Shown here in pieces: positions 1-64,000 of a DNA stretch of 64,000 nucleotides. Every line of letters begins with the position of its first letter. The first letter of the stretch is position 1. The notes under the pieces are model-generated. The model worked only from the letters and a program-made list of their open reading frames with translations. It was not told the DNA's origin and ran no database searches. The stretch is taken from the IMG/VR virus record IMGVR_UViG_3300023174_000090, positions 1 through 64,000 of that record; one strand, given 5' to 3'. Both the position numbers and the translations under genes were made by a program. Source of the stretch: a virus.

Positions 1-126
1 TGGCCTTATGGAGATCATGAGATAAGAAATCGAGTAGAGCCTTTAAAGAAAGATTATTCTGAGATATTAGGAAAAGACTTCTCTGAAAAAATTAATGAGT
101 CGTTTAAATGGATTAATAGTCTTTAA
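1..126 (+). CDS. Sulfotransferase, C-terminal fragment (5' truncated by window edge)
   Basis: Open from base 1 to a TAA at 124-126, giving 41 residues without a start codon in the window. The sequence (DHEIRNRVEPLKKDYSEILG, then KDFSEKINESFKWI) aligns by eye with the last 45 residues of the complete sulfotransferase at 39301-40119 (DLHTIRSEVIPLNTDYKEVL, then GKDICNWIDKTYYNY). Both share the E/S-V-x-PL-x-x-DY-x-E-x-LGKD core. It is therefore most likely the end of a second, paralogous PAPS-dependent sulfotransferase, which would transfer sulfate to a glycan or other acceptor. A strong terminator follows 24 bases later. Catalytic and PAPS-binding parts lie outside the window, so activity cannot be judged. 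Confidence 0.6.
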   Translation, partial: WPYGDHEIRNRVEPLKKDYSEILGKDFSEKINESFKWINSL

Positions 127-149
127 AAGTTAATATAAACTGATAAATA

Positions 150-186
150 AACTTAGGAGTGGTTATCTGCTCCTAAGTTTTTTTTG
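150..186 (+). terminator. Rho-independent terminator after the sulfotransferase
   Basis: A perfect 10-bp stem (AACTTAGGAG at 150-159, CTCCTAAGTT at 170-179) with a 10-base loop runs into a tract of T residues up to 185. It separates the upstream sulfotransferase gene from the fibre and head genes. Confidence 0.85.
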
Positions 187-199
187 TATAAGTATAATC

Positions 200-367
200 A
201 TGGAAGAACAAAGAATATACAGCACAATTTTAATCAAAAGAAGAGTAAAGGGCGAAGCAGGACCGCCGCCAATGCTTAATAAAGGTGAATTAGCATTCAA
301 CGAAACAAATCAAACTTTATATATTGGATCAAATATGCCAAGTCTTTCAGCCGCAGAAGAATTTTAG
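200..367 (+). CDS. Small fibre-type protein with Mtd_N-like motif
   Basis: This 55-residue ORF opens with ATG 14 bases after a terminator and ends with TAG. It contains RRVKGEAGPPPMLNKGELAF followed by NETNQTLYIG. This is the signature (basic start, then L-x-x-GELAFN-x-x-x-x-TLYIG) found at the N-termini of many phage tail-fibre and tropism proteins, such as the Mtd N-terminal-like domain. On its own it is too short to be a fibre. It may be a free-standing attachment module or the remnant of a longer fibre whose distal part has been lost. The next gene begins with a related motif, so the two may derive from one ancestor. Function is inferred only from the motif. Confidence 0.6.
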   Translation: MEEQRIYSTILIKRRVKGEAGPPPMLNKGELAFNETNQTLYIGSNMPSLSAAEEF

Positions 368-391
368 CATTGAAAAAACCAATTTTTTTAC

Positions 392-397
392 TAAATA
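392..397 (+). promoter_or_regulatory. Late promoter element TAAATA (for 409-1176)
   Basis: TAAATA ends 11 bases before the ATG at 409. It matches the core of the T4 late promoter TATAAATA read by a gp55-type sigma factor, which is encoded at 44576-45226. Confidence 0.55.
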
Positions 398-408
398 TGT
401 GATATATT

Positions 409-1176
409 ATGCCATCTCTAGGCGAAAGTATCATAAAATTTAAAAGATCAACAATTTCCAATAGAACACCTGATTTATCTGCATTAGAATTGGGTGAATT
501 GGCACTGAATCTTGCTGATGGTAAGATATTTTTTAAAAAAATTAATGATGAAAACGAGTCTCTAATTTCTTTTTTAAATTCTGAGCATAATTTATTTACA
601 TTTAATCAGAATCTAAGTTCATATTCATTTCAATATGGAAATAATATAGCTGATGAAATATTTTCATCAGTTTTTAATGGCATAAATAATAAAGTTTCCG
701 GTGCGGCATCAACAATAACAAATGGAGAAGAGAATGAGATTGATAGTAATTTTTCATTTATAGGTGCAGGATATAATAATAAAATTTTATTAGATTCTAA
801 CAACTCTTTTAATGCCGCAGGATCAAATAATTTAATTCAACACGAAAATGTTTTTACATTAGGATCTAACCTAACTAGTCATGCAGAAAATTTTACATAT
901 GTAAATAATTTAAGTTCTACGGGAAGTTTATATGTAACCAATAATTTAGAAATTAATAACAATCAAGAAACAATTTCTTTATATGTAGGATCAAACAAGG
1001 TTGGAATCAATACAGACAGTCCTACAGAAGCTTTAAGCATTGTGGGTAATGCTAGTATAACACAAGACATAGAAGTAACAGACTTTAACAAAGGTGTAAT
1101 ATTAAGATCACCGAATAACAATAGATGGAGAATTACCGTAAATAACTCAGGACAGTTAATTACGACAGCATTGTAA
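409..1176 (+). CDS. Tail-fibre-like protein with short YadA-like head segment
   Basis: 255 residues. Residues about 8-45 carry a second copy of the GELALN motif seen in the preceding gene (FKRSTISNRTPDLSALELGE). Residues about 85-150 are degenerate YadA-type head repeats (FNGINNKVSGAASTITNG, IGAGYNNK, LGSNLTS). Residues 160-255 match in style the NNLSSTGSLYV...KVGINTDSPTEALSIVG segment of the giant fibre at 33321-37310. The protein is therefore a short virion fibre or whisker of that family, probably trimeric. It lies directly upstream of neck gene gp13, where T4 relatives often encode neck whiskers. That role is an inference from position. No Shine-Dalgarno site is present. Confidence 0.65.
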   Translation: MPSLGESIIKFKRSTISNRTPDLSALELGELALNLADGKIFFKKINDENESLISFLNSEHNLFTFNQNLSSYSFQYGNNIADEIFSSVFNGINNKVSGAASTITNGEENEIDSNFSFIGAGYNNKILLDSNNSFNAAGSNNLIQHENVFTLGSNLTSHAENFTYVNNLSSTGSLYVTNNLEINNNQETISLYVGSNKVGINTDSPTEALSIVGNASITQDIEVTDFNKGVILRSPNNNRWRITVNNSGQLITTAL

Positions 1177-1182
1177 TAAGTA
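1177..1182 (+). promoter_or_regulatory. Possible late promoter variant TAAGTA (for gp13)
   Basis: TAAGTA, one base off TAAATA, lies 8 bases upstream of the ATG at 1191. It is a weaker match than most in this window. Confidence 0.3.
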
Positions 1183-1190
1183 TATTATAT

Positions 1191-2078
1191 ATGCCTTATC
1201 CATCACAACCAGTTTTACCTAATTCTTTTCATGGCGGTACAACTTTTAATACTCAAATTAAAAGCTATGATCTTTTGGCACAAAGAGTTCGTAGAAGCTT
1301 GGGAGAACCTTTGATTCAAATAGAAATTAGTAGTGAACAAATCTATGAAATGATTGATATTGCAATCGAATATTTCACAAAATTTGCAGGTTTAGAAGAA
1401 GAATATTTAATTTTTAGATCCGATCTGTATAAATCTGGAGTTGGTCTTGAGATTGGAAAATTAATGAATATTACTCCAGACATGTATAATTCAAATACAT
1501 CCAATCCTTCATTAAGTGCTTCTTATGATTATGATTTAGATGATTATAGAAGAGTTGTAGACGTATTTTCATTTGCAGAAGGAAACAATACAGGAGTTAA
1601 TACCCTATTTACTATTGAAAATACAATCGCACAACAAGCTTATTTTGGACATTTATTGGGAAATGTTGGCTATGATTTAGTTACTTGGCAAGCTCTTAAA
1701 ACATGGTTAGATACAAGAGATAAATTATTAGCACTAACTCCATATTTAAGATTCGATCCAGATTCTCAAATATTAAAAATAATTCCAGAACCATCTCAGC
1801 AAAGCAGTACGCCATATTTTGGATTAATAGGCTGTAAAATGCAAAAACCATTGAAATACTTGGTTGGTCAACTGTGGGTTTACAGATATACCCTCGCATT
1901 AACAAAAATTGCAGTTGGACATACAAGAGGTAAATTCAGCGGAACTAACCTTTTCGGAGGACAAGCCGTTAATCATACGGATTTAATGTCTCAAGGAATT
2001 GCGGAAAAGAAAGAATTAGAAGACGAAATTACAAAAGATCTTGTGGACCGCGACCCCATTCGGTTCTTCGTCGGTTAA
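1191..2078 (+). CDS. 13: Neck protein gp13
   Basis: 295 residues, close to T4 gp13 (309). The N-terminal third has the conserved AQRVRRSLGEPLIQIEISSE and QIYEMIDIAIEYF block of this neck family. The C-terminus, in which a tryptophan/tyrosine-rich helix is followed by FGGQAVNHTDLMSQGIAEKK and the terminal FFVG, matches the end of T4 gp13. The protein joins the filled head to the tail at the connector. It precedes gp4, the other head-completion factor, by 2 bases (stop at 2076-2078, ATG at 2081), so the two are probably co-transcribed. Confidence 0.8.
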   Translation: MPYPSQPVLPNSFHGGTTFNTQIKSYDLLAQRVRRSLGEPLIQIEISSEQIYEMIDIAIEYFTKFAGLEEEYLIFRSDLYKSGVGLEIGKLMNITPDMYNSNTSNPSLSASYDYDLDDYRRVVDVFSFAEGNNTGVNTLFTIENTIAQQAYFGHLLGNVGYDLVTWQALKTWLDTRDKLLALTPYLRFDPDSQILKIIPEPSQQSSTPYFGLIGCKMQKPLKYLVGQLWVYRYTLALTKIAVGHTRGKFSGTNLFGGQAVNHTDLMSQGIAEKKELEDEITKDLVDRDPIRFFVG

Positions 2079-2080
2079 AA

Positions 2081-2545
2081 ATGAAACCTAAAATTGGTAA
2101 AAAAAATTCAAATTATATTCAAGGAATCTTTAGTATTTCAAATAAACAAAAATATAAAGGTTCTCTTCCTTGTATATATAGATCAAAATTAGAATTAACG
2201 GTATTCAGGTGGTTTGATAATAATCCAAACATATTATCATGGGGATCGGAAAGTGTTGTGGTTCCATATCAGTCTCCTCTAGACGGAAGAATTCACAGAT
2301 ATTTTGTAGATTTAGTTGCTGAGATGAAAGATAGGAATGGTAAAATTAGAAAATTGTTAATCGAAATTAAACCGTATAGGCAAACACTAAAACCGGAATC
2401 AAACAATAATAAAAAAATTAAAACAATTTTATATGAACAAACTCAGTGGGTAACAAATCAGGCTAAGTGGCAGGCTGCATCTGCGTGGGCGTCTAAAAAG
2501 GGCTATGAATTTTTCATTATGACAGAAAAACACATTAATGGTTGA
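2081..2545 (+). CDS. 4: Head completion protein gp4 (TnsA-like nuclease fold)
   Basis: 154 residues versus 150 in T4. The whole length follows T4 gp4: YRSKLELTVFRWFDNNPNIL, SWGSESVVVPY, then the RYFVDLV and LLIEIKP strands, then WQAASAWASKKGYEFFIMTE. The D (FVDL) and E-x-K (IEIKP) are the metal-binding residues of a TnsA/PD-(D/E)XK nuclease. gp4 acts at head completion, probably trimming or protecting the packaged DNA end before tail joining. It is coupled to gp13, 2 bases upstream. Confidence 0.9.
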   Translation: MKPKIGKKNSNYIQGIFSISNKQKYKGSLPCIYRSKLELTVFRWFDNNPNILSWGSESVVVPYQSPLDGRIHRYFVDLVAEMKDRNGKIRKLLIEIKPYRQTLKPESNNNKKIKTILYEQTQWVTNQAKWQAASAWASKKGYEFFIMTEKHING

Positions 2546-2592
2546 ATTATAATATTTCAAGATAAATATGATAAAAAGAACATTCTTTGTAA

Positions 2593-2598
2593 TAAATA
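2593..2598 (+). promoter_or_regulatory. Late promoter element TAAATA (for gp21)
   Basis: TAAATA lies 14 bases before the ATG of gene 21 in a 67-base intergenic spacer. A second, weaker TAAATT follows at 2599-2604, 8 bases from the ATG. Confidence 0.5.
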
Positions 2599-2612
2599 TA
2601 AATTAACAACAT

Positions 2613-3287
2613 ATGTCAAAAAATGCCTATAGCCTTTTAGTCGAAGAACCAACCTATGAAGTAAAATACCTCATAGAAGAAAAAAATAAAAACACTCCTT
2701 CTATTTTACATATCCAAGGACCATTCTTAATGGCTAATGAAGCCAACAAAAATAAAAGAGTCTATCCATTAGAAGAAATGGTAAAAGAGGTTGGTCGATA
2801 TACCGATGAAATGATTAGGACTCAGAGAGCTACAGGAGAACTTAATCATCCTTCAAGTCCAGAAATTAATTTAGAGAGAGTTTGTCATGTTGTCACAGAA
2901 TTAAAACAAAATGGTAATATTTTCGAAGGGAAATCCAAAGTTCTTTCAACTCCAATGGGACAGATTGTTAGATCCCTCATTATGGATGGTGTCAAATTAG
3001 GGGTATCCAGTAGAGCATTGGGAAGATTGGATGAAGGTAGAAATGGTGTTAATAAAGTTTCCGATTTTCGATTGGTTGCTGTTGACGTTGTTGCGGACCC
3101 TTCGGTTCCTACTGCATTTGTAAATGGAATTTTAGAATCTAAACAATGGATACTTAATGAAGATGGAAAATTTGCACCAGTGTTTGATCGTTTCGAAAAA
3201 GCTATTTCAAATCTTCCTAGAAGGAATACAGACAAATATCTTACAGAAGAAATTATAAAATTTATAAATTGTTTAAAGACATTGTAA
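2613..3287 (+). CDS. 21: Prohead core protease gp21
   Basis: 224 residues, similar to T4 gp21 (212). It is an S21/S78-type herpes-assemblin-like serine protease. The visible catalytic elements are His79 (GELNHP), Ser132/133 (LGVSSRALG) and the Asp-containing strand RLVAVDVVADPSVPTAF. It matures the prohead by cleaving the scaffold gp22 and capsid gp23 N-terminal regions. It lies upstream of a small core protein, gp22 and gp23, as in T4-type phages. The minus-strand ORF over this gene is a shadow. Confidence 0.92.
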   Translation: MSKNAYSLLVEEPTYEVKYLIEEKNKNTPSILHIQGPFLMANEANKNKRVYPLEEMVKEVGRYTDEMIRTQRATGELNHPSSPEINLERVCHVVTELKQNGNIFEGKSKVLSTPMGQIVRSLIMDGVKLGVSSRALGRLDEGRNGVNKVSDFRLVAVDVVADPSVPTAFVNGILESKQWILNEDGKFAPVFDRFEKAISNLPRRNTDKYLTEEIIKFINCLKTL

Positions 3288-3296
3288 ATATTAGAA

Positions 3297-3302
3297 TAAA
3301 TA
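3297..3302 (+). promoter_or_regulatory. Late promoter element TAAATA (for small core protein)
   Basis: TAAATA 6 bases before the ATG at 3309. Another TAAATA at 3285-3290 overlaps the stop codon of gene 21. Confidence 0.45.
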
Positions 3303-3308
3303 ATAAAT

Positions 3309-3560
3309 ATGAATATAAAAACCTTAATATCAAGTTTCATAGCTCAAATTTGTGAGAAGAAATATGCTACAGCAAATTCTACTCTCAAAAAAATTGTTAC
3401 TGAAAAAGTAAAACAAAAAGTGGAAAAAATTAAAAAGGAAATTGCTCCTAAAAAAGAAAAAAAATCTGTATCAGATAAAAGCAATTCCAAGAAACCAAAA
3501 TCCACAAAAAAATCTTTTAAAAAAAATATTAAAAAAGATTCTAAAAGAGGAATGAAGTAA
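3309..3560 (+). CDS. Small basic prohead core protein
   Basis: 83 residues. An N-terminal amphipathic segment (AQICEKKYATANSTLKKIVT, then EKVKQKVEKIKK) is followed by a very lysine-rich tail with repeated KKPKS/KKSFKKN. The start resembles small T4-family prohead core proteins (the gp67/gp68 type), which have an analogous ATA-x-x-x-LK-x-I-V-x-x-KV-K pattern. Its place between gp21 and gp22 supports a core role. The polybasic tail could contact DNA or the acidic scaffold. The exact T4 counterpart is not certain. Confidence 0.55.
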   Translation: MNIKTLISSFIAQICEKKYATANSTLKKIVTEKVKQKVEKIKKEIAPKKEKKSVSDKSNSKKPKSTKKSFKKNIKKDSKRGMK

Positions 3561-3563
3561 GAG

Positions 3564-3569
3564 TAAATA
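3564..3569 (+). promoter_or_regulatory. Late promoter element TAAATA (for gp22)
   Basis: TAAATA with 12 bases to the ATG of gene 22, in the 21-base spacer after the small core gene. Confidence 0.5.
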
Positions 3570-3581
3570 GTAATATATAAT

Positions 3582-4478
3582 ATGGATATCTCATCAATCA
3601 TATCAAATATTGATACAAGCGTTCTCAACGAAGAAACCGCATCTTTAATCGCAGAGGCATTTCAAACCGCTGTAGAAGAAAAGGTAACTGCCAATCTTGA
3701 ATTACAAGTCGAAAAAGCATTGTCCAGACAAGACGAGGAGCATGCTGCAAAACTTGAAAAACTTTTAGAAGCGATTGATGCCGATCATTCCGATAAATTG
3801 CAAAAAGTAGTAGGAGCCATCAATACCAATCATGCTGTTAAGCTCGACAAGTTGGTTTCTTTTTATAGAAAAGCTCTCAATGAACGTGCTGAAAAATTTG
3901 GAAATAAAGTTGTAAATGAACTTAGTACTTTTATTGACAAATATATTCAATCAACTCTTCCTTACACAGAACTCAAGGAAGCTGTTTCCAATACCTATGC
4001 CAAATCACAATTAGATAAGATTAAAGGAATAATTTCCATAGATCCCGAAGCTATTAACGAAAGTGTTAAGGGTGTTATTACTCAGGGTAAAAAGAAGATT
4101 GATAATCTTGAGGAAAGATTAAATGAATCTTATAAAGATAATTTGATTCTTCAAGAAGAACTTGAAAATGCAAAATCTTCACTTCTTTTGGAGCAAAAAA
4201 CAAGAGGCATGTCCAGTTCTAAAAAAGGATATGTTTTAAACTTACTTTCAGATAAATCTCGTTCTTACATCGAAGAAAATTTCAATTATGTAATTGAAAT
4301 GTTCGAAAAAGACGAAACAAAAACCACTAACAAACTTGTAGAGGAAGCTAAAAAAACTTCAATCTCCAAAGATGTTAGAGTTCCTACTAAAGTATTCACA
4401 GAATCTGTTAATACTGAAAATACATCAGAAGTAACTCCCGTAAATAGTTACTTGAGTGCTTTAAAGGAAATTCGATAA
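3582..4478 (+). CDS. 22: Prohead core scaffolding protein gp22
   Basis: 298 residues versus 269 in T4. It is almost wholly helical, with charged heptad-rich stretches. Near residues 45-95 there are three near-repeats of a 13-residue unit (HAAKLEKLLEAID, HSDKLQKVVGAIN, HAVKLDKLVSFYR). A second coiled coil follows around residues 180-215. It forms the internal scaffold of the prohead and is degraded by gp21. Its place between gp21 and gp23 and its composition identify it. Several stretches use more C-ending codons than the flanking AT-rich genes, as does gp23. Confidence 0.85.
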   Translation: MDISSIISNIDTSVLNEETASLIAEAFQTAVEEKVTANLELQVEKALSRQDEEHAAKLEKLLEAIDADHSDKLQKVVGAINTNHAVKLDKLVSFYRKALNERAEKFGNKVVNELSTFIDKYIQSTLPYTELKEAVSNTYAKSQLDKIKGIISIDPEAINESVKGVITQGKKKIDNLEERLNESYKDNLILQEELENAKSSLLLEQKTRGMSSSKKGYVLNLLSDKSRSYIEENFNYVIEMFEKDETKTTNKLVEEAKKTSISKDVRVPTKVFTESVNTENTSEVTPVNSYLSALKEIR

Positions 4479-4488
4479 TTTTAAGGTG

Positions 4489-4509
4489 GAGAAGGTACAA
4501 CGCTTTCTC
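4489..4509 (+). promoter_or_regulatory. 23: Leader hairpin upstream of gp23
   Basis: GAGAAGG (4489-4495) can pair with CTTTCTC (4503-4509), including one G-U pair, around a 7-base loop. It lies in the 66-base spacer before the capsid gene. The spacer also holds a purine-rich AAAGGAAAAAA stretch. A TAAATA at 4441-4446 inside gp22 could start a transcript with a leader of roughly 85 bases, unusually long for this genome. Confidence 0.35.
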
Positions 4510-4544
4510 GAAACGCTAAATCCAAAGGAAAAAATAACAAAAAT

Positions 4545-6020
4545 ATGACTAATGTAAAACCCGCACCCGGATTCATTGACAAATCCCGTGCTAATCAACT
4601 CCTCGAAAAATGGGCACCCGTACTTAATTACTCAAGTGATAAAGTCCGTCCCATTGAAGATGAACACGCTCGCGTGACAACTGCCATGCTCATGGAAAAC
4701 CAAGAGCGTTGGTGTTTGGAGGAAAATGGTAACTTTGCTGGTAACGGTGGAGCTTTCGGTAGTGGAAGCACTATCGGGGGTATTTATACACCTCCCGGTA
4801 GAGTTGGATCGAATGACGGTTATGCCGCCAACGATGCTCGTTTACCAAAGGTTCTTATACCGATGATCAGACGTACCTTCCCAGAGTTGATTACTAACGA
4901 AATTGTTGGTGTCCAACCGATGAGTGGTCCTGTTGGTCTTGCTTTTGCTCTGCGCTACCGCTACGATGCTAATAGCTTGGGTGGAAACGGAGTTGACGGT
5001 TACTCAACCGGACTCGGTCCCACACAATCAAGCAATTACAACGTTGGGAACACAAACTATCAAGTTTCTCGCGCTGGCTCGGATGGTGCTGAACTCGGTT
5101 ATCAATATCTTGATACCCGTTTCACAGGCACTTCAGCTTCATCACTTACCGGAAATACTGATTTCTCGGTTGTTGATCAAGATAGAGGTGTTGCAGCTAT
5201 CCTCAGCCAATTCGAACTCACTGGTAACATTCCTCAAGTAACTGTCGAATTCAGCAAAACCGCCGTCGAGGCTGGCACACGCCGCCTCGCCGCTCGCTGG
5301 TCTGTTGAGCTTGAACAGGACTTGAAAAACATGAACGGTCTCGATATCGACTCTGAATTAACTAACGCTATGTCGTATGAAATTCAGGCTGAAATCGACC
5401 GCGAAATGGTTATCAGAATGATTCAAGTTGCTCTCAATGCAGGTAGCCTTAATGGATATAGCTTCTGGTACGCTCAATCCGCCGACGCACGTTGGTTGGG
5501 TGAGAGAAACAGAGACTTCTACAGCAAAGTTATCGTTGAGGCCAACCGTATTGCTATCCGCAATCGTCGTGGTTCCGCTAACTTCATTATTGCAACACCT
5601 CGCGTGTGTGCAATTCTTGAAATGTTGCCTGAGTTTCAGTGGATGCCAGTAAACGGTAACGTTAACACTCAGCCAACAGGCATTGCCAAAGTTGGTACAT
5701 TGGGTGGACGTTTCGCTGTTTACCGCGACACTCGTACAGATGCTCAATATCTCGCAGGACAAAGACAGAACCCATTAGAGTATGCCTTGTTAGGTTACAA
5801 AGGTACCGAGTATTACGATACTGGTATTGTATATTGTCCGTATATCCCTGTGATGATTCAGCGTACAGTTGGTCCGAATGACTTCTCACCTCGCGTTGGT
5901 CTTATGACTCGTTACGGAGTTGTTGATTATATCTTCGGTGCTGCACTGTACTACCATGTAATCATCGTCAAGGGTCTCGGTCAAGAATTTGCACCTAATC
6001 AGACAGCACTCTATCTGTAA
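4545..6020 (+). CDS. 23: Major capsid protein gp23
   Basis: 491 residues (T4: 521). Recognisable T4 gp23 landmarks are the N-terminal helix ANQLLEKWAPVL, MIRRTFPELITNEIVGVQPM followed by SGPVGLAFALRYRY, and the C-terminal KGLGQEFAPNQ. The protein forms the hexamers of the shell after gp21 cleavage. Codon use is clearly different from the surroundings, with many C- and G-ending codons and a visibly higher GC content. This fits translational selection on the most abundant virion protein. A terminator follows 20 bases after the stop. Confidence 0.95.
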   Translation: MTNVKPAPGFIDKSRANQLLEKWAPVLNYSSDKVRPIEDEHARVTTAMLMENQERWCLEENGNFAGNGGAFGSGSTIGGIYTPPGRVGSNDGYAANDARLPKVLIPMIRRTFPELITNEIVGVQPMSGPVGLAFALRYRYDANSLGGNGVDGYSTGLGPTQSSNYNVGNTNYQVSRAGSDGAELGYQYLDTRFTGTSASSLTGNTDFSVVDQDRGVAAILSQFELTGNIPQVTVEFSKTAVEAGTRRLAARWSVELEQDLKNMNGLDIDSELTNAMSYEIQAEIDREMVIRMIQVALNAGSLNGYSFWYAQSADARWLGERNRDFYSKVIVEANRIAIRNRRGSANFIIATPRVCAILEMLPEFQWMPVNGNVNTQPTGIAKVGTLGGRFAVYRDTRTDAQYLAGQRQNPLEYALLGYKGTEYYDTGIVYCPYIPVMIQRTVGPNDFSPRVGLMTRYGVVDYIFGAALYYHVIIVKGLGQEFAPNQTALYL

Positions 6021-6039
6021 GTTCCAAGACTCAAAAATT

Positions 6040-6074
6040 TTACCCATCCTCGAAAGAAGATGGGTAATTTTTTT
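6040..6074 (+). terminator. Rho-independent terminator after gp23
   Basis: The stem TTACCCATC/GATGGGTAA (6040-6048 with 6059-6067), extended by a TC/GA pair, is capped by a GAAA tetraloop (6052-6055) and followed by seven T residues. It ends the head gene transcript before the homing endonuclease. Confidence 0.9.
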
Positions 6075-6124
6075 GTATTTTTTTATTTACTTATGATACA
6101 GATTTGTAATTATAATATATAAAT

Positions 6125-7573
6125 ATGGAAAAAAAATTATGCAAATGTGGATGTGGAATTGAATTAAAAAACATAAAAAATACATATATTTTGGGACACT
6201 CTAATAGATCTCCAGATGTAAAGCTTAAAAAGGCACAAATTTTTTTAAATAAATATGGTGTTGATAATCCTTCCAAACTTAAAGAAGTGAAAGAAAAAAA
6301 AGAAAAAACCAATCTACAAAAATTTGGAACTAAATATGCGTCTCAAAATGATGATATAAAGAAAGAAGTTAAGGAAAAATGGATAGAAAAATATGGCGTT
6401 GATAACCCCTCTAAACTTCCAGAAGTTAGAAAAATCATATCAGAAAAGAGTAAAGCATCTAGAGAAATTGTTAGAGAAAAGACACAAAAATCTTTCTATA
6501 AAACAATTTTAAAACGCTTGTACGAAGAAGGAAAAATGGGAACATTGGAACCGATGTTTGATTATAATGATTATAGAGGTAGGCTTTTTAAATATCCATT
6601 TAAGTGTAAAAAATGCTCTACTACATTTGAAACAAATTTAAGAATTGCATATGAACCATTGAGATGTTTTACATGTAGTCCTAAAATTGACACGGGAGGA
6701 CAATCTATTTTAGAAAAAGAGATATGTGATTATGTTAAAACATTAGATTGTAATATAAAAGAGCAAAATAGAACTATTATATCCCCTTTGGAATTGGATA
6801 TTGTTTCAGAAACTCATAAAATTGCTATAGAAGTAGATGGATTATATTGGCATTCGGAAACATCTGGAAATAAAAATAAATTCTACCATTCAACAAAGAA
6901 AAAATTAACAAATGATGCTGGTTACAAATTAATACAAATATTCGAAGATGAATGGATGGAAAAGCAAAAAACAGTAAAATCCAGACTTAAAAATCTTTTC
7001 AATAAAAACAGTAGAAAAATATATGCCCGAAAATGTATTGTTAAAAAAATTTCATCTGAAATTAAATCAAAATTTTTAAAAAAATATCATATTCAAGGAA
7101 ATGATAAATCCAACATTCATTTAGGATTATACTATAAAAATCGTTTAGTTTCTGTAATGACATTCAATCCTTACCGAATAGCACTTGGAAATACACCCAA
7201 GAAAAATTGCTACGAATTGACAAGACTTTGTTCAATATTTAATTTTTCCATTATAGGGGGTGCATCAAAATTATTGAAATATTTTGAAACTAATTATAAA
7301 CCAAGAGAAATTCTATCATATGCAGATAAAAGATGGTCGGAAGGAAATGTTTATAATTTATTGGGGTTTGATTTTATAGGAACAACTCAACCAAATTATT
7401 GGTACATTATTAAAAACCAAAGAAAGCATAGGTTTGCTTATAGAAAATCAGAGCTTTCAAAACTGTTAAAAACATTTGATAATAACTTAACAGAATGGGA
7501 AAATATGCAACTAAATGGGTATGATAGAATTTGGGATTGTGGACACCTTAAATTTATAAAATCCTATTCTTGA
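6125..7573 (+). CDS. Free-standing homing endonuclease, Vsr-like (EDxHD type)
   Basis: 482 residues. An N-terminal CxCxCG start is followed by two YGVDNPSK modules (residues 44-50 and 90-96) of the kind found in DNA-binding parts of phage homing nucleases. Next come two CxxC pairs (Cys161/164 and 181/184). The nuclease core has ELDI (223-226), IEVDGLYWHS (235-244), His255, Asp264 and IFEDEW (272-277). This arrangement of E, D, H and D residues fits the Vsr-like fold described for the EDxHD homing endonucleases. The gene sits alone between the gp23 terminator and the convergent small terminase gene, overlapping the latter by 10 bases. That location is typical for intronless homing of a nuclease beside a conserved target gene. 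The target is not known; the neighbouring gp23 or gp16 are candidates. Confidence 0.8.
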   Translation: MEKKLCKCGCGIELKNIKNTYILGHSNRSPDVKLKKAQIFLNKYGVDNPSKLKEVKEKKEKTNLQKFGTKYASQNDDIKKEVKEKWIEKYGVDNPSKLPEVRKIISEKSKASREIVREKTQKSFYKTILKRLYEEGKMGTLEPMFDYNDYRGRLFKYPFKCKKCSTTFETNLRIAYEPLRCFTCSPKIDTGGQSILEKEICDYVKTLDCNIKEQNRTIISPLELDIVSETHKIAIEVDGLYWHSETSGNKNKFYHSTKKKLTNDAGYKLIQIFEDEWMEKQKTVKSRLKNLFNKNSRKIYARKCIVKKISSEIKSKFLKKYHIQGNDKSNIHLGLYYKNRLVSVMTFNPYRIALGNTPKKNCYELTRLCSIFNFSIIGGASKLLKYFETNYKPREILSYADKRWSEGNVYNLLGFDFIGTTQPNYWYIIKNQRKHRFAYRKSELSKLLKTFDNNLTEWENMQLNGYDRIWDCGHLKFIKSYS

Positions 7574-8034
7574 ACATTTCCTTCGATTAATTCAATTTTT
7601 TTTCTAGGCTCTTTATCTTGAATTTTTAATATTTCATCGCGTGTTGCGATAACAATATTATTGGTTTGACTTCCAATATTACCCAATCCTAATTTATTAG
7701 AACTTGCTTCTATATTTGCAACTTCTAAATTGTTTTTATGTTGCTTTGCCTGTAGATTGATTTTATTTAAATGGTCTATGGCTTTTGTGGTTGCTGCTAT
7801 GAGCTGTGCAAGTGCTGAAATTTCCTTCGGATCTTGTCCGGATACTACGCTATCCTTTAAATCGTTTGCTGCTGCTAATCCTATTTCTATGACTTCTGCG
7901 GTTTTGTTGTAAACATATTCTCCTACGTTTTGATCATTGAGATTGGGGGTTGTTTTTTCTATTTTCTTTTGGGATGGCACAGAATCATATTTCAACTGGT
8001 CTATAATGTTATCTATATCATTGTCTTGATCCAT
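7564..8034 (-). CDS. 16: Small terminase subunit gp16
   Basis: 156 residues (T4: 164). The layout follows T4 gp16: an acidic N-terminus, a central pair of helices (VYNKTAEVIEIGLAAANDLK and EISALAQLIAATTKAIDHL, then NKINLQAKQHK), then a short NNIVIATRDEILKIQDKE segment resembling the T4 C-terminal QNATVFMGSPTELMDEI. It would form a ring that recognises DNA and regulates the large terminase gp17, which lies outside this window. A late promoter element precedes it. Identification rests on pattern rather than strong identity. Confidence 0.65.
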   Translation of the reverse strand: MDQDNDIDNIIDQLKYDSVPSQKKIEKTTPNLNDQNVGEYVYNKTAEVIEIGLAAANDLKDSVVSGQDPKEISALAQLIAATTKAIDHLNKINLQAKQHKNNLEVANIEASSNKLGLGNIGSQTNNIVIATRDEILKIQDKEPRKKIELIEGNVQE

Positions 8035-8042
8035 ATTTTAAA

Positions 8043-8048
8043 TATTTA
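8043..8048 (-). promoter_or_regulatory. Late promoter element TAAATA (for gp16)
   Basis: TAAATA on the minus strand, 8 bases upstream of the gp16 ATG at 8034. It lies back to back with the early-type promoter of the plus-strand gene at 8084. Confidence 0.5.
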
Positions 8049-8049
8049 C

Positions 8050-8077
8050 TTGTCAACGCATAGAAATATAGTATAGT
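8050..8077 (+). promoter_or_regulatory. Sigma70-like promoter for dUTPase-fold gene and gp44
   Basis: TTGTCA (8050-8055), a 16-base spacer and TATAGT (8072-8077). Only 6 bases separate the -10 from the ATG at 8084, so transcription would begin at or next to the start codon. This also supports ATG 8084 over the upstream in-frame TTG at 8078. Confidence 0.55.
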
Positions 8078-8083
8078 TTGAGA

Positions 8084-8482
8084 ATGTTTAAAAGCCCAAC
8101 AATAACATTCTCCAAAACTACCGACAGTGCTACATTGCCTGTACAATTAAATATAAGCGATCCGGGATATATTTTAAAATCAGCAACTTCCGGAATTATA
8201 ACAACAGGAGAATTCGTGGAAGTTGAGACTGGATTGCTTATCGAAGATATTATTAAAGGTGTTTGGGCAATGATTCTTCCATTGGAAGATATGGAAAACA
8301 AACACGGAATAACAATCAAAAATAAGGTAATTAATAATTCTTTTAGGGGGGAATTGAAGATTTCTCTTTACAATACTTCAAACAAAGGATATTTTATGGA
8401 GGAGGGGACATCAGTTGCTCAGATTGTATATTTTCCTCTAATGACAATTCAATCAGAATTTAAAAATGAATCACTACAATAA
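8084..8482 (+). CDS. dUTPase-fold protein, catalytic residues degenerate
   Basis: 132 residues from ATG 8084. The order of elements follows trimeric dUTPases: DPGYILKSA (26-34, motif 1), VETGLLIE (47-54), LPLEDMENKHGITI (66-78, motif 2), KVINNSFRGELKI (81-93, motif 3) and EEGTSVAQIVYF (106-117, motif 4). The usual motif 1 Asp (GYDL) is Ile here, the catalytic Asp of motif 3 (ID-x-x-YRGE) is Asn84, and motif 5 is absent. It therefore looks like a dUTPase fold without activity. It may be a dNTP sensor, a structural subunit or a regulator. It overlaps gp44 by 17 bases and is co-transcribed with it from an early promoter. Confidence 0.65.
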   Translation: MFKSPTITFSKTTDSATLPVQLNISDPGYILKSATSGIITTGEFVEVETGLLIEDIIKGVWAMILPLEDMENKHGITIKNKVINNSFRGELKISLYNTSNKGYFMEEGTSVAQIVYFPLMTIQSEFKNESLQ

Positions 8483-9407
8483 CCTTTGGGTAGAAAAATA
8501 TCGACCAAAAACTATCGATGAAATAGTTTTGGATGCAGAAACTAGGGAACATTTCGAAGAAATAAAAGAAGATGTCCCGCATCTATTGCTTTACGGTCCT
8601 CCGGGTACTGGCAAAAGCACTTTGGCTAAAATTCTGGTTAATGATGTTTTAAAGTGTCAATATTTGTATATTAATGCTTCTGATGAGAATGGTATCGATA
8701 CTATTAGAAATAAAGTTGTAAGTTTTGCACAAACACGATCAATTGATAGTAACAAGAAGGTTGTCATTCTAGAAGAAGCAGACGGGTTAACAGGCGATTC
8801 TCTTCGCATGTTAAGAAATGTAATGGAAGAGTATAGTTCTACAACAAGATTTCTTTTGACTGCAAATTATCTTAATAAGATTATCGAACCAATTCAGTCT
8901 CGTTGTACATTATTCAAAATTCAACCAACCCTTAAGGGATGTGCCGATAGGTGTATTGATATTCTAAAAAAAGAAAATATCGATCTTTCCCAAGAAGGAT
9001 TTAAAGAATCTTTTGTAAAATTCTTAAAAGAAAGATTTCCAGATTTTAGGAGAATATTGAATGATCTTCAAAGATTTTCTCTGTCTGGAACTTTGATATT
9101 CAATGATGTGAATATTTCAAATTCTTATGTTTCTAGTTTAATGGAAGACTTTCTAATCAATAGAAAATCTTCCACTGAAATTAGAAAAATGATAATTCAA
9201 AATGAGAAATCATTTGATAATGATTATCACAATCTAATGAAGAGCATGTTTGAATATGTTTATAACAATAAAAACATTTCAGAAAAACACAAAAAATCTA
9301 TAATGCTCGATATCGGAGAGCATATGTATAGAGACAATTTTGTCGTAGACCATGAAATCAACTTCTTCTGTTGTTTAATGGCTATTGAAAATACTATCTC
9401 TTCTTAG
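8466..9407 (+). CDS. 44: Sliding clamp loader large subunit gp44
   Basis: 313 residues (T4: 319). An AAA+ ATPase with Walker A GPPGTGKST (44-52), Walker B VVILEEADGL (E-E-A-D in place of D-E-A-D) and the sensor/arginine-finger motif PIQSRC. The N-terminal WVEKYRPKTIDEIV is the standard clamp-loader opening. With gp62 it loads the gp45 clamp onto primer-template junctions. It begins inside the dUTPase-fold gene, which implies translational coupling. It converges with the minus-strand gene at 9394, overlapping by 14 bases. Confidence 0.92.
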   Translation: MNHYNNLWVEKYRPKTIDEIVLDAETREHFEEIKEDVPHLLLYGPPGTGKSTLAKILVNDVLKCQYLYINASDENGIDTIRNKVVSFAQTRSIDSNKKVVILEEADGLTGDSLRMLRNVMEEYSSTTRFLLTANYLNKIIEPIQSRCTLFKIQPTLKGCADRCIDILKKENIDLSQEGFKESFVKFLKERFPDFRRILNDLQRFSLSGTLIFNDVNISNSYVSSLMEDFLINRKSSTEIRKMIIQNEKSFDNDYHNLMKSMFEYVYNNKNISEKHKKSIMLDIGEHMYRDNFVVDHEINFFCCLMAIENTISS

Positions 9408-9996
9408 ATTTTTTAGGACCAGTAAAATATCTCTTCTCAATAGCGGGAGACGCTGGTATTGAAGCGTGTTTACCAGTTAGTTTATTGTCAACTGGATTAT
9501 TCCCCAATCCTTTAAAAGCATTTTGATCAACTGGAGTCGGTTTGCCTTGAGTGTAATCGGGGTAATTCTCGTATTTATTAGGAACTCCTTGTACAGGAGG
9601 TAAGTTTACTCCGAAGTCTAAGACTTCAATTAAATTAAAATCCCCCGGAACTTGAAACTCATTCCACTCTGTAGGGGTCTGTAGCGTTCTAGGATCCGGT
9701 TTTAATGTTAATATAATGCTCATACCGCCAGACAGGTCATTTGCATCTTTTGCGCTGGCATTGGTGCTATTAGAGGCTATGTCGTGAATGAAAAAGAAAG
9801 AATCGGGGTTTTGCTCAATACATCCTCGTAGCCAGCCATCGAATGGTGTATTTTTTTGATAATGAGTTGTATAGAAATCTGACTTGAAAAATTCCGGTCT
9901 TAATCTAACGGGAGTGTTTGTTCGGAATCCTCCGTTAGAATGATGTGTAAATGCCTTTTCGCATAAGGTTTCGAATTTATTGAATTTTTTAATCAT
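9394..9996 (-). CDS. Conserved phage protein of unknown function
   Basis: 200 residues. The N-terminus KKFNKFETLCEKAFTHHSNG, then GFRTNTPVRLRPEFF, resembles a conserved T4-like phage family with the pattern F-E-x-L-x-E-x-x-x-x-R/H-x-x-x-GGF. I do not know its function. The rest is rich in Pro, Asn and Asp, with a polar tail ending KKSKKR. A late promoter element lies 10 bases upstream and is shared divergently with gp25, so it is probably a late or virion protein. Confidence 0.6.
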   Translation of the reverse strand: MIKKFNKFETLCEKAFTHHSNGGFRTNTPVRLRPEFFKSDFYTTHYQKNTPFDGWLRGCIEQNPDSFFFIHDIASNSTNASAKDANDLSGGMSIILTLKPDPRTLQTPTEWNEFQVPGDFNLIEVLDFGVNLPPVQGVPNKYENYPDYTQGKPTPVDQNAFKGLGNNPVDNKLTGKHASIPASPAIEKRYFTGPKKSKKR

Positions 9997-10006
9997 ATAT
10001 ATTGAA

Positions 10007-10021
10007 TATTTACCATAAATA
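10007..10021. promoter_or_regulatory. Back-to-back divergent late promoters
   Basis: Minus-strand TAAATA (10007-10012) serves the gene starting at 9996. Plus-strand TAAATA (10016-10021) serves gp25 at 10032. Each element is exactly 10 bases from its start codon and the two are 3 bases apart. Confidence 0.6.
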
Positions 10022-10031
10022 TTTACATTAC

Positions 10032-10538
10032 ATGGCTAATATTTATATAGATAATATTATAAAACCTAGAGAAGTAAATTCCAATAAAACACTTCCAGAG
10101 ACGGAAACAAAACCAAATCAATTTGTTTATACAGATCTTCATTTGGATCTTGTGTTTGAGAAAAATGTTGGAAATGGATTAAATGCTGTAGATGGAAATG
10201 ATATTGTGGCTGATTACGATTCAAATGCGATCAGAAATTCTTTATATAACATATTCACCACAAAACAAGGACAGAAATTATATAATCCCAACTTCGGATC
10301 TTCTTTGGATCAATTTTTATTTGAATCTATTACAGAATTTAAAGCTAAAGTATTGGGAGATAGAATATTAAAATCTATACAAGAATATGAACCAAGAGTT
10401 CGTGTAGAATCGATAGATGTTATGCCTATGTATGATGAAAATCAATATTATGTATTTTTTAAGTATAAAATATTAAATATTGGTAGATTGGAAAATTTTC
10501 AAATAAATTTTGAAGCAAATAATATAAACATTGTATGA
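10032..10538 (+). CDS. 25: Baseplate wedge protein gp25
   Basis: 168 residues from ATG 10032. An upstream in-frame TTG at 10002 would place the start inside the promoter and is rejected. The conserved core DSNAIRNSLYNIFTTKQGQK, then LYNPNFGSSLDQFLFE, is the gp25 family signature (gpW/gp25-like), including the R-N-S-L and GxxLYxPxFGS elements. gp25 sits in the wedge at the sheath-baseplate junction. The N-terminal 40 residues extend beyond T4 gp25 (132 residues). The stop overlaps the ATG of gp6 (ATGA). Confidence 0.88.
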   Translation: MANIYIDNIIKPREVNSNKTLPETETKPNQFVYTDLHLDLVFEKNVGNGLNAVDGNDIVADYDSNAIRNSLYNIFTTKQGQKLYNPNFGSSLDQFLFESITEFKAKVLGDRILKSIQEYEPRVRVESIDVMPMYDENQYYVFFKYKILNIGRLENFQINFEANNINIV

Positions 10539-12337
10539 GTGATATCGTTCCTTTTAATAAAAATTCTTATGTTGCGTTTGATGGATTGAGCATCAGAGAC
10601 ATTATAATAAACAGATTAAATCAATCTAAAATATTTACAGATCAAAATTATCAAGGATCTAATATGTCAGGTTTGATAGATATTGTAAGTTATACTTTTA
10701 ATACTTTATTGTATTATTTAAACAAAACATCTTCAGAGAGTATGTTTTCAGAATCACAGATTTATGAAAACATGAATAGAATTGTTAAATTAATAGACTA
10801 TAAACCGATAGGAAGATTGGGACAGAATGTTCCATTTGGATTAATTGGAACTGATCAACTTGCAATTGGAAATTATTTTATTCCGAGATATAGTTATGTA
10901 AACGTTGGTGGTACTCGATTTTCGTTAAGCAAGGACATTGGATTTTCCAAACTGGGATCAGCGCAATCTACTATATCTGACATAAACAATAACTATCTAT
11001 TATATCAAGGCGGTTTTCAAGAATACCCCCTTTATGTTGCTGCTGGAATAGACAATGAAGTCATTTATATTGCACTAGATGATACGATTAAAATAGATCA
11101 TTTTAATATATTTGTATATGTTAAACCAAAAAATGCTACAAAATGGCAAGAATGGCAAAATGTTCATGATACATTTTCTTATAAATCTTCTGATACAGTA
11201 TATACCACAAGATTTAATGAAAATTTACGATATGAAATACAGTTTGGAGATAATATAAATGGTAAAAAAGTAGAAGAGGGTGATCAAGTAGCTATCTACT
11301 ATTTACAAATAAATTCAGATGCTGCTGGACTTGCTCCTAATTCATTAAATGGATTAAAATTTGTATCATATAATACTAATAGATTTAATCAAATATTACA
11401 AGATACTGTTTTTAACATAGATGAAAAATTATCTATAAATCAATTATCAAATATATTACTTTATAATGATTATCCATCAAACTCATATTCCGATTATGAA
11501 AATGTCGATTCTATACGACAGAATGCTCCTAAGTTGTTTAAGTCACAAAATAGATTGATAACAATATCGGATTACGAATCTTTTATAGAATCTAATTTTT
11601 ATAATATAATTTCAGATGCTAATGTTGTTAGTAATGAAGATTATATGTCTGGTCACATAAAGTATTTGTTGGAAATTGGTTTAAACAATCCTCAAATTCA
11701 AAATCAAATTTTATTTAATCAAATTAAATTTGCCAATAGTTGTAATTTTAACAACATATATGTATATTCTGTTCCTAAAAATGAATTACAAGATTTCTTA
11801 TCTCCTCCTCAAAAAGAATTAATAAGAAATGGTTTAGAACCTTTAAAAACTATAACTTCTAATATAGTAATATCCGATCCGGTTTATATGTATTTAGATT
11901 TTTATGTAAAAGATGTTAATACTCCGATTTCAGTAAATGATATATCAAATTGTAAATTGCGATTAACAAAATCTAAAAATAGTAGACGCGCATCTTCTTC
12001 TATAATATCTGATGTTAAGTCTATACTTTTAAATAATTTTAACCACAAAACAAACAAATTAGGTCAAATTATAGATTTATATAAAATAACATCTGATATA
12101 TTGAATATTGACGGAATAGAAAGCATTCAAACATATAGAACAGATACTAAAAATTCCGTTAATGGATTATCGCTTTTAATATGGAATGAATTATATCCGG
12201 AGAATGATGCGAGCGTATACACTCAAAATGTTCAACTGAAATTTTTTCAATATCCAGTATTCAATCAAATTGAAAATATAATTTCAAGAATAGAAGTTGT
12301 TGATAACATCAATTCTACTAAATCAATAGATATATAA
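10535..12337 (+). CDS. 6: Baseplate wedge protein gp6
   Basis: 600 residues (T4: 660). The N-terminal region SIRDIIINRLNQSKIFTDQN, then YQGSNMSGLIDIVSYTFNTL, and the central NAPKLFKSQNRLITISDYES match the T4 gp6 / J-like baseplate family. This protein forms the inner ring of wedge dimers that clamps the hub. It is translationally coupled to gp25 by an ATGA overlap and is followed 1 base after its stop by the giant protein in the gp7 position. Confidence 0.85.
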   Translation: MSDIVPFNKNSYVAFDGLSIRDIIINRLNQSKIFTDQNYQGSNMSGLIDIVSYTFNTLLYYLNKTSSESMFSESQIYENMNRIVKLIDYKPIGRLGQNVPFGLIGTDQLAIGNYFIPRYSYVNVGGTRFSLSKDIGFSKLGSAQSTISDINNNYLLYQGGFQEYPLYVAAGIDNEVIYIALDDTIKIDHFNIFVYVKPKNATKWQEWQNVHDTFSYKSSDTVYTTRFNENLRYEIQFGDNINGKKVEEGDQVAIYYLQINSDAAGLAPNSLNGLKFVSYNTNRFNQILQDTVFNIDEKLSINQLSNILLYNDYPSNSYSDYENVDSIRQNAPKLFKSQNRLITISDYESFIESNFYNIISDANVVSNEDYMSGHIKYLLEIGLNNPQIQNQILFNQIKFANSCNFNNIYVYSVPKNELQDFLSPPQKELIRNGLEPLKTITSNIVISDPVYMYLDFYVKDVNTPISVNDISNCKLRLTKSKNSRRASSSIISDVKSILLNNFNHKTNKLGQIIDLYKITSDILNIDGIESIQTYRTDTKNSVNGLSLLIWNELYPENDASVYTQNVQLKFFQYPVFNQIENIISRIEVVDNINSTKSIDI

Positions 12338-12338
12338 A

Positions 12339-15300
12339 ATGGCGAAACCATACATAGCACCAAATCAAGTATTCAATTTAAATTTTGGAGAATATTTTTC
12401 TAATATTTTAAATTTCACGGGAACCTCACCGATAACATTTTCGGCTGTTGGGTTGCCGAGTGGTTTGGCCTTAAACACTTCTACTGGTGAATTGGTTGGA
12501 ACTCCTGTAGAGTCTGGTGTTGTATCTTCTTATATCATAGCAACAAATTCTGAAGGATCTTATGCTTCTGTTATAAAATTTAACATTAAAAAAATACCAG
12601 ATTCCAATGTATATTTTAATATTTCTCCTGTTGTTGGATATGCTAAAAATACAAAATATCAATTTACAACAAATGTGATCGAATCCTTATCTGCATATAG
12701 TGTTTTATGGGGGTTTGGAGACGGTTCTGTGTCTGATGAGATAAACCCCAAGCACACATACAATGTATCTGGTAATTATATAGTATCCTTAAATGCGTAC
12801 ACCAATACCGGAGTTGTTTTATTATCATCACAGTTAAGTGTTGGTCTATTATTAAACGAATCTGTATATTTTGATTATGTCCCCCCTCCTACCTTTGCTG
12901 GTCATTACAATAGATATCCATTCAAGTTAAATTTCACGTCTTCGGAGGAAGGTCCACATGTCATTGACTTAGCGGCACAGTATTCTAGATCATATCAATA
13001 TCAGTCTCCGAGAAATAAATGGTCTTTTCTCAGACCGGAGTGGAGATTTTTAGATTTAAATGGAAATCCAATTACAAGTATAATTCCAAATGAAACAAAA
13101 ATATATTGTAATGATTTAGGTAAATTAAATACAGATGGTTCTGGATTTGTCGCAGGAGTTACTGGAAGTGCCGAATTTTATTTTGTGGATGATATTCATA
13201 ATTTCGATTTAGCATTCGAGGGAGGTGCGTATACTACAGTAATAGCAACCCTACAAACAAGTGCGGTGCGCTCTTTTAACGATAGTTTTAATATTAGTGA
13301 TGACCTTCCTAGTTTTTCTAATAGTTTAGCAACTGTTTCTGTTCCATATATGGTTTTATTAAGACCACCGGATAATGTAAAAATAACAGAAAATGGAATT
13401 AGAGAATATATAAATCCTAGATGGAAAGAATCGATACAACCAATTGTAATAAATACTAATTTTGAAAACCCATTTCCAGAACCTTACTATTGGCAAGATT
13501 TTTCCAAAGAAATTAGCATTTATAATGAAAATAAGTCATTTTCGCATTCATTTCCACTAAGCGGTGACATGTCTTTAAATGTAGGTGTTTTAAATTTGAG
13601 TTCAACATTTACGCCGTCTGATGTGAAATTTTCTTGGCTAAATGAAGATGGATACAAATCCCCCGGATACTACAAGGGGTATTTTAAAACAAATCCTCCA
13701 TATTCATTCAAGACTCCTGTGACCTCAACTGTATCAGCACCGCTTCCAAATCTTTCGTCTCAGTATTTCAACCCAATAATTTGGGTGTCTAATCCAAATG
13801 CTGGAATGATGTGCAATTTTCAATATATAAATAACCCAGCACTGTCTGCGGCCATGAACACTCCTAACATGAACATAGCTGTCATAAAAAACTTTGAAAT
13901 GCCAGTAATAACTGAAGTAGATTTTCAAAAAGATCCGATGGCATTATCAGGATTTCATGGAATATATAGCATTGCTGCCACTACGTATCCAGCATATCAT
14001 GCATGGGCATTGGATTCTGAAATGAATAGTTTATATCGACTAACAACAAATGGAAATATATTGTGTTCCATAGATATAAATAAAATTATTTCGGATAATA
14101 ATTTAGGATTTTTAAGTGAAGATCAAACGTCTCCTGTTTCTATGGTTCTGGATAGTAAGCAAAATATATGGATAACATTGTATGATACAATATCTACAAT
14201 AAAATTAGATAGATTTGGAAATTTCTTATTTGCTACCACTCCTCTATCCAGTACTGGATATGTTTTTCCTCCTGCTCCAAATATAGATGGAAATTGGTAT
14301 GAGCAAAATACTTATTTTGATTCCGACAATTTTGCTGAATATGATTCTAATGCTTTAAATAATATAGATTTAAATTTTATAGAACCTACATGTGTCGATT
14401 CAGATTCGAATGATAATATATGGGTAACATATTCATATTTTGCTAGTGGATATATAGTAAAATATGATAAAGATGGAGCATTGTTAAATACAATTTCATA
14501 TCCCGTATGTTCTTGTCCACAACAAATTGTAGTGGATAATCAAGATAATGTTTGGATAGCACTTTCTAATAATCTCAATCCTTCTCACGAATGTATTTTA
14601 GAGAAAAGAAATTCAAATGGAGTTTTATTAAGTTCTGTAGGCGATATAAGAGGATTGAATTATTTAACATTAGATACACATCAAAATCCTTGGTTTACCT
14701 TCAGTTATAGTTGGATAGGTTCCGTTGATAATAATAACGGAACTGTATTTACTACAAATCTTTCCGGATCTAATTACACCTCAAACCCTCCCGATTGGTT
14801 TGATCCAGATAGTAATATAGATGAGACATGTTTGGAAGGAATTGGATGCGATTTAAGAGGTAGAATATATGTTGTGAATTCTCTTGAAAATCAAATTTAT
14901 ATATTAGATTCTTATACAAAAACGTTTTTGGACAAATTTTATGTAAACCCACAAGGATTTACATTTACAATAGACAATCAAGAGGGAGAAAACGGAATGA
15001 TTGCTTCTCTTTGGCAAAAGTCTCTTCAAGCGTCTGGAGATTGGACTGGATTGCGATGGATGAACAAATATGGAGTATCGGATCTTCCGTTTTTTACTAA
15101 TAATAGTTACGTTCATTCTATAAGCGGAACAACAAAACAATTACACTTTGCCGAACATGAAGATTATACTTCCTTTAAAATTAATGAAAATTTCGATTTG
15201 GCTGCAAATATGCAATCATATGCTTTCATACCATCTCTACGAGAGAGTACATTTCTATTTGAGGATTTCTTAGGCTCAATATACGGAAAATACCCATTTA

Positions 15301-15935
15301 ATAGAGATGATTTGGGAGTTTCTGTGTATGAAAAGATAGCAAATTTTGTTTCCAATCATTCTGATGTAGATTATTGTAATATAGATCAATTATATAACGT
15401 TATGAGTGAATTGGGGCTTGATGTTGATAAATTCGATTTAAATTATCCAGAAGAAATACAAAGATTAGTAAATCTTGCTAGTATAAATCAATCTAGATTA
15501 TTTGGAGCCAAATCTTTAAATGAAAATTATTTTACAAAAGTAAATAATCAAGATCAAACTAATAGGGGAGATTTGATAACTAGTTTTTGTTATACGGTAT
15601 CAGCTGGGCAAAAATTTGTGTTAAAAGACAAAACCATAAACAAATATGATTTGATTGAAACCTCGGAAATAAACGGATGTTCTGCATATTCCTTATCGGT
15701 TTTAGCTGAATTTTTAGGATTTAATTCATATGATTGGTCTTCTTACTATGAATTTTATGAATTTAATAATTCATATGACCTTAAACAATTAGAGGGTATA
15801 ATCGATTGGTCTAATCCGCAAACAACAATAAACGAAACATTATCAAGTTCTAAATATTGGTTTGGACCCGAAGGTCTTTTGGATTTAGAATTTTCGTATG
15901 AAATATATAAAGGATTAGGTTTTATTAACAAGTGA
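12339..15935 (+). CDS. Giant baseplate-associated protein with Ig, PKD and beta-propeller regions (gp7 position)
   Basis: 1198 residues. Residues about 20-80 form a putative Ig-like fold (TGTSPITFSAVGLPSGLALN, then TSTGELVGTP, the pattern seen in He_PIG-type domains). A PKD-like domain follows (WGFGDGSVSDEINPKHTYNV, then SGNYIVSL, about 125-155). A long stretch of beta-propeller-type repeats spans roughly 560-870 (DSKQNIWITLYD, DSNDNIWVTYSY, DNQDNVWIALSN, DLRGRIYVVNS). The C-terminal 250 residues are mixed and include FLFEDFLGSIYGKYPFNRDD. Position directly after gp25-gp6 corresponds to gp7 in T4 (1032 residues), but I see no clear gp7 homology. It is probably a peripheral baseplate protein that contacts fibres or cell-surface glycans. 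Confidence 0.6.
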   Translation: MAKPYIAPNQVFNLNFGEYFSNILNFTGTSPITFSAVGLPSGLALNTSTGELVGTPVESGVVSSYIIATNSEGSYASVIKFNIKKIPDSNVYFNISPVVGYAKNTKYQFTTNVIESLSAYSVLWGFGDGSVSDEINPKHTYNVSGNYIVSLNAYTNTGVVLLSSQLSVGLLLNESVYFDYVPPPTFAGHYNRYPFKLNFTSSEEGPHVIDLAAQYSRSYQYQSPRNKWSFLRPEWRFLDLNGNPITSIIPNETKIYCNDLGKLNTDGSGFVAGVTGSAEFYFVDDIHNFDLAFEGGAYTTVIATLQTSAVRSFNDSFNISDDLPSFSNSLATVSVPYMVLLRPPDNVKITENGIREYINPRWKESIQPIVINTNFENPFPEPYYWQDFSKEISIYNENKSFSHSFPLSGDMSLNVGVLNLSSTFTPSDVKFSWLNEDGYKSPGYYKGYFKTNPPYSFKTPVTSTVSAPLPNLSSQYFNPIIWVSNPNAGMMCNFQYINNPALSAAMNTPNMNIAVIKNFEMPVITEVDFQKDPMALSGFHGIYSIAATTYPAYHAWALDSEMNSLYRLTTNGNILCSIDINKIISDNNLGFLSEDQTSPVSMVLDSKQNIWITLYDTISTIKLDRFGNFLFATTPLSSTGYVFPPAPNIDGNWYEQNTYFDSDNFAEYDSNALNNIDLNFIEPTCVDSDSNDNIWVTYSYFASGYIVKYDKDGALLNTISYPVCSCPQQIVVDNQDNVWIALSNNLNPSHECILEKRNSNGVLLSSVGDIRGLNYLTLDTHQNPWFTFSYSWIGSVDNNNGTVFTTNLSGSNYTSNPPDWFDPDSNIDETCLEGIGCDLRGRIYVVNSLENQIYILDSYTKTFLDKFYVNPQGFTFTIDNQEGENGMIASLWQKSLQASGDWTGLRWMNKYGVSDLPFFTNNSYVHSISGTTKQLHFAEHEDYTSFKINENFDLAANMQSYAFIPSLRESTFLFEDFLGSIYGKYPFNRDDLGVSVYEKIANFVSNHSDVDYCNIDQLYNVMSELGLDVDKFDLNYPEEIQRLVNLASINQSRLFGAKSLNENYFTKVNNQDQTNRGDLITSFCYTVSAGQKFVLKDKTINKYDLIETSEINGCSAYSLSVLAEFLGFNSYDWSSYYEFYEFNNSYDLKQLEGIIDWSNPQTTINETLSSSKYWFGPEGLLDLEFSYEIYKGLGFINK

Positions 15936-16379
15936 TAATAAATAATTAGCGTTGTTAAATGTTGATAGTATCTCCTCTACTGTATTGTTTACTCCAGATC
16001 GATTTTCTGATATAAATGATTTAAATTCTGATGATGTCAATATGCCAGATAATTCTAAGTATACAGAATTATATATTTCAAATAAATTAGTAGAGCAGAA
16101 AATATCGGAGTCGGTTACTGATAAAAACCCATTTATATTAAATTTTGGAAATAAAGTATTTTCATTTATTTTAGAAATTCCTATAATTTCTTCTTGTAAA
16201 GAATCCGTTAAATCGTTTAATTTATCATACAATTTTCCAAAAATTCTATGAGAATTGTAATCATCTATATACCAGTGAATCATTTTTAATAAAGTTAATG
16301 TTTTCATTAAAATTAATCCAAATTCTTTAGAATTATCAAAAGAATTTTCAACTTTTTGTGTTATTATTTGTATTTCCAT
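15915..16379 (-). CDS. Small conserved phage protein, DUF5856/ferritin-like helical type
   Basis: 154 residues, mostly helical. The segment LMKTLTLLKMIHWYIDDYNS, then HRIFGKLYDKLNDLTDSLQEE, resembles the H-x-x-x-x-x-Y-x-x-H-x-x-x-GKLYDxLNDLxDxxxE pattern of a phage helical-bundle family (DUF5856-like). Function is unknown. It converges with and overlaps the giant baseplate gene by 21 bases. Its start lies 32 bases inside the upstream gene region, so it is part of the minus-strand operon that begins at 23873 or earlier. Confidence 0.5.
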   Translation of the reverse strand: MEIQIITQKVENSFDNSKEFGLILMKTLTLLKMIHWYIDDYNSHRIFGKLYDKLNDLTDSLQEEIIGISKINENTLFPKFNINGFLSVTDSDIFCSTNLFEIYNSVYLELSGILTSSEFKSFISENRSGVNNTVEEILSTFNNANYLLSLVNKT

Positions 16380-16791
16380 TTTTATATATCTCCGTTTTTA
16401 TTAAAAAATCACCTATTATTGTTTCGCTCGAACTCATCAAAATATAATTCGGGGTGTGATACTCTTCTTGCTCAGGGTCTTCTTCTTTTATATCTATTTT
16501 AGAAGAAGATAATCCCTTTCCATCTCTCGTTAAGGTAACTTCATGACCGAGTTCTTCTAATTCTAATTTTAAAGATAGAATATAATCTTCTTCTGATTTG
16601 AAAAATAATTTCCACAGTGGAAGTGGAAATATAATATTTAAAGCATCTCTTCTTTGTGTACATTTATTGCAGGGTGTTTTAGATTTGATTATTAGATATG
16701 TTATCCATCCTAATAATTTAGAATGTAAAATACATGCAATTAAATCTCCTAATCCCCTTGTGTATTTTATTTTTAAGTATGGATCTTTCAT
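16348..16791 (-). CDS. Unknown protein with CxxC-x2-RR motif
   Basis: 147 residues. The N-terminal half has KIKYTRGLGDLIACILHSKL followed by a CNKCTQRRDALNIIFPL element (Cys41, Cys44). This C-x-x-C-x-x-R-R-x-x-L-N pattern recurs in small phage proteins and may bind one metal ion. The C-terminal half is acidic and not recognisable. It overlaps the next minus-strand gene (15915-16379) by 32 bases and the preceding one by 4 bases, so the cluster is tightly coupled. Confidence 0.5.
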   Translation of the reverse strand: MKDPYLKIKYTRGLGDLIACILHSKLLGWITYLIIKSKTPCNKCTQRRDALNIIFPLPLWKLFFKSEEDYILSLKLELEELGHEVTLTRDGKGLSSSKIDIKEEDPEQEEYHTPNYILMSSSETIIGDFLIKTEIYKNGNTNNNTKS

Positions 16792-17189
16792 TTTAAATTT
16801 TTATGATATGCTTTATAGTAATTAATCCTATTTTTAGTTTTTTCTATAGCATTTAATATAGATTGTGACATGTCTACAAAATCATCATCTGCTAAAGAAT
16901 CGTTATTTTCTAATATTTTGTTTATTTGTTGTATTATGTTTAATATCTGTATATCTATAGGGTATTTTGCTTGTATGTAATTTTTTAAATCATTTTCCAA
17001 TTCTATTTCTTTTTCTGGATATCCAACATTAAATCTTATCATACCTCCAGTATCATAACTTCCTTCCCATTTCCAAAGAGACAAATCTGATTTGTCTGGA
17101 GGTGTTTCTATGGTTAATATTTGATTAGATGGAGGTATATCTTCACTATAACCTATAAATTCTTTATCTTTATTAAATAATACAAACAT
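16788..17189 (-). CDS. Unknown small protein downstream of glycine-rich adhesin (possible fibre chaperone)
   Basis: 133 residues. It begins MFVLFNKDKEFIGYSEDIPP and has DLSLWKWEGSYDTGGMIRFN. The second half is a charged helical region (LKNYIQAKYPIDIQILNIIQ...). Small proteins with this layout often follow phage fibre genes and help fold or attach them, so a chaperone role is possible but unproven. It starts 1 base inside the stop of the glycine-rich protein gene (TAATG overlap). Confidence 0.45.
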   Translation of the reverse strand: MFVLFNKDKEFIGYSEDIPPSNQILTIETPPDKSDLSLWKWEGSYDTGGMIRFNVGYPEKEIELENDLKNYIQAKYPIDIQILNIIQQINKILENNDSLADDDFVDMSQSILNAIEKTKNRINYYKAYHKNLK

Positions 17190-18799
17190 TATACAACTCC
17201 CGGACCTAATATTATACCATACTTTGTAACGGTTCCATATGATGAAATATATTGAGCATTTAAATTTGTTGTGAGAGAAAGTATAAAAGTTTTACCATTT
17301 ATCGACAATCCAGAATTTCCGCCGAATGGTGGAAGTTGTCTATTTTTATTATCTAGTTTACCACTATCGACTCCTTTTTGCCCTAAAGAGCCTCCTGCTC
17401 CTCCCGTTGCACTATTTAAACTGCTAATACCAGAACCTCCTTTACCTCCACCCTGTCCCCCACCTAAATTATTAGATGTGAATGTGCCATCTCTGCCAAC
17501 GTCTCCTCTGTATGATTTAAATACATAATTTTTAGTAGGATCTAATGGTTGAGTATTGCCTAATCCTCCTTCTCCTCCCATTCCCCCAATAATTCCAGCA
17601 CCTCCACCGCCACCGCCACCGCCGAATATGTTTTCTACGTTGAGATTTGATGTTGGAAGTAGTTTTAAGTACGAAGTATCAGAAAAGTCTGCTAATCCGC
17701 CACCGCCACCACCACCGCCACCCGCTATTACGTTGTTATTTACTATGGTAACTGGATAGTTTAAAAATATAGCATCTCCTCCGTTTTCTCCGTTGTTATC
17801 AGCTGTTAATGCTTTTCCTAAATCTTGTCCATTTCCCCCGTTTCCTCCGTAACCAACTATAAATCCATTATTAACTATTTTTACAGTATCGCTGGAAGTA
17901 AACCCAGAAACAATGAATGCTGCTATATTTTTAGAGTTGCTTCCTATTTTTATATTCGCATTTATTGTTACTTCTATGTCGCTAAATCCGGGGTAATATA
18001 ATCCGGTGTTATACACATAAGAATATAAATCAAAATTTTGAGTATCTCGTTCTATTGTTATTGTTAATTTTGATCTGCCGTCAGCGTTTCCGGTTTGAGT
18101 GGAAATTCTATTTCCTTGAGATGCGATATAAGTTGGTTGATATGTTTCATCCGTAAATCCCTTTTCGATATTTAATAAGGTCCAACCATCATTGATATTT
18201 TTAAATGTAAAATTTACACCATTTCCAAATGAAATATCCTGTTTTAAAAATTTTACATACATATTTCTAACTGAATATGATATTTCAGGAGATAGGGTAT
18301 ATGTGATTAAATCATTAGGATCTGATGGATTTACTGGTACATTATATAAAAACATACAAACTGTTATCTCATTTCCCGTATTAAAGGAATTCGCTGGATA
18401 ATTTGCGTTTAAATATTTTTTAGCTAATGTTTGTAATTTTAAATCTGGTTGATTTACAGTGGGGCAGTTTATTGATAAATCATTTAAAATAGAAATATTT
18501 ATAGGATATAAAACAGTGAATTTATTTTTATTCCAAAAAGAACTTAATAAATTTACAGTGGTATATCCTAAATTATATCTATCAACATTATAAAAATATT
18601 TTACAGTATCATTAAAATACTGTAAATTTGAATTTAATTCATTAAATTTTGTAAAAAAATTGTCATTTGATAAAAAATATTGACTGGATACATTACATAC
18701 TTCGGTGTCCAATGATAATAAATTAAAATTGTGCTTAGATGGCGAATCCCCTACACAATCAGATTCGAATATTTCTTGTGTTAATAATCTAGGTGTCAT
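17189..18799 (-). CDS. Glycine-rich adhesin-like tail protein
   Basis: 536 residues. The N-terminal 150 residues belong to a family shared with the next two upstream genes (F-E-S-D-C-V-GDSPSKHNFN..., FTVLYPINISILNDLSINCP, then a helix and the motif ITVCMFLYN). The C-terminal half contains long glycine blocks of up to 9-10 consecutive Gly (GGNGGNGQ, IAGGGGGGGGGLAD, FGGGGGGGGAGIIGGMGGEG). Such blocks recall the polyglycine type II helices of the gp38-type distal fibre adhesin known in S16/T2-like phages. The protein may bind a receptor. It lies immediately downstream of 18803-19738 and upstream of the small gene at 16788. Confidence 0.6.
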   Translation of the reverse strand: MTPRLLTQEIFESDCVGDSPSKHNFNLLSLDTEVCNVSSQYFLSNDNFFTKFNELNSNLQYFNDTVKYFYNVDRYNLGYTTVNLLSSFWNKNKFTVLYPINISILNDLSINCPTVNQPDLKLQTLAKKYLNANYPANSFNTGNEITVCMFLYNVPVNPSDPNDLITYTLSPEISYSVRNMYVKFLKQDISFGNGVNFTFKNINDGWTLLNIEKGFTDETYQPTYIASQGNRISTQTGNADGRSKLTITIERDTQNFDLYSYVYNTGLYYPGFSDIEVTINANIKIGSNSKNIAAFIVSGFTSSDTVKIVNNGFIVGYGGNGGNGQDLGKALTADNNGENGGDAIFLNYPVTIVNNNVIAGGGGGGGGGLADFSDTSYLKLLPTSNLNVENIFGGGGGGGGAGIIGGMGGEGGLGNTQPLDPTKNYVFKSYRGDVGRDGTFTSNNLGGGQGGGKGGSGISSLNSATGGAGGSLGQKGVDSGKLDNKNRQLPPFGGNSGLSINGKTFILSLTTNLNAQYISSYGTVTKYGIILGPGVV

Positions 18800-18802
18800 A
18801 TA

Positions 18803-19738
18803 TTATATATATTTGTCTAATACCCAAATACAATTTTTAACTTTAAAAAATAAAGTTGATATCTTTTCATTTTCATATCTATCTTGAAAATCCATTTCTA
18901 TATTGGCTGATATATATGCTTCCACCGTTTTACCTAATGGTTGTATAGGAAATCCCATTTTTAATGCGGGAAATGCGTTCACAGCTTTGGTTAAAGTTTT
19001 TTTTAAAAATTTTATTGTTTTACCGATTCTACTTTTAATTGGAATTTTTGTTACTACAGGTATATTACTATAGCTATTTATATTTTGTGTTAATGGAGGT
19101 GTCAGTATTTGTGATGTACTATATGGATAAGACGGGTAAGAGCACTCTAATGTCCGTGTTTGTTGACAAGAATTTGATTGTCCGTTACAATTAAAACCTC
19201 CATTCTCACAACTTACATATCCAGAATAGTAATTTGTACACGTAATTGAAACAATTTTATTTTGTGTTTGGCAAAATGTTCTGTCTCTTATAGATTGATT
19301 TTCACTTATAGAATTTCCGTACTGCCAAATGTGTGAATATACAATAATTTGTTGATTTTCTATATAATTTAAATTGTTGTCATTTGTCTGTACTGGAAAA
19401 TTTTCATTTATCCAAGAAGATAAAGTATCTATAATTGTTTCGTTATCTATAGAATATGGAAATATTGATGGATAAAAAACTGAGATAGGTTTTATCCATC
19501 CTGCGGAATTAGTTTCAACAGTAGTACATGCACTAAATACGTTACTAGAAGCTGCTTGTATTAGAGTCGAAGTTTCTTTTAAAAATGGTCCAAATGCTTT
19601 ATAATAATCTAACATTGGATTCCAATATAGATCTATATCGTTTTTAACAGCAGTTACACAATTTTCTAATCTAAGGTAATTGATATTTACAGAACTTAGA
19701 GAATCTCCTATTGTTTCGTTTTGAAATATTTCTATCAT
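18803..19738 (-). CDS. Paralogous tail adhesin-like protein, cysteine-rich
   Basis: 311 residues from ATG 19738. The ORF can be read from an upstream TTG, but ATG 19738 overlaps the stop of the preceding gene as ATGA, which is the convincing start. The N-terminal domain (MIEIFQNETIGDSLSSVNIN ... ISVFYPSIFPYSID, then SSWINENFPV and an IVYSHIWQYG strand) is paralogous to its two neighbours. A cysteine-rich stretch follows (FCQTQNKIVSITCTNYYSGY, VSCENGGFNCNGQSNSCQQT, LEC), then a conserved-looking basic segment and a C-terminal beta-rich end. Probably a virion fibre or baseplate appendage. Confidence 0.55.
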   Translation of the reverse strand: MIEIFQNETIGDSLSSVNINYLRLENCVTAVKNDIDLYWNPMLDYYKAFGPFLKETSTLIQAASSNVFSACTTVETNSAGWIKPISVFYPSIFPYSIDNETIIDTLSSWINENFPVQTNDNNLNYIENQQIIVYSHIWQYGNSISENQSIRDRTFCQTQNKIVSITCTNYYSGYVSCENGGFNCNGQSNSCQQTRTLECSYPSYPYSTSQILTPPLTQNINSYSNIPVVTKIPIKSRIGKTIKFLKKTLTKAVNAFPALKMGFPIQPLGKTVEAYISANIEMDFQDRYENEKISTLFFKVKNCIWVLDKYI

Positions 19739-20508
19739 ATTACACTCCAACTATTGTTTATATTTTTAAGCTTTGCCGAAATTATTCTAGCTACATTTCT
19801 ATCGCTTCCTGCTCTATTCAGTCCTATTTGTAATAATTTACCACCAGTGCCTGTGCATGTTACGTTTGCGCTTGCGGATGACACGGTGACTCTGCAACCA
19901 TCATATGCATTTGTACACCAATGTTTTTTATTTTTTCCGCTTCCAGAAGTATGGTTACATCCTCTGTGAGGTCTGCGGCAACCGCTGCACGATAACACTA
20001 AGCCGCCGCCTGTTGGTATACACGTTTCTCTATAGCTTCTATTAAAATTAAATGTAAACGAGCCTTGTTGGCTTACATGGAAAAATACATCAACTAACTG
20101 ATTTTTATTGTAATTGGATGTGGGAAAATATATATTCATCCATGAAATTGCTTTATTTTCTATTGTTTGTTGTAAGTTTGGAGTGGTAATGCTTATCATT
20201 TCTGGATAAAATATTGTCCATTTTTTTGTCCACCGAGAACTTAAAGATGAAACTGTTGTTGCCATATCTAACCATTTCGCGCTGAATGTTTGAAAATTTG
20301 ATGACGCTACCATCCATTTAGCACTATTTTCTGAAAAACTAGTATATATTGGATACCAGTTATCTTTAAATGATGATAGATATGCAACAGAAGAATATAG
20401 TTTACTAAAATTAAAATTTATAAGATTCAAACTATTTTTTAAACATAGATTTTGATCTATTAAATAGATATTAGAACATGTAGGATTTATTTTTTTAAAA
20501 CTTATCAT
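19735..20508 (-). CDS. Paralogous tail adhesin-like protein, cysteine/histidine-rich
   Basis: 257 residues from ATG 20508, which overlaps the stop of the 1122-residue upstream gene (ATGA). N-terminal domain: MISFKKINPTCSNIYLIDQN, WTIFYPEMISI, AISWMNIYFPTSNYNKNQ, VFFHVSQQG. These align by pattern with the FYP...W-I-N-x-x-FP...Y-S-H-x-x-Q-G elements of the next gene. The C-terminal part has clustered Cys and His (CIPTGGGLVLSCSGCRRPHR, GCNHTSGSG, HWCTNAYDGC), suggesting disulfides or metal binding. Third member of a tandem paralogous set. Confidence 0.55.
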   Translation of the reverse strand: MISFKKINPTCSNIYLIDQNLCLKNSLNLINFNFSKLYSSVAYLSSFKDNWYPIYTSFSENSAKWMVASSNFQTFSAKWLDMATTVSSLSSRWTKKWTIFYPEMISITTPNLQQTIENKAISWMNIYFPTSNYNKNQLVDVFFHVSQQGSFTFNFNRSYRETCIPTGGGLVLSCSGCRRPHRGCNHTSGSGKNKKHWCTNAYDGCRVTVSSASANVTCTGTGGKLLQIGLNRAGSDRNVARIISAKLKNINNSWSVI

Positions 20509-23500
20509 AGCCAATTTATTTTATATAATGAAGATTCTGCGGGTGTTAATTTTTTAATATTATTTTTAATAGACTCCTCTATTAAAAATTTTAAATCATC
20601 TTTTATATTTAGGTTATGTATATTAATATTAAAGTATTTGCTCTTGTTTCCGGGTAATTGATTTTTATACCAATATTGAATTTCTTCTATGTAGTTCCTA
20701 TCACCAACTAAAACATTCCAAGAAAGATCTTCTCTGTTACTCGAAAATTCCGAAGAAAAATATAACTGTTCTGTTTCTCCGATAGTTAGCGATTTTGAAT
20801 ATATTCTTAAATCTGATATACTTCCTATAAATTTATTTGTATTGTCTATTCCTATAATATCATTTAATGTTGTGTTCTTTATAGTAGCAGCACCTAATAA
20901 TAAAGAAGATCTATATTCATAATTCAACTGATATTTTCCAGAATCAAAATATGCCGAATCCACTTCTATGGAATCTATAAAATATTTTGCATAACCTTGT
21001 GTCGAATCAAATGTAAAAGTAAACATGTGCCAACCAATCGGAAGAGATTCCGAGTTATAATTTAAAGAGAACAATTGAGGTGTTTTTCCATTCGGCTCTG
21101 ATATCTTAAATTTCCATGACACATTTTTTATTGCGGCTCCGTATTTTCTTAAAAATTGATATCCAGTAAAATCTCCTTTTGCGTAGAATTTGAAATCGGA
21201 AGTATTTTTATCGAGCAATGCTCTTAGATCTAATTTCGATAATAAATTTCCAACTTCATCTATTAAATACGCTTCATTGTCCCTATTATCTATTAATATT
21301 AATACGTCATTATAAAATGTATTTTTATTACATCTATTATTATCTAATGGAATTCTTATAAAATTTAAAAATCTAAATGTATTCTGTGAAAAGCATAGGT
21401 TTAAAGGAGATCCCGAATTCTTTCCTATTCTGAATGAAAACTCAAAAATTCCCTTTTCGGTATTTAATTTAGATATGCGATCCTGTTCGTGTGATATCCA
21501 AATATTATTTTTAGAATCGCATGATATTTGTTGTACAAATCCTACATTAGCATATACTTGTCTGTTTTTATATAAATTGCCTCCGACTGCCTCCCATATG
21601 TTATTATTTCCATCTATTATGGAAGAGTTTCCATAAATTTCAATAACATTATTATTGCTATCTAATTGTATTCCATTTACACTCGAATCTGTGATTATAT
21701 GTGTGGATTGAATGCTTCCATTCTGATCAATAATAACATATTTTTTAAGACTATTATCATATAGATACATGTTCTGATTGGAATCCATTTCAAGTTGATC
21801 GATTGTATCTAATGATAGATATCCGGACGGTATTGTGTATACTAAATTGTTTATCGAATCGTATTTATGACCTATAATATTATTAGAATCAAATATCCAA
21901 TAGTTATAATCGGGGGTTCTTTGTATGAAAGAGAAGTTAGAATTATAAATTCCATTTAATGGATTTTGAGAAAGTTTGTTAAATTTATAATTAAAATTAT
22001 ACGAAATTGATGATGTTTGATTTACTATTGTTACTAAAGGAGAAGATAAAAATCCTTCATTAATCAAACCAAACCCGCTGTCATAATAGTTTCCAAAAAT
22101 TTGATCACCGGATATATTACCCCAGTCATCTACATTAACCCACATGGAAACTGTAAATTTATTTTTTTGTAGAAGTGATGTTTTTGATGGAAAAACTACA
22201 TGGTTATTACCGTTTAACGTAATATAATTCCCTTTAAAGGTATTATCATCAGAAAAAAATGCCAATCCGTTATTTTTATGTAAAGAATCGTCTAGAATAG
22301 GAGAGGATAGCCAGTTTGTAATTGTTAATACATTAGCACCTTTAGGATCGTTTATATCATAATTCAAATATTTTAAAAACTCTTTACTTCCGTTTATTCC
22401 ATAACGGGAATATGTGTACAATGCTCCCGGTTCCATGTACATTGTAGATGGTGTATCAAATGTTAATGGTTCGTTTGCTGATAATTTTGGGTGATATAAC
22501 AAGCTTTTTGCTGTTAATGCTTCATCGAGTGTATAAAATGCTGAATTGTAATATCTATCCAACCATATTTTATCTCCTAGATTTGTTCCCGAAAGCCAAG
22601 AACATAACCAAGTATTATCAAATTTTGTAATCGACAATGGCTGTGGAGCGTCTGGAATTAGTTCTTCGTAGTTTGTTTTATATAAATATATCCTATCAGA
22701 TGCATACGGCACTTCTCCTGCTACTGCACCGTCTTCTATCAATCCACATGAACTTAATGGAATTCTTGAAGATGTTGCTGGAAAATAAAATTTCGTATCT
22801 TGATCTACTTTAAAATCTATTTTTTTAGTATTTGCATGGAATCCTAAGAATATTTTATCATATCCTTTATTCTGATTCGTTCCTGTGAATATTTTATTAT
22901 ATACTCGTCTTATTGATGGAGAATCTGAAAATTTTGGATTTGAAGTAGAATATTCATATTCCGGAGTTTGATAGTTTTTTAATCCATGAATTTGAAAATC
23001 ATAAGCACAATCACTTTCATTCACAGTGGGATTTTCTACAGGATACATTCCCAAGTAATTTTGAGAGCATAGATTTTCATCAGAAAACTCTTTGTTTATT
23101 TCTAATTTATTTTCCGAGTATATTGGATTTGTTTTGTATTTCACTAAAAAACTATTAGAAACGCTATCCAAAAATTCCTCATCATTATATCTATACGAAC
23201 CTAATTTAAAAAATGAGTTTAATGGTAAATTTTGATTTTCAGTTAATGATATAGAACTTAACATTAAAATGTTTGAACTGTTTATTAATGCTATTTTATT
23301 ATATAAATTATCATATTTAAATATGTATATATTGTTGCGTTCTAGTATATAATTAAATTTTTGATTGTTTATATATGGCAATATTTGTTTACTAAAAATT
23401 AGTTTATCACTTGAAATTGTTAATACATTTCCTATTTTATTTTTTATTATTATAAAATCATCTTCAAAGAATAACGTTAATACATCAGAAGAATCTGCCG

Positions 23501-23873
23501 ATACTCTATCACTTTTTATTAAAATATTCGGATTATTTGGAATTGCAGAATTTGCATTAAATATTGATAGATAATACCCATCTAAAGTTTTTATGGGAGA
23601 TTCTATTTTTTCTAATTTTTCTACATCTTTGGGGTTTTCTTTATTAGTTACAAAATATGAATTATAAAACATGGAAGTAAGAAATGTTCCAGTTTTTTTA
23701 TTAAATGTAAAATCTGTAGAATTTTTTAAAAAATTATGCAAATAAAAAAACATTCCATTATTACATAATATGGATTGTTTTTTTGTAGAAAATTGATCTC
23801 CTATGATATTAAAATCTATAGGCTTCCAATATGTAGAACATAAATTATTAAATATACTAAACGTTGATGCCAT
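20505..23873 (-). CDS. Giant tail protein with LamG-like and propeller-type regions
   Basis: 1122 residues. The middle contains a LamG/concanavalin-like lectin fold: FPSKTSLLQKNKFTVSMWVN VDDW near residue 560, and GWHMFTFTFDS...YFIDSIEVD followed by FIGSISDLRIYSKSLT near 950-1030. Between these halves lies a stretch of propeller-like repeats (DSNQNMYLYDN, DSNNNVIEIYG, DGNNNIWEAVG, DSKNNIWISHE) that resemble those of the giant gp7-position protein. The C-terminus LTPAESSLYKINWL is of the kind seen at the end of phage baseplate and fibre proteins. It heads the tandem adhesin operon and has a late promoter. A carbohydrate-binding virion protein is likely. Confidence 0.6.
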   Translation of the reverse strand: MASTFSIFNNLCSTYWKPIDFNIIGDQFSTKKQSILCNNGMFFYLHNFLKNSTDFTFNKKTGTFLTSMFYNSYFVTNKENPKDVEKLEKIESPIKTLDGYYLSIFNANSAIPNNPNILIKSDRVSADSSDVLTLFFEDDFIIIKNKIGNVLTISSDKLIFSKQILPYINNQKFNYILERNNIYIFKYDNLYNKIALINSSNILMLSSISLTENQNLPLNSFFKLGSYRYNDEEFLDSVSNSFLVKYKTNPIYSENKLEINKEFSDENLCSQNYLGMYPVENPTVNESDCAYDFQIHGLKNYQTPEYEYSTSNPKFSDSPSIRRVYNKIFTGTNQNKGYDKIFLGFHANTKKIDFKVDQDTKFYFPATSSRIPLSSCGLIEDGAVAGEVPYASDRIYLYKTNYEELIPDAPQPLSITKFDNTWLCSWLSGTNLGDKIWLDRYYNSAFYTLDEALTAKSLLYHPKLSANEPLTFDTPSTMYMEPGALYTYSRYGINGSKEFLKYLNYDINDPKGANVLTITNWLSSPILDDSLHKNNGLAFFSDDNTFKGNYITLNGNNHVVFPSKTSLLQKNKFTVSMWVNVDDWGNISGDQIFGNYYDSGFGLINEGFLSSPLVTIVNQTSSISYNFNYKFNKLSQNPLNGIYNSNFSFIQRTPDYNYWIFDSNNIIGHKYDSINNLVYTIPSGYLSLDTIDQLEMDSNQNMYLYDNSLKKYVIIDQNGSIQSTHIITDSSVNGIQLDSNNNVIEIYGNSSIIDGNNNIWEAVGGNLYKNRQVYANVGFVQQISCDSKNNIWISHEQDRISKLNTEKGIFEFSFRIGKNSGSPLNLCFSQNTFRFLNFIRIPLDNNRCNKNTFYNDVLILIDNRDNEAYLIDEVGNLLSKLDLRALLDKNTSDFKFYAKGDFTGYQFLRKYGAAIKNVSWKFKISEPNGKTPQLFSLNYNSESLPIGWHMFTFTFDSTQGYAKYFIDSIEVDSAYFDSGKYQLNYEYRSSLLLGAATIKNTTLNDIIGIDNTNKFIGSISDLRIYSKSLTIGETEQLYFSSEFSSNREDLSWNVLVGDRNYIEEIQYWYKNQLPGNKSKYFNINIHNLNIKDDLKFLIEESIKNNIKKLTPAESSLYKINWL

Positions 23874-23879
23874 TTATTA

Positions 23880-23885
23880 TATTTA
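23880..23885 (-). promoter_or_regulatory. Late promoter element TAAATA (for 1122-residue tail protein)
   Basis: Minus-strand TAAATA, 6 bases upstream of the ATG at 23873, in a 30-base spacer. Confidence 0.55.
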
Positions 23886-23903
23886 GATAAAAAAATAAAA
23901 TTA

Positions 23904-24410
23904 CTACACTATTTCAACTTTAATTCCAGATATACAAGGTTTTTGAGTTTGAACAAATCCCCTCCAAGAACTTACGGAATAGCTGTAGCTATCTCTAGAG
24001 AGTTGTCCATATCCAGCTTCGTTTTGAATTAAAATATCAAAATATGTGGTATATCCAATTGATTTTGTTTGTAAATGATATATAAGAGCGTCTGGAATAT
24101 CTAATACCATAAATTTCTCATCGGGAACATCGAATTGTGATATTAAAGATGCGTCAAATGACGGATTTAACGCAGAAAGATTTTTAATTGCTGAAAATGG
24201 ATTATAATACGAAAAATTTAAATTCTGTAAAATACTTGTATCTGAACTGCTTAAAAAAACATTTTGTATTTGATAAAAACTTTTACCAGTTATTACGATT
24301 TGTTTTTCCTGTTTTGCTGATAATATGGGATTTACTATATACAGATTGTAAGGGAATACATCGGTAGCACTTGGTTTTGCGTATACAATAATTCTTGAAT
24401 CGTAGCTCAT
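23904..24410 (-). CDS. Unknown tail-associated protein
   Basis: 168 residues, beta-rich: SRIIVYAKPSATDVFPYNLY, IVITGKSFYQIQNVFLSSSD and a C-terminal RGFVQTQKPCISGIKVEIV. The central ITGKSFYQIQNVFLSS resembles IPT/TIG-type Ig-like strands. No catalytic motif is visible. It is coupled to gp15 by an ATGA overlap, which suggests that it is a tail or baseplate component made together with it. Confidence 0.5.
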   Translation of the reverse strand: MSYDSRIIVYAKPSATDVFPYNLYIVNPILSAKQEKQIVITGKSFYQIQNVFLSSSDTSILQNLNFSYYNPFSAIKNLSALNPSFDASLISQFDVPDEKFMVLDIPDALIYHLQTKSIGYTTYFDILIQNEAGYGQLSRDSYSYSVSSWRGFVQTQKPCISGIKVEIV

Positions 24411-25105
24411 AATTCTGGTAAATTAAAAAAATCACCTTTCGGGTTATTTGTTATGAAAAACTTTTCATCAATTGTATATATTTTTTTCACAATTTCGTCT
24501 GTTTTTTTAAACAACCAACCTTTAATTGTGAAACTGGTGTCACATGTTATCCTAAAATTTTGAGTACCACCTATATCTGAAATAGGATAAGAAGTTGTAA
24601 TATTTCCACTCCACAATACTTCTGTTCTTATTTCATAATTGTTTGCAAATGGTAATTTCCATGAAATTATTATATAGGGATCACAATATGGCGCAAAATT
24701 TGATATTATTTGATCCATATCGCTTTGAAATTTAGTAATAATACTCATATTAACACCTATGTTTATAGGAACGGGTTGAGGTATTGGTTTTACAAAATTA
24801 TTTGTTTCTGTGTTGAATTTATTTACAATAAATCCATCTATTTTATTAGAAACCCTATTCTGATCTCTGGTTATACCGTTTAAACTAACGGCTACTACAG
24901 GAACCGATATTCCTCCGGGAGCAGGATTTTCTAATGATGCGTACACTCTCTGCTTTGGCGCATATACATAATTTACAGGATATCCACTTAAGGATCCTCC
25001 AACAGTTTTATCATTATTATATTTTAATACTATAATATCATTAAAAGCTGCAACAAATTGCTCCATTAATGTTTGTATTTCAAAATGGAATGTATAATTC
25101 TTCAC
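24407..25105 (-). CDS. 15: Tail sheath stabiliser gp15
   Basis: 232 residues from a GTG start at 25105, chosen because TAAATA lies 6 bases upstream and no in-frame ATG occurs until well inside the conserved region. T4 gp15 landmarks are visible: LMEQFVAAFNDIIVLKY at the N-terminus, the core PQPVPINIGVNMSIITKFQS DMDQIISNFAPYCDPYI (T4: PSPIKMIYELSIFTRYEDDM...) and the C-terminal FRITCDTSFTIKGWLFKKTD. gp15 caps the contracted sheath and tube and binds the neck. Confidence 0.75.
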   Translation of the reverse strand: MKNYTFHFEIQTLMEQFVAAFNDIIVLKYNNDKTVGGSLSGYPVNYVYAPKQRVYASLENPAPGGISVPVVAVSLNGITRDQNRVSNKIDGFIVNKFNTETNNFVKPIPQPVPINIGVNMSIITKFQSDMDQIISNFAPYCDPYIIISWKLPFANNYEIRTEVLWSGNITTSYPISDIGGTQNFRITCDTSFTIKGWLFKKTDEIVKKIYTIDEKFFITNNPKGDFFNLPEL

Positions 25106-25111
25106 TAATAA

Positions 25112-25117
25112 TATTTA
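25112..25117 (-). promoter_or_regulatory. Late promoter element TAAATA (for gp15)
   Basis: Minus-strand TAAATA, 6 bases upstream of the GTG start of gp15, the same spacing as for the gene at 23873. Confidence 0.5.
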
Positions 25118-25118
25118 G

Positions 25119-26792
25119 TCAAAAAATACGATCTAAAAAACATTTAGGTAGAATATTTTTATTTCTAATAATAGAATTTACCGCATTTCCATCTAAAATA
25201 TATGTTACGGAAAAATCTTCTTTTGATCTTGTACATCTACCGGACATCTGTACTAAAGTGTTTAGCATCTTCATCATATAATATTCCTTATTGATTTCAT
25301 ATATGTGTTTAATTCTCTTGGAATTTAATGGAAGAAATGGGGCTTTTACTATAACTTGAAACCTACCCAAATCACCGTCCAAGCTTATTCCAGTATCCAT
25401 CGATGGGCTTACTATAATACTATCATCCAATCGCTCACAATGTTCCTTTATTACGGATTCATTGTTATATCCAATATCTCTGAAGATAAATCTATCATTT
25501 TTACCAACCATGCGTTTCAACTCCTGTGTAATTGCATTGGTATGCGTGTGTATGATTCCCTTTTCGCCCTTATGTTGTTCACATAGATATAATGTAGCTC
25601 CTAGAATATTAGGCAAATCCTTATTCTTATTTTTGTAAGAAAGGCTGTATTTTTGAGAAGTTTTTATTGGGGATTTTTGTGGATTGAATGCCGAAGGTAC
25701 TTCGATGTATTCATATTCGCCCTCGGATATTCCTAATGTTTTTGCGAATTGATAATGATTCGTGATTGTTGCAGACATCATTAAAACCATATCGGCTCCC
25801 CTAAACAACTTTCTTGCAATAGGCTTGATATCTAGTGGGACTAAAGTAACTCCATCGGAATCCTTACTTTCTACTATGTAATTGCAGTCTGTAAATACTT
25901 GCAATATTTCTGATATGGAATTATATATTAAATTTATCTTGGAAAGATTTTGTGTATCTCGTTTAAAAATAGCAGTATTTTCGGAAGAATCCTTACTTTG
26001 CTTGGATAACCTAGATTTTAATTTTTCTATTTCACTCTCGATTTTTATAAAAATACCATTCAACCACAATAAAACATCTTGAGATTTTTCGGTTTTTAAT
26101 TTTTGAACTTCGATATTATATGAAAGTAAATTTGAGTAACTTATATTCAAAGTGTATTGCGATACAATTTCATCTTCAATATCAGAAGCTTCATCACAAA
26201 TATAAATTTCTCTTTTTCTCAGAAATTCCGGAAGATTCATAAAAACTCGATAATTTAAAATTGGATCCTTTGAAAGTAATGCTTCTTTTCTTGCTTTGTA
26301 ATAAGGACATCTATCCATAGCAAAGCAAGACTCTTTAAGGTTTGGCGTATACAAACAAGGGGCAAAATCTACTGGTATATTCGGATCGATATCACAACTG
26401 TAATTAGATTTCCCCTTTAAAACTGAAATATCCGAGAAAAGAGATTTATATTGTTCCTGAAGGGATTTTGTTACAGTAAGAATAACAGAGCCGAATGATT
26501 CTTCATTGAGAAAGGCATCTTGATATTCATATCCGTTTCCGGATTTGTCTTTTTTATAAATACTATAATTATCTATCAAATTTTTCCGATAAGAATCTAT
26601 TTCTTCGGAAGAATTTCCTACGGATGATGCTATATGAGATTTGCCAGATCCGGTGGGCAAAGATGCTATTACAAATTTTTTACCACTTTTAAAGGCATTT
26701 TCAATTTTTTTTAGAGCTACTTTTTGGGATTCTCTAGGAGAGGAGTCTTTCGGAAAAAAACTTAGATAACTGGATTCAATTATTGTTTGCAT
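25119..26792 (-). CDS. DinG/XPD-like superfamily 2 DNA helicase
   Basis: 557 residues. Motif I is SLPTGSGKS (44-52) and motif II is CDEAS (199-203), a DEAH-box variant. Four cysteines, Cys133, Cys146, Cys156 and Cys162 (NYSCD, APCLY, ESCFAMDRCPYY), lie between motifs I and II where XPD/DinG helicases hold a 4Fe-4S cluster. Motif VI appears as QMSGRCTRSKEDFSVTYILD. A 5'-to-3' DNA helicase acting in recombination or repair is expected. It is not a standard T4 gene. Its start overlaps the upstream zinc-motif gene by 17 bases. The operon reads GT2, gp62-like, gp31-like, WYL_2, unknown, zinc protein, helicase. Confidence 0.8.
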   Translation of the reverse strand: MQTIIESSYLSFFPKDSSPRESQKVALKKIENAFKSGKKFVIASLPTGSGKSHIASSVGNSSEEIDSYRKNLIDNYSIYKKDKSGNGYEYQDAFLNEESFGSVILTVTKSLQEQYKSLFSDISVLKGKSNYSCDIDPNIPVDFAPCLYTPNLKESCFAMDRCPYYKARKEALLSKDPILNYRVFMNLPEFLRKREIYICDEASDIEDEIVSQYTLNISYSNLLSYNIEVQKLKTEKSQDVLLWLNGIFIKIESEIEKLKSRLSKQSKDSSENTAIFKRDTQNLSKINLIYNSISEILQVFTDCNYIVESKDSDGVTLVPLDIKPIARKLFRGADMVLMMSATITNHYQFAKTLGISEGEYEYIEVPSAFNPQKSPIKTSQKYSLSYKNKNKDLPNILGATLYLCEQHKGEKGIIHTHTNAITQELKRMVGKNDRFIFRDIGYNNESVIKEHCERLDDSIIVSPSMDTGISLDGDLGRFQVIVKAPFLPLNSKRIKHIYEINKEYYMMKMLNTLVQMSGRCTRSKEDFSVTYILDGNAVNSIIRNKNILPKCFLDRIF

Positions 26793-27024
26793 TGTTATTG
26801 GTCAGCACTAAATCTACAGATTTTCTGACACAATTGCAAGGATTAAATACCAATGTTTCTACATTTCTTCCAACATGACCTCTTTTATAGCATTTTGAAC
26901 ATGCTTTAAACTCTTGTTTGAGAATTATTTGTCCATTATTCAATATAGGTACATCTTTTTCCAAAATTTCGTAAAAAGTTCCGGAAAACACACTAAATAT
27001 TTTTTTTGTATTATTATTTTGCAT
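26776..27024 (-). CDS. Small zinc-ribbon-like protein
   Basis: 82 residues. Two cysteine pairs, Cys42/Cys45 (ACSKC) and Cys63/Cys65 (PCNC), flank the turn YKRGHVGRNVETLVFN. This is a plausible zinc ribbon, although the second pair is C-x-C. The N-terminus is a short beta-rich segment and the C-terminus is asparagine-rich. Function unknown; the overlap with the helicase start suggests joint translation and possibly partnership. Confidence 0.5.
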   Translation of the reverse strand: MQNNNTKKIFSVFSGTFYEILEKDVPILNNGQIILKQEFKACSKCYKRGHVGRNVETLVFNPCNCVRKSVDLVLTNNNANNN

Positions 27025-27367
27025 CTATTGTTAGAATTTTATTCCAAAATTTATTGGAATTGTTTTTATTTGAATAAATTTTTAATAAGGGTTCTGTTTC
27101 GGGGGAATGTTTTGTAAGGGTTTTAATTCTATAATCAAAATATACCAAACAGTCATCCTCATGAATTTCTACATCAAATGGAATGGGTATTTCTATTTTT
27201 TCTTTATTCTTTTTTACTGTATCTATTATAAGTGTAATGTGAAAGTTTTTTTGATAAAAAAGTATTAACTTTCCCCGTTTGAACGATTTTTCAGAAAGCT
27301 CGAGTGATATTTGTTTTTGTAAAAGAAACATACACGCTTCTTCGAGTTTTGTTTTGTGAATATTCAT
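27014..27367 (-). CDS. Unknown conserved-looking operon protein
   Basis: 117 residues. Lysine-rich, with alternating beta strands (KLILFYQKNFHITLIIDTVK, IPIPFDVEIHEDDCLVYFDY) and the C-terminal KFWNKILTIDAK. No family was recognised. Its ATG overlaps the stop of the WYL_2 gene as ATGA, and its end overlaps the zinc protein by 11 bases. Confidence 0.5.
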   Translation of the reverse strand: MNIHKTKLEEACMFLLQKQISLELSEKSFKRGKLILFYQKNFHITLIIDTVKKNKEKIEIPIPFDVEIHEDDCLVYFDYRIKTLTKHSPETEPLLKIYSNKNNSNKFWNKILTIDAK

Positions 27368-27747
27368 TTTTGCATAAATGTAGCTTTTTGAGCCGCTGTC
27401 ATTTTTCCTAATACTTTATCGAAGTATTCCCAAAATTTTTCTTGAGGTTTAGTGGGGATAGCTGAAACGACAACTGTAGATTCAACTGGTATATTTCTCC
27501 AATCTTGAAATAATAAATCCCAAACCGTCAATAAACCCTTAGATTCCGCATCGTATTGTGGAATTTTTGTTGGTGGTTTGAAATTTAAAATCTCTTTTCC
27601 CATAACAGAGTTCAATAATTCAGCATCTAGGGTAGCCAACATTCTTCTTGATCTTGGTATTCCAACCAATCGAAGTCTTCGGTTGAATTTTAATTCAACC
27701 AGATTAGAATTGCATAGTTGTTTTAATCCCCCTAGAGATAATTTCAT
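27364..27747 (-). CDS. WYL_2 (Sm-like SH3 barrel, DUF2693-type) protein
   Basis: 127 residues from ATG 27747. The upstream in-frame TTG at 27768 is rejected because ATG 27747 overlaps the preceding stop as ATGA. The pattern LKQLCNSNLVELKFNRRLR, RSRRMLATLDAELLNSV, then LTVWDLLFQDWRNIPVESTV matches phage proteins with the WYL_2 / DUF2693 Sm-like beta-barrel: V-x-E-x-x-F-x-+-x-D-G, RRMLATL, V-W-D-x-x-x-x-x-W-R-x-x-x-V-x-x-I. Such domains may bind nucleic acid or nucleotides. Its role is not established. It is translated with the cochaperonin upstream. Confidence 0.55.
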   Translation of the reverse strand: MKLSLGGLKQLCNSNLVELKFNRRLRLVGIPRSRRMLATLDAELLNSVMGKEILNFKPPTKIPQYDAESKGLLTVWDLLFQDWRNIPVESTVVVSAIPTKPQEKFWEYFDKVLGKMTAAQKATFMQK

Positions 27748-28130
27748 TCGGATGTATTTGATTCGCAAATACCAAATATTCTCGCTTCATTTAAGAACAC
27801 TATATGTTTCAATCCATTTAAATTAGAAACTTGTATTCCTCGGTCGTTTGGGAAAACAATGTTATCCCCTTCTTTAACGGTTCGGCAGTTGGGTCCAGCT
27901 AGTAAAACCTTGCCAACTCTCCATACATGGTTTACGGCGTTTATAGGAACCCACATGCTTCCTCGTTTTACTAAGTCTCCATCCTCATTTATATCTGAAA
28001 ATTGAACCATGAGAATATCATCTAAAACTTTAGTTAGTTTCCATCCATCGAGTTCAAATTGACTGCCTTTGTAGTTATCAATCTGTACTAATCCACCAAT
28101 TAGGTCTTCTTGTTCGGGTCTTTGTATCAT
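27744..28130 (-). CDS. 31: GroES-like cochaperonin (gp31-type)
   Basis: 128 residues. The core runs LDDILMVQFSDINEDGDLVK RGSMWVP, then WRVGKVLLAGPNCRTVKEGD NIVFPNDRGIQV, ending IVFLNEARIFGI. This follows the GroES pattern (D-x-x-L/V, G-x-x-x-P, G-x-V-x-x-x-G-P, V-x-x-GD-x-V-x-F, E-x-x-I-x-A/G-I). T4 gp31 (111 residues) replaces host GroES to let GroEL fold the large gp23 capsid protein. A gp31-like role here is inferred. A TAAATA lies 10 bases upstream of its ATG, so late re-expression is possible. Confidence 0.7.
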   Translation of the reverse strand: MIQRPEQEDLIGGLVQIDNYKGSQFELDGWKLTKVLDDILMVQFSDINEDGDLVKRGSMWVPINAVNHVWRVGKVLLAGPNCRTVKEGDNIVFPNDRGIQVSNLNGLKHIVFLNEARIFGICESNTSE

Positions 28131-28139
28131 AATTTATTT

Positions 28140-28556
28140 TTATTTATTAATGTAATTAAAATCTGCAAGTAGTTTTTTATATTCCAAGATTTCTCTATTA
28201 GAAATTTCTAAATGTATATGCATATTATCATCAGTATGTAATACGTCATCTATATTATTAAAGTTTTCATTTTTAGGGGCAACGTTTTTTTGTTTTTGAA
28301 TGTATTTAATATTTCTAGTGTTTTGAGGTATTATCTTTTTCAATAATCTCAAATTATCATACTTCAGAGAACATAATCCTTTTTTTGTTAGCCACCTATT
28401 TGTTGTTAGGTTGAGTATATTTGCAGATATACCATCAACCATGGAAACCCACCTATTAATAATAAATTGAGAAGGAAGATCAGGCTCCTCAATTTCTAAT
28501 ACACCTTTCTTTTTAAGAACAAAGTCTAAATTTTTAAAAAAATTATCGGATTGCAT
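28140..28556 (-). CDS. Possible clamp loader small subunit gp62
   Basis: 138 residues. The segment NLDFVLKKKGVLEIEEPDL PSQFIINRWVSM, then DNLRLLKKIIPQNTRNIKYI QK, has the layout of phage gp62 proteins (helix, P-x-x-F-x-V-N-R-x-x-S, later a Y-x-x-L-x-x-x-x-x-K-x-x-R-x-x-K-x-x-K stretch). The genome encodes gp44 and should also have gp62. Identity is too low for certainty and the length is short (T4: 187). Its start overlaps the upstream glycosyltransferase gene by 14 bases. Confidence 0.45.
   Translation of the reverse strand: MQSDNFFKNLDFVLKKKGVLEIEEPDLPSQFIINRWVSMVDGISANILNLTTNRWLTKKGLCSLKYDNLRLLKKIIPQNTRNIKYIQKQKNVAPKNENFNNIDDVLHTDDNMHIHLEISNREILEYKKLLADFNYINK
28141..28146 (-). promoter_or_regulatory. 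Possible late promoter element TAAATA (for gp31-like gene)
   Basis: Minus-strand TAAATA, 10 bases upstream of the ATG at 28130, overlapping the end of the upstream gene (stop at 28140). Confidence 0.4.
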
Positions 28557-29217
28557 ATTTTTGCTTGAATTTTATAGAACTGTTAAACCATTCAGGAGAA
28601 TTCATACTATTTCCTAATCCGAAATGTGTCACTTTAATGGGATAAACTCCTATTTTAAGTTTATTTTGATTGGCAGTCAAGCAAAAAGAAATATCATAAT
28701 GATGGAATTCAAAATCCTCATCAAATTTTGTATTTGTTTCTAAAAGACGATTTACATTAACTCCTATAAATAAACCATCGATCAATAATGCTCTTGATGG
28801 CGTTTTTCCAAATGGTGTTGTCCAAAATAATTTATCATGTGAATGACAAACCTCCCCTACAAAATTATTTCTAGGAGACATTAAGTGCCAAGCGGACATT
28901 TCACTGTTAACATCGCAAGATTTTGTTCCCGCAAGTCCTACGATATCATATTTTTCAAATGCGGAGCACAATTTCTCTTTAAAAAACAAATCTTCTATTA
29001 TCACATCATCATGTACAAATACTAAAAATGTATCCTTATTACTTTCGCTTATGAATTGATTATAAATTTTCGGAAGTCCTTGTTTATTTTCATAAACAAT
29101 ATGCGAATCTGAAAATTTTAATAACTTATCAAGGGTTAAACATATTTTTGATTTTTCTTTAAATTCTTTTTCGTTATATGGAGTTGCAATTACAAATTTG
29201 TATTTAAAATTATTCAT
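28543..29217 (-). CDS. Glycosyltransferase, GT2-like (Glyco_tranf_2_5 type)
   Basis: 224 residues. GT-A fold elements: NFKYKFVIATPYNEKEF, DTFLVFVHDDVIIED (DD at the DxD position), the ALLIDGLFIGVN strand, EFHHYDISFCL and VTHFGLGNSM. This order matches the short glycosyltransferase family typified by Glyco_tranf_2_5. The substrate is unknown. Unlike the other GT genes of the window it is read from a sigma70-like promoter (TTGATT, 16 bases, TATAAT), so it is probably early. That would suit modification of DNA or intracellular targets rather than virions, but this is inference. Confidence 0.7.
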   Translation of the reverse strand: MNNFKYKFVIATPYNEKEFKEKSKICLTLDKLLKFSDSHIVYENKQGLPKIYNQFISESNKDTFLVFVHDDVIIEDLFFKEKLCSAFEKYDIVGLAGTKSCDVNSEMSAWHLMSPRNNFVGEVCHSHDKLFWTTPFGKTPSRALLIDGLFIGVNVNRLLETNTKFDEDFEFHHYDISFCLTANQNKLKIGVYPIKVTHFGLGNSMNSPEWFNSSIKFKQKYAIR

Positions 29218-29224
29218 GTTGTAG

Positions 29225-29236
29225 TAAATATAAATA
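29225..29236 (+). promoter_or_regulatory. Tandem late promoter elements TAAATA-TAAATA (for 29250-30149)
   Basis: Two abutting TAAATA elements at 29225-29230 and 29231-29236. The second is 13 bases from the ATG at 29250. They overlap the early promoter of the opposite strand. Confidence 0.5.
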
Positions 29237-29263
29237 TTATAGCAATAAAATGAAAAAAATCAA
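29236..29263 (-). promoter_or_regulatory. Sigma70-like promoter for the GT2/helicase operon
   Basis: Minus strand: TTGATT (complement of 29258-29263), 16-base spacer, TATAAT (complement of 29236-29241). The ATG at 29217 is 18 bases downstream. It overlaps the start region of the plus-strand gene at 29250. Confidence 0.6.
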
Positions 29264-30149
29264 ATCAACAACAAAAAATATTCATAAAACATTTACTGAA
29301 TCCTCATCCCATCGATCAAAAGATTCTACTGATTATATCAAATTAGCACAGACTCCGGAATATGGTTCGTGTACTGTTGAATACAAAAGAAACAATGTTA
29401 TTGTTATAACCCCGAAAGACCCAAGTATACCAAGAAGAACGGTTCATGCTGGACAAAAAGCAGAACACCCTCTTCGTAGGTGGTTGGCTGCTATGAAAGA
29501 TTATGTAGAAACTGGAAAAAAAAGTTCTGCTTTAACTGCACCTTCGGAAGTAAGTAGTGTAGTTCCAAAAAAAGAAATTAAATCCATTGAAAATATGTCA
29601 AAAAAGGAAAGAAAAGCTCATATGAGATCACAAAAAGAATTTAGAGAAGGTATTTTAAATATTATAAAAGGTTCTAATGCAAAAGATTGTGATATTCCTT
29701 TTATTAAATCATTTTATTCTAGCCTTATAAAAGAACAGGAAGAAGAGGTACCTGCCTCTGATGTTCTCGATCAAAAAACTCCTGATGATTTCACACCAGA
29801 TAGAACTCGAAAGGATTATGAAGATTCTTTAGAGCCACAAACTGATAAAGAATCATTCGATATTGAGGGATTAGATCCAAATATTTCTACTGAAAGTATT
29901 AAAAAAATCAAAGAGTGGTCTGGTAAATTAGATAAATTTGCAGAATTTTTAAACGATCCTACAGATCAATCCTTACATAAAATTCTTGCCGATAATGATA
30001 AACCGGGAAGTTTGCTTCGTGGTATAACTAGAAAAGCATCTGATTCTATTACTCGTATTGCAGGAGAAATTGAAAAGTTAAAAGAAGTTTTAAATTCTTT
30101 TATTATCATGGCTCCCAAAAAATTAAGAGATTCAGAACAATTGCAATAA
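29250..30149 (+). CDS. Unknown late protein
   Basis: 299 residues. The N-terminal 80 residues include a folded-looking segment (SCTVEYKRNNVIVITPKDPS, HPLRRWLAAMKDYVETGKK). The middle is charged and acidic (DQKTPDDFTPDRTRKDYEDS), and the C-terminus is a helix-rich region (IKKIKEWSGKLDKFAEFLND ... ITRIAGEIEKLKEVLNSFII). I do not recognise the family. The pair of late promoter elements suggests a virion or assembly protein. It converges with the gp61 primase gene, leaving 2 bases between stops. Confidence 0.55.
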   Translation: MKKIKSTTKNIHKTFTESSSHRSKDSTDYIKLAQTPEYGSCTVEYKRNNVIVITPKDPSIPRRTVHAGQKAEHPLRRWLAAMKDYVETGKKSSALTAPSEVSSVVPKKEIKSIENMSKKERKAHMRSQKEFREGILNIIKGSNAKDCDIPFIKSFYSSLIKEQEEEVPASDVLDQKTPDDFTPDRTRKDYEDSLEPQTDKESFDIEGLDPNISTESIKKIKEWSGKLDKFAEFLNDPTDQSLHKILADNDKPGSLLRGITRKASDSITRIAGEIEKLKEVLNSFIIMAPKKLRDSEQLQ

Positions 30150-30151
30150 AT

Positions 30152-31111
30152 TTAATACATATTATCTATAATAGTATTAAAATGTATTTCATCTAGATTT
30201 TCAGAAACCGCCCATTCGTTAAAATCTTTGTATGGAACATCTATCCATTTAAAAATAGATTCTCCGTTCATTACTTTCGACTTTGTGAGTTCTTTTGAAG
30301 TGCTATCCACCTTTGGATTATCTAAAACCCACACCTTTTTATGAAAAGGAAATGCGTTTAATTGAATTTTTTGCTTTTCTGTTAAGGTCAACCCCGCAAC
30401 GGCAACGCCATTTTTAACCATCATCGCATCAATTGGACCTTCAAACAAAAATATATATTCAAAAGTAGGGTCTACTCTTTCAATTCCAAATAAACTCTTT
30501 TCGTGTCCAATTTTATTTAAATACCTAGGCTCGGAACCATCTAAAGAGCGGGTTTGATAAAATATAATCTTTCCAGACAGATCATAATACGGAATACAAA
30601 GCCTATTTGAATGAATAAAATCTTTAAATGATATAAAATACAAAGGACTTCTATTGATAGCGGTGTCGAGTTTTCTACTTTTTATATAATCCAAAGATTT
30701 TCTAAAAAACTCATTTTTATTATAAAAATTATTCTGTTTAGAATCTAAAATATTTACAGAATCATATGGAAGACTTTCAATTTTCTTGTTAACCGTCTTT
30801 TTTTGTTTGAGAATAATATGCCTTGATATGTCTATCGAAGATTCACCGCAATACAATTCCTGAATAATTTCTTCTTTAGATAAAGCGCATATTTCGCCTA
30901 TCCAATTGATATAATTCCAATGTTTTGAACAATTAAAACAAAAAAAGGAGTTACTTTCTGGATAAAAAAACAAACGTTTCTTTTTTAACCAAGACTTGCC
31001 TTCTCTACACGATGGACATGAACCATTATATGTATTTGTAAACTTATTATACGTGGGGTTTCCTGCGTGGGAATAGAATTTTTCTACAATATAGCTAGTC
31101 TTGTTGTCCAT
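30152..31111 (-). CDS. 61: DNA primase gp61
   Basis: 319 residues (T4: 342). An N-terminal zinc-binding domain with Cys32, Cys35, Cys58 and Cys61 (SCPSC, FFCFNC) is followed by a linker and a TOPRIM domain: FLFEGPIDAMMVKNGVAVAG (221-240, Glu224) and WVLDNPKVD (261-269) for the acidic metal-binding residues. It makes RNA primers with helicase gp41, which is encoded at 60484. The start is preceded by the best sigma70 consensus promoter of the window. Confidence 0.9.
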   Translation of the reverse strand: MDNKTSYIVEKFYSHAGNPTYNKFTNTYNGSCPSCREGKSWLKKKRLFFYPESNSFFCFNCSKHWNYINWIGEICALSKEEIIQELYCGESSIDISRHIILKQKKTVNKKIESLPYDSVNILDSKQNNFYNKNEFFRKSLDYIKSRKLDTAINRSPLYFISFKDFIHSNRLCIPYYDLSGKIIFYQTRSLDGSEPRYLNKIGHEKSLFGIERVDPTFEYIFLFEGPIDAMMVKNGVAVAGLTLTEKQKIQLNAFPFHKKVWVLDNPKVDSTSKELTKSKVMNGESIFKWIDVPYKDFNEWAVSENLDEIHFNTIIDNMY

Positions 31112-31122
31112 TATAATTTTGC

Positions 31123-31151
31123 ATTATAGAACAACCTCTTTAGTTTGTCAA
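31123..31151 (-). promoter_or_regulatory. Consensus sigma70 promoter for gp61 primase
   Basis: Minus strand: perfect TTGACA (complement of 31146-31151), 17-base spacer, perfect TATAAT (complement of 31123-31128). The ATG at 31111 is 11 bases past the -10, leaving a leader of about 5 bases. Confidence 0.8.
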
Positions 31152-31153
31152 TT

Positions 31154-31978
31154 CTACTTCTTCCAAAATTTTCTACCGAAATAATCTTCTCTATCACCCC
31201 AAGAAGACATGTCATCATTGTTTGTGGTGTCTACTGTTCTTTTAAAAGTGTCTTCTATTTCAGGGCTATCGTCGAGTGGGTTTGAGTCGCCTTCATCTAA
31301 GTCTGGATCTAAAACCGGAATGTCATCAGATTCAGAATCTCTTATATAAATTTCATTTCCTACTTTATCTATAATGCCTTTTGCAAGCATGGAATCCAAT
31401 ATATCTTCTGAGTTAGGAAACTGGGCTTCTATGTCTCTGACTGTTGTGGTTTCTTCTGATTGTTTTATAAAATTATATATAGAGGATTCAGCGGTTGTCA
31501 TTCCCCATACATCTTCCTCGGATTTAATCATTCCTGTATATTCAGAATCATTTTCGAAAGAATCTTCCATTTCTTCTCCTTTTGAGGCCAATCCATATTC
31601 TTTATGAACAATTAAATTTATAATAGATTTTGCAAATCTTTCTACATATGTTTTTCTCTTTTCTCCTTTATAGGAATAAAAATTATCTAAAATACTTGAT
31701 ATTAAACCTCTTAAAGATGTAAAATCTGTTGGGCTATTTTCTTTAATCGATTCTGCTATCTCTCGAAGTGTAGATTTTATTTGATTTGAATCTAGATTTC
31801 CGTATCGAGGACTACCTTCCCAGCTTGTTATTAAAACATCAAAGTCTCCATCATTTAATTTTTGAAGCATTTTATCTGCATTTATTTGTATTAATGCAAA
31901 TTTATCAATATTAGATGTTCTTGCTTCTTTTAAATAATATTCTTGAGTGTAGTGTTCAATTAAAGTATCAAATTTCAT
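31154..31978 (-). CDS. Unknown late acidic protein with winged-helix-like segment
   Basis: 274 residues. The N-terminus MKFDTLIEHYTQEYYLKEAR resembles the short amphipathic leader common on T4-like late proteins. A segment near residue 165-215 (AESSIYNFIKQSEETTTVRD IEAQFPNSEDILDSMLAKGI IDKVGNEIYIRD) has the layout of a small winged helix. The C-terminus is strongly acidic, then ends REDYFGRKFWKK. Function unknown. A late promoter element precedes it by 9 bases. Confidence 0.5.
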   Translation of the reverse strand: MKFDTLIEHYTQEYYLKEARTSNIDKFALIQINADKMLQKLNDGDFDVLITSWEGSPRYGNLDSNQIKSTLREIAESIKENSPTDFTSLRGLISSILDNFYSYKGEKRKTYVERFAKSIINLIVHKEYGLASKGEEMEDSFENDSEYTGMIKSEEDVWGMTTAESSIYNFIKQSEETTTVRDIEAQFPNSEDILDSMLAKGIIDKVGNEIYIRDSESDDIPVLDPDLDEGDSNPLDDSPEIEDTFKRTVDTTNNDDMSSWGDREDYFGRKFWKK

Positions 31979-31987
31979 ATTAAATAT

Positions 31988-31993
31988 TATTTA
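31988..31993 (-). promoter_or_regulatory. Late promoter element TAAATA (for 31154-31978)
   Basis: Minus-strand TAAATA, 9 bases upstream of the ATG at 31978, lying over the end of the upstream kinase gene. Confidence 0.5.
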
Positions 31994-32635
31994 TCTATTA
32001 GGAACGTAAATATCTGAAATTAAACTTTGATCTTCTTCATATGCTTTACCTTCTAAGGTTAGATACATTTCTGTAAGTTTAATTCTTTCTTCTCTATTTC
32101 CAAATATTTCTATAATCGGAGGAGTGTCTTCTACAGGAAAAATTCTTCCATCTTGTTGTTGATATGATTTTAAAAATATTTTAAATATATTATCAATTTC
32201 TTCTCTATAAATCAAATCATCATCCCGCATCTCGTCTTTTTGAAAATCTACGGGAGAAAATTTTGTTATAGGAAAAAAGAAAATAATATCAAAGGACTTT
32301 AATGCTTCTCGTACTATAATCCTAGATTCATCCAAGTTTTTATCGGATATTTTACCATTTAAATTCAACCAACTAGAATATGCCAGATTATCTAAAATAC
32401 ACCTATCGAATATTACGTTATCTGTCCTAGAATATTGCTGTGATTCGTCCAAAAGAGCATTTAAAATTTCTCTCTGAGACTCTTCTGTTCCGTTTTTTGA
32501 GTGTGCGAGGTTTTTATCTTTAATAAAATCCCTATAAGTTTTTTCTGGAGTCTTATAATTTGTCCATTTTTTAAGGAAATCTTCAATGTATGTGCTTTTT
32601 CCTTGGCAGTGTGTTCCTGATATTGCTATTTTCAT
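31991..32635 (-). CDS. P-loop nucleotide kinase-like ATPase (AAA_28/NadR-like)
   Basis: 214 residues. The N-terminus carries a Walker A motif ISGTHCQGKST (5-15). Further elements are VIFDRCILDNLAYSSW (the DR-x-x-x-D-x-x-A-Y pattern of NadR/AAA_28 kinases), FDIIFFFPITKFSP and a C-terminal helical lid with Arg residues. It likely phosphorylates a small molecule such as a nucleotide or nucleoside. The actual substrate cannot be read from the sequence. It follows a small gene 2 bases upstream on the minus strand and overlaps nothing functional downstream except the late promoter. Confidence 0.65.
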   Translation of the reverse strand: MKIAISGTHCQGKSTYIEDFLKKWTNYKTPEKTYRDFIKDKNLAHSKNGTEESQREILNALLDESQQYSRTDNVIFDRCILDNLAYSSWLNLNGKISDKNLDESRIIVREALKSFDIIFFFPITKFSPVDFQKDEMRDDDLIYREEIDNIFKIFLKSYQQQDGRIFPVEDTPPIIEIFGNREERIKLTEMYLTLEGKAYEEDQSLISDIYVPNR

Positions 32636-32637
32636 AA

Positions 32638-32901
32638 TTAAATTCTGGTTTGTAGTTCTGGAAAATATTGTAAAAATTCATCTTCACCTACGTTACAGGA
32701 AGAATCCATTTCTACATTTTTACATAAAATGTTAGGATACGAAGATCTAAGTTTAATTGCTAAATTAGCAATTGTGTCATATTCTTCTTTATACCAATTG
32801 CTTGTTATAGGATACAAAGAGGAATATAATAAAGACTCTAGTAAAATTCTGTATTCGTTTTCAGATAAATTTTCAATATTCATTGATTTGAATATTAACA
32901 T
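32638..32901 (-). CDS. Small unknown protein upstream of kinase
   Basis: 87 residues from the first ATG. A second ATG at 32883 gives MNIENLSENEYRILLESLLY and may be the true start, since the conserved-looking part begins there. Mostly helical: SENEYRILLESLLYSSLYPI, WYKEEYDTIANLAIKLRSSY. No family was recognised. It ends 2 bases before the kinase ATG, so they form one unit. Confidence 0.45.
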   Translation of the reverse strand: MLIFKSMNIENLSENEYRILLESLLYSSLYPITSNWYKEEYDTIANLAIKLRSSYPNILCKNVEMDSSCNVGEDEFLQYFPELQTRI

Positions 32902-32925
32902 ACTTAAATTTAAAAATCAAATATT

Positions 32926-33273
32926 TTATTCAGTTTCCGGAATTGTTTCTATTTTTCCCAAAAAAGTCATTAATTTATTTTCAATTTTATTTAATAATTT
33001 TAAATCATCCGTATCTATAGTTATATTTGATAATGCTCTTTGTTCTTCAAAATCAGAAGATAATGATTTGTATATAGCTTTTTTAAGTGCTTTTAACAAA
33101 GTTTTATATTTTATAACATCTAATGCAACGTCTTCTTCTTCTGGAAGTGCGCTATTGATTGTATCATCCATTTGCAATGGTGATATTTCAACGGGATTTT
33201 TTTCTTTTTTATCAGAGTTTATGTCATCTTGCTCTTTTAATACAGATTCTAAAAGTTTTAAAAATTTGCTCAT
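32926..33273 (-). CDS. Small acidic late protein
   Basis: 115 residues. MSKFLKLLESVLKEQDD is the amphipathic opening common to small T4-like late proteins. It is followed by a polar linker and a helical half (DVIKYKTLLKALKKAIYKSL ... DTDDLKLLNKIENKLMTFLG). No catalytic motif is present. The start is 8 bases from a late element shared back to back with the giant fibre gene. Function unknown; possibly a minor virion protein. Confidence 0.5.
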   Translation of the reverse strand: MSKFLKLLESVLKEQDDINSDKKEKNPVEISPLQMDDTINSALPEEEDVALDVIKYKTLLKALKKAIYKSLSSDFEEQRALSNITIDTDDLKLLNKIENKLMTFLGKIETIPETE

Positions 33274-33281
33274 TTAAATAT

Positions 33282-33307
33282 TATTTACCCTAACCTTGAG
33301 GTAAATA
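33282..33307. promoter_or_regulatory. Divergent late promoters between small late gene and giant fibre
   Basis: Minus-strand TAAATA (complement of 33282-33287) is 8 bases from the ATG at 33273. Plus-strand TAAATA (33302-33307) is 13 bases from the ATG at 33321. This is the second back-to-back late promoter pair of the window. Confidence 0.6.
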
Positions 33308-33320
33308 TAGATATTAATAT

Positions 33321-36300
33321 ATGGCTTCAAAGAAAATTAGTCAATTACCATTAAACACTTCAAGTTTACCAACAAGTGCTGTTATAATAACAAATATAGG
33401 AGGTGTTACGTACCAATCTCCTCTTTCTGCATTAGTAGATCCTTCCCCCTATAAATTTTCTAATACAAATAGTAATGCAATTATTCCAAAATTAGGAAAT
33501 AATACTTCTTCTGGATATTATTCAAATGTTTCTGGTGGTAGTTATAATATTGCTTCTGGAAATTGTTCAAATGTAAATGGTGGTAGTTTTAATACTGCTT
33601 GTAAGGGTTTTTCAAATGTAGCAGGAGGTTATTGCAATACTGCTTCTGGATATTATTCGAATGTAGCTGGTGGCATGAATAATACTGCGTCCGGAGATTA
33701 CTCTAGTGTTTCTAATGGTCTTGAAAATATTTCTTCTGCAAATTATTCAAATATAGTTGGTGGTGTTTTAAATACTGCTTCTGCATATGCTTCAAACATT
33801 GCTGGGGGTTGGGGGAATAACGCCTCAAACGATTATTCAAACGTTGCTGGTGGCAGGTCTAATACTGCTTCTGCATGTTATTCAAACGTAGCTGGGGGTT
33901 ATATTAATACTGCTTCTGGATGTTATTCAAACGTTGCTGGAGGACGTAATAATACTGCTTCTAATTATATTTCGAATGTTGCGGGTGGTGGTTATAATAC
34001 TGCTTCTGGATATTATTCAAATATTACTGGTGGTTATGGTAATACTGCTTCTGGATATTCTTCAACTATTGCGGGTGGTTTTTGTAATACTGCTTCTGGT
34101 CGTTATTCTTCAATTTTAGGCGGACGTAACAACAATACCAACAACCAATGCAATACGTTTATTTTAGGTTCTAATATAACAGCAAATGCACAAGATACTA
34201 CATATGTAAATAATTTATTTGCTACTAATAATATTGTAATTCAAGGTTCTTTGAGTGCTGCTGGAGGTGCGACATTTGCAGATACTGTTTTTACAACCAC
34301 TAGCGCATTAAGTGTTGTTAATTTAGGTGTTGGTCCTGCTTTATATGTATATCAAGCATCTGGTCCGTATGATGTTGCTTCATTTGTTGATGGAGACGGT
34401 ATAGAAGTTTTACACGTTGGTAATGCAAATTTTGGTCAAACCGGAAAAATTGGTATAAATCAAAGTTTTCCTAATAAAGAATTAACAGTTACTGGAGAAA
34501 TCAGTGCAACTGGAATTATTTATGCTTTAAGCGGAAATAGTTCTAGTTGGAATTCTGTTTATAATTCAGTTTTATCAAATTCTGCTAATAATGCTTCTAT
34601 AAATTATGTAAATTCCAATTATCTTCCATTAACCGGAGGAACTATAATAGGTGAGGTTAATGTTCTATCGGGATTGAACGCGGGTTATGGAAATTTAACA
34701 CTAGAAATAAATGAAAATAGTGTTTCTGTATATGGCCCGTTAAGTTCTAACAATACAATTTATGATTCTGTTGGAAATTCAACAGAATGGAATTCTGTTT
34801 ATACTACAGTATATAATACTTCGGCTGATTGGGATTCTACATATACAAATCAAACAAATTATTTACCATTAAGCGGTGGAACAATAACAGGTGACGTTAC
34901 TATTTTATCTGGTTTAGAAGTTGGGTATGGAAATTTAACACTAGAAATAAATGAAAATAGTGTTTCTGTATATGTACCGTTAAGTTCTAACAATGCAATT
35001 TACGATTCTGTTGGAAATTCAAATCAATGGAATTCTGTTTATACTTCTGTTCTAAATACGTCTGCTAGTAATGCTTCTATAAATTATGTTAATTCTAATT
35101 ATCTTCCATTAACCGGAGGAACAATAACAGGTCCGGTTGAAATAAATGCATCAGAGGTTGATAATGTATTAAAATTAAAAGGAAAGTATGGCGGTTATTT
35201 AGACATAGTATTAACCGATGAGTCTTTTACAGCTGGATATCCTGCTCCGGTTGGATCTATTGGATCATCCGGTGAGGGATTTTCTGTAAAATATGGAGTA
35301 GGAGATACTCAATGGGGTAAGGTTGTTTATAGTACTAATTTTGACGAGGGCGATGAAGCTACTATTAAAAATCTAAAACTAGAAAAATTAAAAGATGGTA
35401 ATAACAATTTTGTTTTAGATACGACTGGTGGGTTTAATGTTTATAATACTGCTAATTCAAATAAAGCTATAGAAATTGTTGATAATCAACTTTTATATAA
35501 TGTTTCTAATGAAGTAGTATTAGATTTTACAGATAAATTTTATATTAAAAAAAACACAAGAATAGATGCAGATGTTACTATTTTTGGAAACCTTACATCA
35601 ACTGGCACTCAAACATTTGCAAATACTATATTCTCGACAACAAGTTCATTAAGTGTTTATCATGTTGGAACCGGACCAGCATTATGGGTCGGTAACTATG
35701 GAACTGGTGATATTGCTTCCTTTTATGACTTAGATAAAAATATAGAAATTCTTCATGTCGGAGGAAATGATGGAATATTTCCTAATGTTGGTGTTAAAAC
35801 ATCTTATCCTAATAAAGATTTTACAGTTAACGGAGAAATTAGTGCTTCTGGTGATATATGGACATCTGGAAGAATTATTTCTGATATTATCGAAACAGGA
35901 TCAGGAAGTATTACACTCTTTGTTTCTTCTGGGCTTGTTGGTATTAATACAGAACTTCCAAATAAATCTCTTACAGTTAACGGAGAAATTAGTGCTTCTG
36001 GTGATATATGGACATCTGGAAGAATTATTTCTGATATTATCGAAACAGGATCAGGGAGTATTACACTCTTTGTTTCTTCTGGGCTTGTTGGTATTAATAC
36101 AGAACTTCCAAATAAATCTCTAACAGTTAACGGAGAAATTAGTGCTTCTGGAATTATTTATGCCTTAAGTGGAAATAGTTCTAATTGGAATTCTGTTTAT
36201 TCATCATGGGAAACTGCATCTGCAACTTCTATTGTTTCTTACAATGATACTAGATTTTCAAAACTTTCTAGCCAAGCATATAAATTAACATATCCTAGGC

Positions 36301-37310
36301 TTTCGATAAGTCCTATAAATGGAAATAATACTGCTTCTGGATATTATTCAAATGTAAATGGTGGTTATGGTAATAATGTACTTGGAGATTATTCAAGCAT
36401 AGGTGGCGGTATTTGTAATAATGCGTCTGGATATGTTTCGACAATTTCTGGTGGTAGAAGTAATACTGCTTCTGGATGCAAATCAACAGTAAGTGGTGGT
36501 TATTGTAATAGTTCTTGTGGATATAGTTCAACAGTTTCTGGTGGTTGTTGTAATACTGCTTTTGGATATGCTTCTAATGTTTCTGGTGGTATATCTAATA
36601 CTGCTTCTAACTATAATTCAAATGTTTCTGGTGGTAGAAGTAATACTGCTTCTGGATGTATATCAACAGTAAGTGGTGGTTGTGGTAATAGTTCTTGCGG
36701 ATATAGTTCAACAGTTTCCGGTGGTTGTTTCAATACTGCTTCTGGATGTGCTTCGAATGTTTCGGGTGGTATAGATAATACTGCTTGTGGCGATTATTCA
36801 AACGTTACTGGGGGTCGTTTCAATACGGTTTCTGGGGCGTATTCACACGTTGCTGGAGGTCGTGATAATATTGCTTCTGGAGATTATTCTGCGATATTGG
36901 GTGGTAGCTGTAATGATACCAACAATAAATCTAATACTTTTACTTTAGGTTCTAGTATAACAGCATCACAACCAAATTATACATACGTAAACAATTTATC
37001 TTCACAGAATAATATTAATGCTACTGTTATAAGCTCTATGGGTGGAAATTCAAATCAATGGAATTCTGCTTACTCAAACCAAACAAATTTTCTTCCATTG
37101 AGTGGTGGAATAATATCAGCAAACTCTTCTACAAACGCATTAACCGTTGTTGGTAATATATCTGCAACACAAAATTATTTTTCTGGAAGCAATAAATCAG
37201 TATTTACACCACAAACAAATACAGTCGGTATTAGTGCAATAAGTAATATTGTTGCTGTATCGGTTTTACCCGCAACACCAAATCCTTCAACACTATATAT
37301 TATTATATAA
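33321..37310 (+). CDS. Giant tail fibre with two YadA-like head arrays
   Basis: 1329 residues. The N-terminus (KKISQLPLNTSSLPTSAVII TNIGGVTYQSPLSAL) is a fibre attachment-type segment. Residues 64-273 are 14 tandem 15-residue repeats (SGYYSNVAGGxxNTA), the left-handed roll of YadA-type trimeric adhesin heads. A long stalk follows with GPALYV, KIGINQSFPNKELTVTGEIS and LPLTGGTITG modules. Residues 1006-1200 are a second array of 13 repeats, and a short C-terminal stalk follows. Parts of the stalk are duplicated nearly exactly at DNA level. It should form a trimeric, receptor-binding fibre. Many repeats carry Cys at the variable position. Confidence 0.8.
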   Translation: MASKKISQLPLNTSSLPTSAVIITNIGGVTYQSPLSALVDPSPYKFSNTNSNAIIPKLGNNTSSGYYSNVSGGSYNIASGNCSNVNGGSFNTACKGFSNVAGGYCNTASGYYSNVAGGMNNTASGDYSSVSNGLENISSANYSNIVGGVLNTASAYASNIAGGWGNNASNDYSNVAGGRSNTASACYSNVAGGYINTASGCYSNVAGGRNNTASNYISNVAGGGYNTASGYYSNITGGYGNTASGYSSTIAGGFCNTASGRYSSILGGRNNNTNNQCNTFILGSNITANAQDTTYVNNLFATNNIVIQGSLSAAGGATFADTVFTTTSALSVVNLGVGPALYVYQASGPYDVASFVDGDGIEVLHVGNANFGQTGKIGINQSFPNKELTVTGEISATGIIYALSGNSSSWNSVYNSVLSNSANNASINYVNSNYLPLTGGTIIGEVNVLSGLNAGYGNLTLEINENSVSVYGPLSSNNTIYDSVGNSTEWNSVYTTVYNTSADWDSTYTNQTNYLPLSGGTITGDVTILSGLEVGYGNLTLEINENSVSVYVPLSSNNAIYDSVGNSNQWNSVYTSVLNTSASNASINYVNSNYLPLTGGTITGPVEINASEVDNVLKLKGKYGGYLDIVLTDESFTAGYPAPVGSIGSSGEGFSVKYGVGDTQWGKVVYSTNFDEGDEATIKNLKLEKLKDGNNNFVLDTTGGFNVYNTANSNKAIEIVDNQLLYNVSNEVVLDFTDKFYIKKNTRIDADVTIFGNLTSTGTQTFANTIFSTTSSLSVYHVGTGPALWVGNYGTGDIASFYDLDKNIEILHVGGNDGIFPNVGVKTSYPNKDFTVNGEISASGDIWTSGRIISDIIETGSGSITLFVSSGLVGINTELPNKSLTVNGEISASGDIWTSGRIISDIIETGSGSITLFVSSGLVGINTELPNKSLTVNGEISASGIIYALSGNSSNWNSVYSSWETASATSIVSYNDTRFSKLSSQAYKLTYPRLSISPINGNNTASGYYSNVNGGYGNNVLGDYSSIGGGICNNASGYVSTISGGRSNTASGCKSTVSGGYCNSSCGYSSTVSGGCCNTAFGYASNVSGGISNTASNYNSNVSGGRSNTASGCISTVSGGCGNSSCGYSSTVSGGCFNTASGCASNVSGGIDNTACGDYSNVTGGRFNTVSGAYSHVAGGRDNIASGDYSAILGGSCNDTNNKSNTFTLGSSITASQPNYTYVNNLSSQNNINATVISSMGGNSNQWNSAYSNQTNFLPLSGGIISANSSTNALTVVGNISATQNYFSGSNKSVFTPQTNTVGISAISNIVAVSVLPATPNPSTLYIII
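33510..34139 (+). repeat. YadA-head repeat array 1 (14 x 45 bp)
   Basis: Fourteen 45-bp units, each encoding 15 residues of consensus SGxYSNVAGGxxNTA. The framework codons are conserved and positions 3-4 and 11-12 of the unit vary. The array is within the giant fibre gene. Confidence 0.85.
34618..35130 (+). repeat. 240-bp stalk modules in the giant fibre
   Basis: The LPLTGGTITG-coding block recurs at about 34621, 34861 and 35101, exactly 240 bases apart. The segment after it (tatggaaatttaacactag at 34686 and 34926) is nearly identical over about 115 bases between the first two modules. Each module encodes 80 residues. Confidence 0.75.
35821..36152 (+). repeat. 150-bp near-identical tandem duplication in fibre stalk
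   Basis: Units 35821-35970 and 35971-36120 match almost base for base; the A/G change in TCAGGAAGTA versus TCAGGGAGTA is one visible difference. A partial third copy runs from 36121 to about 36152. Each unit encodes 50 residues beginning LTVNGEISASGDIWTSGR. Confidence 0.85.
36336..36920 (+). repeat. YadA-head repeat array 2 (13 x 45 bp)
   Basis: Thirteen 45-bp units coding for 15-residue repeats related to array 1. This array is richer in Cys codons (SGC, CGYSSTVSGG, GGCCNTA). Confidence 0.8.
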
Positions 37311-37312
37311 AT

Positions 37313-37555
37313 ATGATTCTTAATAATATTCAAAATGGTTATATAGGAAATAAAGAAATTTCTAGAATTTATCTTGGAAATAATTTAATTTTTCCAGCCT
37401 TAAGTGGATTTTGGCAATTCACCGAAATAAATTCTACTATTACTGCATTCTCTGTTACCACAGTTCCTTCTGGTACAATAGATATTGATTGGGGAGATGA
37501 AAACGTAAGTACTATAAATTCTGGACAAACGATAAATAAAACATATACCATTTAA
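37313..37555 (+). CDS. N-terminal attachment piece of an LRR fibre (apparently frameshifted)
   Basis: 80 residues. It begins 2 bases after the giant fibre stop. NGYIGNKEISRIYLGNNLIF P is the common phage fibre N-terminal motif (x-I-x-K-I-Y-L-G-x-x-x-I-F-P). It is followed by FWQFTEINSTITAFSVTTVP, SGTIDIDWGDENVSTINSGQ, INKTYTI and a stop. The WGD element belongs to a beta-sandwich seen before leucine-rich repeats in BspA-like surface proteins (W-G-D-G-x-x-x-x-x-x-x-x-x-x-x-H-x-Y). The domain breaks off mid-strand, and the following ORF in the +1 frame continues it plausibly. I read the two as one gene interrupted by a one-base insertion in TTTAA, or as a programmed +1 shift. Confidence 0.6.
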   Translation: MILNNIQNGYIGNKEISRIYLGNNLIFPALSGFWQFTEINSTITAFSVTTVPSGTIDIDWGDENVSTINSGQTINKTYTI

Positions 37556-37559
37556 TTTT

Positions 37560-38921
37560 ATGGCAAACACTTCCATTACAATTTATCCTCAATATAATAG
37601 CAATCAGGTAACAAATATTAATTGCGGAACTAGTTCTCCTAGAATTGGTGGAACAATTGATATTTCGTCTTTTCCAAATTTAAATAGTTTTACTTGTGAT
37701 TCTAATGATATAACTTCTTTTAAAGGATTTGCTAACTGCCCGAACTTAACAAACGTTAGTCTTACCCTAAATAAAATTACAGGAAATTTTAATGATATAT
37801 TTCCAAATTTTAACAATAGATTAAATATGGTGAGTTTTGGCGTACGGTCAAACCTAATGACAGGAACAATTCCAAGTTTAAGTGGATTGAGTAATTTGCG
37901 AGTTTTTAGTTGCAATGAAAATCAACTTACAGGACTCATTCCTAGCTTGAGTGGTTTGACTAATTTTCGAGTTTTTGGTTGCAACTCAAATCAACTCACA
38001 GGAACAATTCCAAGTTTAAGTGGATTAATTAATTTGCAAGAGTTTCGTTGCTACTCAAATCAACTCACAGGAACAATTCCAAGTTTAAGTGGTTTGACTA
38101 ATTTGCGAGAGTTTAGTTGCAATGAAAATCAACTCACAGGAACACTTCCAAGTTTAAGTGGCTTGACTAATTTGCGAGTTTTTAATTACAATGAAAATCA
38201 ACTCACAGGAACAATTCCAAGTTTAAGTGGTTTGACTAATTTGCGAGAGTTTCGTTGCTACTCAAATCAACTCACGGGACCCATCCCCAGCTTGAGTGGC
38301 TTGACTAATTTGCAATATTTTTATTGCAACTCAAATCAACTCACAGGAACAATTCCAAGTTTAAGTGGATTAATTAATTTGCAAGAGTTTCGTTGCAGCT
38401 CAAATCAACTTACAGGCTTTGCTGGTGGTTCAGTTTCTAATACTCTTAGCAATTTTCAGGCACAAAATAACCAACTAACCCAAAGTGCTGTTGATACCAT
38501 CTTATCAACATTTAATGCAACAACAAGAACCACGGGAACAAGAGTTTTAAATTTAGGTGGTGCAGGCAACAGTGCTCCAAGTTATACGGGAGGAGTTACT
38601 ACAACGTCTCTTGGATTTAATTTTTCTAGAACAGGAACTCTTGTAACAGCAAATGTAAATAATCATGGACATACAAATGGAAACCTTGTAACAATTACGG
38701 AAATACCACAAACAGATTTTCAAGGAACATTTACCATAACAGTAACTGGACCAAATCAATTCCGATACACAACGGTAACATCCGGATCTATTACAGGAAC
38801 AGGAACAGCCACTATGAGAAGAACGACCAATGCTAATGATGGATTTAGATCATATCAAAACCTTGCCCTCGTTACAAGACTAGGAGGATTTCCTTGGAAC
38901 GTAAATATTAACTTCCCATAA
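37560..38921 (+). CDS. Leucine-rich-repeat fibre protein (distal part)
   Basis: 453 residues. After an N-terminal strand region (SITIYPQYNSNQVTNINCGT) there are about nine 23-residue leucine-rich repeats, consensus LTGTIPSLSGLTNLREFSCN ENQ, between residues 97 and 290. The C-terminal 150 residues are beta-rich (TTGTRVLNLGGAGNSAPSYT, GTFTITVTGPNQFRYTTVTS). LRR solenoids of this type bind proteins or glycans, so a receptor-binding tip is likely. The repeats are nearly identical at DNA level. The ATG at 37560 lacks the close TAAATA element found before other late genes, which supports its being the continuation of the preceding ORF. Confidence 0.65.
   Translation: MANTSITIYPQYNSNQVTNINCGTSSPRIGGTIDISSFPNLNSFTCDSNDITSFKGFANCPNLTNVSLTLNKITGNFNDIFPNFNNRLNMVSFGVRSNLMTGTIPSLSGLSNLRVFSCNENQLTGLIPSLSGLTNFRVFGCNSNQLTGTIPSLSGLINLQEFRCYSNQLTGTIPSLSGLTNLREFSCNENQLTGTLPSLSGLTNLRVFNYNENQLTGTIPSLSGLTNLREFRCYSNQLTGPIPSLSGLTNLQYFYCNSNQLTGTIPSLSGLINLQEFRCSSNQLTGFAGGSVSNTLSNFQAQNNQLTQSAVDTILSTFNATTRTTGTRVLNLGGAGNSAPSYTGGVTTTSLGFNFSRTGTLVTANVNNHGHTNGNLVTITEIPQTDFQGTFTITVTGPNQFRYTTVTSGSITGTGTATMRRTTNANDGFRSYQNLALVTRLGGFPWNVNINFP
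37857..38422 (+). repeat. Leucine-rich-repeat DNA array, 69-bp period
   Basis: About eight tandem 69-bp units encoding LTG(T/L/P)IPSLSGLxNLxxFxCNxNQ. Adjacent copies share long identical blocks such as aacaattccaagtttaagtg, so recombinational gain or loss of repeats is likely. Confidence 0.8.
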
Positions 38922-38922
38922 T

Positions 38923-39129
38923 ATGATAAATGTATACACAAAAGCAGTAATTGAAATAACAGAAAACCAGTGGGTTATGCTTTACGAAGAAGAATCTAAA
39001 AATATTCTCATAGAACCTCAACAATCTTCGGGGTTTTATACAGCAGTTGATATATTAGTAGTTGCTGATTCTAAAGAAGAATTGGACCAATATATCTTAG
39101 AAAATCAGCTGTTTAAATTAATTTTTTAA
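38923..39129 (+). CDS. Small protein after fibre gene
   Basis: 68 residues. MINVYTKAVIEITENQWVML YEEES opens like small phage proteins with VYTKAVI-x-I-x-T-G-x-x-L-E-E-E-S, commonly found next to tail or fibre genes. The C-terminus is helical (SKEELDQYILENQLFKLIF). It starts 1 base after the LRR gene stop and probably serves fibre assembly, although this is unproven. Confidence 0.5.
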   Translation: MINVYTKAVIEITENQWVMLYEEESKNILIEPQQSSGFYTAVDILVVADSKEELDQYILENQLFKLIF

Positions 39130-39137
39130 ATTCTGCC

Positions 39138-39163
39138 AGTTCCACGACAATGTATTTGGAACT
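39138..39163. terminator. Possible weak bidirectional terminator between convergent fibre and sulfotransferase units
   Basis: AGTTCCA (39138-39144) and TGGAACT (39157-39163) form a perfect 7-bp inverted repeat with a 12-base loop in the spacer after the fibre genes. No strong T tract follows on either strand. Confidence 0.3.
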
Positions 39164-39187
39164 TTAAAGCCAAAAAATTTTAGTCAA

Positions 39188-39284
39188 TTACTCTTGATTT
39201 TCCCATGTTTCTAATGTGTATTTAAAAAGCGAACCAATTACCGTCTTCAGCAGTGAATACAATTGTGGAAGGTTGCAATAACAT
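39188..39284 (-). pseudogene. Frameshifted remnant of a small phage protein
   Basis: On the minus strand, ATG at 39284 opens MLLQPSTIVFTAEDGNWFAF then a stop. Removing one base of the run TTTTT at the end continues it as KYTLETWENQE to a TAA at 39188-39190. The composite 31-residue peptide looks like real protein. It could be a decayed small fibre-associated gene or a sequencing error in a homopolymer. Confidence 0.4.
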
Positions 39285-39300
39285 TTCAACAATAATACAA

Positions 39301-40119
39301 TTAGCTAATATAACCAAAACGTTTTTGATAGTTATAATAAGTTTTATCAATCCAATTACAAATATCTTTACCTAAAACTTCCTTATAATCCGTATTTAAG
39401 GGAATCACTTCACTTCTAATAGTGTGAAGATCACTAGTAAGACCATATACAGAATCATCTTCTTTAATGGACTGCTCAACATTTTTAAAATCATGTTGAA
39501 ATGACTCTAGTCCAAGATAATTGTAAATTTTATTAAGTTCTTGTTGAGGATTATTTGTTAAATCTTCTGCTCTGACATATAAAACATTTTTATTAATGCC
39601 CTCTAGAAAACATTGCTCTAAACGCTCCAGTGCAAGTCCCACTGGTGGCGATGCAAACCAAGAATCCACTCTTTTTGCTGTGTTTGTACCAGACATTTCC
39701 GCATGATTTTGAATTGATTGATGGTTTTCTTGGTTTTTACGATAAATTTTTTCCATGGATGAAATAATACTTTTTAAGTTTCTTACCATGCATATCATTT
39801 TTGGTTTATATGGCATAAATGCCTCAAACCATTTATAATGAATAGTACCGCCTCTTGTTTTTATGCAAATATTAGATTTTTCTGAATATGAACTTGCATA
39901 TCCTTCTAAACCACCCCAACAAAATCCTCTCCATGCATTTATTGCTAAATTCTTATTAATAGCCTTAACTTCTGGAGAATTTGTAAAATTCATTCTAGCT
40001 CCATAGAGATATTCAAGAACTGGATCAGTAGGAGTTGCTGTTATTGTTGGATTTTGATTAAGAATACATTGAAGAAGCGTTGACATGCTTCTAGGCATTG
40101 AAGAATTAAAAAATATCAT
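39301..40119 (-). CDS. Sulfotransferase (PAPS-dependent family)
   Basis: 272 residues. MIFFNSSMPRSMSTLLQCIL (1-20) occupies the 5'-phosphosulfate-binding loop position, with R10, S11 and S13. The second PAPS element is MICMVRNLKSIISSM (108-122), with Arg113 as the 3'-phosphate-binding arginine. The C-terminal part has the conserved YVRAEDLTNNPQQELNKIYN YLGLE. It would move sulfate from PAPS to a hydroxyl or amino group of a glycan or other acceptor. It ends a late-type operon (zinc protein, unknown, GT9, sulfotransferase). The C-terminus is paralogous to the fragment at 1-126. Confidence 0.75.
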   Translation of the reverse strand: MIFFNSSMPRSMSTLLQCILNQNPTITATPTDPVLEYLYGARMNFTNSPEVKAINKNLAINAWRGFCWGGLEGYASSYSEKSNICIKTRGGTIHYKWFEAFMPYKPKMICMVRNLKSIISSMEKIYRKNQENHQSIQNHAEMSGTNTAKRVDSWFASPPVGLALERLEQCFLEGINKNVLYVRAEDLTNNPQQELNKIYNYLGLESFQHDFKNVEQSIKEDDSVYGLTSDLHTIRSEVIPLNTDYKEVLGKDICNWIDKTYYNYQKRFGYIS

Positions 40120-40122
40120 ACA

Positions 40123-41052
40123 TTAAAACACTATAGTAGGATTCATATTAAAAAGCAACTCATTTTTTGAACCTAAAATTGATTCTATAAACCTATTTTT
40201 GTCAAATAGTTTATTAATATCTTTATACGGACATTCATGCAGTCTACCACCTGTCCAATCATCAGATTCTAAGTACGAATCTATTCTATGGCGAAATACT
40301 TCTTGTTTATCTACTACAATATTTGTATGAATTTCATGTCCAAATACTTTTGGAGAGTTTGAAATCCATCCAACGGTAGCATTTTTGTTTAAAGCTGCTG
40401 CTGCATGTTGAGCAAATGAATCTATACATAAAAATTTGTCTGATAATGCAATATAACAGAACAAATTTCTAAAATTATCTGTTACTGGAATGGTATTTTT
40501 AATATTTTGTTGATCTTCTCTCTTAATATGAAGTATTTTATCAAATTTATCTTTAATAGAATCAACAATTTCTGCGGTAAATGATATTGGAAGATCTCTG
40601 GACCAAGAATATGGTATTTTTTGATTTTCAGCACCTCCTGAAGATTGAATTGTGAGTATTGGACCTTGTTTATTTAAAATATTTTGAACAAACATCAACT
40701 CTCTTTCGGTTAGAAAGAGTTCTGGTTTAATAGAAATACATGGAATATTGAATATATCACACCAAATTTCTGCTAAATGTTTTTTTCTATATAAAAGATC
40801 TCCAGAATGATACGGTTCCATTCTGAATATTTTAGAATCTTTGTTTTTTATATAATCATCATAAAAATAAGAAATATTTCCAAATTTATATACCCTAAAA
40901 ACATTAGGATTATGTAAAAATACTTCTGGATAAGAAGTTACAACAATTAATTCATGTTCTGGATATGCAGATTTTATCGATTTTACAACTGATGTTCCTA
41001 CAATTGATTTTCCACAACCACCGTCAATATGATAAATTGCATATTTTTCCAT
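40123..41052 (-). CDS. Glycosyltransferase family 9-like (GT-B)
   Basis: 309 residues. MEKYAIYHIDGGCGKSIVGT SVVKSIKSAYPEHELIVVTS YPEVF is the GT9 opening, with the glycine-rich loop and W-x-x-F/V-x-x-x-x-x-H-x-x-V pattern. A second half has GPILTIQSSGGAE, LHIKRED and LCIDSFAQHAAAALNKNATV GW, the D-S-x-x-x-H-x-A-A-A-x-x-x-x-x-x-V-x-W signature of heptosyltransferase-like enzymes. The sugar is unknown. It is 3 bases upstream of the sulfotransferase, so the two probably act on the same product. Confidence 0.7.
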   Translation of the reverse strand: MEKYAIYHIDGGCGKSIVGTSVVKSIKSAYPEHELIVVTSYPEVFLHNPNVFRVYKFGNISYFYDDYIKNKDSKIFRMEPYHSGDLLYRKKHLAEIWCDIFNIPCISIKPELFLTERELMFVQNILNKQGPILTIQSSGGAENQKIPYSWSRDLPISFTAEIVDSIKDKFDKILHIKREDQQNIKNTIPVTDNFRNLFCYIALSDKFLCIDSFAQHAAAALNKNATVGWISNSPKVFGHEIHTNIVVDKQEVFRHRIDSYLESDDWTGGRLHECPYKDINKLFDKNRFIESILGSKNELLFNMNPTIVF

Positions 41053-41053
41053 T

Positions 41054-41533
41054 TTATTTTATATATTTGTTAAAAAACTCTAAATCATCACCATTTGGTA
41101 TTCCTACTTTTATAGTTTTATAATATCCTAAAGTATTATTAAATAATAATTTATTATTATTAATATATTTAAAATATTTTGTTTTTTTCTTTAATATATT
41201 CTTAATATTATTACCAAATTTATTAATATCTTCAAAATATTCTGAATATTCTATAGATAGTGTATTATTTTTATATATTGTATATATTTTAATATTTAAA
41301 TCTCTAAAGAGTATTATAAATGATTCTAAAATTTTGTCAAGTTCTTTTTCTAGAAAAAATTTGAAATATTTTTCTCTTTGGGTGATCTTTTTATTCCCTA
41401 TCAATCCCCATTCATCCATGTCTCTAATAATATTATCCGCTATATGGGATAGATATTCATCTATTTTAAATATTATAACTCTTTGATTTAAATATATTAA
41501 TAGATGCTCTTTAATTTTTGATTTTTCCAGCAT
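41054..41533 (-). CDS. Unknown helical protein in glycan operon
   Basis: 159 residues, rich in Ile, Lys, Asn and Phe. Predicted helices include KIKEHLLIYLNQRVIIFKID EYLSHIADNIIRDM and EKYFKFFLEKELDKILESFI ILFRD. The C-terminus GIPNGDDLEFFNKYIK is short and polar. No family was recognised. Very AT-rich, which hints at recent acquisition. It overlaps the upstream zinc protein by 23 bases and abuts GT9. Confidence 0.45.
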   Translation of the reverse strand: MLEKSKIKEHLLIYLNQRVIIFKIDEYLSHIADNIIRDMDEWGLIGNKKITQREKYFKFFLEKELDKILESFIILFRDLNIKIYTIYKNNTLSIEYSEYFEDINKFGNNIKNILKKKTKYFKYINNNKLLFNNTLGYYKTIKVGIPNGDDLEFFNKYIK

Positions 41534-42068
41534 TTACTGCCAGTATAGCATCTACAATTGCATTTTCAAGCAATTCTTTTGGAATTTTCATAGAACCCTC
41601 TTGTACTATTTTGTTCAAATCTTCCATGTTTTTGACTATTTTTCTTTTAAAATCTATGCATTCTATCATTTCATGTTTAGAAAGATTTGAATATGTTGGA
41701 CTTTCTCTTAAATTAAAAGCTTCCATTAAAGGTTCCGCAGCTAAAGATATGATTGAAGCAATTTTTTTATACAATCTATCTAATGGAGATGTATATACAC
41801 GGTTTTCTTCTATTAAACTACTTGCAACATTTAAAAAATAACTCATAAGAGCGGATTTTTCCGATTGAATAGCAGTTCTATTTAAAAATTCTGCACTTTT
41901 TATATGAACTTTTCCATATGGATTGTGAGGACACCCAGATCCCACCGATTCAGAACCACAATATATGCATTTTCTATCAATATTCATATGCACATGGGTT
42001 TCTGTGGGGGAATATGGACACCCCCTACCAAAACAAGCAGCTCCGCAATATATACATTCAGAATTCAT
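41511..42068 (-). CDS. Tandem zinc-knuckle protein
   Basis: 185 residues from ATG 42068. A GTG at 42083 would read through the late promoter and is rejected. Two copies of a C-I-Y-C-G-x(7)-GCP-x-x-P-x(4-6)-H module lie at residues 5-27 (Cys5, Cys8, Cys17, His25/27) and 34-55 (Cys34, Cys37, Cys46, His48/55), likely binding two zinc ions. The rest is helical. Unknown role. It is first in the minus-strand operon that ends with GT9 and the sulfotransferase. Confidence 0.55.
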   Translation of the reverse strand: MNSECIYCGAACFGRGCPYSPTETHVHMNIDRKCIYCGSESVGSGCPHNPYGKVHIKSAEFLNRTAIQSEKSALMSYFLNVASSLIEENRVYTSPLDRLYKKIASIISLAAEPLMEAFNLRESPTYSNLSKHEMIECIDFKRKIVKNMEDLNKIVQEGSMKIPKELLENAIVDAILAVNAGKIKN

Positions 42069-42498
42069 AACTGTATTTATCACTTCTATTCAAAAATTCT
42101 TTCGGAGGACTTCCAATTCGTACGTTTATAATGCCGTTATAGTAATCGTCTCGAAGTAAAACATCACGTTCTATCTGTTCTTTAATCTCAAAATATGCTA
42201 ATTCCCATTTGGAATGGCATGTTTTTATAATTTTAAACGTAAAATTTTCCTTACCATGTTTTTGTATATCTTGATTCAATTTTTCGGATGAACTTGTGTA
42301 CGATTTCCAATCAGATTCTACAAAATCAATTCGTTTTCTTTTTTTACCCTTCAGTGGTTTTCTTGTTAATTTAGATTTACATTGTTTTTTGCCAATATAT
42401 TTTTTATTTTCAATGTTATTTGTAATTTCGTAAATTATTCCAAATGTATTTTCATTTAAAATTACATTTTCAGTTAAAATCCAATGACCCGTATCCAT
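42058..42498 (-). CDS. SegE-like GIY-YIG homing endonuclease
   Basis: 146 residues. FGIIYEITNNIENKKYIGKK (19-38) is a GIY-YIG motif. It is followed by K-x-x-x-x-x-x-SDWKSYTSSSEKLNQDIQKHG, KENFTFKIIKTCHSKWELAY FEIKEQIERDVLL and DDYYNGIINVRIG. This order matches the phage SegE-type GIY-YIG family. It probably acts as a free-standing homing endonuclease. The end overlaps the ATG region of the downstream zinc protein by 11 bases, and its start abuts a conserved small gene. Confidence 0.75.
   Translation of the reverse strand: MDTGHWILTENVILNENTFGIIYEITNNIENKKYIGKKQCKSKLTRKPLKGKKRKRIDFVESDWKSYTSSSEKLNQDIQKHGKENFTFKIIKTCHSKWELAYFEIKEQIERDVLLRDDYYNGIINVRIGSPPKEFLNRSDKYSYEF
42074..42079 (-). promoter_or_regulatory. 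Late promoter element TAAATA (for zinc protein / GT9 / sulfotransferase operon)
   Basis: Minus-strand TAAATA only 5 bases before the ATG at 42068. It supports late expression of the sulfotransferase operon. Confidence 0.5.
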
Positions 42499-42767
42499 TA
42501 TAGTTCTTTTCTATTCAAACTTCTTCTGATAATTAAAGGAGTTTTAGAATTTTTTTTATTTTTTTTCTTTGATTTTTTCTTTGATTTTGTAGCAGGAAAA
42601 ACACCACCATATATATTTCTAGAATCCCCTTTAGCTATTGAATCTGAAGAATTAATACTGTCCGGAGGTCCGTATACAGCTTGAGCAGGACTACCAAAAG
42701 CACCACCATCTCCCGCAGTATTATCTTCCATAATTAATTCAAATGCTTGTTGAAATTTGTTTAACAT
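42498..42767 (-). CDS. Small conserved T4-like phage protein, unknown function
   Basis: 89 residues. The N-terminus FQQAFELIMEDNTAGDGGAF GSPAQ, the middle SIAKGDSRNIYGG and the very basic end KSKKKSKKKNKKNSKTP, then IIRRSLNRKEL, match a short protein found in many T4-like phages with (D-N-T-A-G-x-G-G-x-F-G ... GD-x-R-x-P ... polyK). Function is not known. It is divergently arranged from uvsY. Confidence 0.55.
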   Translation of the reverse strand: MLNKFQQAFELIMEDNTAGDGGAFGSPAQAVYGPPDSINSSDSIAKGDSRNIYGGVFPATKSKKKSKKKNKKNSKTPLIIRRSLNRKEL

Positions 42768-42777
42768 ATGTTATTAT
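42750..42777 (+). promoter_or_regulatory. Sigma70-like promoter for uvsY-uvsW-55-47
   Basis: TTGAAA (42750-42755), 16-base spacer, TATTAT (42772-42777), with 11 bases to the first ATG at 42789. Confidence 0.5.
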
Positions 42778-42788
42778 AAGAAATACTT

Positions 42789-43187
42789 ATGATGGACTTA
42801 GATAAATTCAAAGAAGAAATAGTCGAAGATACAAAAATCGATGAAATGAATTTAATGGAAAAACAGATGATGCTTCCCGCCATAAAACACAAATGGGCAG
42901 CAAGATTGATAGAAAAAAAGAGACAACTTAATTCTTTAAATAAAAAGAAAGATGGATTAAAGGAAAGAGTTTTAGATTCACTAAAGGAGAAGGGAATGCC
43001 GCCCGGAATTCCCAAAACTGCATTAGACAAAAAAATAGAATCTTCTGAAACAATTTTAAAAATACAAGAAGAGATTGAAGACGTTAAATTACATATAGAA
43101 TATTTGGAAAAAATAGAAACCATTTGCAGAAGCATGACATATGATTTGAAAAATATCATAGAGCTTACGAAGCTCGAAACAACATAA
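42789..43187 (+). CDS. uvsY: Recombination mediator UvsY
   Basis: 132 residues (T4: 137). The pattern DLDKFKEEIVEDTKIDEMNL MEKQMMLPAIKHKWA, then the charged helices KKRQLNSLNKKKDGLKERVL, and the C-terminal HIEYLEKIETICRSMTYDLK NIIEL matches T4 UvsY. UvsY helps UvsX displace gp32 from single-stranded DNA. It sits next to uvsW as in T4. It opens an early operon with a sigma70-type promoter. Confidence 0.85.
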   Translation: MMDLDKFKEEIVEDTKIDEMNLMEKQMMLPAIKHKWAARLIEKKRQLNSLNKKKDGLKERVLDSLKEKGMPPGIPKTALDKKIESSETILKIQEEIEDVKLHIEYLEKIETICRSMTYDLKNIIELTKLETT

Positions 43188-43188
43188 T

Positions 43189-44601
43189 ATGATAGAATTG
43201 CTACTCGAAGGTAATCAGGGAAAAATTTCAACAGATTCTTTAACTTTGAATTTGATAAGAGATCATCTCTCTATGGCAAATCCCGCATATAGGAGGAATA
43301 TACCCTACATACAAAGTAGGTTATATGCAATTACTCCCAGCGGGAAGTTTGATGTCGGATTACTAGGAGAAATAATACAACTTTTAAATCAAAATAGCTA
43401 CAATTACAACATTCACGATGATTTAAAAATAAAATATTATTGCGGATTCAAAGATATTTTTATTTATAAATTAAAATATGATTATAGAGACTATCAAGAG
43501 GAATCTATAAAAAACGCCATAAAACAAGGAAGAGGAATCACTGTAATCCCAACCGCAGGAGGAAAAACATTAATATGTGCAGGACTAATTTCTTCATTGA
43601 GACAAACATTAAAAGATGAAAACGCATTAGCTATGGTAATGGTTCCATCAATTCAACTTGTAGAGCAAACCGCCTCCGATTTTATATCATATGGAATGAT
43701 GAATGTAACCAAATGGTCTGGAGATAACAAACCAACTGAAGATGCAGATGTGATAGTAGCAGGAACTCAATTACTTTTAAGCGAAAAAACAGATTTATCA
43801 ATTCTATCGAATGTTAAAATATTGATAATAGACGAGTGCCATCACCTAAAAGCAAAAAATAAAATAAATAAAATACTGAAATTTGTAAAATCTGATCATA
43901 AATTTGGTTTTACAGGAACCATGCCTGTTCCCAAGATAGATCAATGGAATATAATAGGAAAATTAGGCCCGATAACATACGAACAAAAGACCTTATCTTT
44001 AAAAAATCAAGAATATATATCAAATTTTAAAATTATTATATTAAATGTTCAGCATAATCAAAAACCAAAAACAATAAAATCTTCAAATCCTGCGGCATCA
44101 TATGAAAATGAATTGGATTTCATTATAAACAATCATTACAGAAATGAAATTATATGTAAATTAGCAAATAATTTAGAAAACAATACTTTAATAATGGTTG
44201 ATAGAATTAACCATGGAGAAATTATGGAAAATGTATTAAAAAATATTTTAAATTTATCTAAAACTGTATACTTTATCAGAGGATCGACCGAAATGGAAGA
44301 CAGAGAATATATAAGAAATTTAATGAATGAGAGATCTGATATTGTTATTATTGCAATATCCAAAATATTTAGCACAGGTATTAATATACCAAATTTACAT
44401 AACATTATTTTTGCATCCGCTGGAAAAGCAAAGATTAAAATAATGCAATCGATAGGGAGAGCACTTAGATTGCATCCTACAAAAACATTAGCAAAAATAT
44501 TTGATGTTTCAGATAACACCAAATATTCCAAATTGCATTTAGAAGAACGAAAACTATTATACCAATCAGAAAATTATGAATACATCGAAAAAACGATATA
44601 G
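43189..44601 (+). CDS. uvsW: DNA/RNA helicase UvsW
   Basis: 470 residues (T4: 503). Superfamily 2 motifs: YRDYQEESIKNAIKQGRGIT VIPTAGGKT (motif I near 122-127), ILIIDECHHL (motif II near 214), FTGTMP (motif III) and QSIGRALRLHPTK (motif VI). UvsW unwinds branched DNA and R-loops and switches off origin replication late in infection. It begins 1 base after the uvsY stop and overlaps gp55 by 26 bases. Confidence 0.9.
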   Translation: MIELLLEGNQGKISTDSLTLNLIRDHLSMANPAYRRNIPYIQSRLYAITPSGKFDVGLLGEIIQLLNQNSYNYNIHDDLKIKYYCGFKDIFIYKLKYDYRDYQEESIKNAIKQGRGITVIPTAGGKTLICAGLISSLRQTLKDENALAMVMVPSIQLVEQTASDFISYGMMNVTKWSGDNKPTEDADVIVAGTQLLLSEKTDLSILSNVKILIIDECHHLKAKNKINKILKFVKSDHKFGFTGTMPVPKIDQWNIIGKLGPITYEQKTLSLKNQEYISNFKIIILNVQHNQKPKTIKSSNPAASYENELDFIINNHYRNEIICKLANNLENNTLIMVDRINHGEIMENVLKNILNLSKTVYFIRGSTEMEDREYIRNLMNERSDIVIIAISKIFSTGINIPNLHNIIFASAGKAKIKIMQSIGRALRLHPTKTLAKIFDVSDNTKYSKLHLEERKLLYQSENYEYIEKTI

Positions 44602-45226
44602 AAAAACAAAAGATGAAGATTTTGACAATCTTAAATACTCAGCCGAAGAATCCGAATTATTGGGAATACCATTTAAAAATTTAGATACAGAAAATGAAGA
44701 CACCGAAGACAATAATGAAAATATTGATGACGATGAAATTGTTTCGGAGGATTCTGTGGATGAGTTTGTAGAACACAAAATAGATTACGATAAAAAACCT
44801 AAAAATAAAAAGAAAGCAGATAAGGAAAAATTTTATGTAGATCCAAAAGAATTTGATTCTAAAATATTAGAATATTATGAAACAGGAGTATTATCAAATG
44901 AATTAGCGGAAATGGTTAGTAAAATAGCACATAAATTAAGTTATGCTTCTAATTTTATAAATTATTCATTCAGAGATGATATGATAGGAGATGGAATTAT
45001 TAGAATGTTAAAAGCTCTCATGTCAAAAAAATACAATCACAGCAAGGGAACCAATCCATTTTCATATTTCACACGAATAGCATTCAATGCATTTCGTAAT
45101 AGAATTAAAAAAGAAAAACACATGTATGAAACTCATGAAAAATATCAAAATGAATTCTTGATGTTTTCCGAGGGATATAATAATATGATCAAGAAAAATA
45201 ATAAAAATATACAAAAATACGAATGA
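44576..45226 (+). CDS. 55: Late transcription sigma factor gp55
   Basis: 216 residues (T4: 185). An acidic N-terminal extension (ENEDTEDNNENIDDDEIVSE DSVDE) precedes the conserved sigma region 2-like part: LAEMVSKIAHKLSYASNFIN YSFRDDMIGDGIIRMLKALM, SKGTNPFSYFTRIAFNAFRN RIKKEK. It directs RNA polymerase to TATAAATA late promoters, which are present throughout this window as TAAATA elements. It starts inside uvsW and its stop overlaps the gp47 ATG. Confidence 0.85.
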   Translation: MNTSKKRYRKTKDEDFDNLKYSAEESELLGIPFKNLDTENEDTEDNNENIDDDEIVSEDSVDEFVEHKIDYDKKPKNKKKADKEKFYVDPKEFDSKILEYYETGVLSNELAEMVSKIAHKLSYASNFINYSFRDDMIGDGIIRMLKALMSKKYNHSKGTNPFSYFTRIAFNAFRNRIKKEKHMYETHEKYQNEFLMFSEGYNNMIKKNNKNIQKYE

Positions 45227-46272
45227 CAATTAAACAAGGTAAAATTGGAATTTTTTCAGATATTCACTTAGGATTGTGCCAAGACTCTAAAACATGGCAT
45301 GACATTTCATTGAATTTTGCAAAATGGGCGAGTGAAGAATTATATTCTAGGGGAATACAAACAATCATAATACCCGGAGATGTATTTCACAATAGAACTG
45401 AAATAGGAGTCGATACCCTATCTGTTTCTAAGAAATTTTTTGATTATTTCAAGAATTTTGAATTGATAATTTCCTCCGGAAATCATGATTGTTTTTTAAA
45501 ACAAGAAAGCTCTATCAATTCCATATCAATTTTAAATGGGTGGGAAAACATAACAGTTGTAGATGGAGACCCCTTGATATTAAAAAGAAATAAAAAAATA
45601 ATTTCAGTAATTCCGTGGGGAGTTGACATCAAAGATATTCCAAATACAGATATATGCTTTGGTCATTTTGAAATAAACACCTTTTATATGAATACATACA
45701 AGGTATGTGAGCATGGAATGGATTCCAAAAACATATTAGAGAAGGCTCCTATCGTATTTTCCGGACACTTTCATGGAAAAGAGCACAGAAGATACGATAA
45801 GGGAGAAATTATATATGTTGGAAGTCCACATCAACATAATTTCGGAGACGAAAATCAGCAGAGAGGGATATATGTGTATGATATAGATACAAATGATTTA
45901 GAATTTATTGAAAATACAGTATCTCCTAAACATATTAAAATATTTTTGAATAAAATTCAAAAAGAAGAGCAAAGTGTCGAATTTTTACAAAAAAACGTTC
46001 CGGACAATCTAATATGTTTCATAGTTAATACTGAAATATCAGAAAGTGATCTGGAATCTTTAATTTCTAAGATCAAAAGCTTAAACCCGAAAACATTTAG
46101 GCTTGATTACGAATCTAAATCGGAAAAATTAATTGAAAATTCGGATAAACATGATTATAATATGGTAAACATAGAACAAAATATTGCAGATTTTGTAGGA
46201 TCTACTAATTTTACACACAAAGATAGCGTTGTAAAGTATTTAACAGATTTATACAATCAAATTAGAAAGTAA
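45223..46272 (+). CDS. 47: Recombination endonuclease subunit gp47 (Mre11/SbcD-like)
   Basis: 349 residues (T4: 339). Phosphoesterase motifs: IGIFSDIHLG (motif I), IIPGDVFHNR (II), ISSGNHD (III), VFSGHFHGKEH (IV/V) and YVGSPHQHNFGD. With gp46 it resects ends of DNA for recombination and helps degrade host DNA. The ATG overlaps the gp55 stop (ATGA). gp46, normally the next gene, is displaced to 52474 by a glycan island. Confidence 0.9.
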   Translation: MTIKQGKIGIFSDIHLGLCQDSKTWHDISLNFAKWASEELYSRGIQTIIIPGDVFHNRTEIGVDTLSVSKKFFDYFKNFELIISSGNHDCFLKQESSINSISILNGWENITVVDGDPLILKRNKKIISVIPWGVDIKDIPNTDICFGHFEINTFYMNTYKVCEHGMDSKNILEKAPIVFSGHFHGKEHRRYDKGEIIYVGSPHQHNFGDENQQRGIYVYDIDTNDLEFIENTVSPKHIKIFLNKIQKEEQSVEFLQKNVPDNLICFIVNTEISESDLESLISKIKSLNPKTFRLDYESKSEKLIENSDKHDYNMVNIEQNIADFVGSTNFTHKDSVVKYLTDLYNQIRK

Positions 46273-46275
46273 TTT

Positions 46276-47031
46276 ATGAAAGAACACATAGGAATTGGAA
46301 TATTGGATATATATGATCAAGAAGATTTGGAATCTTGTTATTCATCGATACCGGAAGAGTATAGAGATAATGTTTTAATCGCTTCGGCAACCAACAACTC
46401 GATTGCTTCCAATATAGCACATAAAAAATTTAACGAAGTTTCCATGGCAACTCTTAGAAATTGGATAATTTCAAAATTCAGAATAGACGGATTAAAATAT
46501 ATTTTTATTATTAGTTCGAATCAAATTATAGATGATCCGAAAATATTCGAAAAGACAATTAAACTCGGAGAAACCTTTGGTACATGGTTTATATTGGGAG
46601 ATGGAAAGAATTCACTACCAATGGAAGATGAATCCACCGGAAATACTATTTATGCTACTCCAGAAATGAATAGTGACTTCATGTTTATTCTCTCTGGAAT
46701 AGTTTCAAATACCGGATACTTCGATGAAAGATTTTACAACACTAAAGATTTAGATGTTTTGGATTATATAATGAAATTAAGAAAAAAGGGAATATATCCA
46801 CCCGCAAATTATAATTTAAGCATTGGAAATGGAGTCAAAGGACTTAATAAGCCAATCAAGAAAATAAAATATGCAGATGTGAATAATCCCGATAGAAGCG
46901 TTGGTATTTCGTATGGATATTTTAAACATATTCATAATTATTTGCCGGGAGTTAATGACCCTTCCGGAATAACACAAGAAAAATTGATTGAATTTATGCA
47001 AGAACTTCAAAAAAATTATGCAAAAAGATAA
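46276..47031 (+). CDS. Divergent GT2-type glycosyltransferase-like protein
   Basis: 251 residues. Its frame follows a GT-A fold: KEHIGIGILDIYDQEDLESC YSSIPEEYRDNVLIASATNN, IFIISSNQIID, SGIVSNTGYFDERFYNTKDL DVLDYIMKLRKKGIYPP. The last stretch aligns with the GYFDE-x-(F/Y)-x-N-A-x-x-x-x-D-x-x-Y-x-(L/I)-x-x-x-G-x-x-P stretch of the next two genes, so the three are paralogs. The canonical DxD is not clear here (SSNQ instead), so it may be inactive or accept a different donor. First gene of the island between gp47 and gp46. Confidence 0.55.
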   Translation: MKEHIGIGILDIYDQEDLESCYSSIPEEYRDNVLIASATNNSIASNIAHKKFNEVSMATLRNWIISKFRIDGLKYIFIISSNQIIDDPKIFEKTIKLGETFGTWFILGDGKNSLPMEDESTGNTIYATPEMNSDFMFILSGIVSNTGYFDERFYNTKDLDVLDYIMKLRKKGIYPPANYNLSIGNGVKGLNKPIKKIKYADVNNPDRSVGISYGYFKHIHNYLPGVNDPSGITQEKLIEFMQELQKNYAKR

Positions 47032-47875
47032 AATAGGACTCGGACTGATAACATGTGACCGATATAACTTTTTGGAAAAAAGTTTACTATCAGTATTTAA
47101 AGCCACTAGTGGACTAGATGATAATTTTTTCAAATTCATATTGATAGATGATACGTCATCTCCTATACCGGAAGGCTCGTATGATTTTGCAAATGAGTTT
47201 AACCTTGAAAAGATTCACACTACAGGAGAGGAAGGGGTGGGAATAGCCAAGAACAAGGCACTAAAAGCATTAATAGATGCAGATTGTGAACATATTTTCT
47301 TAATGGAAGATGATGTTGAAATGCTAGATGCTTCTATTTTTGAAAAATACATCAACGCTTCTAGAATAACTGGAATCAAACATCTCAATTTTGCTCTTCA
47401 TGGCAATCATAACAGAGATTTTAATAGTAACCCAACACCAAGAAGAACTATAAATTATCCAGATAATGAAACACGAATAGTTTTATATCCAAATATTCTA
47501 GGAGCATTTAGCTATTATCATATAGATGTTTTAAATGAAGTGGGATTGATAGATGAACAGTTTTACAATGCCTTGGAACACGTAGATCATACATATCAAA
47601 TAATAAAGGCAGGATATCACCCATATTTTAGATGGTTTGCTGATATAGAAGGATCGGAAAAATATTTAAAAGACATTGTACCCGATCATATGAACAGTAA
47701 AATACGATCTGAACAGGATTTTGTTGAAAATTTTATGAAAAATCATGACAGATTTGTATCCAAAAACAATTTTGCAGTTGTATACGGAAAGGGTCCAATA
47801 GAAAACACTTATACCGAAGAAGAAGTTGTCAAAAATTTACAAGAAATATGGAAAAAACACCACTACAAGGAATAG
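47018..47875 (+). CDS. GT2-family glycosyltransferase
   Basis: 285 residues from ATG 47018; an upstream in-frame TTG at 46988 is less plausible. GT2 features: KIGLGLITCDRYNFLEKSLL SVFKA, FILIDDTSSPIPEG, GVGIAKNKALKALIDADCEH IFLMEDDVEML (EDD at the DxD position), GAFSYYHIDVLNEVGLIDEQ FYNALEHVDHTYQIIKAGYH P. The start overlaps the previous gene by 14 bases and the end overlaps the next by 28 bases, so all three are tightly coupled. Confidence 0.7.
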   Translation: MQKDKIGLGLITCDRYNFLEKSLLSVFKATSGLDDNFFKFILIDDTSSPIPEGSYDFANEFNLEKIHTTGEEGVGIAKNKALKALIDADCEHIFLMEDDVEMLDASIFEKYINASRITGIKHLNFALHGNHNRDFNSNPTPRRTINYPDNETRIVLYPNILGAFSYYHIDVLNEVGLIDEQFYNALEHVDHTYQIIKAGYHPYFRWFADIEGSEKYLKDIVPDHMNSKIRSEQDFVENFMKNHDRFVSKNNFAVVYGKGPIENTYTEEEVVKNLQEIWKKHHYKE

Positions 47876-49329
47876 GAGTGGCGATTATTACATACAATCG
47901 ACCAGAATATTATAAAAAAGTATTAAAAACCATACCCAGACATAGGATAAAATCCCTATTAGTGGTAAATGACGGAGAAAACTCGTATGTTGAGGAAACA
48001 GATGCAGATTTTGTTATAAAACATAACGCAAAATTGGGTGTTGCGGTATCAAAAAATCATGCACTTCATTTTTTAATAGAAAAAATGAAGTGCGAACATT
48101 TGTTTTTGATTGAAGATGACATATTGGTATTGGACGAAAATGTATTTGACGAGTATATCAAGGCCGCAAATTCTACCGGAATACATCATTTATGTTATGA
48201 AAAGGTAAATGGCAATGAAAAAACTTTAAAATTTACACAAGAGCAACCTGATGGAGTAAAAATTGGTTTTTATCATAATCCCCAAGGAGCATTTATGTAT
48301 ATGAATGCAAATTTAATTAAAAAACTTGGATACTTTGATGAAAATTATATAAATGCATTTGAACATGTGGATTTTGAATATAATTTGGTAAAAAATGGAG
48401 TAGCCCCATCATTTTGGTATTTCCCCGATTTACTGGAAAGCAATAAATTTTTAAAAGAAATTGAAGGAAGCTCTGAAAACTCTTCAATAACAAATAAAGA
48501 AGGATATAAAGAAAATGTAGAAAAATCTGCTCATTATTTTACAAAAAAATGGGGACATTTTACAAATGCTATAAAAGATGAAGGACAAATTCCATTATTA
48601 CATTCTTTAATACACCTACAGGCAAATTATTCCAGAAAAAAACTCATAAACAAAGACAAACGATTGGCAATTATAATTCCATATAGAGATAGGAGAACTT
48701 CTTTGGAGAATTTATTGCCAAATTTAAGAAAATATGTAGAAAAACAAGTAAAGCATTTTGATATCTACGTTGTAGAACAAAATGACACTAAATTATTTAA
48801 TAAAGGATTACTAAACAACATAGGATATATTTTAAATTCCAATTATGACTATTACTGTTTTCATGACGTTGATTTAATCCCAGAAATGTCGGATTATTCA
48901 TATCCAACAAGACCAATACACCTTAGTTCACATTGTAGTCAATTTAATTATATTAATATACCAGATAAAATAATGGGAGGCGTTATTCTCTTTACAAAAG
49001 AACATTTTAAATTGACTAATGGATATCCAAATGACTATATAGGCTGGGGAGGAGAAGATAACAACTTGTATGCTAGATGTGAAAAGGTGAATATTCCCCC
49101 TCTAAAACATTCTTTCGGAAAATATTTCTCTATACCACATGAGCACAGATTATTCAACCCCGAAGAAAAGAAAAAGCATTTGGAGAATGGAAAAAAAACA
49201 GATGATTTTATCGCTGGAATTACAAATTTACAAGATAATGGATTATCTACCATAAATTTAAATGATTTTGAAATTCAAAAAGCAAATTTAAATGATTTTT
49301 TTCACATAAAAATAAAACCCAAAATTTGA
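47848..49329 (+). CDS. Bifunctional glycosyltransferase: GT2 + beta-1,4-galactosyltransferase-like GT7
   Basis: 493 residues. The N-terminal half (about 1-240) is a GT2 domain paralogous to the previous gene: GVAIITYNRPEYYKKVLKTI, HLFLIEDDILVLD, EHVDFEYNLVKNGVAP. The C-terminal half (from about 268) has the B4GalT/GT7 signature: LAIIIPYRDRR, FNKGLLNNIGYIL (~317), YCFHDVDLIPEM (~336), HLSSHCSQFNY, GGVILFTKEHFKLTNGYPND YIGWGGEDNNLYAR (~385-415). The latter is close to the N-G-x-x-N-x-x-x-G-W-G-G-E-D-x-D motif of animal and bacterial galactosyltransferases. It could add two successive sugars. A late promoter follows after its stop. Confidence 0.75.
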   Translation: MEKTPLQGIGVAIITYNRPEYYKKVLKTIPRHRIKSLLVVNDGENSYVEETDADFVIKHNAKLGVAVSKNHALHFLIEKMKCEHLFLIEDDILVLDENVFDEYIKAANSTGIHHLCYEKVNGNEKTLKFTQEQPDGVKIGFYHNPQGAFMYMNANLIKKLGYFDENYINAFEHVDFEYNLVKNGVAPSFWYFPDLLESNKFLKEIEGSSENSSITNKEGYKENVEKSAHYFTKKWGHFTNAIKDEGQIPLLHSLIHLQANYSRKKLINKDKRLAIIIPYRDRRTSLENLLPNLRKYVEKQVKHFDIYVVEQNDTKLFNKGLLNNIGYILNSNYDYYCFHDVDLIPEMSDYSYPTRPIHLSSHCSQFNYINIPDKIMGGVILFTKEHFKLTNGYPNDYIGWGGEDNNLYARCEKVNIPPLKHSFGKYFSIPHEHRLFNPEEKKKHLENGKKTDDFIAGITNLQDNGLSTINLNDFEIQKANLNDFFHIKIKPKI

Positions 49330-49345
49330 AAAATACAATAAAACA

Positions 49346-49353
49346 TATAAATA
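49346..49353 (+). promoter_or_regulatory. Perfect late promoter TATAAATA (for GT genes from 49364)
   Basis: Exact T4 late consensus TATAAATA, with 10 bases from its end to the ATG at 49364. It shows that at least the second half of the glycan island is transcribed late. Confidence 0.75.
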
Positions 49354-49363
49354 ATTTATTAAA

Positions 49364-49906
49364 ATGAGTAAAAGACTTTCTATATTAACGCCTACATTAA
49401 ACAGTAGAAAACAATTGTTTCAGAATTTAGCAAAAGTATTAAAGGCCCAATCAAACTCCCAAGTGGAAATGCTGGCACTTTGCGATGATGGAGAACAATC
49501 TATAGGCAAGAAAAGAAATGAGCTTGTAGAAGCAGCCAAGGGAGATTATGTCGTGTTTATAGACGATGATGACATGATTTCTCCGTTTTATGTATTTGGA
49601 ATTTTAGAGGCAATAAAAAACAATCCGGACTGCTGTGGAATCGAAGGTATAATAACAGAAAGACGATCCGGTCCCAAAAAATTTGTTCATTCGTTAAAAT
49701 ATACAGATTGGTTTGAAAAAGATGATGTTTATTACAGATGTCCAAACCATTTAAACCCGATTAAAAGAGAGATAGCAATGGATGTAAAATTTCCAGAATT
49801 ATACTTCGGAGAAGATAAAGACTTTTCACACAAACTTATTGGAAAATTAAAAACTGAAGTTTTTATAAATGGTCCAATTTATTATTACTATCCATCAATT
49901 AGCTAA
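49364..49906 (+). CDS. GT2-family glycosyltransferase (short)
   Basis: 180 residues. RLSILTPTLNSRKQLFQNLA KVLKAQ, EMLALCDDGEQSIGKKRNEL VEAAKGDYVVFIDDDDMISP, and a C-terminal region (FPELYFGEDKDFSHKLIGKL KTEVFI) with the ED/W-like acidic residues of GT2 catalytic domains. The closest relative here is the C-terminal half of the next gene, with shared SILTP, SIG-(K/E)-KR and FIDDDD-x-IS blocks. The acceptor is unknown. Confidence 0.7.
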   Translation: MSKRLSILTPTLNSRKQLFQNLAKVLKAQSNSQVEMLALCDDGEQSIGKKRNELVEAAKGDYVVFIDDDDMISPFYVFGILEAIKNNPDCCGIEGIITERRSGPKKFVHSLKYTDWFEKDDVYYRCPNHLNPIKREIAMDVKFPELYFGEDKDFSHKLIGKLKTEVFINGPIYYYYPSIS

Positions 49907-49908
49907 AC

Positions 49909-51168
49909 ATGAAAAACAATCTAAAATTATTAATTAAATTTCCGACAAGAGGAAGACCCGAAAAATTTTTCAATGTATTGAACAAATATATTGAAATGGC
50001 GCATGAACACAATTCAATTGCATTTTTAATATCTATGGATGCAGATGATAAATCCATGAATAATGATATTATTAAAAATAAATTAAATGATATTCAAAAA
50101 ACAGTTAAATTGGTATATTTTTATGGAAATAGTAAGACTAAAATAGAAGCTATCAATGCTGACATGGGAAACGTATCCGGATGGGACATAGTTTTACTCG
50201 CATCTGATGATATGATTCCAATAGTACATGGATATGATTGTATTATAAGAGATCATATGAAAGAATTTTTTAGAAATACTGATGGGTGTTTATGGTATTC
50301 GGATGGAGGTCAAAATAATATCTGTACGTTGAGTATTTTAGGAAAAAAATATTATGATCGATTTGAATATATTTACAATCCAGAATATAAAAGCTTGTGG
50401 TGCGATAATGAGCATACAGATGTAATGACACAATTGGGAAAGGTTTATAAATCCGATCAAGTTATTATAGAACATCAACATCCCGTTTATCAAAAAACAA
50501 ATTATGATGAATTATATGTTAGAAATGAATCATATTTTAACATTGATAGAGAAATTTATGAAAAAAGAAAAGTTAAAAATTTTGATTTGAATTTAAACTA
50601 TCCACTTTTATCAATATTAACGCCATCAATTACAAGCAGAATGGACTCGCATTTAAAAAAATTGATTGAAAAATTGAAAAAACAAATTGGAAATAGTAAT
50701 GTCGAACATTTAATATTAACGGATAATAGAAAAAGAAGCATAGGAGAAAAAAGACAGTCATTGTTAGATGTTTCTAATGGAAAATATGTAACATTTATTG
50801 ATGATGATGATGATATTTCAGATGATTACATAGAATGTGTATTGAATGCAATTGAAGAAAATGCAGACGTTATAACATTTAAACAAAAATGTTTAATAAA
50901 TAACAATCCACCATCTATTATAAATTTTTCTCTACAAAATAAAGAAAACGAACCCTATCTTCCGGGAATGCTTATAAACAGAATGCCATTTCATGTGTGT
51001 ATATGGAAGTCTAAAATTGCTAAAAAATATAAATTTCCAAGTACAAGTTACTCAGAAGATTGGTTTTGGGTGGAACAGTTATTGAAAGAAGTTAAAACCG
51101 AATTTCATATAGATAAAGCGATACATAGCTATATCTACGATGAAAATGTAACAACAACTCCTTTATGA
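49909..51168 (+). CDS. Two-domain glycosyltransferase (GT-A + GT2)
   Basis: 419 residues. The N-terminal half (1-225) is a separate GT-A-like domain: LLIKFPTRGRPEKFFNVLNK Y, AFLISMDADDKS, GWDIVLLASDDMIPIVHGYD, GCLWYSDGGQNN. The C-terminal half (from ~232) repeats the GT2 domain of the preceding gene: LLSILTPSITSRMDSHLKKL, SIGEKRQSLLDVSNGKYVTF IDDDDDIS, with PSTSYSEDWFWVEQLLKE near the end. Both halves keep DD-type metal-binding motifs. It starts 3 bases after the preceding stop and overlaps the next gene's ATG by 4 bases. Confidence 0.65.
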   Translation: MKNNLKLLIKFPTRGRPEKFFNVLNKYIEMAHEHNSIAFLISMDADDKSMNNDIIKNKLNDIQKTVKLVYFYGNSKTKIEAINADMGNVSGWDIVLLASDDMIPIVHGYDCIIRDHMKEFFRNTDGCLWYSDGGQNNICTLSILGKKYYDRFEYIYNPEYKSLWCDNEHTDVMTQLGKVYKSDQVIIEHQHPVYQKTNYDELYVRNESYFNIDREIYEKRKVKNFDLNLNYPLLSILTPSITSRMDSHLKKLIEKLKKQIGNSNVEHLILTDNRKRSIGEKRQSLLDVSNGKYVTFIDDDDDISDDYIECVLNAIEENADVITFKQKCLINNNPPSIINFSLQNKENEPYLPGMLINRMPFHVCIWKSKIAKKYKFPSTSYSEDWFWVEQLLKEVKTEFHIDKAIHSYIYDENVTTTPL

Positions 51169-51842
51169 AATCTTGTATTATTAATTTTGCAAATGGTTAT
51201 TGGTATGAAAATGGAAAGAATAGATTATTAAACTCTATCAATGCTTTTAAAAAAGAAACATCAACATATGATTTTTTATCATTTAAAGATTATAGTGATA
51301 TCGGTTCTCCGCATCATAAAGATTTGAATTATGCTTTTAAATTTTATAGTTTCAAAAAGGCATTGGAAATGGGATATCAAAATATCCTATGGCTGGACTG
51401 TTCCATGTATGCAATAAAAAATATTGATGAATGTTTTGAGCACATTAACAACTGTGGATATGCAGTTACATGGTCAGAATATAATAATGCACAATGGACA
51501 AATGATAGAACACTAGAAGCATTTAATATGACCAGAGATGAGGCGGAAAAAACTAGACATATCTATAGCGGATGCTTTGGAATTAGTACAAATTATACAA
51601 AATTTCAAGAATTTTATACAATGTATGAAACCCATCTTCCATATTTAAATGGGGCTTGGAATAACAACAATAAAACAGAATCTTTAGATGAAAGATGTAA
51701 GGGACATAGACATGATCAAACCATATTAAGTTTAATATTAAATAAATTAGAAATGGACGACACTAATGGAACTTTTTTTGAATATTGGAATTCTTCGGAA
51801 AATTATAAACAAAAAACTTGCTTTATAGCGAGAGGTATGTGA
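51165..51842 (+). CDS. Glycosyltransferase-like protein (GT-A fold)
   Basis: 225 residues. SCIINFANGYWYENGKNRLL, KFYSFKKALEMGYQNILWLD CSMYAIKNIDECFEHI (LDCS at the DxD position), HIYSGCFGISTNYTKFQEFY, then RCKGHRHDQTILSLILNKLE. The order of a D-containing strand after a helix, a G-C-F-G strand and an H-D-Q-T helix is typical of GT-A enzymes of the galactosyltransferase-associated or nucleotide-diphospho-sugar type. Substrate unknown. ATGA overlap with the previous gene. Confidence 0.55.
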   Translation: MKSCIINFANGYWYENGKNRLLNSINAFKKETSTYDFLSFKDYSDIGSPHHKDLNYAFKFYSFKKALEMGYQNILWLDCSMYAIKNIDECFEHINNCGYAVTWSEYNNAQWTNDRTLEAFNMTRDEAEKTRHIYSGCFGISTNYTKFQEFYTMYETHLPYLNGAWNNNNKTESLDERCKGHRHDQTILSLILNKLEMDDTNGTFFEYWNSSENYKQKTCFIARGM

Positions 51843-51845
51843 TAA

Positions 51846-51851
51846 TAAATA
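51846..51851 (+). promoter_or_regulatory. Late promoter element TAAATA (for FkbM methyltransferase)
   Basis: TAAATA 8 bases before the ATG at 51860. This is the second late element inside the glycan island. Confidence 0.5.
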
Positions 51852-51859
51852 TCTAAATT

Positions 51860-52474
51860 ATGTATAGTCAAAACAACGAAGATAAAATTTTCCTAGAATA
51901 TTTTAAAGATAAACCCGAAGGAACACTCCTAGAAATAGGAGCATATGATACCACAACATTTTCAAACTCAAGAGCCTTGATAGAAAAAAATTGGACTGCG
52001 TATTTGGTGGATGCATCTCCTTTTTGTATAACCAAATTATTTGAATCGTATAAGCAAAATAAAAAGGTAAACTTAATACAATCTCTTATCATGACAGAGA
52101 AAAGCGAATCCTTACATTGTTTTTATGACTGTCCATTTTCAGCAGTTTCATCTATTTCAAAAGAGCATACTAAAAAATATCATAAAAATGACCCTGACAT
52201 AGAAAATAAAATTAAAGAAATTTACTTAAAAAGTTTAACTTTGAATGAATTGTTGAGTTTTGTTTTACAACAACAAAATGGTTTAGATTTTCTATCAATA
52301 GACGTCGAGGGATTTTCGGCAGATTTGGCAGTATCTATGGATTTGGACATTGTGAAACCCGATTGCATCTGCATTGAACATGATTCCAAGCAAAATATTT
52401 TAATTGATAAATTTGGTGCTTTTTATAACGTAGTTCATAAAAACGGAGAAAATATTATTTTTACTAAAAAATAA
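51860..52474 (+). CDS. FkbM-family methyltransferase
   Basis: 204 residues. MYSQNNEDKIFLEYF and GTLLEIGAYDTTTFSNSRAL (SAM-binding E-x-G-A motif I), WTAYLVDASPFCITKLFESY, then DFLSIDVEGFSADLAVSMDL DIVKPDCICIEHD match the FkbM family (S-Q-x-x-E-D, E-I-G-A-x, S-I-D-V-E-G). FkbM enzymes usually O-methylate sugars or polyketides, so here it likely caps or modifies the glycan made by the neighbouring GTs. The TAA stop overlaps the gp46 ATG (TAATG). Confidence 0.75.
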   Translation: MYSQNNEDKIFLEYFKDKPEGTLLEIGAYDTTTFSNSRALIEKNWTAYLVDASPFCITKLFESYKQNKKVNLIQSLIMTEKSESLHCFYDCPFSAVSSISKEHTKKYHKNDPDIENKIKEIYLKSLTLNELLSFVLQQQNGLDFLSIDVEGFSADLAVSMDLDIVKPDCICIEHDSKQNILIDKFGAFYNVVHKNGENIIFTKK

Positions 52475-54273
52475 TGAAAGATATTTTATTTGAAAAAATA
52501 AAAATCAAAAATTTTCTATCAATAAAGGATGAAGTTGTTTTTGATATCAAGTCTGGATTAAATCTCATAACAGGAGAAAACAGAGATTCTGAAAGTAGAA
52601 ACGGAGTTGGAAAGAGTTCTCTTATAGAATCGCTCTACTGGTGTTTATTCGGAAACACCATTAGAGACATTAAAAATGATAAAATAATACACAATCAATC
52701 TGATAAGAATTGTTGCGTTACCTTAGATTTTTCTATTAAAAATTTGGATATTAATAAAAAATATTCAATAAAAAGAACATTAGAACCTTCTAAAATTCAA
52801 ATTTTAGAAGATGAAAAGGACATAACACTTTCAACTATTCCTAAGAATGATGAATTTATAAAGCAACTTTTAGGAGCCAATGAAGAAGTGTTTCAAAATG
52901 CTGTTATAATGACAGCAAACAACACTATTCCATTCATGGCACAGAAGAAGATAGACAAAAGAAAGTTTATCGAGGGAATATTGAACATGGAAGTATTTGG
53001 GGAAATGTTATTAAAGGTTCGTTCGGATTTTAATGACTTAAAAAAGAAAAATGATATTACTTCCACTATTTTAAACGAAAAGAATAAAAATATAATTCTT
53101 TATAATAATCAAATTCAAAAAAATAAAGAATTAAATAATACAAAAATACAAAATTTAAATCTAAAAATAGAAGAAAACAATAAAAAAATTAAAATATATT
53201 CTGATATTGATTCTATCAACGATAGAATAACAAAAAATAAAGAATCTATAGATAAATTATTCGAAACAAATAATAAATCAGATGCGGGAATTGATAAAAT
53301 TGAGGATATTTTATCCAAAAAAAATAAAAATAAAATAGAAATAGATTTTGAAATAAAGGAATTAAATTCTAAATTAAAATCTATAGACAAAACACCAGAT
53401 GTTTGCCCTACTTGTAAACGAAAATACGACAAACAAGAAAATTCTCCGTGTATAGATGTCGATTCGATTAAAAATGAATTAGATTCTAAAAAAATAATAT
53501 CAAAACAATATGAAAGTGAATTGTTTGAATTGAATGATAAAAAAAGAAAACTAAAAGAAATTATAACATCAAATTTGAATAAGATTAACGCATTGAAAGA
53601 TGAAATTAATAAATTAAACTTAAATTTGAGTGACGTTAAAAATTTGGAGGATAAAAACGAGGAAATCTTAGTTCAAATTAAAGAAATTGAGAACATAGAA
53701 GATCCTTTATTGGAAAATATTCAAAAAACGGAAGAAGAAATACAAAATATATCCGAAGAATTGGAACAAATTCAAAAAAATTTACTGATTTTGGATAATT
53801 GCAAGTTTGTTCTCTCGGAAGAAGGGGTAAAATCATTTATAGTTAAAAAAATGATTTCAGTATTAAATTCTCAGTTGAATTTTTATCTTAAAACATTAAA
53901 TGCACCATGTATTTGCACGTTTGATGAATCTTTCGAAGAAACCATAACAAACAATCAAGGAAAAGAGTGTTCATATTTCAATTTCAGTGGTGGGGAGAGA
54001 AAAAGAATCGATATTGCAGTTCTTTTTATGTTCCAAGATATCTTAAAATTACAAACAGGAATCCATTTTAATCTCAGTATGTATGATGAGCTATTAGACT
54101 CTGCTTTAGATTCTAGCGGAACATCAAAAATAATGGAAATTTTGAAAGAAAGAAGTAATAATTCTTCAGAATCTATATACATCGTATCTCATAATAAATC
54201 CACGCAGGTAAATGGATTTGATAATATCATTATGTTAGAAAAGAAAGATGGCAAAACAACTATAGCTTCTTGA
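52474..54273 (+). CDS. 46: Recombination endonuclease subunit gp46 (Rad50/SbcC-like)
   Basis: 599 residues (T4: 560). Walker A is within SRNGVGKSSLIESLYWCLFG (~42-60). Long coiled coils flank a zinc hook CPTC (Cys311, Cys314). Signature and Walker B are near the C-terminus: FSGGERKRIDIAVLFMFQDI, MYDELLDSALDSSG. An ATP-dependent partner of gp47 in end resection. It lost its usual adjacency to gp47 because of the intervening glycan island. The early promoter of the next gene lies directly after its stop. Confidence 0.9.
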   Translation: MKDILFEKIKIKNFLSIKDEVVFDIKSGLNLITGENRDSESRNGVGKSSLIESLYWCLFGNTIRDIKNDKIIHNQSDKNCCVTLDFSIKNLDINKKYSIKRTLEPSKIQILEDEKDITLSTIPKNDEFIKQLLGANEEVFQNAVIMTANNTIPFMAQKKIDKRKFIEGILNMEVFGEMLLKVRSDFNDLKKKNDITSTILNEKNKNIILYNNQIQKNKELNNTKIQNLNLKIEENNKKIKIYSDIDSINDRITKNKESIDKLFETNNKSDAGIDKIEDILSKKNKNKIEIDFEIKELNSKLKSIDKTPDVCPTCKRKYDKQENSPCIDVDSIKNELDSKKIISKQYESELFELNDKKRKLKEIITSNLNKINALKDEINKLNLNLSDVKNLEDKNEEILVQIKEIENIEDPLLENIQKTEEEIQNISEELEQIQKNLLILDNCKFVLSEEGVKSFIVKKMISVLNSQLNFYLKTLNAPCICTFDESFEETITNNQGKECSYFNFSGGERKRIDIAVLFMFQDILKLQTGIHFNLSMYDELLDSALDSSGTSKIMEILKERSNNSSESIYIVSHNKSTQVNGFDNIIMLEKKDGKTTIAS

Positions 54274-54298
54274 TTTTTAACATAAAGAGTGTTAATAT
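54270..54298 (+). promoter_or_regulatory. Sigma70-like promoter for GT-B gene
   Basis: TTGATT (54270-54275), 17-base spacer, TAATAT (54293-54298). The ATG at 54306 is 7 bases beyond, so the transcript would start at or just before the A of ATG. Confidence 0.65.
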
Positions 54299-54305
54299 AT
54301 AGTAT

Positions 54306-55607
54306 ATGGTAAAACTGAAGTCTGAAAATATTCAAAATTCATCTGGAATTGTTTTTGAATATGAAACACATCAATTAGGAATTCCCAATCCCCCATCAAA
54401 CATGCCTGTTGGCATGCCCAAATACTCATATGTGGGGGTAAAACCCGTACAAGTCCCCACAATACCTCCAGTAGAGATGCCAGAAGCATCTCTTCCTAGA
54501 GCAATAAATTATTATGCCGACTATGGTGGATGTGGGTTCTGGCGAATGATATGGCCAGAAATGTGTTTAAACGCCTATCAGAAGGCAGTTATTTCCGGTT
54601 TGACCTGCATGGTATTAGATTTGAGATTTTATCAGAATATTAAAACTATTAGAATGCAAAGACAGGCAACACCTGTTCAAAATGCATTTATCAAACAATT
54701 ACACGGCGCAAAATCAAAATATAATTACAGATTGCTATATGAGGTCGATGATATTGTCTTTAAAGACGATATTCCTGACTATAACAGATGTAAAGAGGCA
54801 TTTTGTGATGAAAATATTGTAAAAAGCATAACCGAAATCATGTCCATGATGGATGAAATCACTGTTACATGTGATTTCATGAAACAATATTATATTAATA
54901 AGACTGGAAATAAAAAAATAACAGTTATTCCCAACTATGCTCCGAAATTTTGGCTTGATAGGTTCTATGATAAGAAAAGACTCATGGAATCTTTCGAGAA
55001 AAACAAAAAACAACCGAGAATCTTGTATGCAGGATCTGGAACACATATCGACGTTGCAAATAAAACGGGAATGAAAGATGACTTTCATCATGTTGTTGAA
55101 GAAATCATCAAAGCCAGAAAAAAATTTAAATTTGTATGGAAGGGATGCTATCCACTAGCAATAAAACCATTCATTCAAAATGGAGAAATGGAATACCTAG
55201 ATTGGTCTGCTCTCATGGATTTACCAGAAGCAATTTTCAATGCAAATTGTAACGCAACTTTCGCTCCTCTTATGAACAATACTTTTAATAAATCAAAAAG
55301 TGACATTAAAATTATCGAGTCTGGAGCGTTTGGAATGCCCGGAACGTATCAAGACCTATGTACATACGCAGAAGCCGAATTTAAATTTGAAAGTGGAAAG
55401 GATTTGATATCTCAACTCGAATATATAACATCGGATTATGACAGATATGCAAAATTATCCGAAAATTCCAGAAACTTTACAGAAACGAGATGGTTGGAAA
55501 ATCATTTAGACAAGTACATGGGATTGTATACTACAGAATGGGGTTCCGCTGAAAGAAATAGACTCTATCCGGATATAATTAGACTCAATCCTGATCAAAA
55601 GATTTGA
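54306..55607 (+). CDS. GT-B glycosyltransferase expressed early, next to DNA polymerase
   Basis: 433 residues. The N-terminal 60 residues are proline-rich (NPPSNMPVGMPKYSYVGVKP). Then come a Rossmann-like half (INYYADYGGCGFWRMIWPEM CLNAYQ, YRLLYEVDDIVFKDDIPDY) and a second half with RILYAGSGTHIDVANKTG, FVWKGCYPLAIKPF, FAPLMNNTFNKSKSDIKIIE SGAFGMP, the E-x-G-A-x-G-x-P loop of GT4-type enzymes. It carries a sigma70-like early promoter and lies between gp46 and DNA polymerase, unlike the late GT genes. An early role such as glycosylation of modified DNA bases is therefore possible. No base-modifying enzyme is visible in this window to confirm it. Confidence 0.65.
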   Translation: MVKLKSENIQNSSGIVFEYETHQLGIPNPPSNMPVGMPKYSYVGVKPVQVPTIPPVEMPEASLPRAINYYADYGGCGFWRMIWPEMCLNAYQKAVISGLTCMVLDLRFYQNIKTIRMQRQATPVQNAFIKQLHGAKSKYNYRLLYEVDDIVFKDDIPDYNRCKEAFCDENIVKSITEIMSMMDEITVTCDFMKQYYINKTGNKKITVIPNYAPKFWLDRFYDKKRLMESFEKNKKQPRILYAGSGTHIDVANKTGMKDDFHHVVEEIIKARKKFKFVWKGCYPLAIKPFIQNGEMEYLDWSALMDLPEAIFNANCNATFAPLMNNTFNKSKSDIKIIESGAFGMPGTYQDLCTYAEAEFKFESGKDLISQLEYITSDYDRYAKLSENSRNFTETRWLENHLDKYMGLYTTEWGSAERNRLYPDIIRLNPDQKI

Positions 55608-55631
55608 CACTTTTCCTGCAAGTGCTAATAT
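55604..55631 (+). promoter_or_regulatory. Sigma70 consensus promoter for DNA polymerase
   Basis: Perfect TTGACA (55604-55609), which includes the stop codon bases of the preceding gene, a 16-base spacer and TAATAT (55626-55631). The ATG at 55638 is 6 bases later; a start site 7 bases from the -10 would coincide with its first base, giving a leaderless mRNA. Confidence 0.75.
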
Positions 55632-55637
55632 AGGGGC

Positions 55638-58202
55638 ATGGGATGGAGAAATATTTTTTATGATGGTAAAGAAGAATGCATACATTTGTGGACTTGGAAT
55701 GAATTTGGAAAAAGAATTAAAGTAAAATCCAGTTACAATCCCTATTTGTATGTAGAAACTCAAAATGCGGATGACGCTACCTCTATTTTTAATACAAAAC
55801 TTAAAAAACTTACATTTAAAAATCAATTTGAGAGAAGCAAGTATGTAAACGAAACGCCAATTAAGCGTTTATTTCATAATATATCCTGTGAACAGGATTT
55901 TTTATTAACTTATTATAAAGATTCCTCGAATGATCCCGATTTTGGTAATTTTCCATTAAAAATTTATCTGTTTGACATCGAAACAGACTCTCGAGGAGCA
56001 TTTCCTGTCCCAGAAAAGGCGGAAGATCCTATAAATTTGATCACCATTTATGATACGATAGAAAAGGTATTTCACACTTGGGGATTGAAACCATATAACC
56101 CCAAAGATTCTAATGTCTATTATCATTATTGCACAAGTGAAATTCAACTTATAGAAGAATTTTTAAAATTTTGGGAGGACGATCCTCCTGATATGTTTGT
56201 GGGATGGAATTCAAATGATTTTGATATTCCATATATCATGAATAGAATAATAAATCTACTCGGAGAAGAAGATGCTCGACGATTATCACCTGTTAAAAAA
56301 ATTTATTTTAGAGAGAACATAGGAGTAAACAAGTTCGGAAAACAGGTTAACAAGTGGTATATTAGAGGAATTAGCCTGATCGACTACATGGAGGTATATA
56401 AAACCTTTTCTAGAAATGAAAAAGAATCCTATTCTCTGAATTACATATCACAACATGAATTAGGGGAAACAAAAACCAATATTGGAACTACAACACTCGC
56501 ACAGCTGGCAGACAGTGATTGGGATTTATTTGTAGATTACAATATTCAAGATGTTAGACTTCTCGTTAAACTCGAAGAAACCTTAAAGTTCCTTAAATTG
56601 GTTAAAATTCTATCATATAAGGGATTTATTCCATTCGAACAATCGCTTGGAAAGGTTTCAATGATTACAGGCGCAATTTCAAATCAAGCTTCCAGAGAAA
56701 ACCTTATTATTCCAACATTTAAAAATGATAATCTGGAAACAGATTATATAGGAGGGTATGTACACGATCCAGAACGAGGACTTAGCGTTGATGTTATTAG
56801 TTATGACGCAAATAGTCTATATCCCAATACAATTATTACATTAAATGTTTCTCCGGAAACAAAAATTGGAAAAGTAATTTCCAAAGAAAATTCTGAATAT
56901 GTATTAAAATTAACAACTGGAAAAACAGTTTCATTAAAAGAGGAAGTTTTTAATAAACTTTTGATAAAAGAACAATTATCCCTATCCAAACATAACATTT
57001 TATATAGTCAAAAATTTAAAGGAGTCATTCCCAAATTTATTGATACTCTATATTCAGAGCGAGTTGATGCCAAGGATAGAATGTTGGAACTTTCTAAAAA
57101 ACTCCATACCTTTAAGAATAAGGAAGAAATACAAGAGCAAATTTCCGATTTGGATACCATTCAATACACTTATAAAATTTTATTGAATTCAATTTATGGA
57201 GTTTTCGGACAGAAATACTCTCCATTTTATGATGTGGATCATGCCGCTAGTATTACACTAACCGGACAGGCTGTTGTTAAGCAAGCTGCTGAAATTATCT
57301 CCAAATACGCAATAGATATTGGAGTGGAGTGTACAAAAGAAGATATATATAGATATGGCGATACGGATAGTATTTATATATCTATAAATAAAATTCTTAA
57401 AAATAATAGAATTGATTTGATTTGTGATAATAAAATTACAGATGGTGCAAAAAAATTAATAAATGATATTGGTCAATTGTTAAACACCAATATTAAGGAT
57501 TGGGCCGAGGAAGAATTGAAATCAACAGATCCTCGATTCATCTTTAAACAAGAATCTACGTGCGATGTTGCAGTTTTCATGGAAAAGAAGAGATATATTT
57601 TACATATTATCGAATCAGAAGGATTAGCTCCTAAAAATCCATTTAAATATGTGGGTGTCGAAGTTGTGCGTTCTTCGTTCTCAGAACCTACCAAGAAGCT
57701 AATTAAAGATGTTATTGAATCCGCTATTCTTTCCAAAGATAAACAACAGTCTGATAAAATTCTTAAAAACGCATACGAAAAATTTTGCAAAATGCCTATA
57801 GAAGATATTTCTTTTAGAACTAAAATTACAGACATTAAAAAACAAATTAATAAAATTAGGGATGGAAAAATTGGCTTAGGAACTCCGGTTCACGCAAAAG
57901 GTGCTATTTATTTCAATCAAATGCTTGCACATTTGAATTTGGAAGCCAAATATGAATCAATATCAAATGGAATAAAAATTAAATGGTTTTATCCCTCAAA
58001 AAACACATTCAACTATAATGCAATGTCCTTTATAGATGAATTTCCTACAGAATTTACCGATTTGTTTAAAATAAATTTTGAAAAAATGTTCGATAAAAGC
58101 GTAACCCCTCCTGTTGAGAGATTATATGATTGTTTGGGGTGGCAACTTCCACAAGTTACGCAAGAAACAGTAACCGATTTGATTGACTTATTTGGAAATT
58201 AA
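55638..58202 (+). CDS. 43: DNA polymerase gp43 (family B)
   Basis: 854 residues (T4: 898). Exonuclease motif LFDIETDS (~110-117), exo II GWNSNDFDIPYI (~191-202) and a YNIQDVRLL exo III segment. Polymerase motifs: SYDANSLYPNTI (motif A, ~386), ILLNSIYGVFGQ (motif B, ~513-524), YRYGDTDSIYIS (motif C, ~569-580). It is the replicative polymerase with 3'-5' proofreading. The initial WRNIFYDGKEECIHLWTWNE matches T4-type N-termini. Transcribed from its own strong early promoter. Confidence 0.95.
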   Translation: MGWRNIFYDGKEECIHLWTWNEFGKRIKVKSSYNPYLYVETQNADDATSIFNTKLKKLTFKNQFERSKYVNETPIKRLFHNISCEQDFLLTYYKDSSNDPDFGNFPLKIYLFDIETDSRGAFPVPEKAEDPINLITIYDTIEKVFHTWGLKPYNPKDSNVYYHYCTSEIQLIEEFLKFWEDDPPDMFVGWNSNDFDIPYIMNRIINLLGEEDARRLSPVKKIYFRENIGVNKFGKQVNKWYIRGISLIDYMEVYKTFSRNEKESYSLNYISQHELGETKTNIGTTTLAQLADSDWDLFVDYNIQDVRLLVKLEETLKFLKLVKILSYKGFIPFEQSLGKVSMITGAISNQASRENLIIPTFKNDNLETDYIGGYVHDPERGLSVDVISYDANSLYPNTIITLNVSPETKIGKVISKENSEYVLKLTTGKTVSLKEEVFNKLLIKEQLSLSKHNILYSQKFKGVIPKFIDTLYSERVDAKDRMLELSKKLHTFKNKEEIQEQISDLDTIQYTYKILLNSIYGVFGQKYSPFYDVDHAASITLTGQAVVKQAAEIISKYAIDIGVECTKEDIYRYGDTDSIYISINKILKNNRIDLICDNKITDGAKKLINDIGQLLNTNIKDWAEEELKSTDPRFIFKQESTCDVAVFMEKKRYILHIIESEGLAPKNPFKYVGVEVVRSSFSEPTKKLIKDVIESAILSKDKQQSDKILKNAYEKFCKMPIEDISFRTKITDIKKQINKIRDGKIGLGTPVHAKGAIYFNQMLAHLNLEAKYESISNGIKIKWFYPSKNTFNYNAMSFIDEFPTEFTDLFKINFEKMFDKSVTPPVERLYDCLGWQLPQVTQETVTDLIDLFGN

Positions 58203-58210
58203 TTTAAAAT
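58183..58210 (+). promoter_or_regulatory. Sigma70-like promoter for thyX
   Basis: TTGACT (58183-58188), 16-base spacer, TAAAAT (58205-58210), 7 bases to the ATG at 58218. The -35 lies in the last codons of gene 43. Confidence 0.6.
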
Positions 58211-58217
58211 ATTAAAT

Positions 58218-58871
58218 ATGGAAGTAAAACTAACAAGCATAACACAACCACTAATCGAGGGTTTGGTAAGTCCGGAAGATTTGATAAGCTATACAGCAAG
58301 AGTATCAAATCCTTCGAATCAATTAAATACTGAAACTGCTCCTAAATTATTGAAATATTTGATACAACATAAACATTGGTCTCCATTTGAGCACGTATCA
58401 TTGACATTTCAGATTGTAACTTCTAGAGCCATAGCCGCACAGATTCTTCGACATAGGAGCTTTTGTTTTCAGGAATTCAGTCAAAGATATTCAACTAATA
58501 CTGAACTGGAATCATTTGATGTAAGACAACAGGCGTTAAAAAATAGACAATCTAGTTCTGAACAATTAGAACTCTCCGAAGATAATATTACGCTTCTTAA
58601 AGATTATTTGACAACAGGTGTTAAACTCTATGAAGATCTTATAGAAAAGGGAGCAGCTAAAGAGTGCGCTAGAATGTTCTTGCCACTGTGTACACAAACA
58701 ACCTTATTTATGACAGGAACCCTCAGAAGTTGGATACATTACGTGGAAGTTAGAACAGATGAAACAACACAGTTAGAACATAGAGAGATTGCCTTGGCTA
58801 TTAAAGAGGGATTGATTTCTATATTTCCAAATGTTACAGAAGCCTTAGAGTGGACAGTTGACAAAAACTAA
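58218..58871 (+). CDS. thyX: Flavin-dependent thymidylate synthase ThyX
   Basis: 217 residues. The ThyX signature RHRSFCFQEFSQRYS (~78-92, RHRx7S) is intact. Upstream is KHWSPFEHVSLTFQI, and downstream a helical region with LRSWIHYVEVRTDETTQLEH REIA, the flavin- and dUMP-binding motifs. It makes dTMP from dUMP using FAD, NADPH and methylene-tetrahydrofolate. T4 uses ThyA (td) instead. Placed with replication genes and driven by a near-leaderless early promoter. Confidence 0.92.
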   Translation: MEVKLTSITQPLIEGLVSPEDLISYTARVSNPSNQLNTETAPKLLKYLIQHKHWSPFEHVSLTFQIVTSRAIAAQILRHRSFCFQEFSQRYSTNTELESFDVRQQALKNRQSSSEQLELSEDNITLLKDYLTTGVKLYEDLIEKGAAKECARMFLPLCTQTTLFMTGTLRSWIHYVEVRTDETTQLEHREIALAIKEGLISIFPNVTEALEWTVDKN

Positions 58872-58885
58872 TTGTGTGTTAAATT
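58858..58885 (+). promoter_or_regulatory. Sigma70-like promoter for 58896-59282
   Basis: Perfect TTGACA (58858-58863), 16-base spacer, TAAATT (58880-58885), 10 bases to ATG 58896. The in-frame TTG at 58872 would lie inside the promoter. Confidence 0.55.
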
Positions 58886-58895
58886 ATATACGAAT

Positions 58896-59282
58896 ATGGA
58901 AACACAAAATCTCATAACAATCCTAGACAATGTCGGCAGAACAATTTTAGGCGAAGTAAACGCAGAACTTACAAATGATAGCGTTCTAGTTATCAAAAAT
59001 GCAGTTGTTTTGCATGTAAAAGAACATGATGGTGGAAGAGTATCGATTCAACTACTTCCTATCTTCTTTAGAGAATTCTTTGCAGACAAAACATCTGATT
59101 ACAATATTTTCTACAAAAAGACTAATATTTCAGAAACAGATATTACAGCATATGATTTTAGATTGTTGGGTCAATACGGTCAAATGTTTAATAAGTCCAA
59201 TACGTTTGTTGCACCAACTCCACAAGCAAATCAAGGAGAAGCTCAAAATAAACCATCTGTGATCAATTTATTTGACGAATAA
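58896..59282 (+). CDS. Conserved T4-like early protein with Sm-like barrel layout
   Basis: 128 residues from ATG 58896. ETQNLITILDNVGRTILGEV NAELTNDSVLVIKNAVVLHV, then GGRVSIQLLPIFFREFFAD, resembles a small protein conserved in marine T4-like phages (D-x-V-G-R-x-x-x-G-E, L-x-I-x-N-P-x-x-x-x-V, L-x-P-x-x-F-x-E-F). Its layout is like an Sm/Lsm beta barrel, so RNA or ssDNA binding is conceivable. The polar C-terminus ends INLFDE. An early promoter drives it, and a strong terminator follows. Confidence 0.6.
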   Translation: METQNLITILDNVGRTILGEVNAELTNDSVLVIKNAVVLHVKEHDGGRVSIQLLPIFFREFFADKTSDYNIFYKKTNISETDITAYDFRLLGQYGQMFNKSNTFVAPTPQANQGEAQNKPSVINLFDE

Positions 59283-59305
59283 GGAAAAAAGACACAGTAA
59301 AAACA

Positions 59306-59345
59306 AAAAATCCCGAAAGTTGTTTGACTTTTGGGATTTTTTATT
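59306..59345 (+). terminator. Strong terminator overlapping the uvsX promoter
   Basis: AAAAATCCCGAAAGT (59306-59320) pairs with ACTTTTGGGATTTTT (59327-59341), with one G-T wobble, around a 6-base loop, then more T residues. The -35 element of the uvsX promoter (TTGACT) lies in the loop and 3' arm. Confidence 0.85.
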
Positions 59346-59352
59346 GTATTAT
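59324..59352 (+). promoter_or_regulatory. Sigma70-like promoter for uvsX
   Basis: TTGACT (59324-59329), 17-base spacer, TATTAT (59347-59352), 12 bases to the ATG at 59365. Confidence 0.6.
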
Positions 59353-59364
59353 TAAATTCTAATT

Positions 59365-60456
59365 ATGGCTAAGAAAAAAACAGAAGACGAACAACTAAAA
59401 TCCGGTGATATTTCAGATGCTTTTAAAATTTTGGATGATTTAAATCCAGATGCACAGTTTTTGGACGAAAACACATTATCCACGGTAAATGAATGGGTAG
59501 ACACGGGATCGATGGCATTGAATGCTATTATTTCCGGATCTTTATATGGCGGAATCCCCATGGGAAGAATTATCGGCTTCGCAGGACCAACTTCTTGCGG
59601 AAAAACCTTAATGGTAAATAAAATTATGGCAAATGCACAAAAAAAGGGAATGCATGTTGTCTATTTTGACACTGAAAATGCACTTGATAAAGATACCGCA
59701 CAATCTTTAGGATGTGATCCATCAAAAATCAAACACTGTCCGATAGAAATCATCGAAGAATGTAGAAATCAAATTGTTAAATTTTTAAAATCTGTTGTAG
59801 ATAATGGATTGCAGGGTAAAATTCTACTTGCAATTGATTCTTTGGGCAACCTGATCTCTTCAAGAGAAGCCAAAATAATCGAGGATGGAAAGGATTCTGC
59901 CGACATGGGAGCAAGAGCAGTCAGCTTAAAAAGCATGCTTAGGGCAATCACCCACGCAGCCGCAAAAGCAAACTGTCCTGTAATTTTTACCAATCACACT
60001 TATGATAATCCCGGAGCATTGTATCCAACGCTTGTTAAAAGCCAATCTGGAGGCTCTGGACCGCTCTATATGTCGTCTGTACTCGTTCAGATGGCAACAA
60101 AGCAGGAGAGAGTTGGTAAATCGGATAACAAAAACGCATCCGATGAAACAACACCACTTTCTAAAGACGTAAATGGACTTACAATGCGAGCACTCACAAC
60201 AAAAAATCGATTCGTACCACCATTTTTGGAAGTCGAAATGTATTTAAATTTCAGAACCGGACTTTCTAAATATTCTGGACTCTTGGAAATGGCAGAAGGA
60301 TATGGAGTAATTTCAAAACAAGGACATCGCTATGTTTTAGGTGAAGAGGTTTTGGGATTTTACAAAGATTTCAAAGATAATAACGAAATTTGGGCTAGAA
60401 TTCTACCTCTATTGGAAGAAAAATTAAAATCTGAGCTTAAATTTAAAAAAGAATAA
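59365..60456 (+). CDS. uvsX: RecA-like recombinase UvsX
   Basis: 363 residues (T4: 391). Walker A GPTSCGKT (~74-81), VVYFDTENAL, Walker B ILLAIDSLGNL, then the L2-like region VIFTNHTYDN and PLYMSSVLVQMATK. It polymerises on ssDNA with UvsY and catalyses strand exchange. Its own promoter is embedded in the terminator of the preceding gene, which separates its expression from the upstream unit. Confidence 0.92.
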   Translation: MAKKKTEDEQLKSGDISDAFKILDDLNPDAQFLDENTLSTVNEWVDTGSMALNAIISGSLYGGIPMGRIIGFAGPTSCGKTLMVNKIMANAQKKGMHVVYFDTENALDKDTAQSLGCDPSKIKHCPIEIIEECRNQIVKFLKSVVDNGLQGKILLAIDSLGNLISSREAKIIEDGKDSADMGARAVSLKSMLRAITHAAAKANCPVIFTNHTYDNPGALYPTLVKSQSGGSGPLYMSSVLVQMATKQERVGKSDNKNASDETTPLSKDVNGLTMRALTTKNRFVPPFLEVEMYLNFRTGLSKYSGLLEMAEGYGVISKQGHRYVLGEEVLGFYKDFKDNNEIWARILPLLEEKLKSELKFKKE

Positions 60457-60483
60457 AAAAGTATTGATCTATTCTTCTGGACC

Positions 60484-61881
60484 ATGTATAGTCCTTATAT
60501 GAATAATACAATATCTATGGATTTTGATCTCTTTGAGAGAGTCTTAATATACAACTCTCTCATTGATCAAAACTATTTAGAAACTATTGTAGAACATATC
60601 AAGCCTTCATATTTCAAAAATAAAGAAATACGAACTGTTGTCGAGTGTTTATTAAAATTTTACCATAATTTTGGTAAAATTCCTAATAATACTGAGTTAA
60701 AAACTCATATGACCGTCGATGAAGAGCGACAAGCACTTAAATCAGTAGCATTGGGGTTCAATCAAATTGATAAAACATATGATAAGGAAGTTTTATTAAA
60801 AAATACTGAAAGATTTATTAGGGAAAAGGCGGTTTTAAATACCGTTGTCAAAACATCCGTTGATGTAAACTCCGGAACATTCAATACTGCTCAGATTTTG
60901 GCAGATTTTGAAAAGGCTTGTAATATTTCTTTGGTTGAAAGTTTGGGATTGGATTATTTCAATTCTATCGATAAACATTGCGATGACCTTTTAAAGGTTT
61001 CTAAGACTCTTTCAACTGGATGGAAGTGGTTGGATGATAAAATTGGAGGAGGTTTTCTAGCAGAGGGCAAGGCTCTTTATGTTTTTTATGGAGTTACCAA
61101 TGTAGGCAAATCCATATTTTTAGGAAACGTTGCATCCAATATTTTAAACCAAGACAAAACGGTGCTTCTAATCTCATTGGAGATGTCTGAGCAGGTATAT
61201 GCTACTCGAATGAGTTCAAACTTGTCACAAATTGCAATGGCAGATTTGTCTACTAATATTAACCCCCTCAAAAAAGAGTTGGGAATATATAAAACAAATC
61301 ATAAAAATTCTAAATTAATTATTAAAGAATTTCCCCCACAATCAATCACGCCAAATCAGATTAAAGTATATATTGAAAGATTGGTTAGAAAGGGAATATC
61401 TCCAGATGTTATAGTGATTGACTATTTAAATCTAATTGCGGCTCCTGAAAGGGGAAAGAATTCATATGAATCTATTAAAGCAGTCACAGAACAAATTAGA
61501 GCATTGTCATATCATTTTAATTGTCCAGTAGTCAGCGCAACTCAAACAAACAGAAGTGCGTATGGAGAAGCTAACCCCGGACTGGAAACAATGAGCGAAT
61601 CTATGGGATTGGCGCATACAGCAGATGCACAATTTTCAATCTGGAGCGAGGAGGGCGACATTGAATTAGGACAAATACATCTGGGAGTGAATAAAAATAG
61701 ATTTGGTCCTATTGGAGCACATACTACCTTGGAAATTGACTACCCAACATTAACCCTTCGAGATTCTAGCAACGCTACAGTCGAATTGACGAATAAATTA
61801 AACAATAAAATATCATCCTCTATAACTTCTTCTAGTCTATCCGATACGTTTGATCTAATAGAGGGGTTGGATATTGATTGA
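60484..61881 (+). CDS. 41: Replicative DNA helicase gp41 (DnaB-like)
   Basis: 465 residues (T4: 475). An N-terminal helical domain is followed by TLSTGWKWLDDKIGGGFLAE GKALYVFYGVTNVGKS (Walker A about 202-210), VLLISLEMSE, DVIVIDYLNLI (Walker B), VVSATQTNRSA (sensor) and an arginine-finger region near GVNKNRFGP. A hexameric 5'-3' helicase working with primase gp61. It follows uvsX by 27 bases without a clear promoter. Confidence 0.92.
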   Translation: MYSPYMNNTISMDFDLFERVLIYNSLIDQNYLETIVEHIKPSYFKNKEIRTVVECLLKFYHNFGKIPNNTELKTHMTVDEERQALKSVALGFNQIDKTYDKEVLLKNTERFIREKAVLNTVVKTSVDVNSGTFNTAQILADFEKACNISLVESLGLDYFNSIDKHCDDLLKVSKTLSTGWKWLDDKIGGGFLAEGKALYVFYGVTNVGKSIFLGNVASNILNQDKTVLLISLEMSEQVYATRMSSNLSQIAMADLSTNINPLKKELGIYKTNHKNSKLIIKEFPPQSITPNQIKVYIERLVRKGISPDVIVIDYLNLIAAPERGKNSYESIKAVTEQIRALSYHFNCPVVSATQTNRSAYGEANPGLETMSESMGLAHTADAQFSIWSEEGDIELGQIHLGVNKNRFGPIGAHTTLEIDYPTLTLRDSSNATVELTNKLNNKISSSITSSSLSDTFDLIEGLDID

Positions 61882-61905
61882 TTTTTAAGTTATTACAAAT
61901 AAATA
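61874..61905 (+). promoter_or_regulatory. Possible sigma70-like promoter after gp41
   Basis: TTGATT (61878-61883, with another overlapping copy at 61874), 16-base spacer, TAAATA (61900-61905), 20 bases to ATG 61926. Confidence 0.35.
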
Positions 61906-61925
61906 TGCTTTTATATAGTATATTT

Positions 61926-62228
61926 ATGATAATAACTTCAACTCAACAAATAGAGGAAATGATAAATCCTTCAAATGCATTAGATATGACAGAATTTGAA
62001 GATACAACTTTAAAACTTGGTTCTTTTGTATGCATTGCAAAGAAAAAAAAGTTTAATTTTTTAAATTTTTTAAAATTAATACTAGAAGATGAAAAAACAC
62101 AAAAAATATATTTTAATTTATTGGGAGAAACCAATATTCAACTTATTATTAGAGCATATTTAAATAGTACGCCAAACGTATATAAAAAGATTTTTAGATC
62201 AAAATTTAACCATAAAAATAAAAATTGA
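61926..62228 (+). CDS. Small unknown early protein
   Basis: 100 residues from ATG 61926 (alternatives at 61878 and 61905 extend it). SILE elements: MIITSTQQIEEMINPSNALD, then a hydrophobic-basic part KKKKFNFLNFLKLILEDEKT and TNIQLIIRAYLNSTPNVYKK IFRSK. No family was recognised. Its stop overlaps the next start as TTGA. The place between gp41 and the possible helicase loader suggests replication. Confidence 0.5.
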   Translation: MIITSTQQIEEMINPSNALDMTEFEDTTLKLGSFVCIAKKKKFNFLNFLKLILEDEKTQKIYFNLLGETNIQLIIRAYLNSTPNVYKKIFRSKFNHKNKN

Positions 62229-62884
62229 ATACAAAATTAACTGAAACAGAAAAAAAAATTTACAATACACATTTGAAATATTCCAGAAATGGACAGGCAT
62301 ACACGCCTAGAAAAGATTTCTCCGGTCTGGATGCTTCTACTATACTGTTTTTAAAAAAAATAAATATATTCTTCGGGAAATTTGAACATATTTCTTGCGA
62401 AGATTACTTTAAAGCCCCTCTATTGCTTCATCCGGATGAAAAATATCCACATTTGGGATATTTTATAACAAGACCCGCAATTAAAACATACTCATTGGCA
62501 ATGAAAAAGCTTGAAGATGAGTCGCCTGAAAATCAAATAGAAAAAATAAAAGAAAGTATTAGATTTATAACAATGTTCTGCCTTCAAAATAGGATCAATA
62601 TAGATCAGTATTTGGATCATAGAACATTCAACATGCCCACTTGGATGCAACACTACAGAGAACATACCGTAAATCCATATGCACTGATAGGAGTTGGAAG
62701 TTTAGATAGATTTTTAATGCTACAAGAAGATGAGAAGGCATTATGGGCTGGAAATTTTTTTGAAAAATATGATACTTTTCGTATAAGGTTTTACAATTCA
62801 AAGAAAACAAAAGAACTTGTAACTGAAGCCTACTCCCGAATGAAAATTTTTTTAAAAAAAGAGTTGCAATTTAAAACTACTTGA
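62225..62884 (+). CDS. Unknown replication-cluster protein, possible gp59-type helicase loader
   Basis: 219 residues from a TTG start at 62225; no in-frame ATG occurs until 'SLAMKK'. The TTGA overlap with the preceding stop supports it. Segments LKYSRNGQAYTPRKDFSGLD, FFGKFEHISCEDYFKAPLLL HPDEKYPHLGYFITRPAIKT YSL, RFITMFCLQNRI and HYREHTVNPYALIGVGSLDR. The length equals T4 gp59 (217) and it sits just before gp32, as gp59 adjoins gp32 in T4. I do not see clear sequence identity, so the helicase-loader role is positional inference. Confidence 0.5.
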   Translation: MNTKLTETEKKIYNTHLKYSRNGQAYTPRKDFSGLDASTILFLKKINIFFGKFEHISCEDYFKAPLLLHPDEKYPHLGYFITRPAIKTYSLAMKKLEDESPENQIEKIKESIRFITMFCLQNRINIDQYLDHRTFNMPTWMQHYREHTVNPYALIGVGSLDRFLMLQEDEKALWAGNFFEKYDTFRIRFYNSKKTKELVTEAYSRMKIFLKKELQFKTT

Positions 62885-62892
62885 TGTAATAT
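62864..62892 (+). promoter_or_regulatory. Sigma70-like promoter for gp32
   Basis: TTGCAA (62864-62869), 17-base spacer, TAATAT (62887-62892), 20 bases to the ATG at 62913. The leader would be about 14 bases, longer than for the other early genes. Confidence 0.5.
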
Positions 62893-62912
62893 TATAGCCT
62901 AATCTAACAAAT

Positions 62913-63761
62913 ATGAAATATTCAAACAATCTATTCGAATCTATTAAAGATGCGTTCAACAAAAAAACAAATGGAGAAAATGCAGCTTATAAGGATTTTT
63001 TGAAGCTTGAAGCAGGAAATACCTATGTGGTTCGCCTTGTTCCAAACATCAAGAACCCTGATAGAACTATTTTCCATTATTTTCACCACATTTGGAAGAG
63101 CATTCATAATGGACAATACGTTTCCGTATTGTGTCCTAACACTTACGGGGAAAGCTGCCCGATTGATGAGTATCGTTCCAAAATCTACGCAACCAAAAAC
63201 GAATCTTTGATTGAAAAGACAAAGCCCCTGAAGAGAAACGAGAATTGGCTTTGCAATGCTTACGTCATCAAAGACCCCACAAACCCTGAAAACCAAGGAG
63301 CACTGAAGGTTCTGCGCTTTGGAAAACAACTTTTCGAAGTTATCTCCTCTGCAATTAGCGGCGACGATTCTGAAGAGTTTGGTGCAAAGATTTTTGACCT
63401 CTCTGAAAACGGTTGCAGCCTTAGAATCAAGGTAGAAACCAATGAAGGCGGTTATCCTAAGTACACCGCATCTCGATTTATGACTCCGTGCGCTGTTGAG
63501 GGATTGGAGAACTTGGAAGAAGTGTACGAGGCGGCAAAAGAACTTGACGCCGTTTTCGAGAGCAAGTCGAAAAAGGAAATCCAAGATCTTCTTAACCTGC
63601 ATTTCTTGGGCAAAGATCGAGAAGAAGAAAAGAACACTGTAGTTGAGAAGGAAGAGGAAATCGATGTTCCGATTACATCTCAAACAGAGACATATATCGA
63701 GCGAGATGCCACTATTTCAGATAGTGACGATAAAATTCAAGATATTTTGAAGGATCTGTAA
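62913..63761 (+). CDS. 32: Single-stranded DNA-binding protein gp32
   Basis: 282 residues (T4: 301). The N-terminal basic/hydrophobic arm is followed by the OB-fold core (KDFLKLEAGNTYVVRLVPNI, HYFHHIWKSIHNGQYVSVLC). A degenerate zinc site follows: Cys74 and Cys82 with His58/59, but Asp85 stands where T4 has Cys90 (T4 pattern CPxxxxxxxxCPxC). The C-terminal tail is acidic (DSDDKIQDILKDL). It coats ssDNA in replication and recombination. From about residue 40 on it uses more C/G-ending codons than its neighbours, similar to gp23. Confidence 0.92.
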   Translation: MKYSNNLFESIKDAFNKKTNGENAAYKDFLKLEAGNTYVVRLVPNIKNPDRTIFHYFHHIWKSIHNGQYVSVLCPNTYGESCPIDEYRSKIYATKNESLIEKTKPLKRNENWLCNAYVIKDPTNPENQGALKVLRFGKQLFEVISSAISGDDSEEFGAKIFDLSENGCSLRIKVETNEGGYPKYTASRFMTPCAVEGLENLEEVYEAAKELDAVFESKSKKEIQDLLNLHFLGKDREEEKNTVVEKEEEIDVPITSQTETYIERDATISDSDDKIQDILKDL

Positions 63762-63765
63762 TTAA

Positions 63766-64000
63766 ATGAATAAAGAAGACGCATATGAAGCAGCACTGTT
63801 GGCGAAAATGGTCGGTTCACACCTTATGGGTGTGGATCGACTAACTTCAGAGAGAACCAGTAATCCTGCAAATAAAATTAATATAGAAAATTTTATCGCT
63901 CCTCTCATTGGGAAACAATCACAACCTTCTAATTTTATTGACCCTAATAGTGTATCTCCTGATATGCTGAAGGCATATGAAAATGTAAACCAGATTGCAC
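63766..64000 (+). CDS. Unknown protein, 3' truncated by window edge
   Basis: 78 residues visible from ATG 63766, 4 bases after the gp32 stop: MNKEDAYEAALLAKMVGSHL, MGVDRLTSERTSNPANKIN, NFIAPLIGKQSQPSNFIDPN. Compositionally it looks like a real gene. No family was recognised. It probably shares the gp32 transcript. Confidence 0.5.
   Translation, partial: MNKEDAYEAALLAKMVGSHLMGVDRLTSERTSNPANKINIENFIAPLIGKQSQPSNFIDPNSVSPDMLKAYENVNQIA

Follow-up and report, generated by a model that had tools for sequence, protein, structure and literature searches.

The Tail Cassette and Its Genomic Setting

The window, i.e., the whole stretch of 64,000 nucleotides analyzed here, comes from a 111,556-base virus record of a T4-like phage. 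It carries T4-type core genes, namely those for the gp15 tail sheath stabilizer, baseplate wedge subunits, a UvsX-like recombinase and the major head protein; the isolate phages that best match the last of these are cyanophages, at ~35% identity. Three minus-strand genes that an earlier note had read as tandem paralogous adhesins, starting at 20508, 19738 and 18799, were confirmed as open reading frames (ORFs) and are termed P1, P2 and P3 here. Together with their neighbors they are laid out as follows:

20505..23873, minus strand: LamG companion gene, 1122 aa, upstream of P1; Pfam Laminin_G_3 at 30.6 bits
19735..20508, minus strand: P1, 257 aa; helix of heptad type, and an alpha/beta core that contains a Cys/His module
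19852..20022, minus strand: P1 Cys/His module, residues 163–219 of 257, inserted after a core strand and ahead of the closing hairpin
18803..19738, minus strand: P2, 311 aa; common N-terminal domain, internal Cys module and closing segment with KNCxW
19142..19273, minus strand: P2 Cys module, residues 156–199 of 311, with six Cys
17189..18799, minus strand: P3, 536 aa; base domain (residues 1 to ~215) without Cys module, then glycine-rich tip
17192..18112, minus strand: P3 tip of gp38 type, residue ~230 to the C-terminus; glycine-rich motifs and a beta part
16788..17189, minus strand: small downstream gene, 133 aa, with FxLFNKDKxFIGYSxDIP; adjoins P3 in most relatives

The close coupling of the genes was likewise as described before, P1 being linked by ATGA overlaps both to the gene upstream of it and to P2, with a gap of 3 bases between P2 and P3. 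The LamG companion has a conserved C-terminus with the final residues SLYKINW(L/M); its orthologs share 41–60% identity with the window protein and lie directly upstream of P1 in the relatives inspected, the LamG ORF of one of them (L107) being broken ~175 bases ahead of P1. Downstream of the cassette, a 154-aa protein (window 15915–16379, minus strand) matches phrog_858 (starvation-inducible transcriptional regulator) at 44 bits, and similar proteins occur downstream of the cassette in relatives too.

Elsewhere in the window, a 1198-aa ORF behind the baseplate wedge genes (12339–15935, plus strand) combines Ig/PKD domains with propeller-like repeats, and its position suggests a gp7-like wedge protein. 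A 1329-aa ORF (33321–37310, plus strand) carries WNSVYT repeats and repeated YSNVAGGxxNTASG motifs, the latter by eye resembling the heads of trimeric autotransporter adhesins; it had no PHROG match at E 0.001. The 453-aa ORF at 37560–38921 (plus strand) contains many leucine-rich repeats (LTGTIPSLSGLTNL) and matches PHROG families of unknown function, and a run of ORFs between replication genes (46276–52474, plus strand) resembles, on visual inspection, glycosyltransferases and further enzymes of sugar modification.

Base Domain and Descent of the Trio

Judged by profile comparison, P1, P2 and P3 are homologous, i.e., tandem paralogs with a common base domain. BLASTP of the window proteins linked P1 to P2 (2e-11) and P1 to P3 (1e-4), the P2/P3 comparison not being significant. 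Alignment of the N-terminal parts together with their orthologs (N1, N2, N3) by hhalign gave E values of 5.3e-17 for N1/N2, 5e-13 for N1/N3 and 3e-4 for N2/N3, with scores of 102, 80 and 30, respectively, versus a maximum of ~20 among shuffled controls (40 column-shuffled controls per comparison). The N-terminal domain that the earlier note had ascribed to all three proteins was thus recovered, for P1/P2 and P1/P3 already by BLASTP and for all pairs by hhalign above the shuffled controls. The motif quoted along with it (FYP...WINxxFP...YxHxxQG) is found in P1 and P2 and does not extend to P3, which has LYP, YLN and YP and no HxxQG. Each protein also carries the motif GDSLSxxNxNYxxL or a variant thereof near its start. 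The segments that close the domain after the Cys modules read FKNINxxW in P1 and FKVKNCxW in P2; the P1 closing hairpin matches the equivalent region of P3 (hhalign E 2.4e-5), and the P2 segment looks alike, its E values of 0.03 versus P1 and 0.02 versus P3 alone not being significant. From the N-terminal profile matches and the P1/P3 hairpin match, the base domain corresponds to P1 minus its insertion and to P3 up to about residue 215.

AF2 models of P1 and P3, computed from 10 and 9 input sequences, were poor overall (mean pLDDT 57 and 49), but both present the same order of elements, namely two helices, strand, helix, strand and closing hairpin. The strand-helix-strand and hairpin parts reached pLDDT values of ~85–94 in P1 and ~67–84 in P3, while the P1 Cys module and most of the P3 glycine part remained unmodeled. 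The models thus speak weakly in favor of a common fold of the N-terminal domain, on which the earlier note had staked its claim. The P1 helix, counted from an N-x-N motif up to the Trp ahead of the core, measures 62 residues in 13/13 P1 proteins, and the helix region is free of gaps in the P1 and P2 alignments. Trp residues at positions 51, 65, 79 and 93 of P1 follow a 14-residue spacing, seen in many members, in a heptad coiled-coil pattern; the P1 helix probably forms a coiled coil of trimeric type, trimerization being what we infer from this pattern.

Relatives were found via the neighboring gp15 gene, then by alignment searches, plus a whole-record search. Twelve trios were assembled, all from T4-like phages (P3 of L110 is cut by the contig end), in addition to a P1-P2 pair at a contig end in L107, and all twelve show the order P1-P2-P3, with one of each, directly behind the ~1,100-aa LamG protein. 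In G003 and G005, the trio, its upstream partner and the small downstream genes lie far from gp15 as a unit. No fourth member of the full domain was detected by profile searches in eight cassette-bearing records, and the trio was not seen in the gp15-sharing T4-like records G006, G008, G010 and G013 (157–199 kb), any of which may be incomplete. P1-profile matches in large ORFs of G003, G005, G010, G013 and G020 involved chiefly the helix and were left out of the family. In a tree of the N-terminal parts, P2 and P3 each occupied one side of a branch with a support of 100/100, and the three group labels need the minimum of two changes, which indicates that the triplication is older than the divergence of the sampled phages. 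No branch of this tree sets P1 apart from the rest, the P1 proteins of L098 and L099 being placed beside P2, so that the unity of P1 rests on gene order and Cys pattern. As far as gene order and tree can tell, the cassette is a fixed trio derived from a single old tandem triplication.

The occurrence of one of each gene per genome in a fixed order, the tight gene coupling and the near-equal helix lengths (62 residues in P1, 63 in P2, 65–67 in P3) would also suit an arrangement in which P1, P2 and P3 together build one obligate heterotrimer (an A-B-C coiled coil) with a single distal tip per spike, instead of three specialized homotrimers. We regard this as unlikely: similar lengths are explained by common descent alone, and in T4, gp10, gp11 and gp12 each trimerize separately (PMC3004832).

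Cysteine Modules of P1 and P2 and the P3 Tip

The Cys segments of P1 and P2, previously taken for C-terminal tips, turned out to be internal insertions in the base domain, each with a closing segment after it. P2 does have a Cys-rich segment, but the nine Cys residues attributed to it are those of the whole protein, six of them lying in the segment; P1 also has nine in total. Nor do these parts look divergent or swappable, as the Cys positions are held across 13 divergent phages. In P1, all nine Cys are present in 13/13 aligned orthologs, including two with an insertion of ~370 residues, and a fourteenth P1 (L008) is without Cys177; in P2, Cys 156, 167, 184, 191, 199 and 303 are present in 13/13 and Cys177 in 12. 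The two long P1 orthologs (L098:8087-9961 and L099:8110-9993) carry their extra sequence inside the Cys region, and a Pfam search with the L098 protein gave no match. An ortholog of P2 (L110:6377-7795) has an extra N-terminal stretch of ~180 residues, for which a Pfam search gave no match either. Mutual homology of the P1 and P2 modules, hinted at by a joint alignment, could not be demonstrated, the hhalign E value of 0.13 falling inside the shuffled range.

At P2 positions 164 and 194, six orthologs have Cys in both places, seven have other residues in both and none is mixed (Fisher p 0.0006, kinship ignored), and by parsimony the pair changed at least four times, on the tree as well as on bootstrap trees. 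That the two positions change strictly together suggests disulfides, without proving them, and a specific contact between positions 164 and 194 is predicted. Synthesis of phage structural proteins takes place in the reducing cytosol, and most P1 modules contain CNH, which together might point to metal binding, for instance of zinc, by the P1 and P2 modules in place of disulfides. This seems doubtful to us, as the optional Cys pair of P2 behaves as a disulfide predicts and the His after GCN is not kept, being replaced by Arg in L008 and L087 and by Gln in L112.

The runs of 8–9 glycines reported for P3 are present (nine at residues 360–368, eight at 393–400), and the proposed gp38-type tip was corroborated by a match of residues 275–370 to positions 29–118 of the 218-position Pfam GP38 profile (PF05268) at 35.6 bits, with a curated cut-off of 25. 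Both PHROG families matched by the tip, phrog_11439 (59.5 bits) and phrog_2056 (25 bits), are tail fiber families. As to a polyglycine II sandwich fold like that of gp38, the glycine region of the model was mostly below pLDDT 50; Foldseek listed gp38 of phage S16 (6f45_D) at a probability of 0.41 and E 2.3, which alone is not significant. Among gp38-type tips, conservation was 0.68 in glycine motifs versus 0.33 in loops, an excess that is in part trivial, glycine being what defines the motifs.

GP38 was matched in 5/9 P3 members scanned, namely the window protein and its nearer relatives. In L096 and L112, the gp38-type tip is replaced by Gly_rich_2 (PF21722), a Pfam family other than GP38 that does not match the window P3, while P3 of L094 (254 aa) and L111 (212 aa) has no tip at all, from which it follows that the trio does not need one. 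On the separate contigs L098 and L099, P3 terminates in Thr/Pro repeats; the gene after it encodes glycine-rich sequence, Gly_rich_2 by profile in L098, plus a segment matching the P3 closing hairpin. The swappable distal domains suggested for all three proteins are thus borne out for P3, whose tip is of GP38 type, of Gly_rich_2 type, absent or split with the next gene, but not for P1 and P2; on the members compared, only P3 of the trio has an exchangeable tip.

Relation to Known Tail Proteins and Proposed Role

The base domain of P1, P2 and P3 is, as far as the databases searched can tell, one that matches no isolate phage, Pfam or PHROG family. For P1 and P2, neither the 50,697 isolate phages nor Pfam and PHROGs yielded a match, and tblastn with the window proteins and divergent members against isolate phages gave none. 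Single-sequence scans of viral contigs returned no P1/P2 relatives, and bacterial and archaeal genome contigs no matches. A PDB sequence search found nothing for P1 or for the P3 tip alone and nothing credible for P2 and P3, and Foldseek gave no significant match, the models being weak. A description of the cassette was not found in the open-access library searched, which is not proof of novelty.

In T4, gp10, gp11 and gp12 are encoded by sequential genes on one mRNA, share a common motif with inserted loops and belong to the baseplate periphery (PMC3004832). The trio likewise comprises three sequential genes with a common core in tandem and insertions gained or lost, but is without a detectable sequence or fold match to the T4 proteins (profile search and Foldseek, the latter with low-confidence models). 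T4 genes 10-11-12 are its closest precedent in organization, not in sequence, and we found no evidence of common descent.

For gp38, the closest counterpart of the P3 tip, likeness lies in the GP38 match and in long glycine runs between variable loops, as known from S16-like T-even phages (PF05268, PDB 6F45). Since gp38 homologs form the fiber tips of S16-like phages and assist assembly in T4 (PMC6851490), and the trio's helix resembles repeats in large fiber-like ORFs (weak matches), the trio might be part of the long tail fibers or their assembly helper instead of the baseplate periphery. Against this, gp38 docks on the gp37 trimer via a helical domain of its own (PMC6851490), whereas in P3 it is the trio's base domain that carries the tip: P3 lacks the helical docking domain with its exposed Trp, its profile match beginning only at position 29 and its N-terminus being base domain. 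As the trio, moreover, remains with the LamG protein, we consider a role in the long tail fibers improbable.

We favor, with a probability of roughly 0.6, the reading that a single tail protein, of the baseplate periphery or a fiber, was triplicated in tandem long ago and that its copies specialized in the manner of T4 genes 10-11-12. Each copy would combine the start motif with a long helix, constant in length, and a small alpha/beta domain that ends in a closing hairpin. In P1 and P2, a Cys-rich insertion in the alpha/beta domain, probably disulfide-braced, would form a rigid knob with a structural or surface-binding role; P3, with a distal tip in place of the insertion, would be the adhesin of the trio, and its gp38-type tip, where present, would be the receptor-binding part, exchanged or lost between lineages. 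The trio would probably assemble onto or with the upstream ~1,100-aa LamG protein. We infer the location in the virion, baseplate placement included, and likewise stoichiometry, disulfides and receptor binding. Quite unlikely in our view is a hetero-oligomeric tail spike of the three paralogs, two of them disulfide-braced and one with a plug-in receptor tip; if true, a new C-terminus on just one of the three subunits would let the phage switch receptors.

On the favored reading of a specialized triplication, the trio probably represents a new set of building blocks for an attachment device of the tail, and uncultured T4-like phages would gain a recognizable attachment cassette, in which the C-terminus of P3 is the segment exchanged between lineages and the Cys modules stay constant. 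It would also provide a case of tandem triplication and specialization like that of T4 genes 10-11-12, arrived at without a detectable sequence relation.
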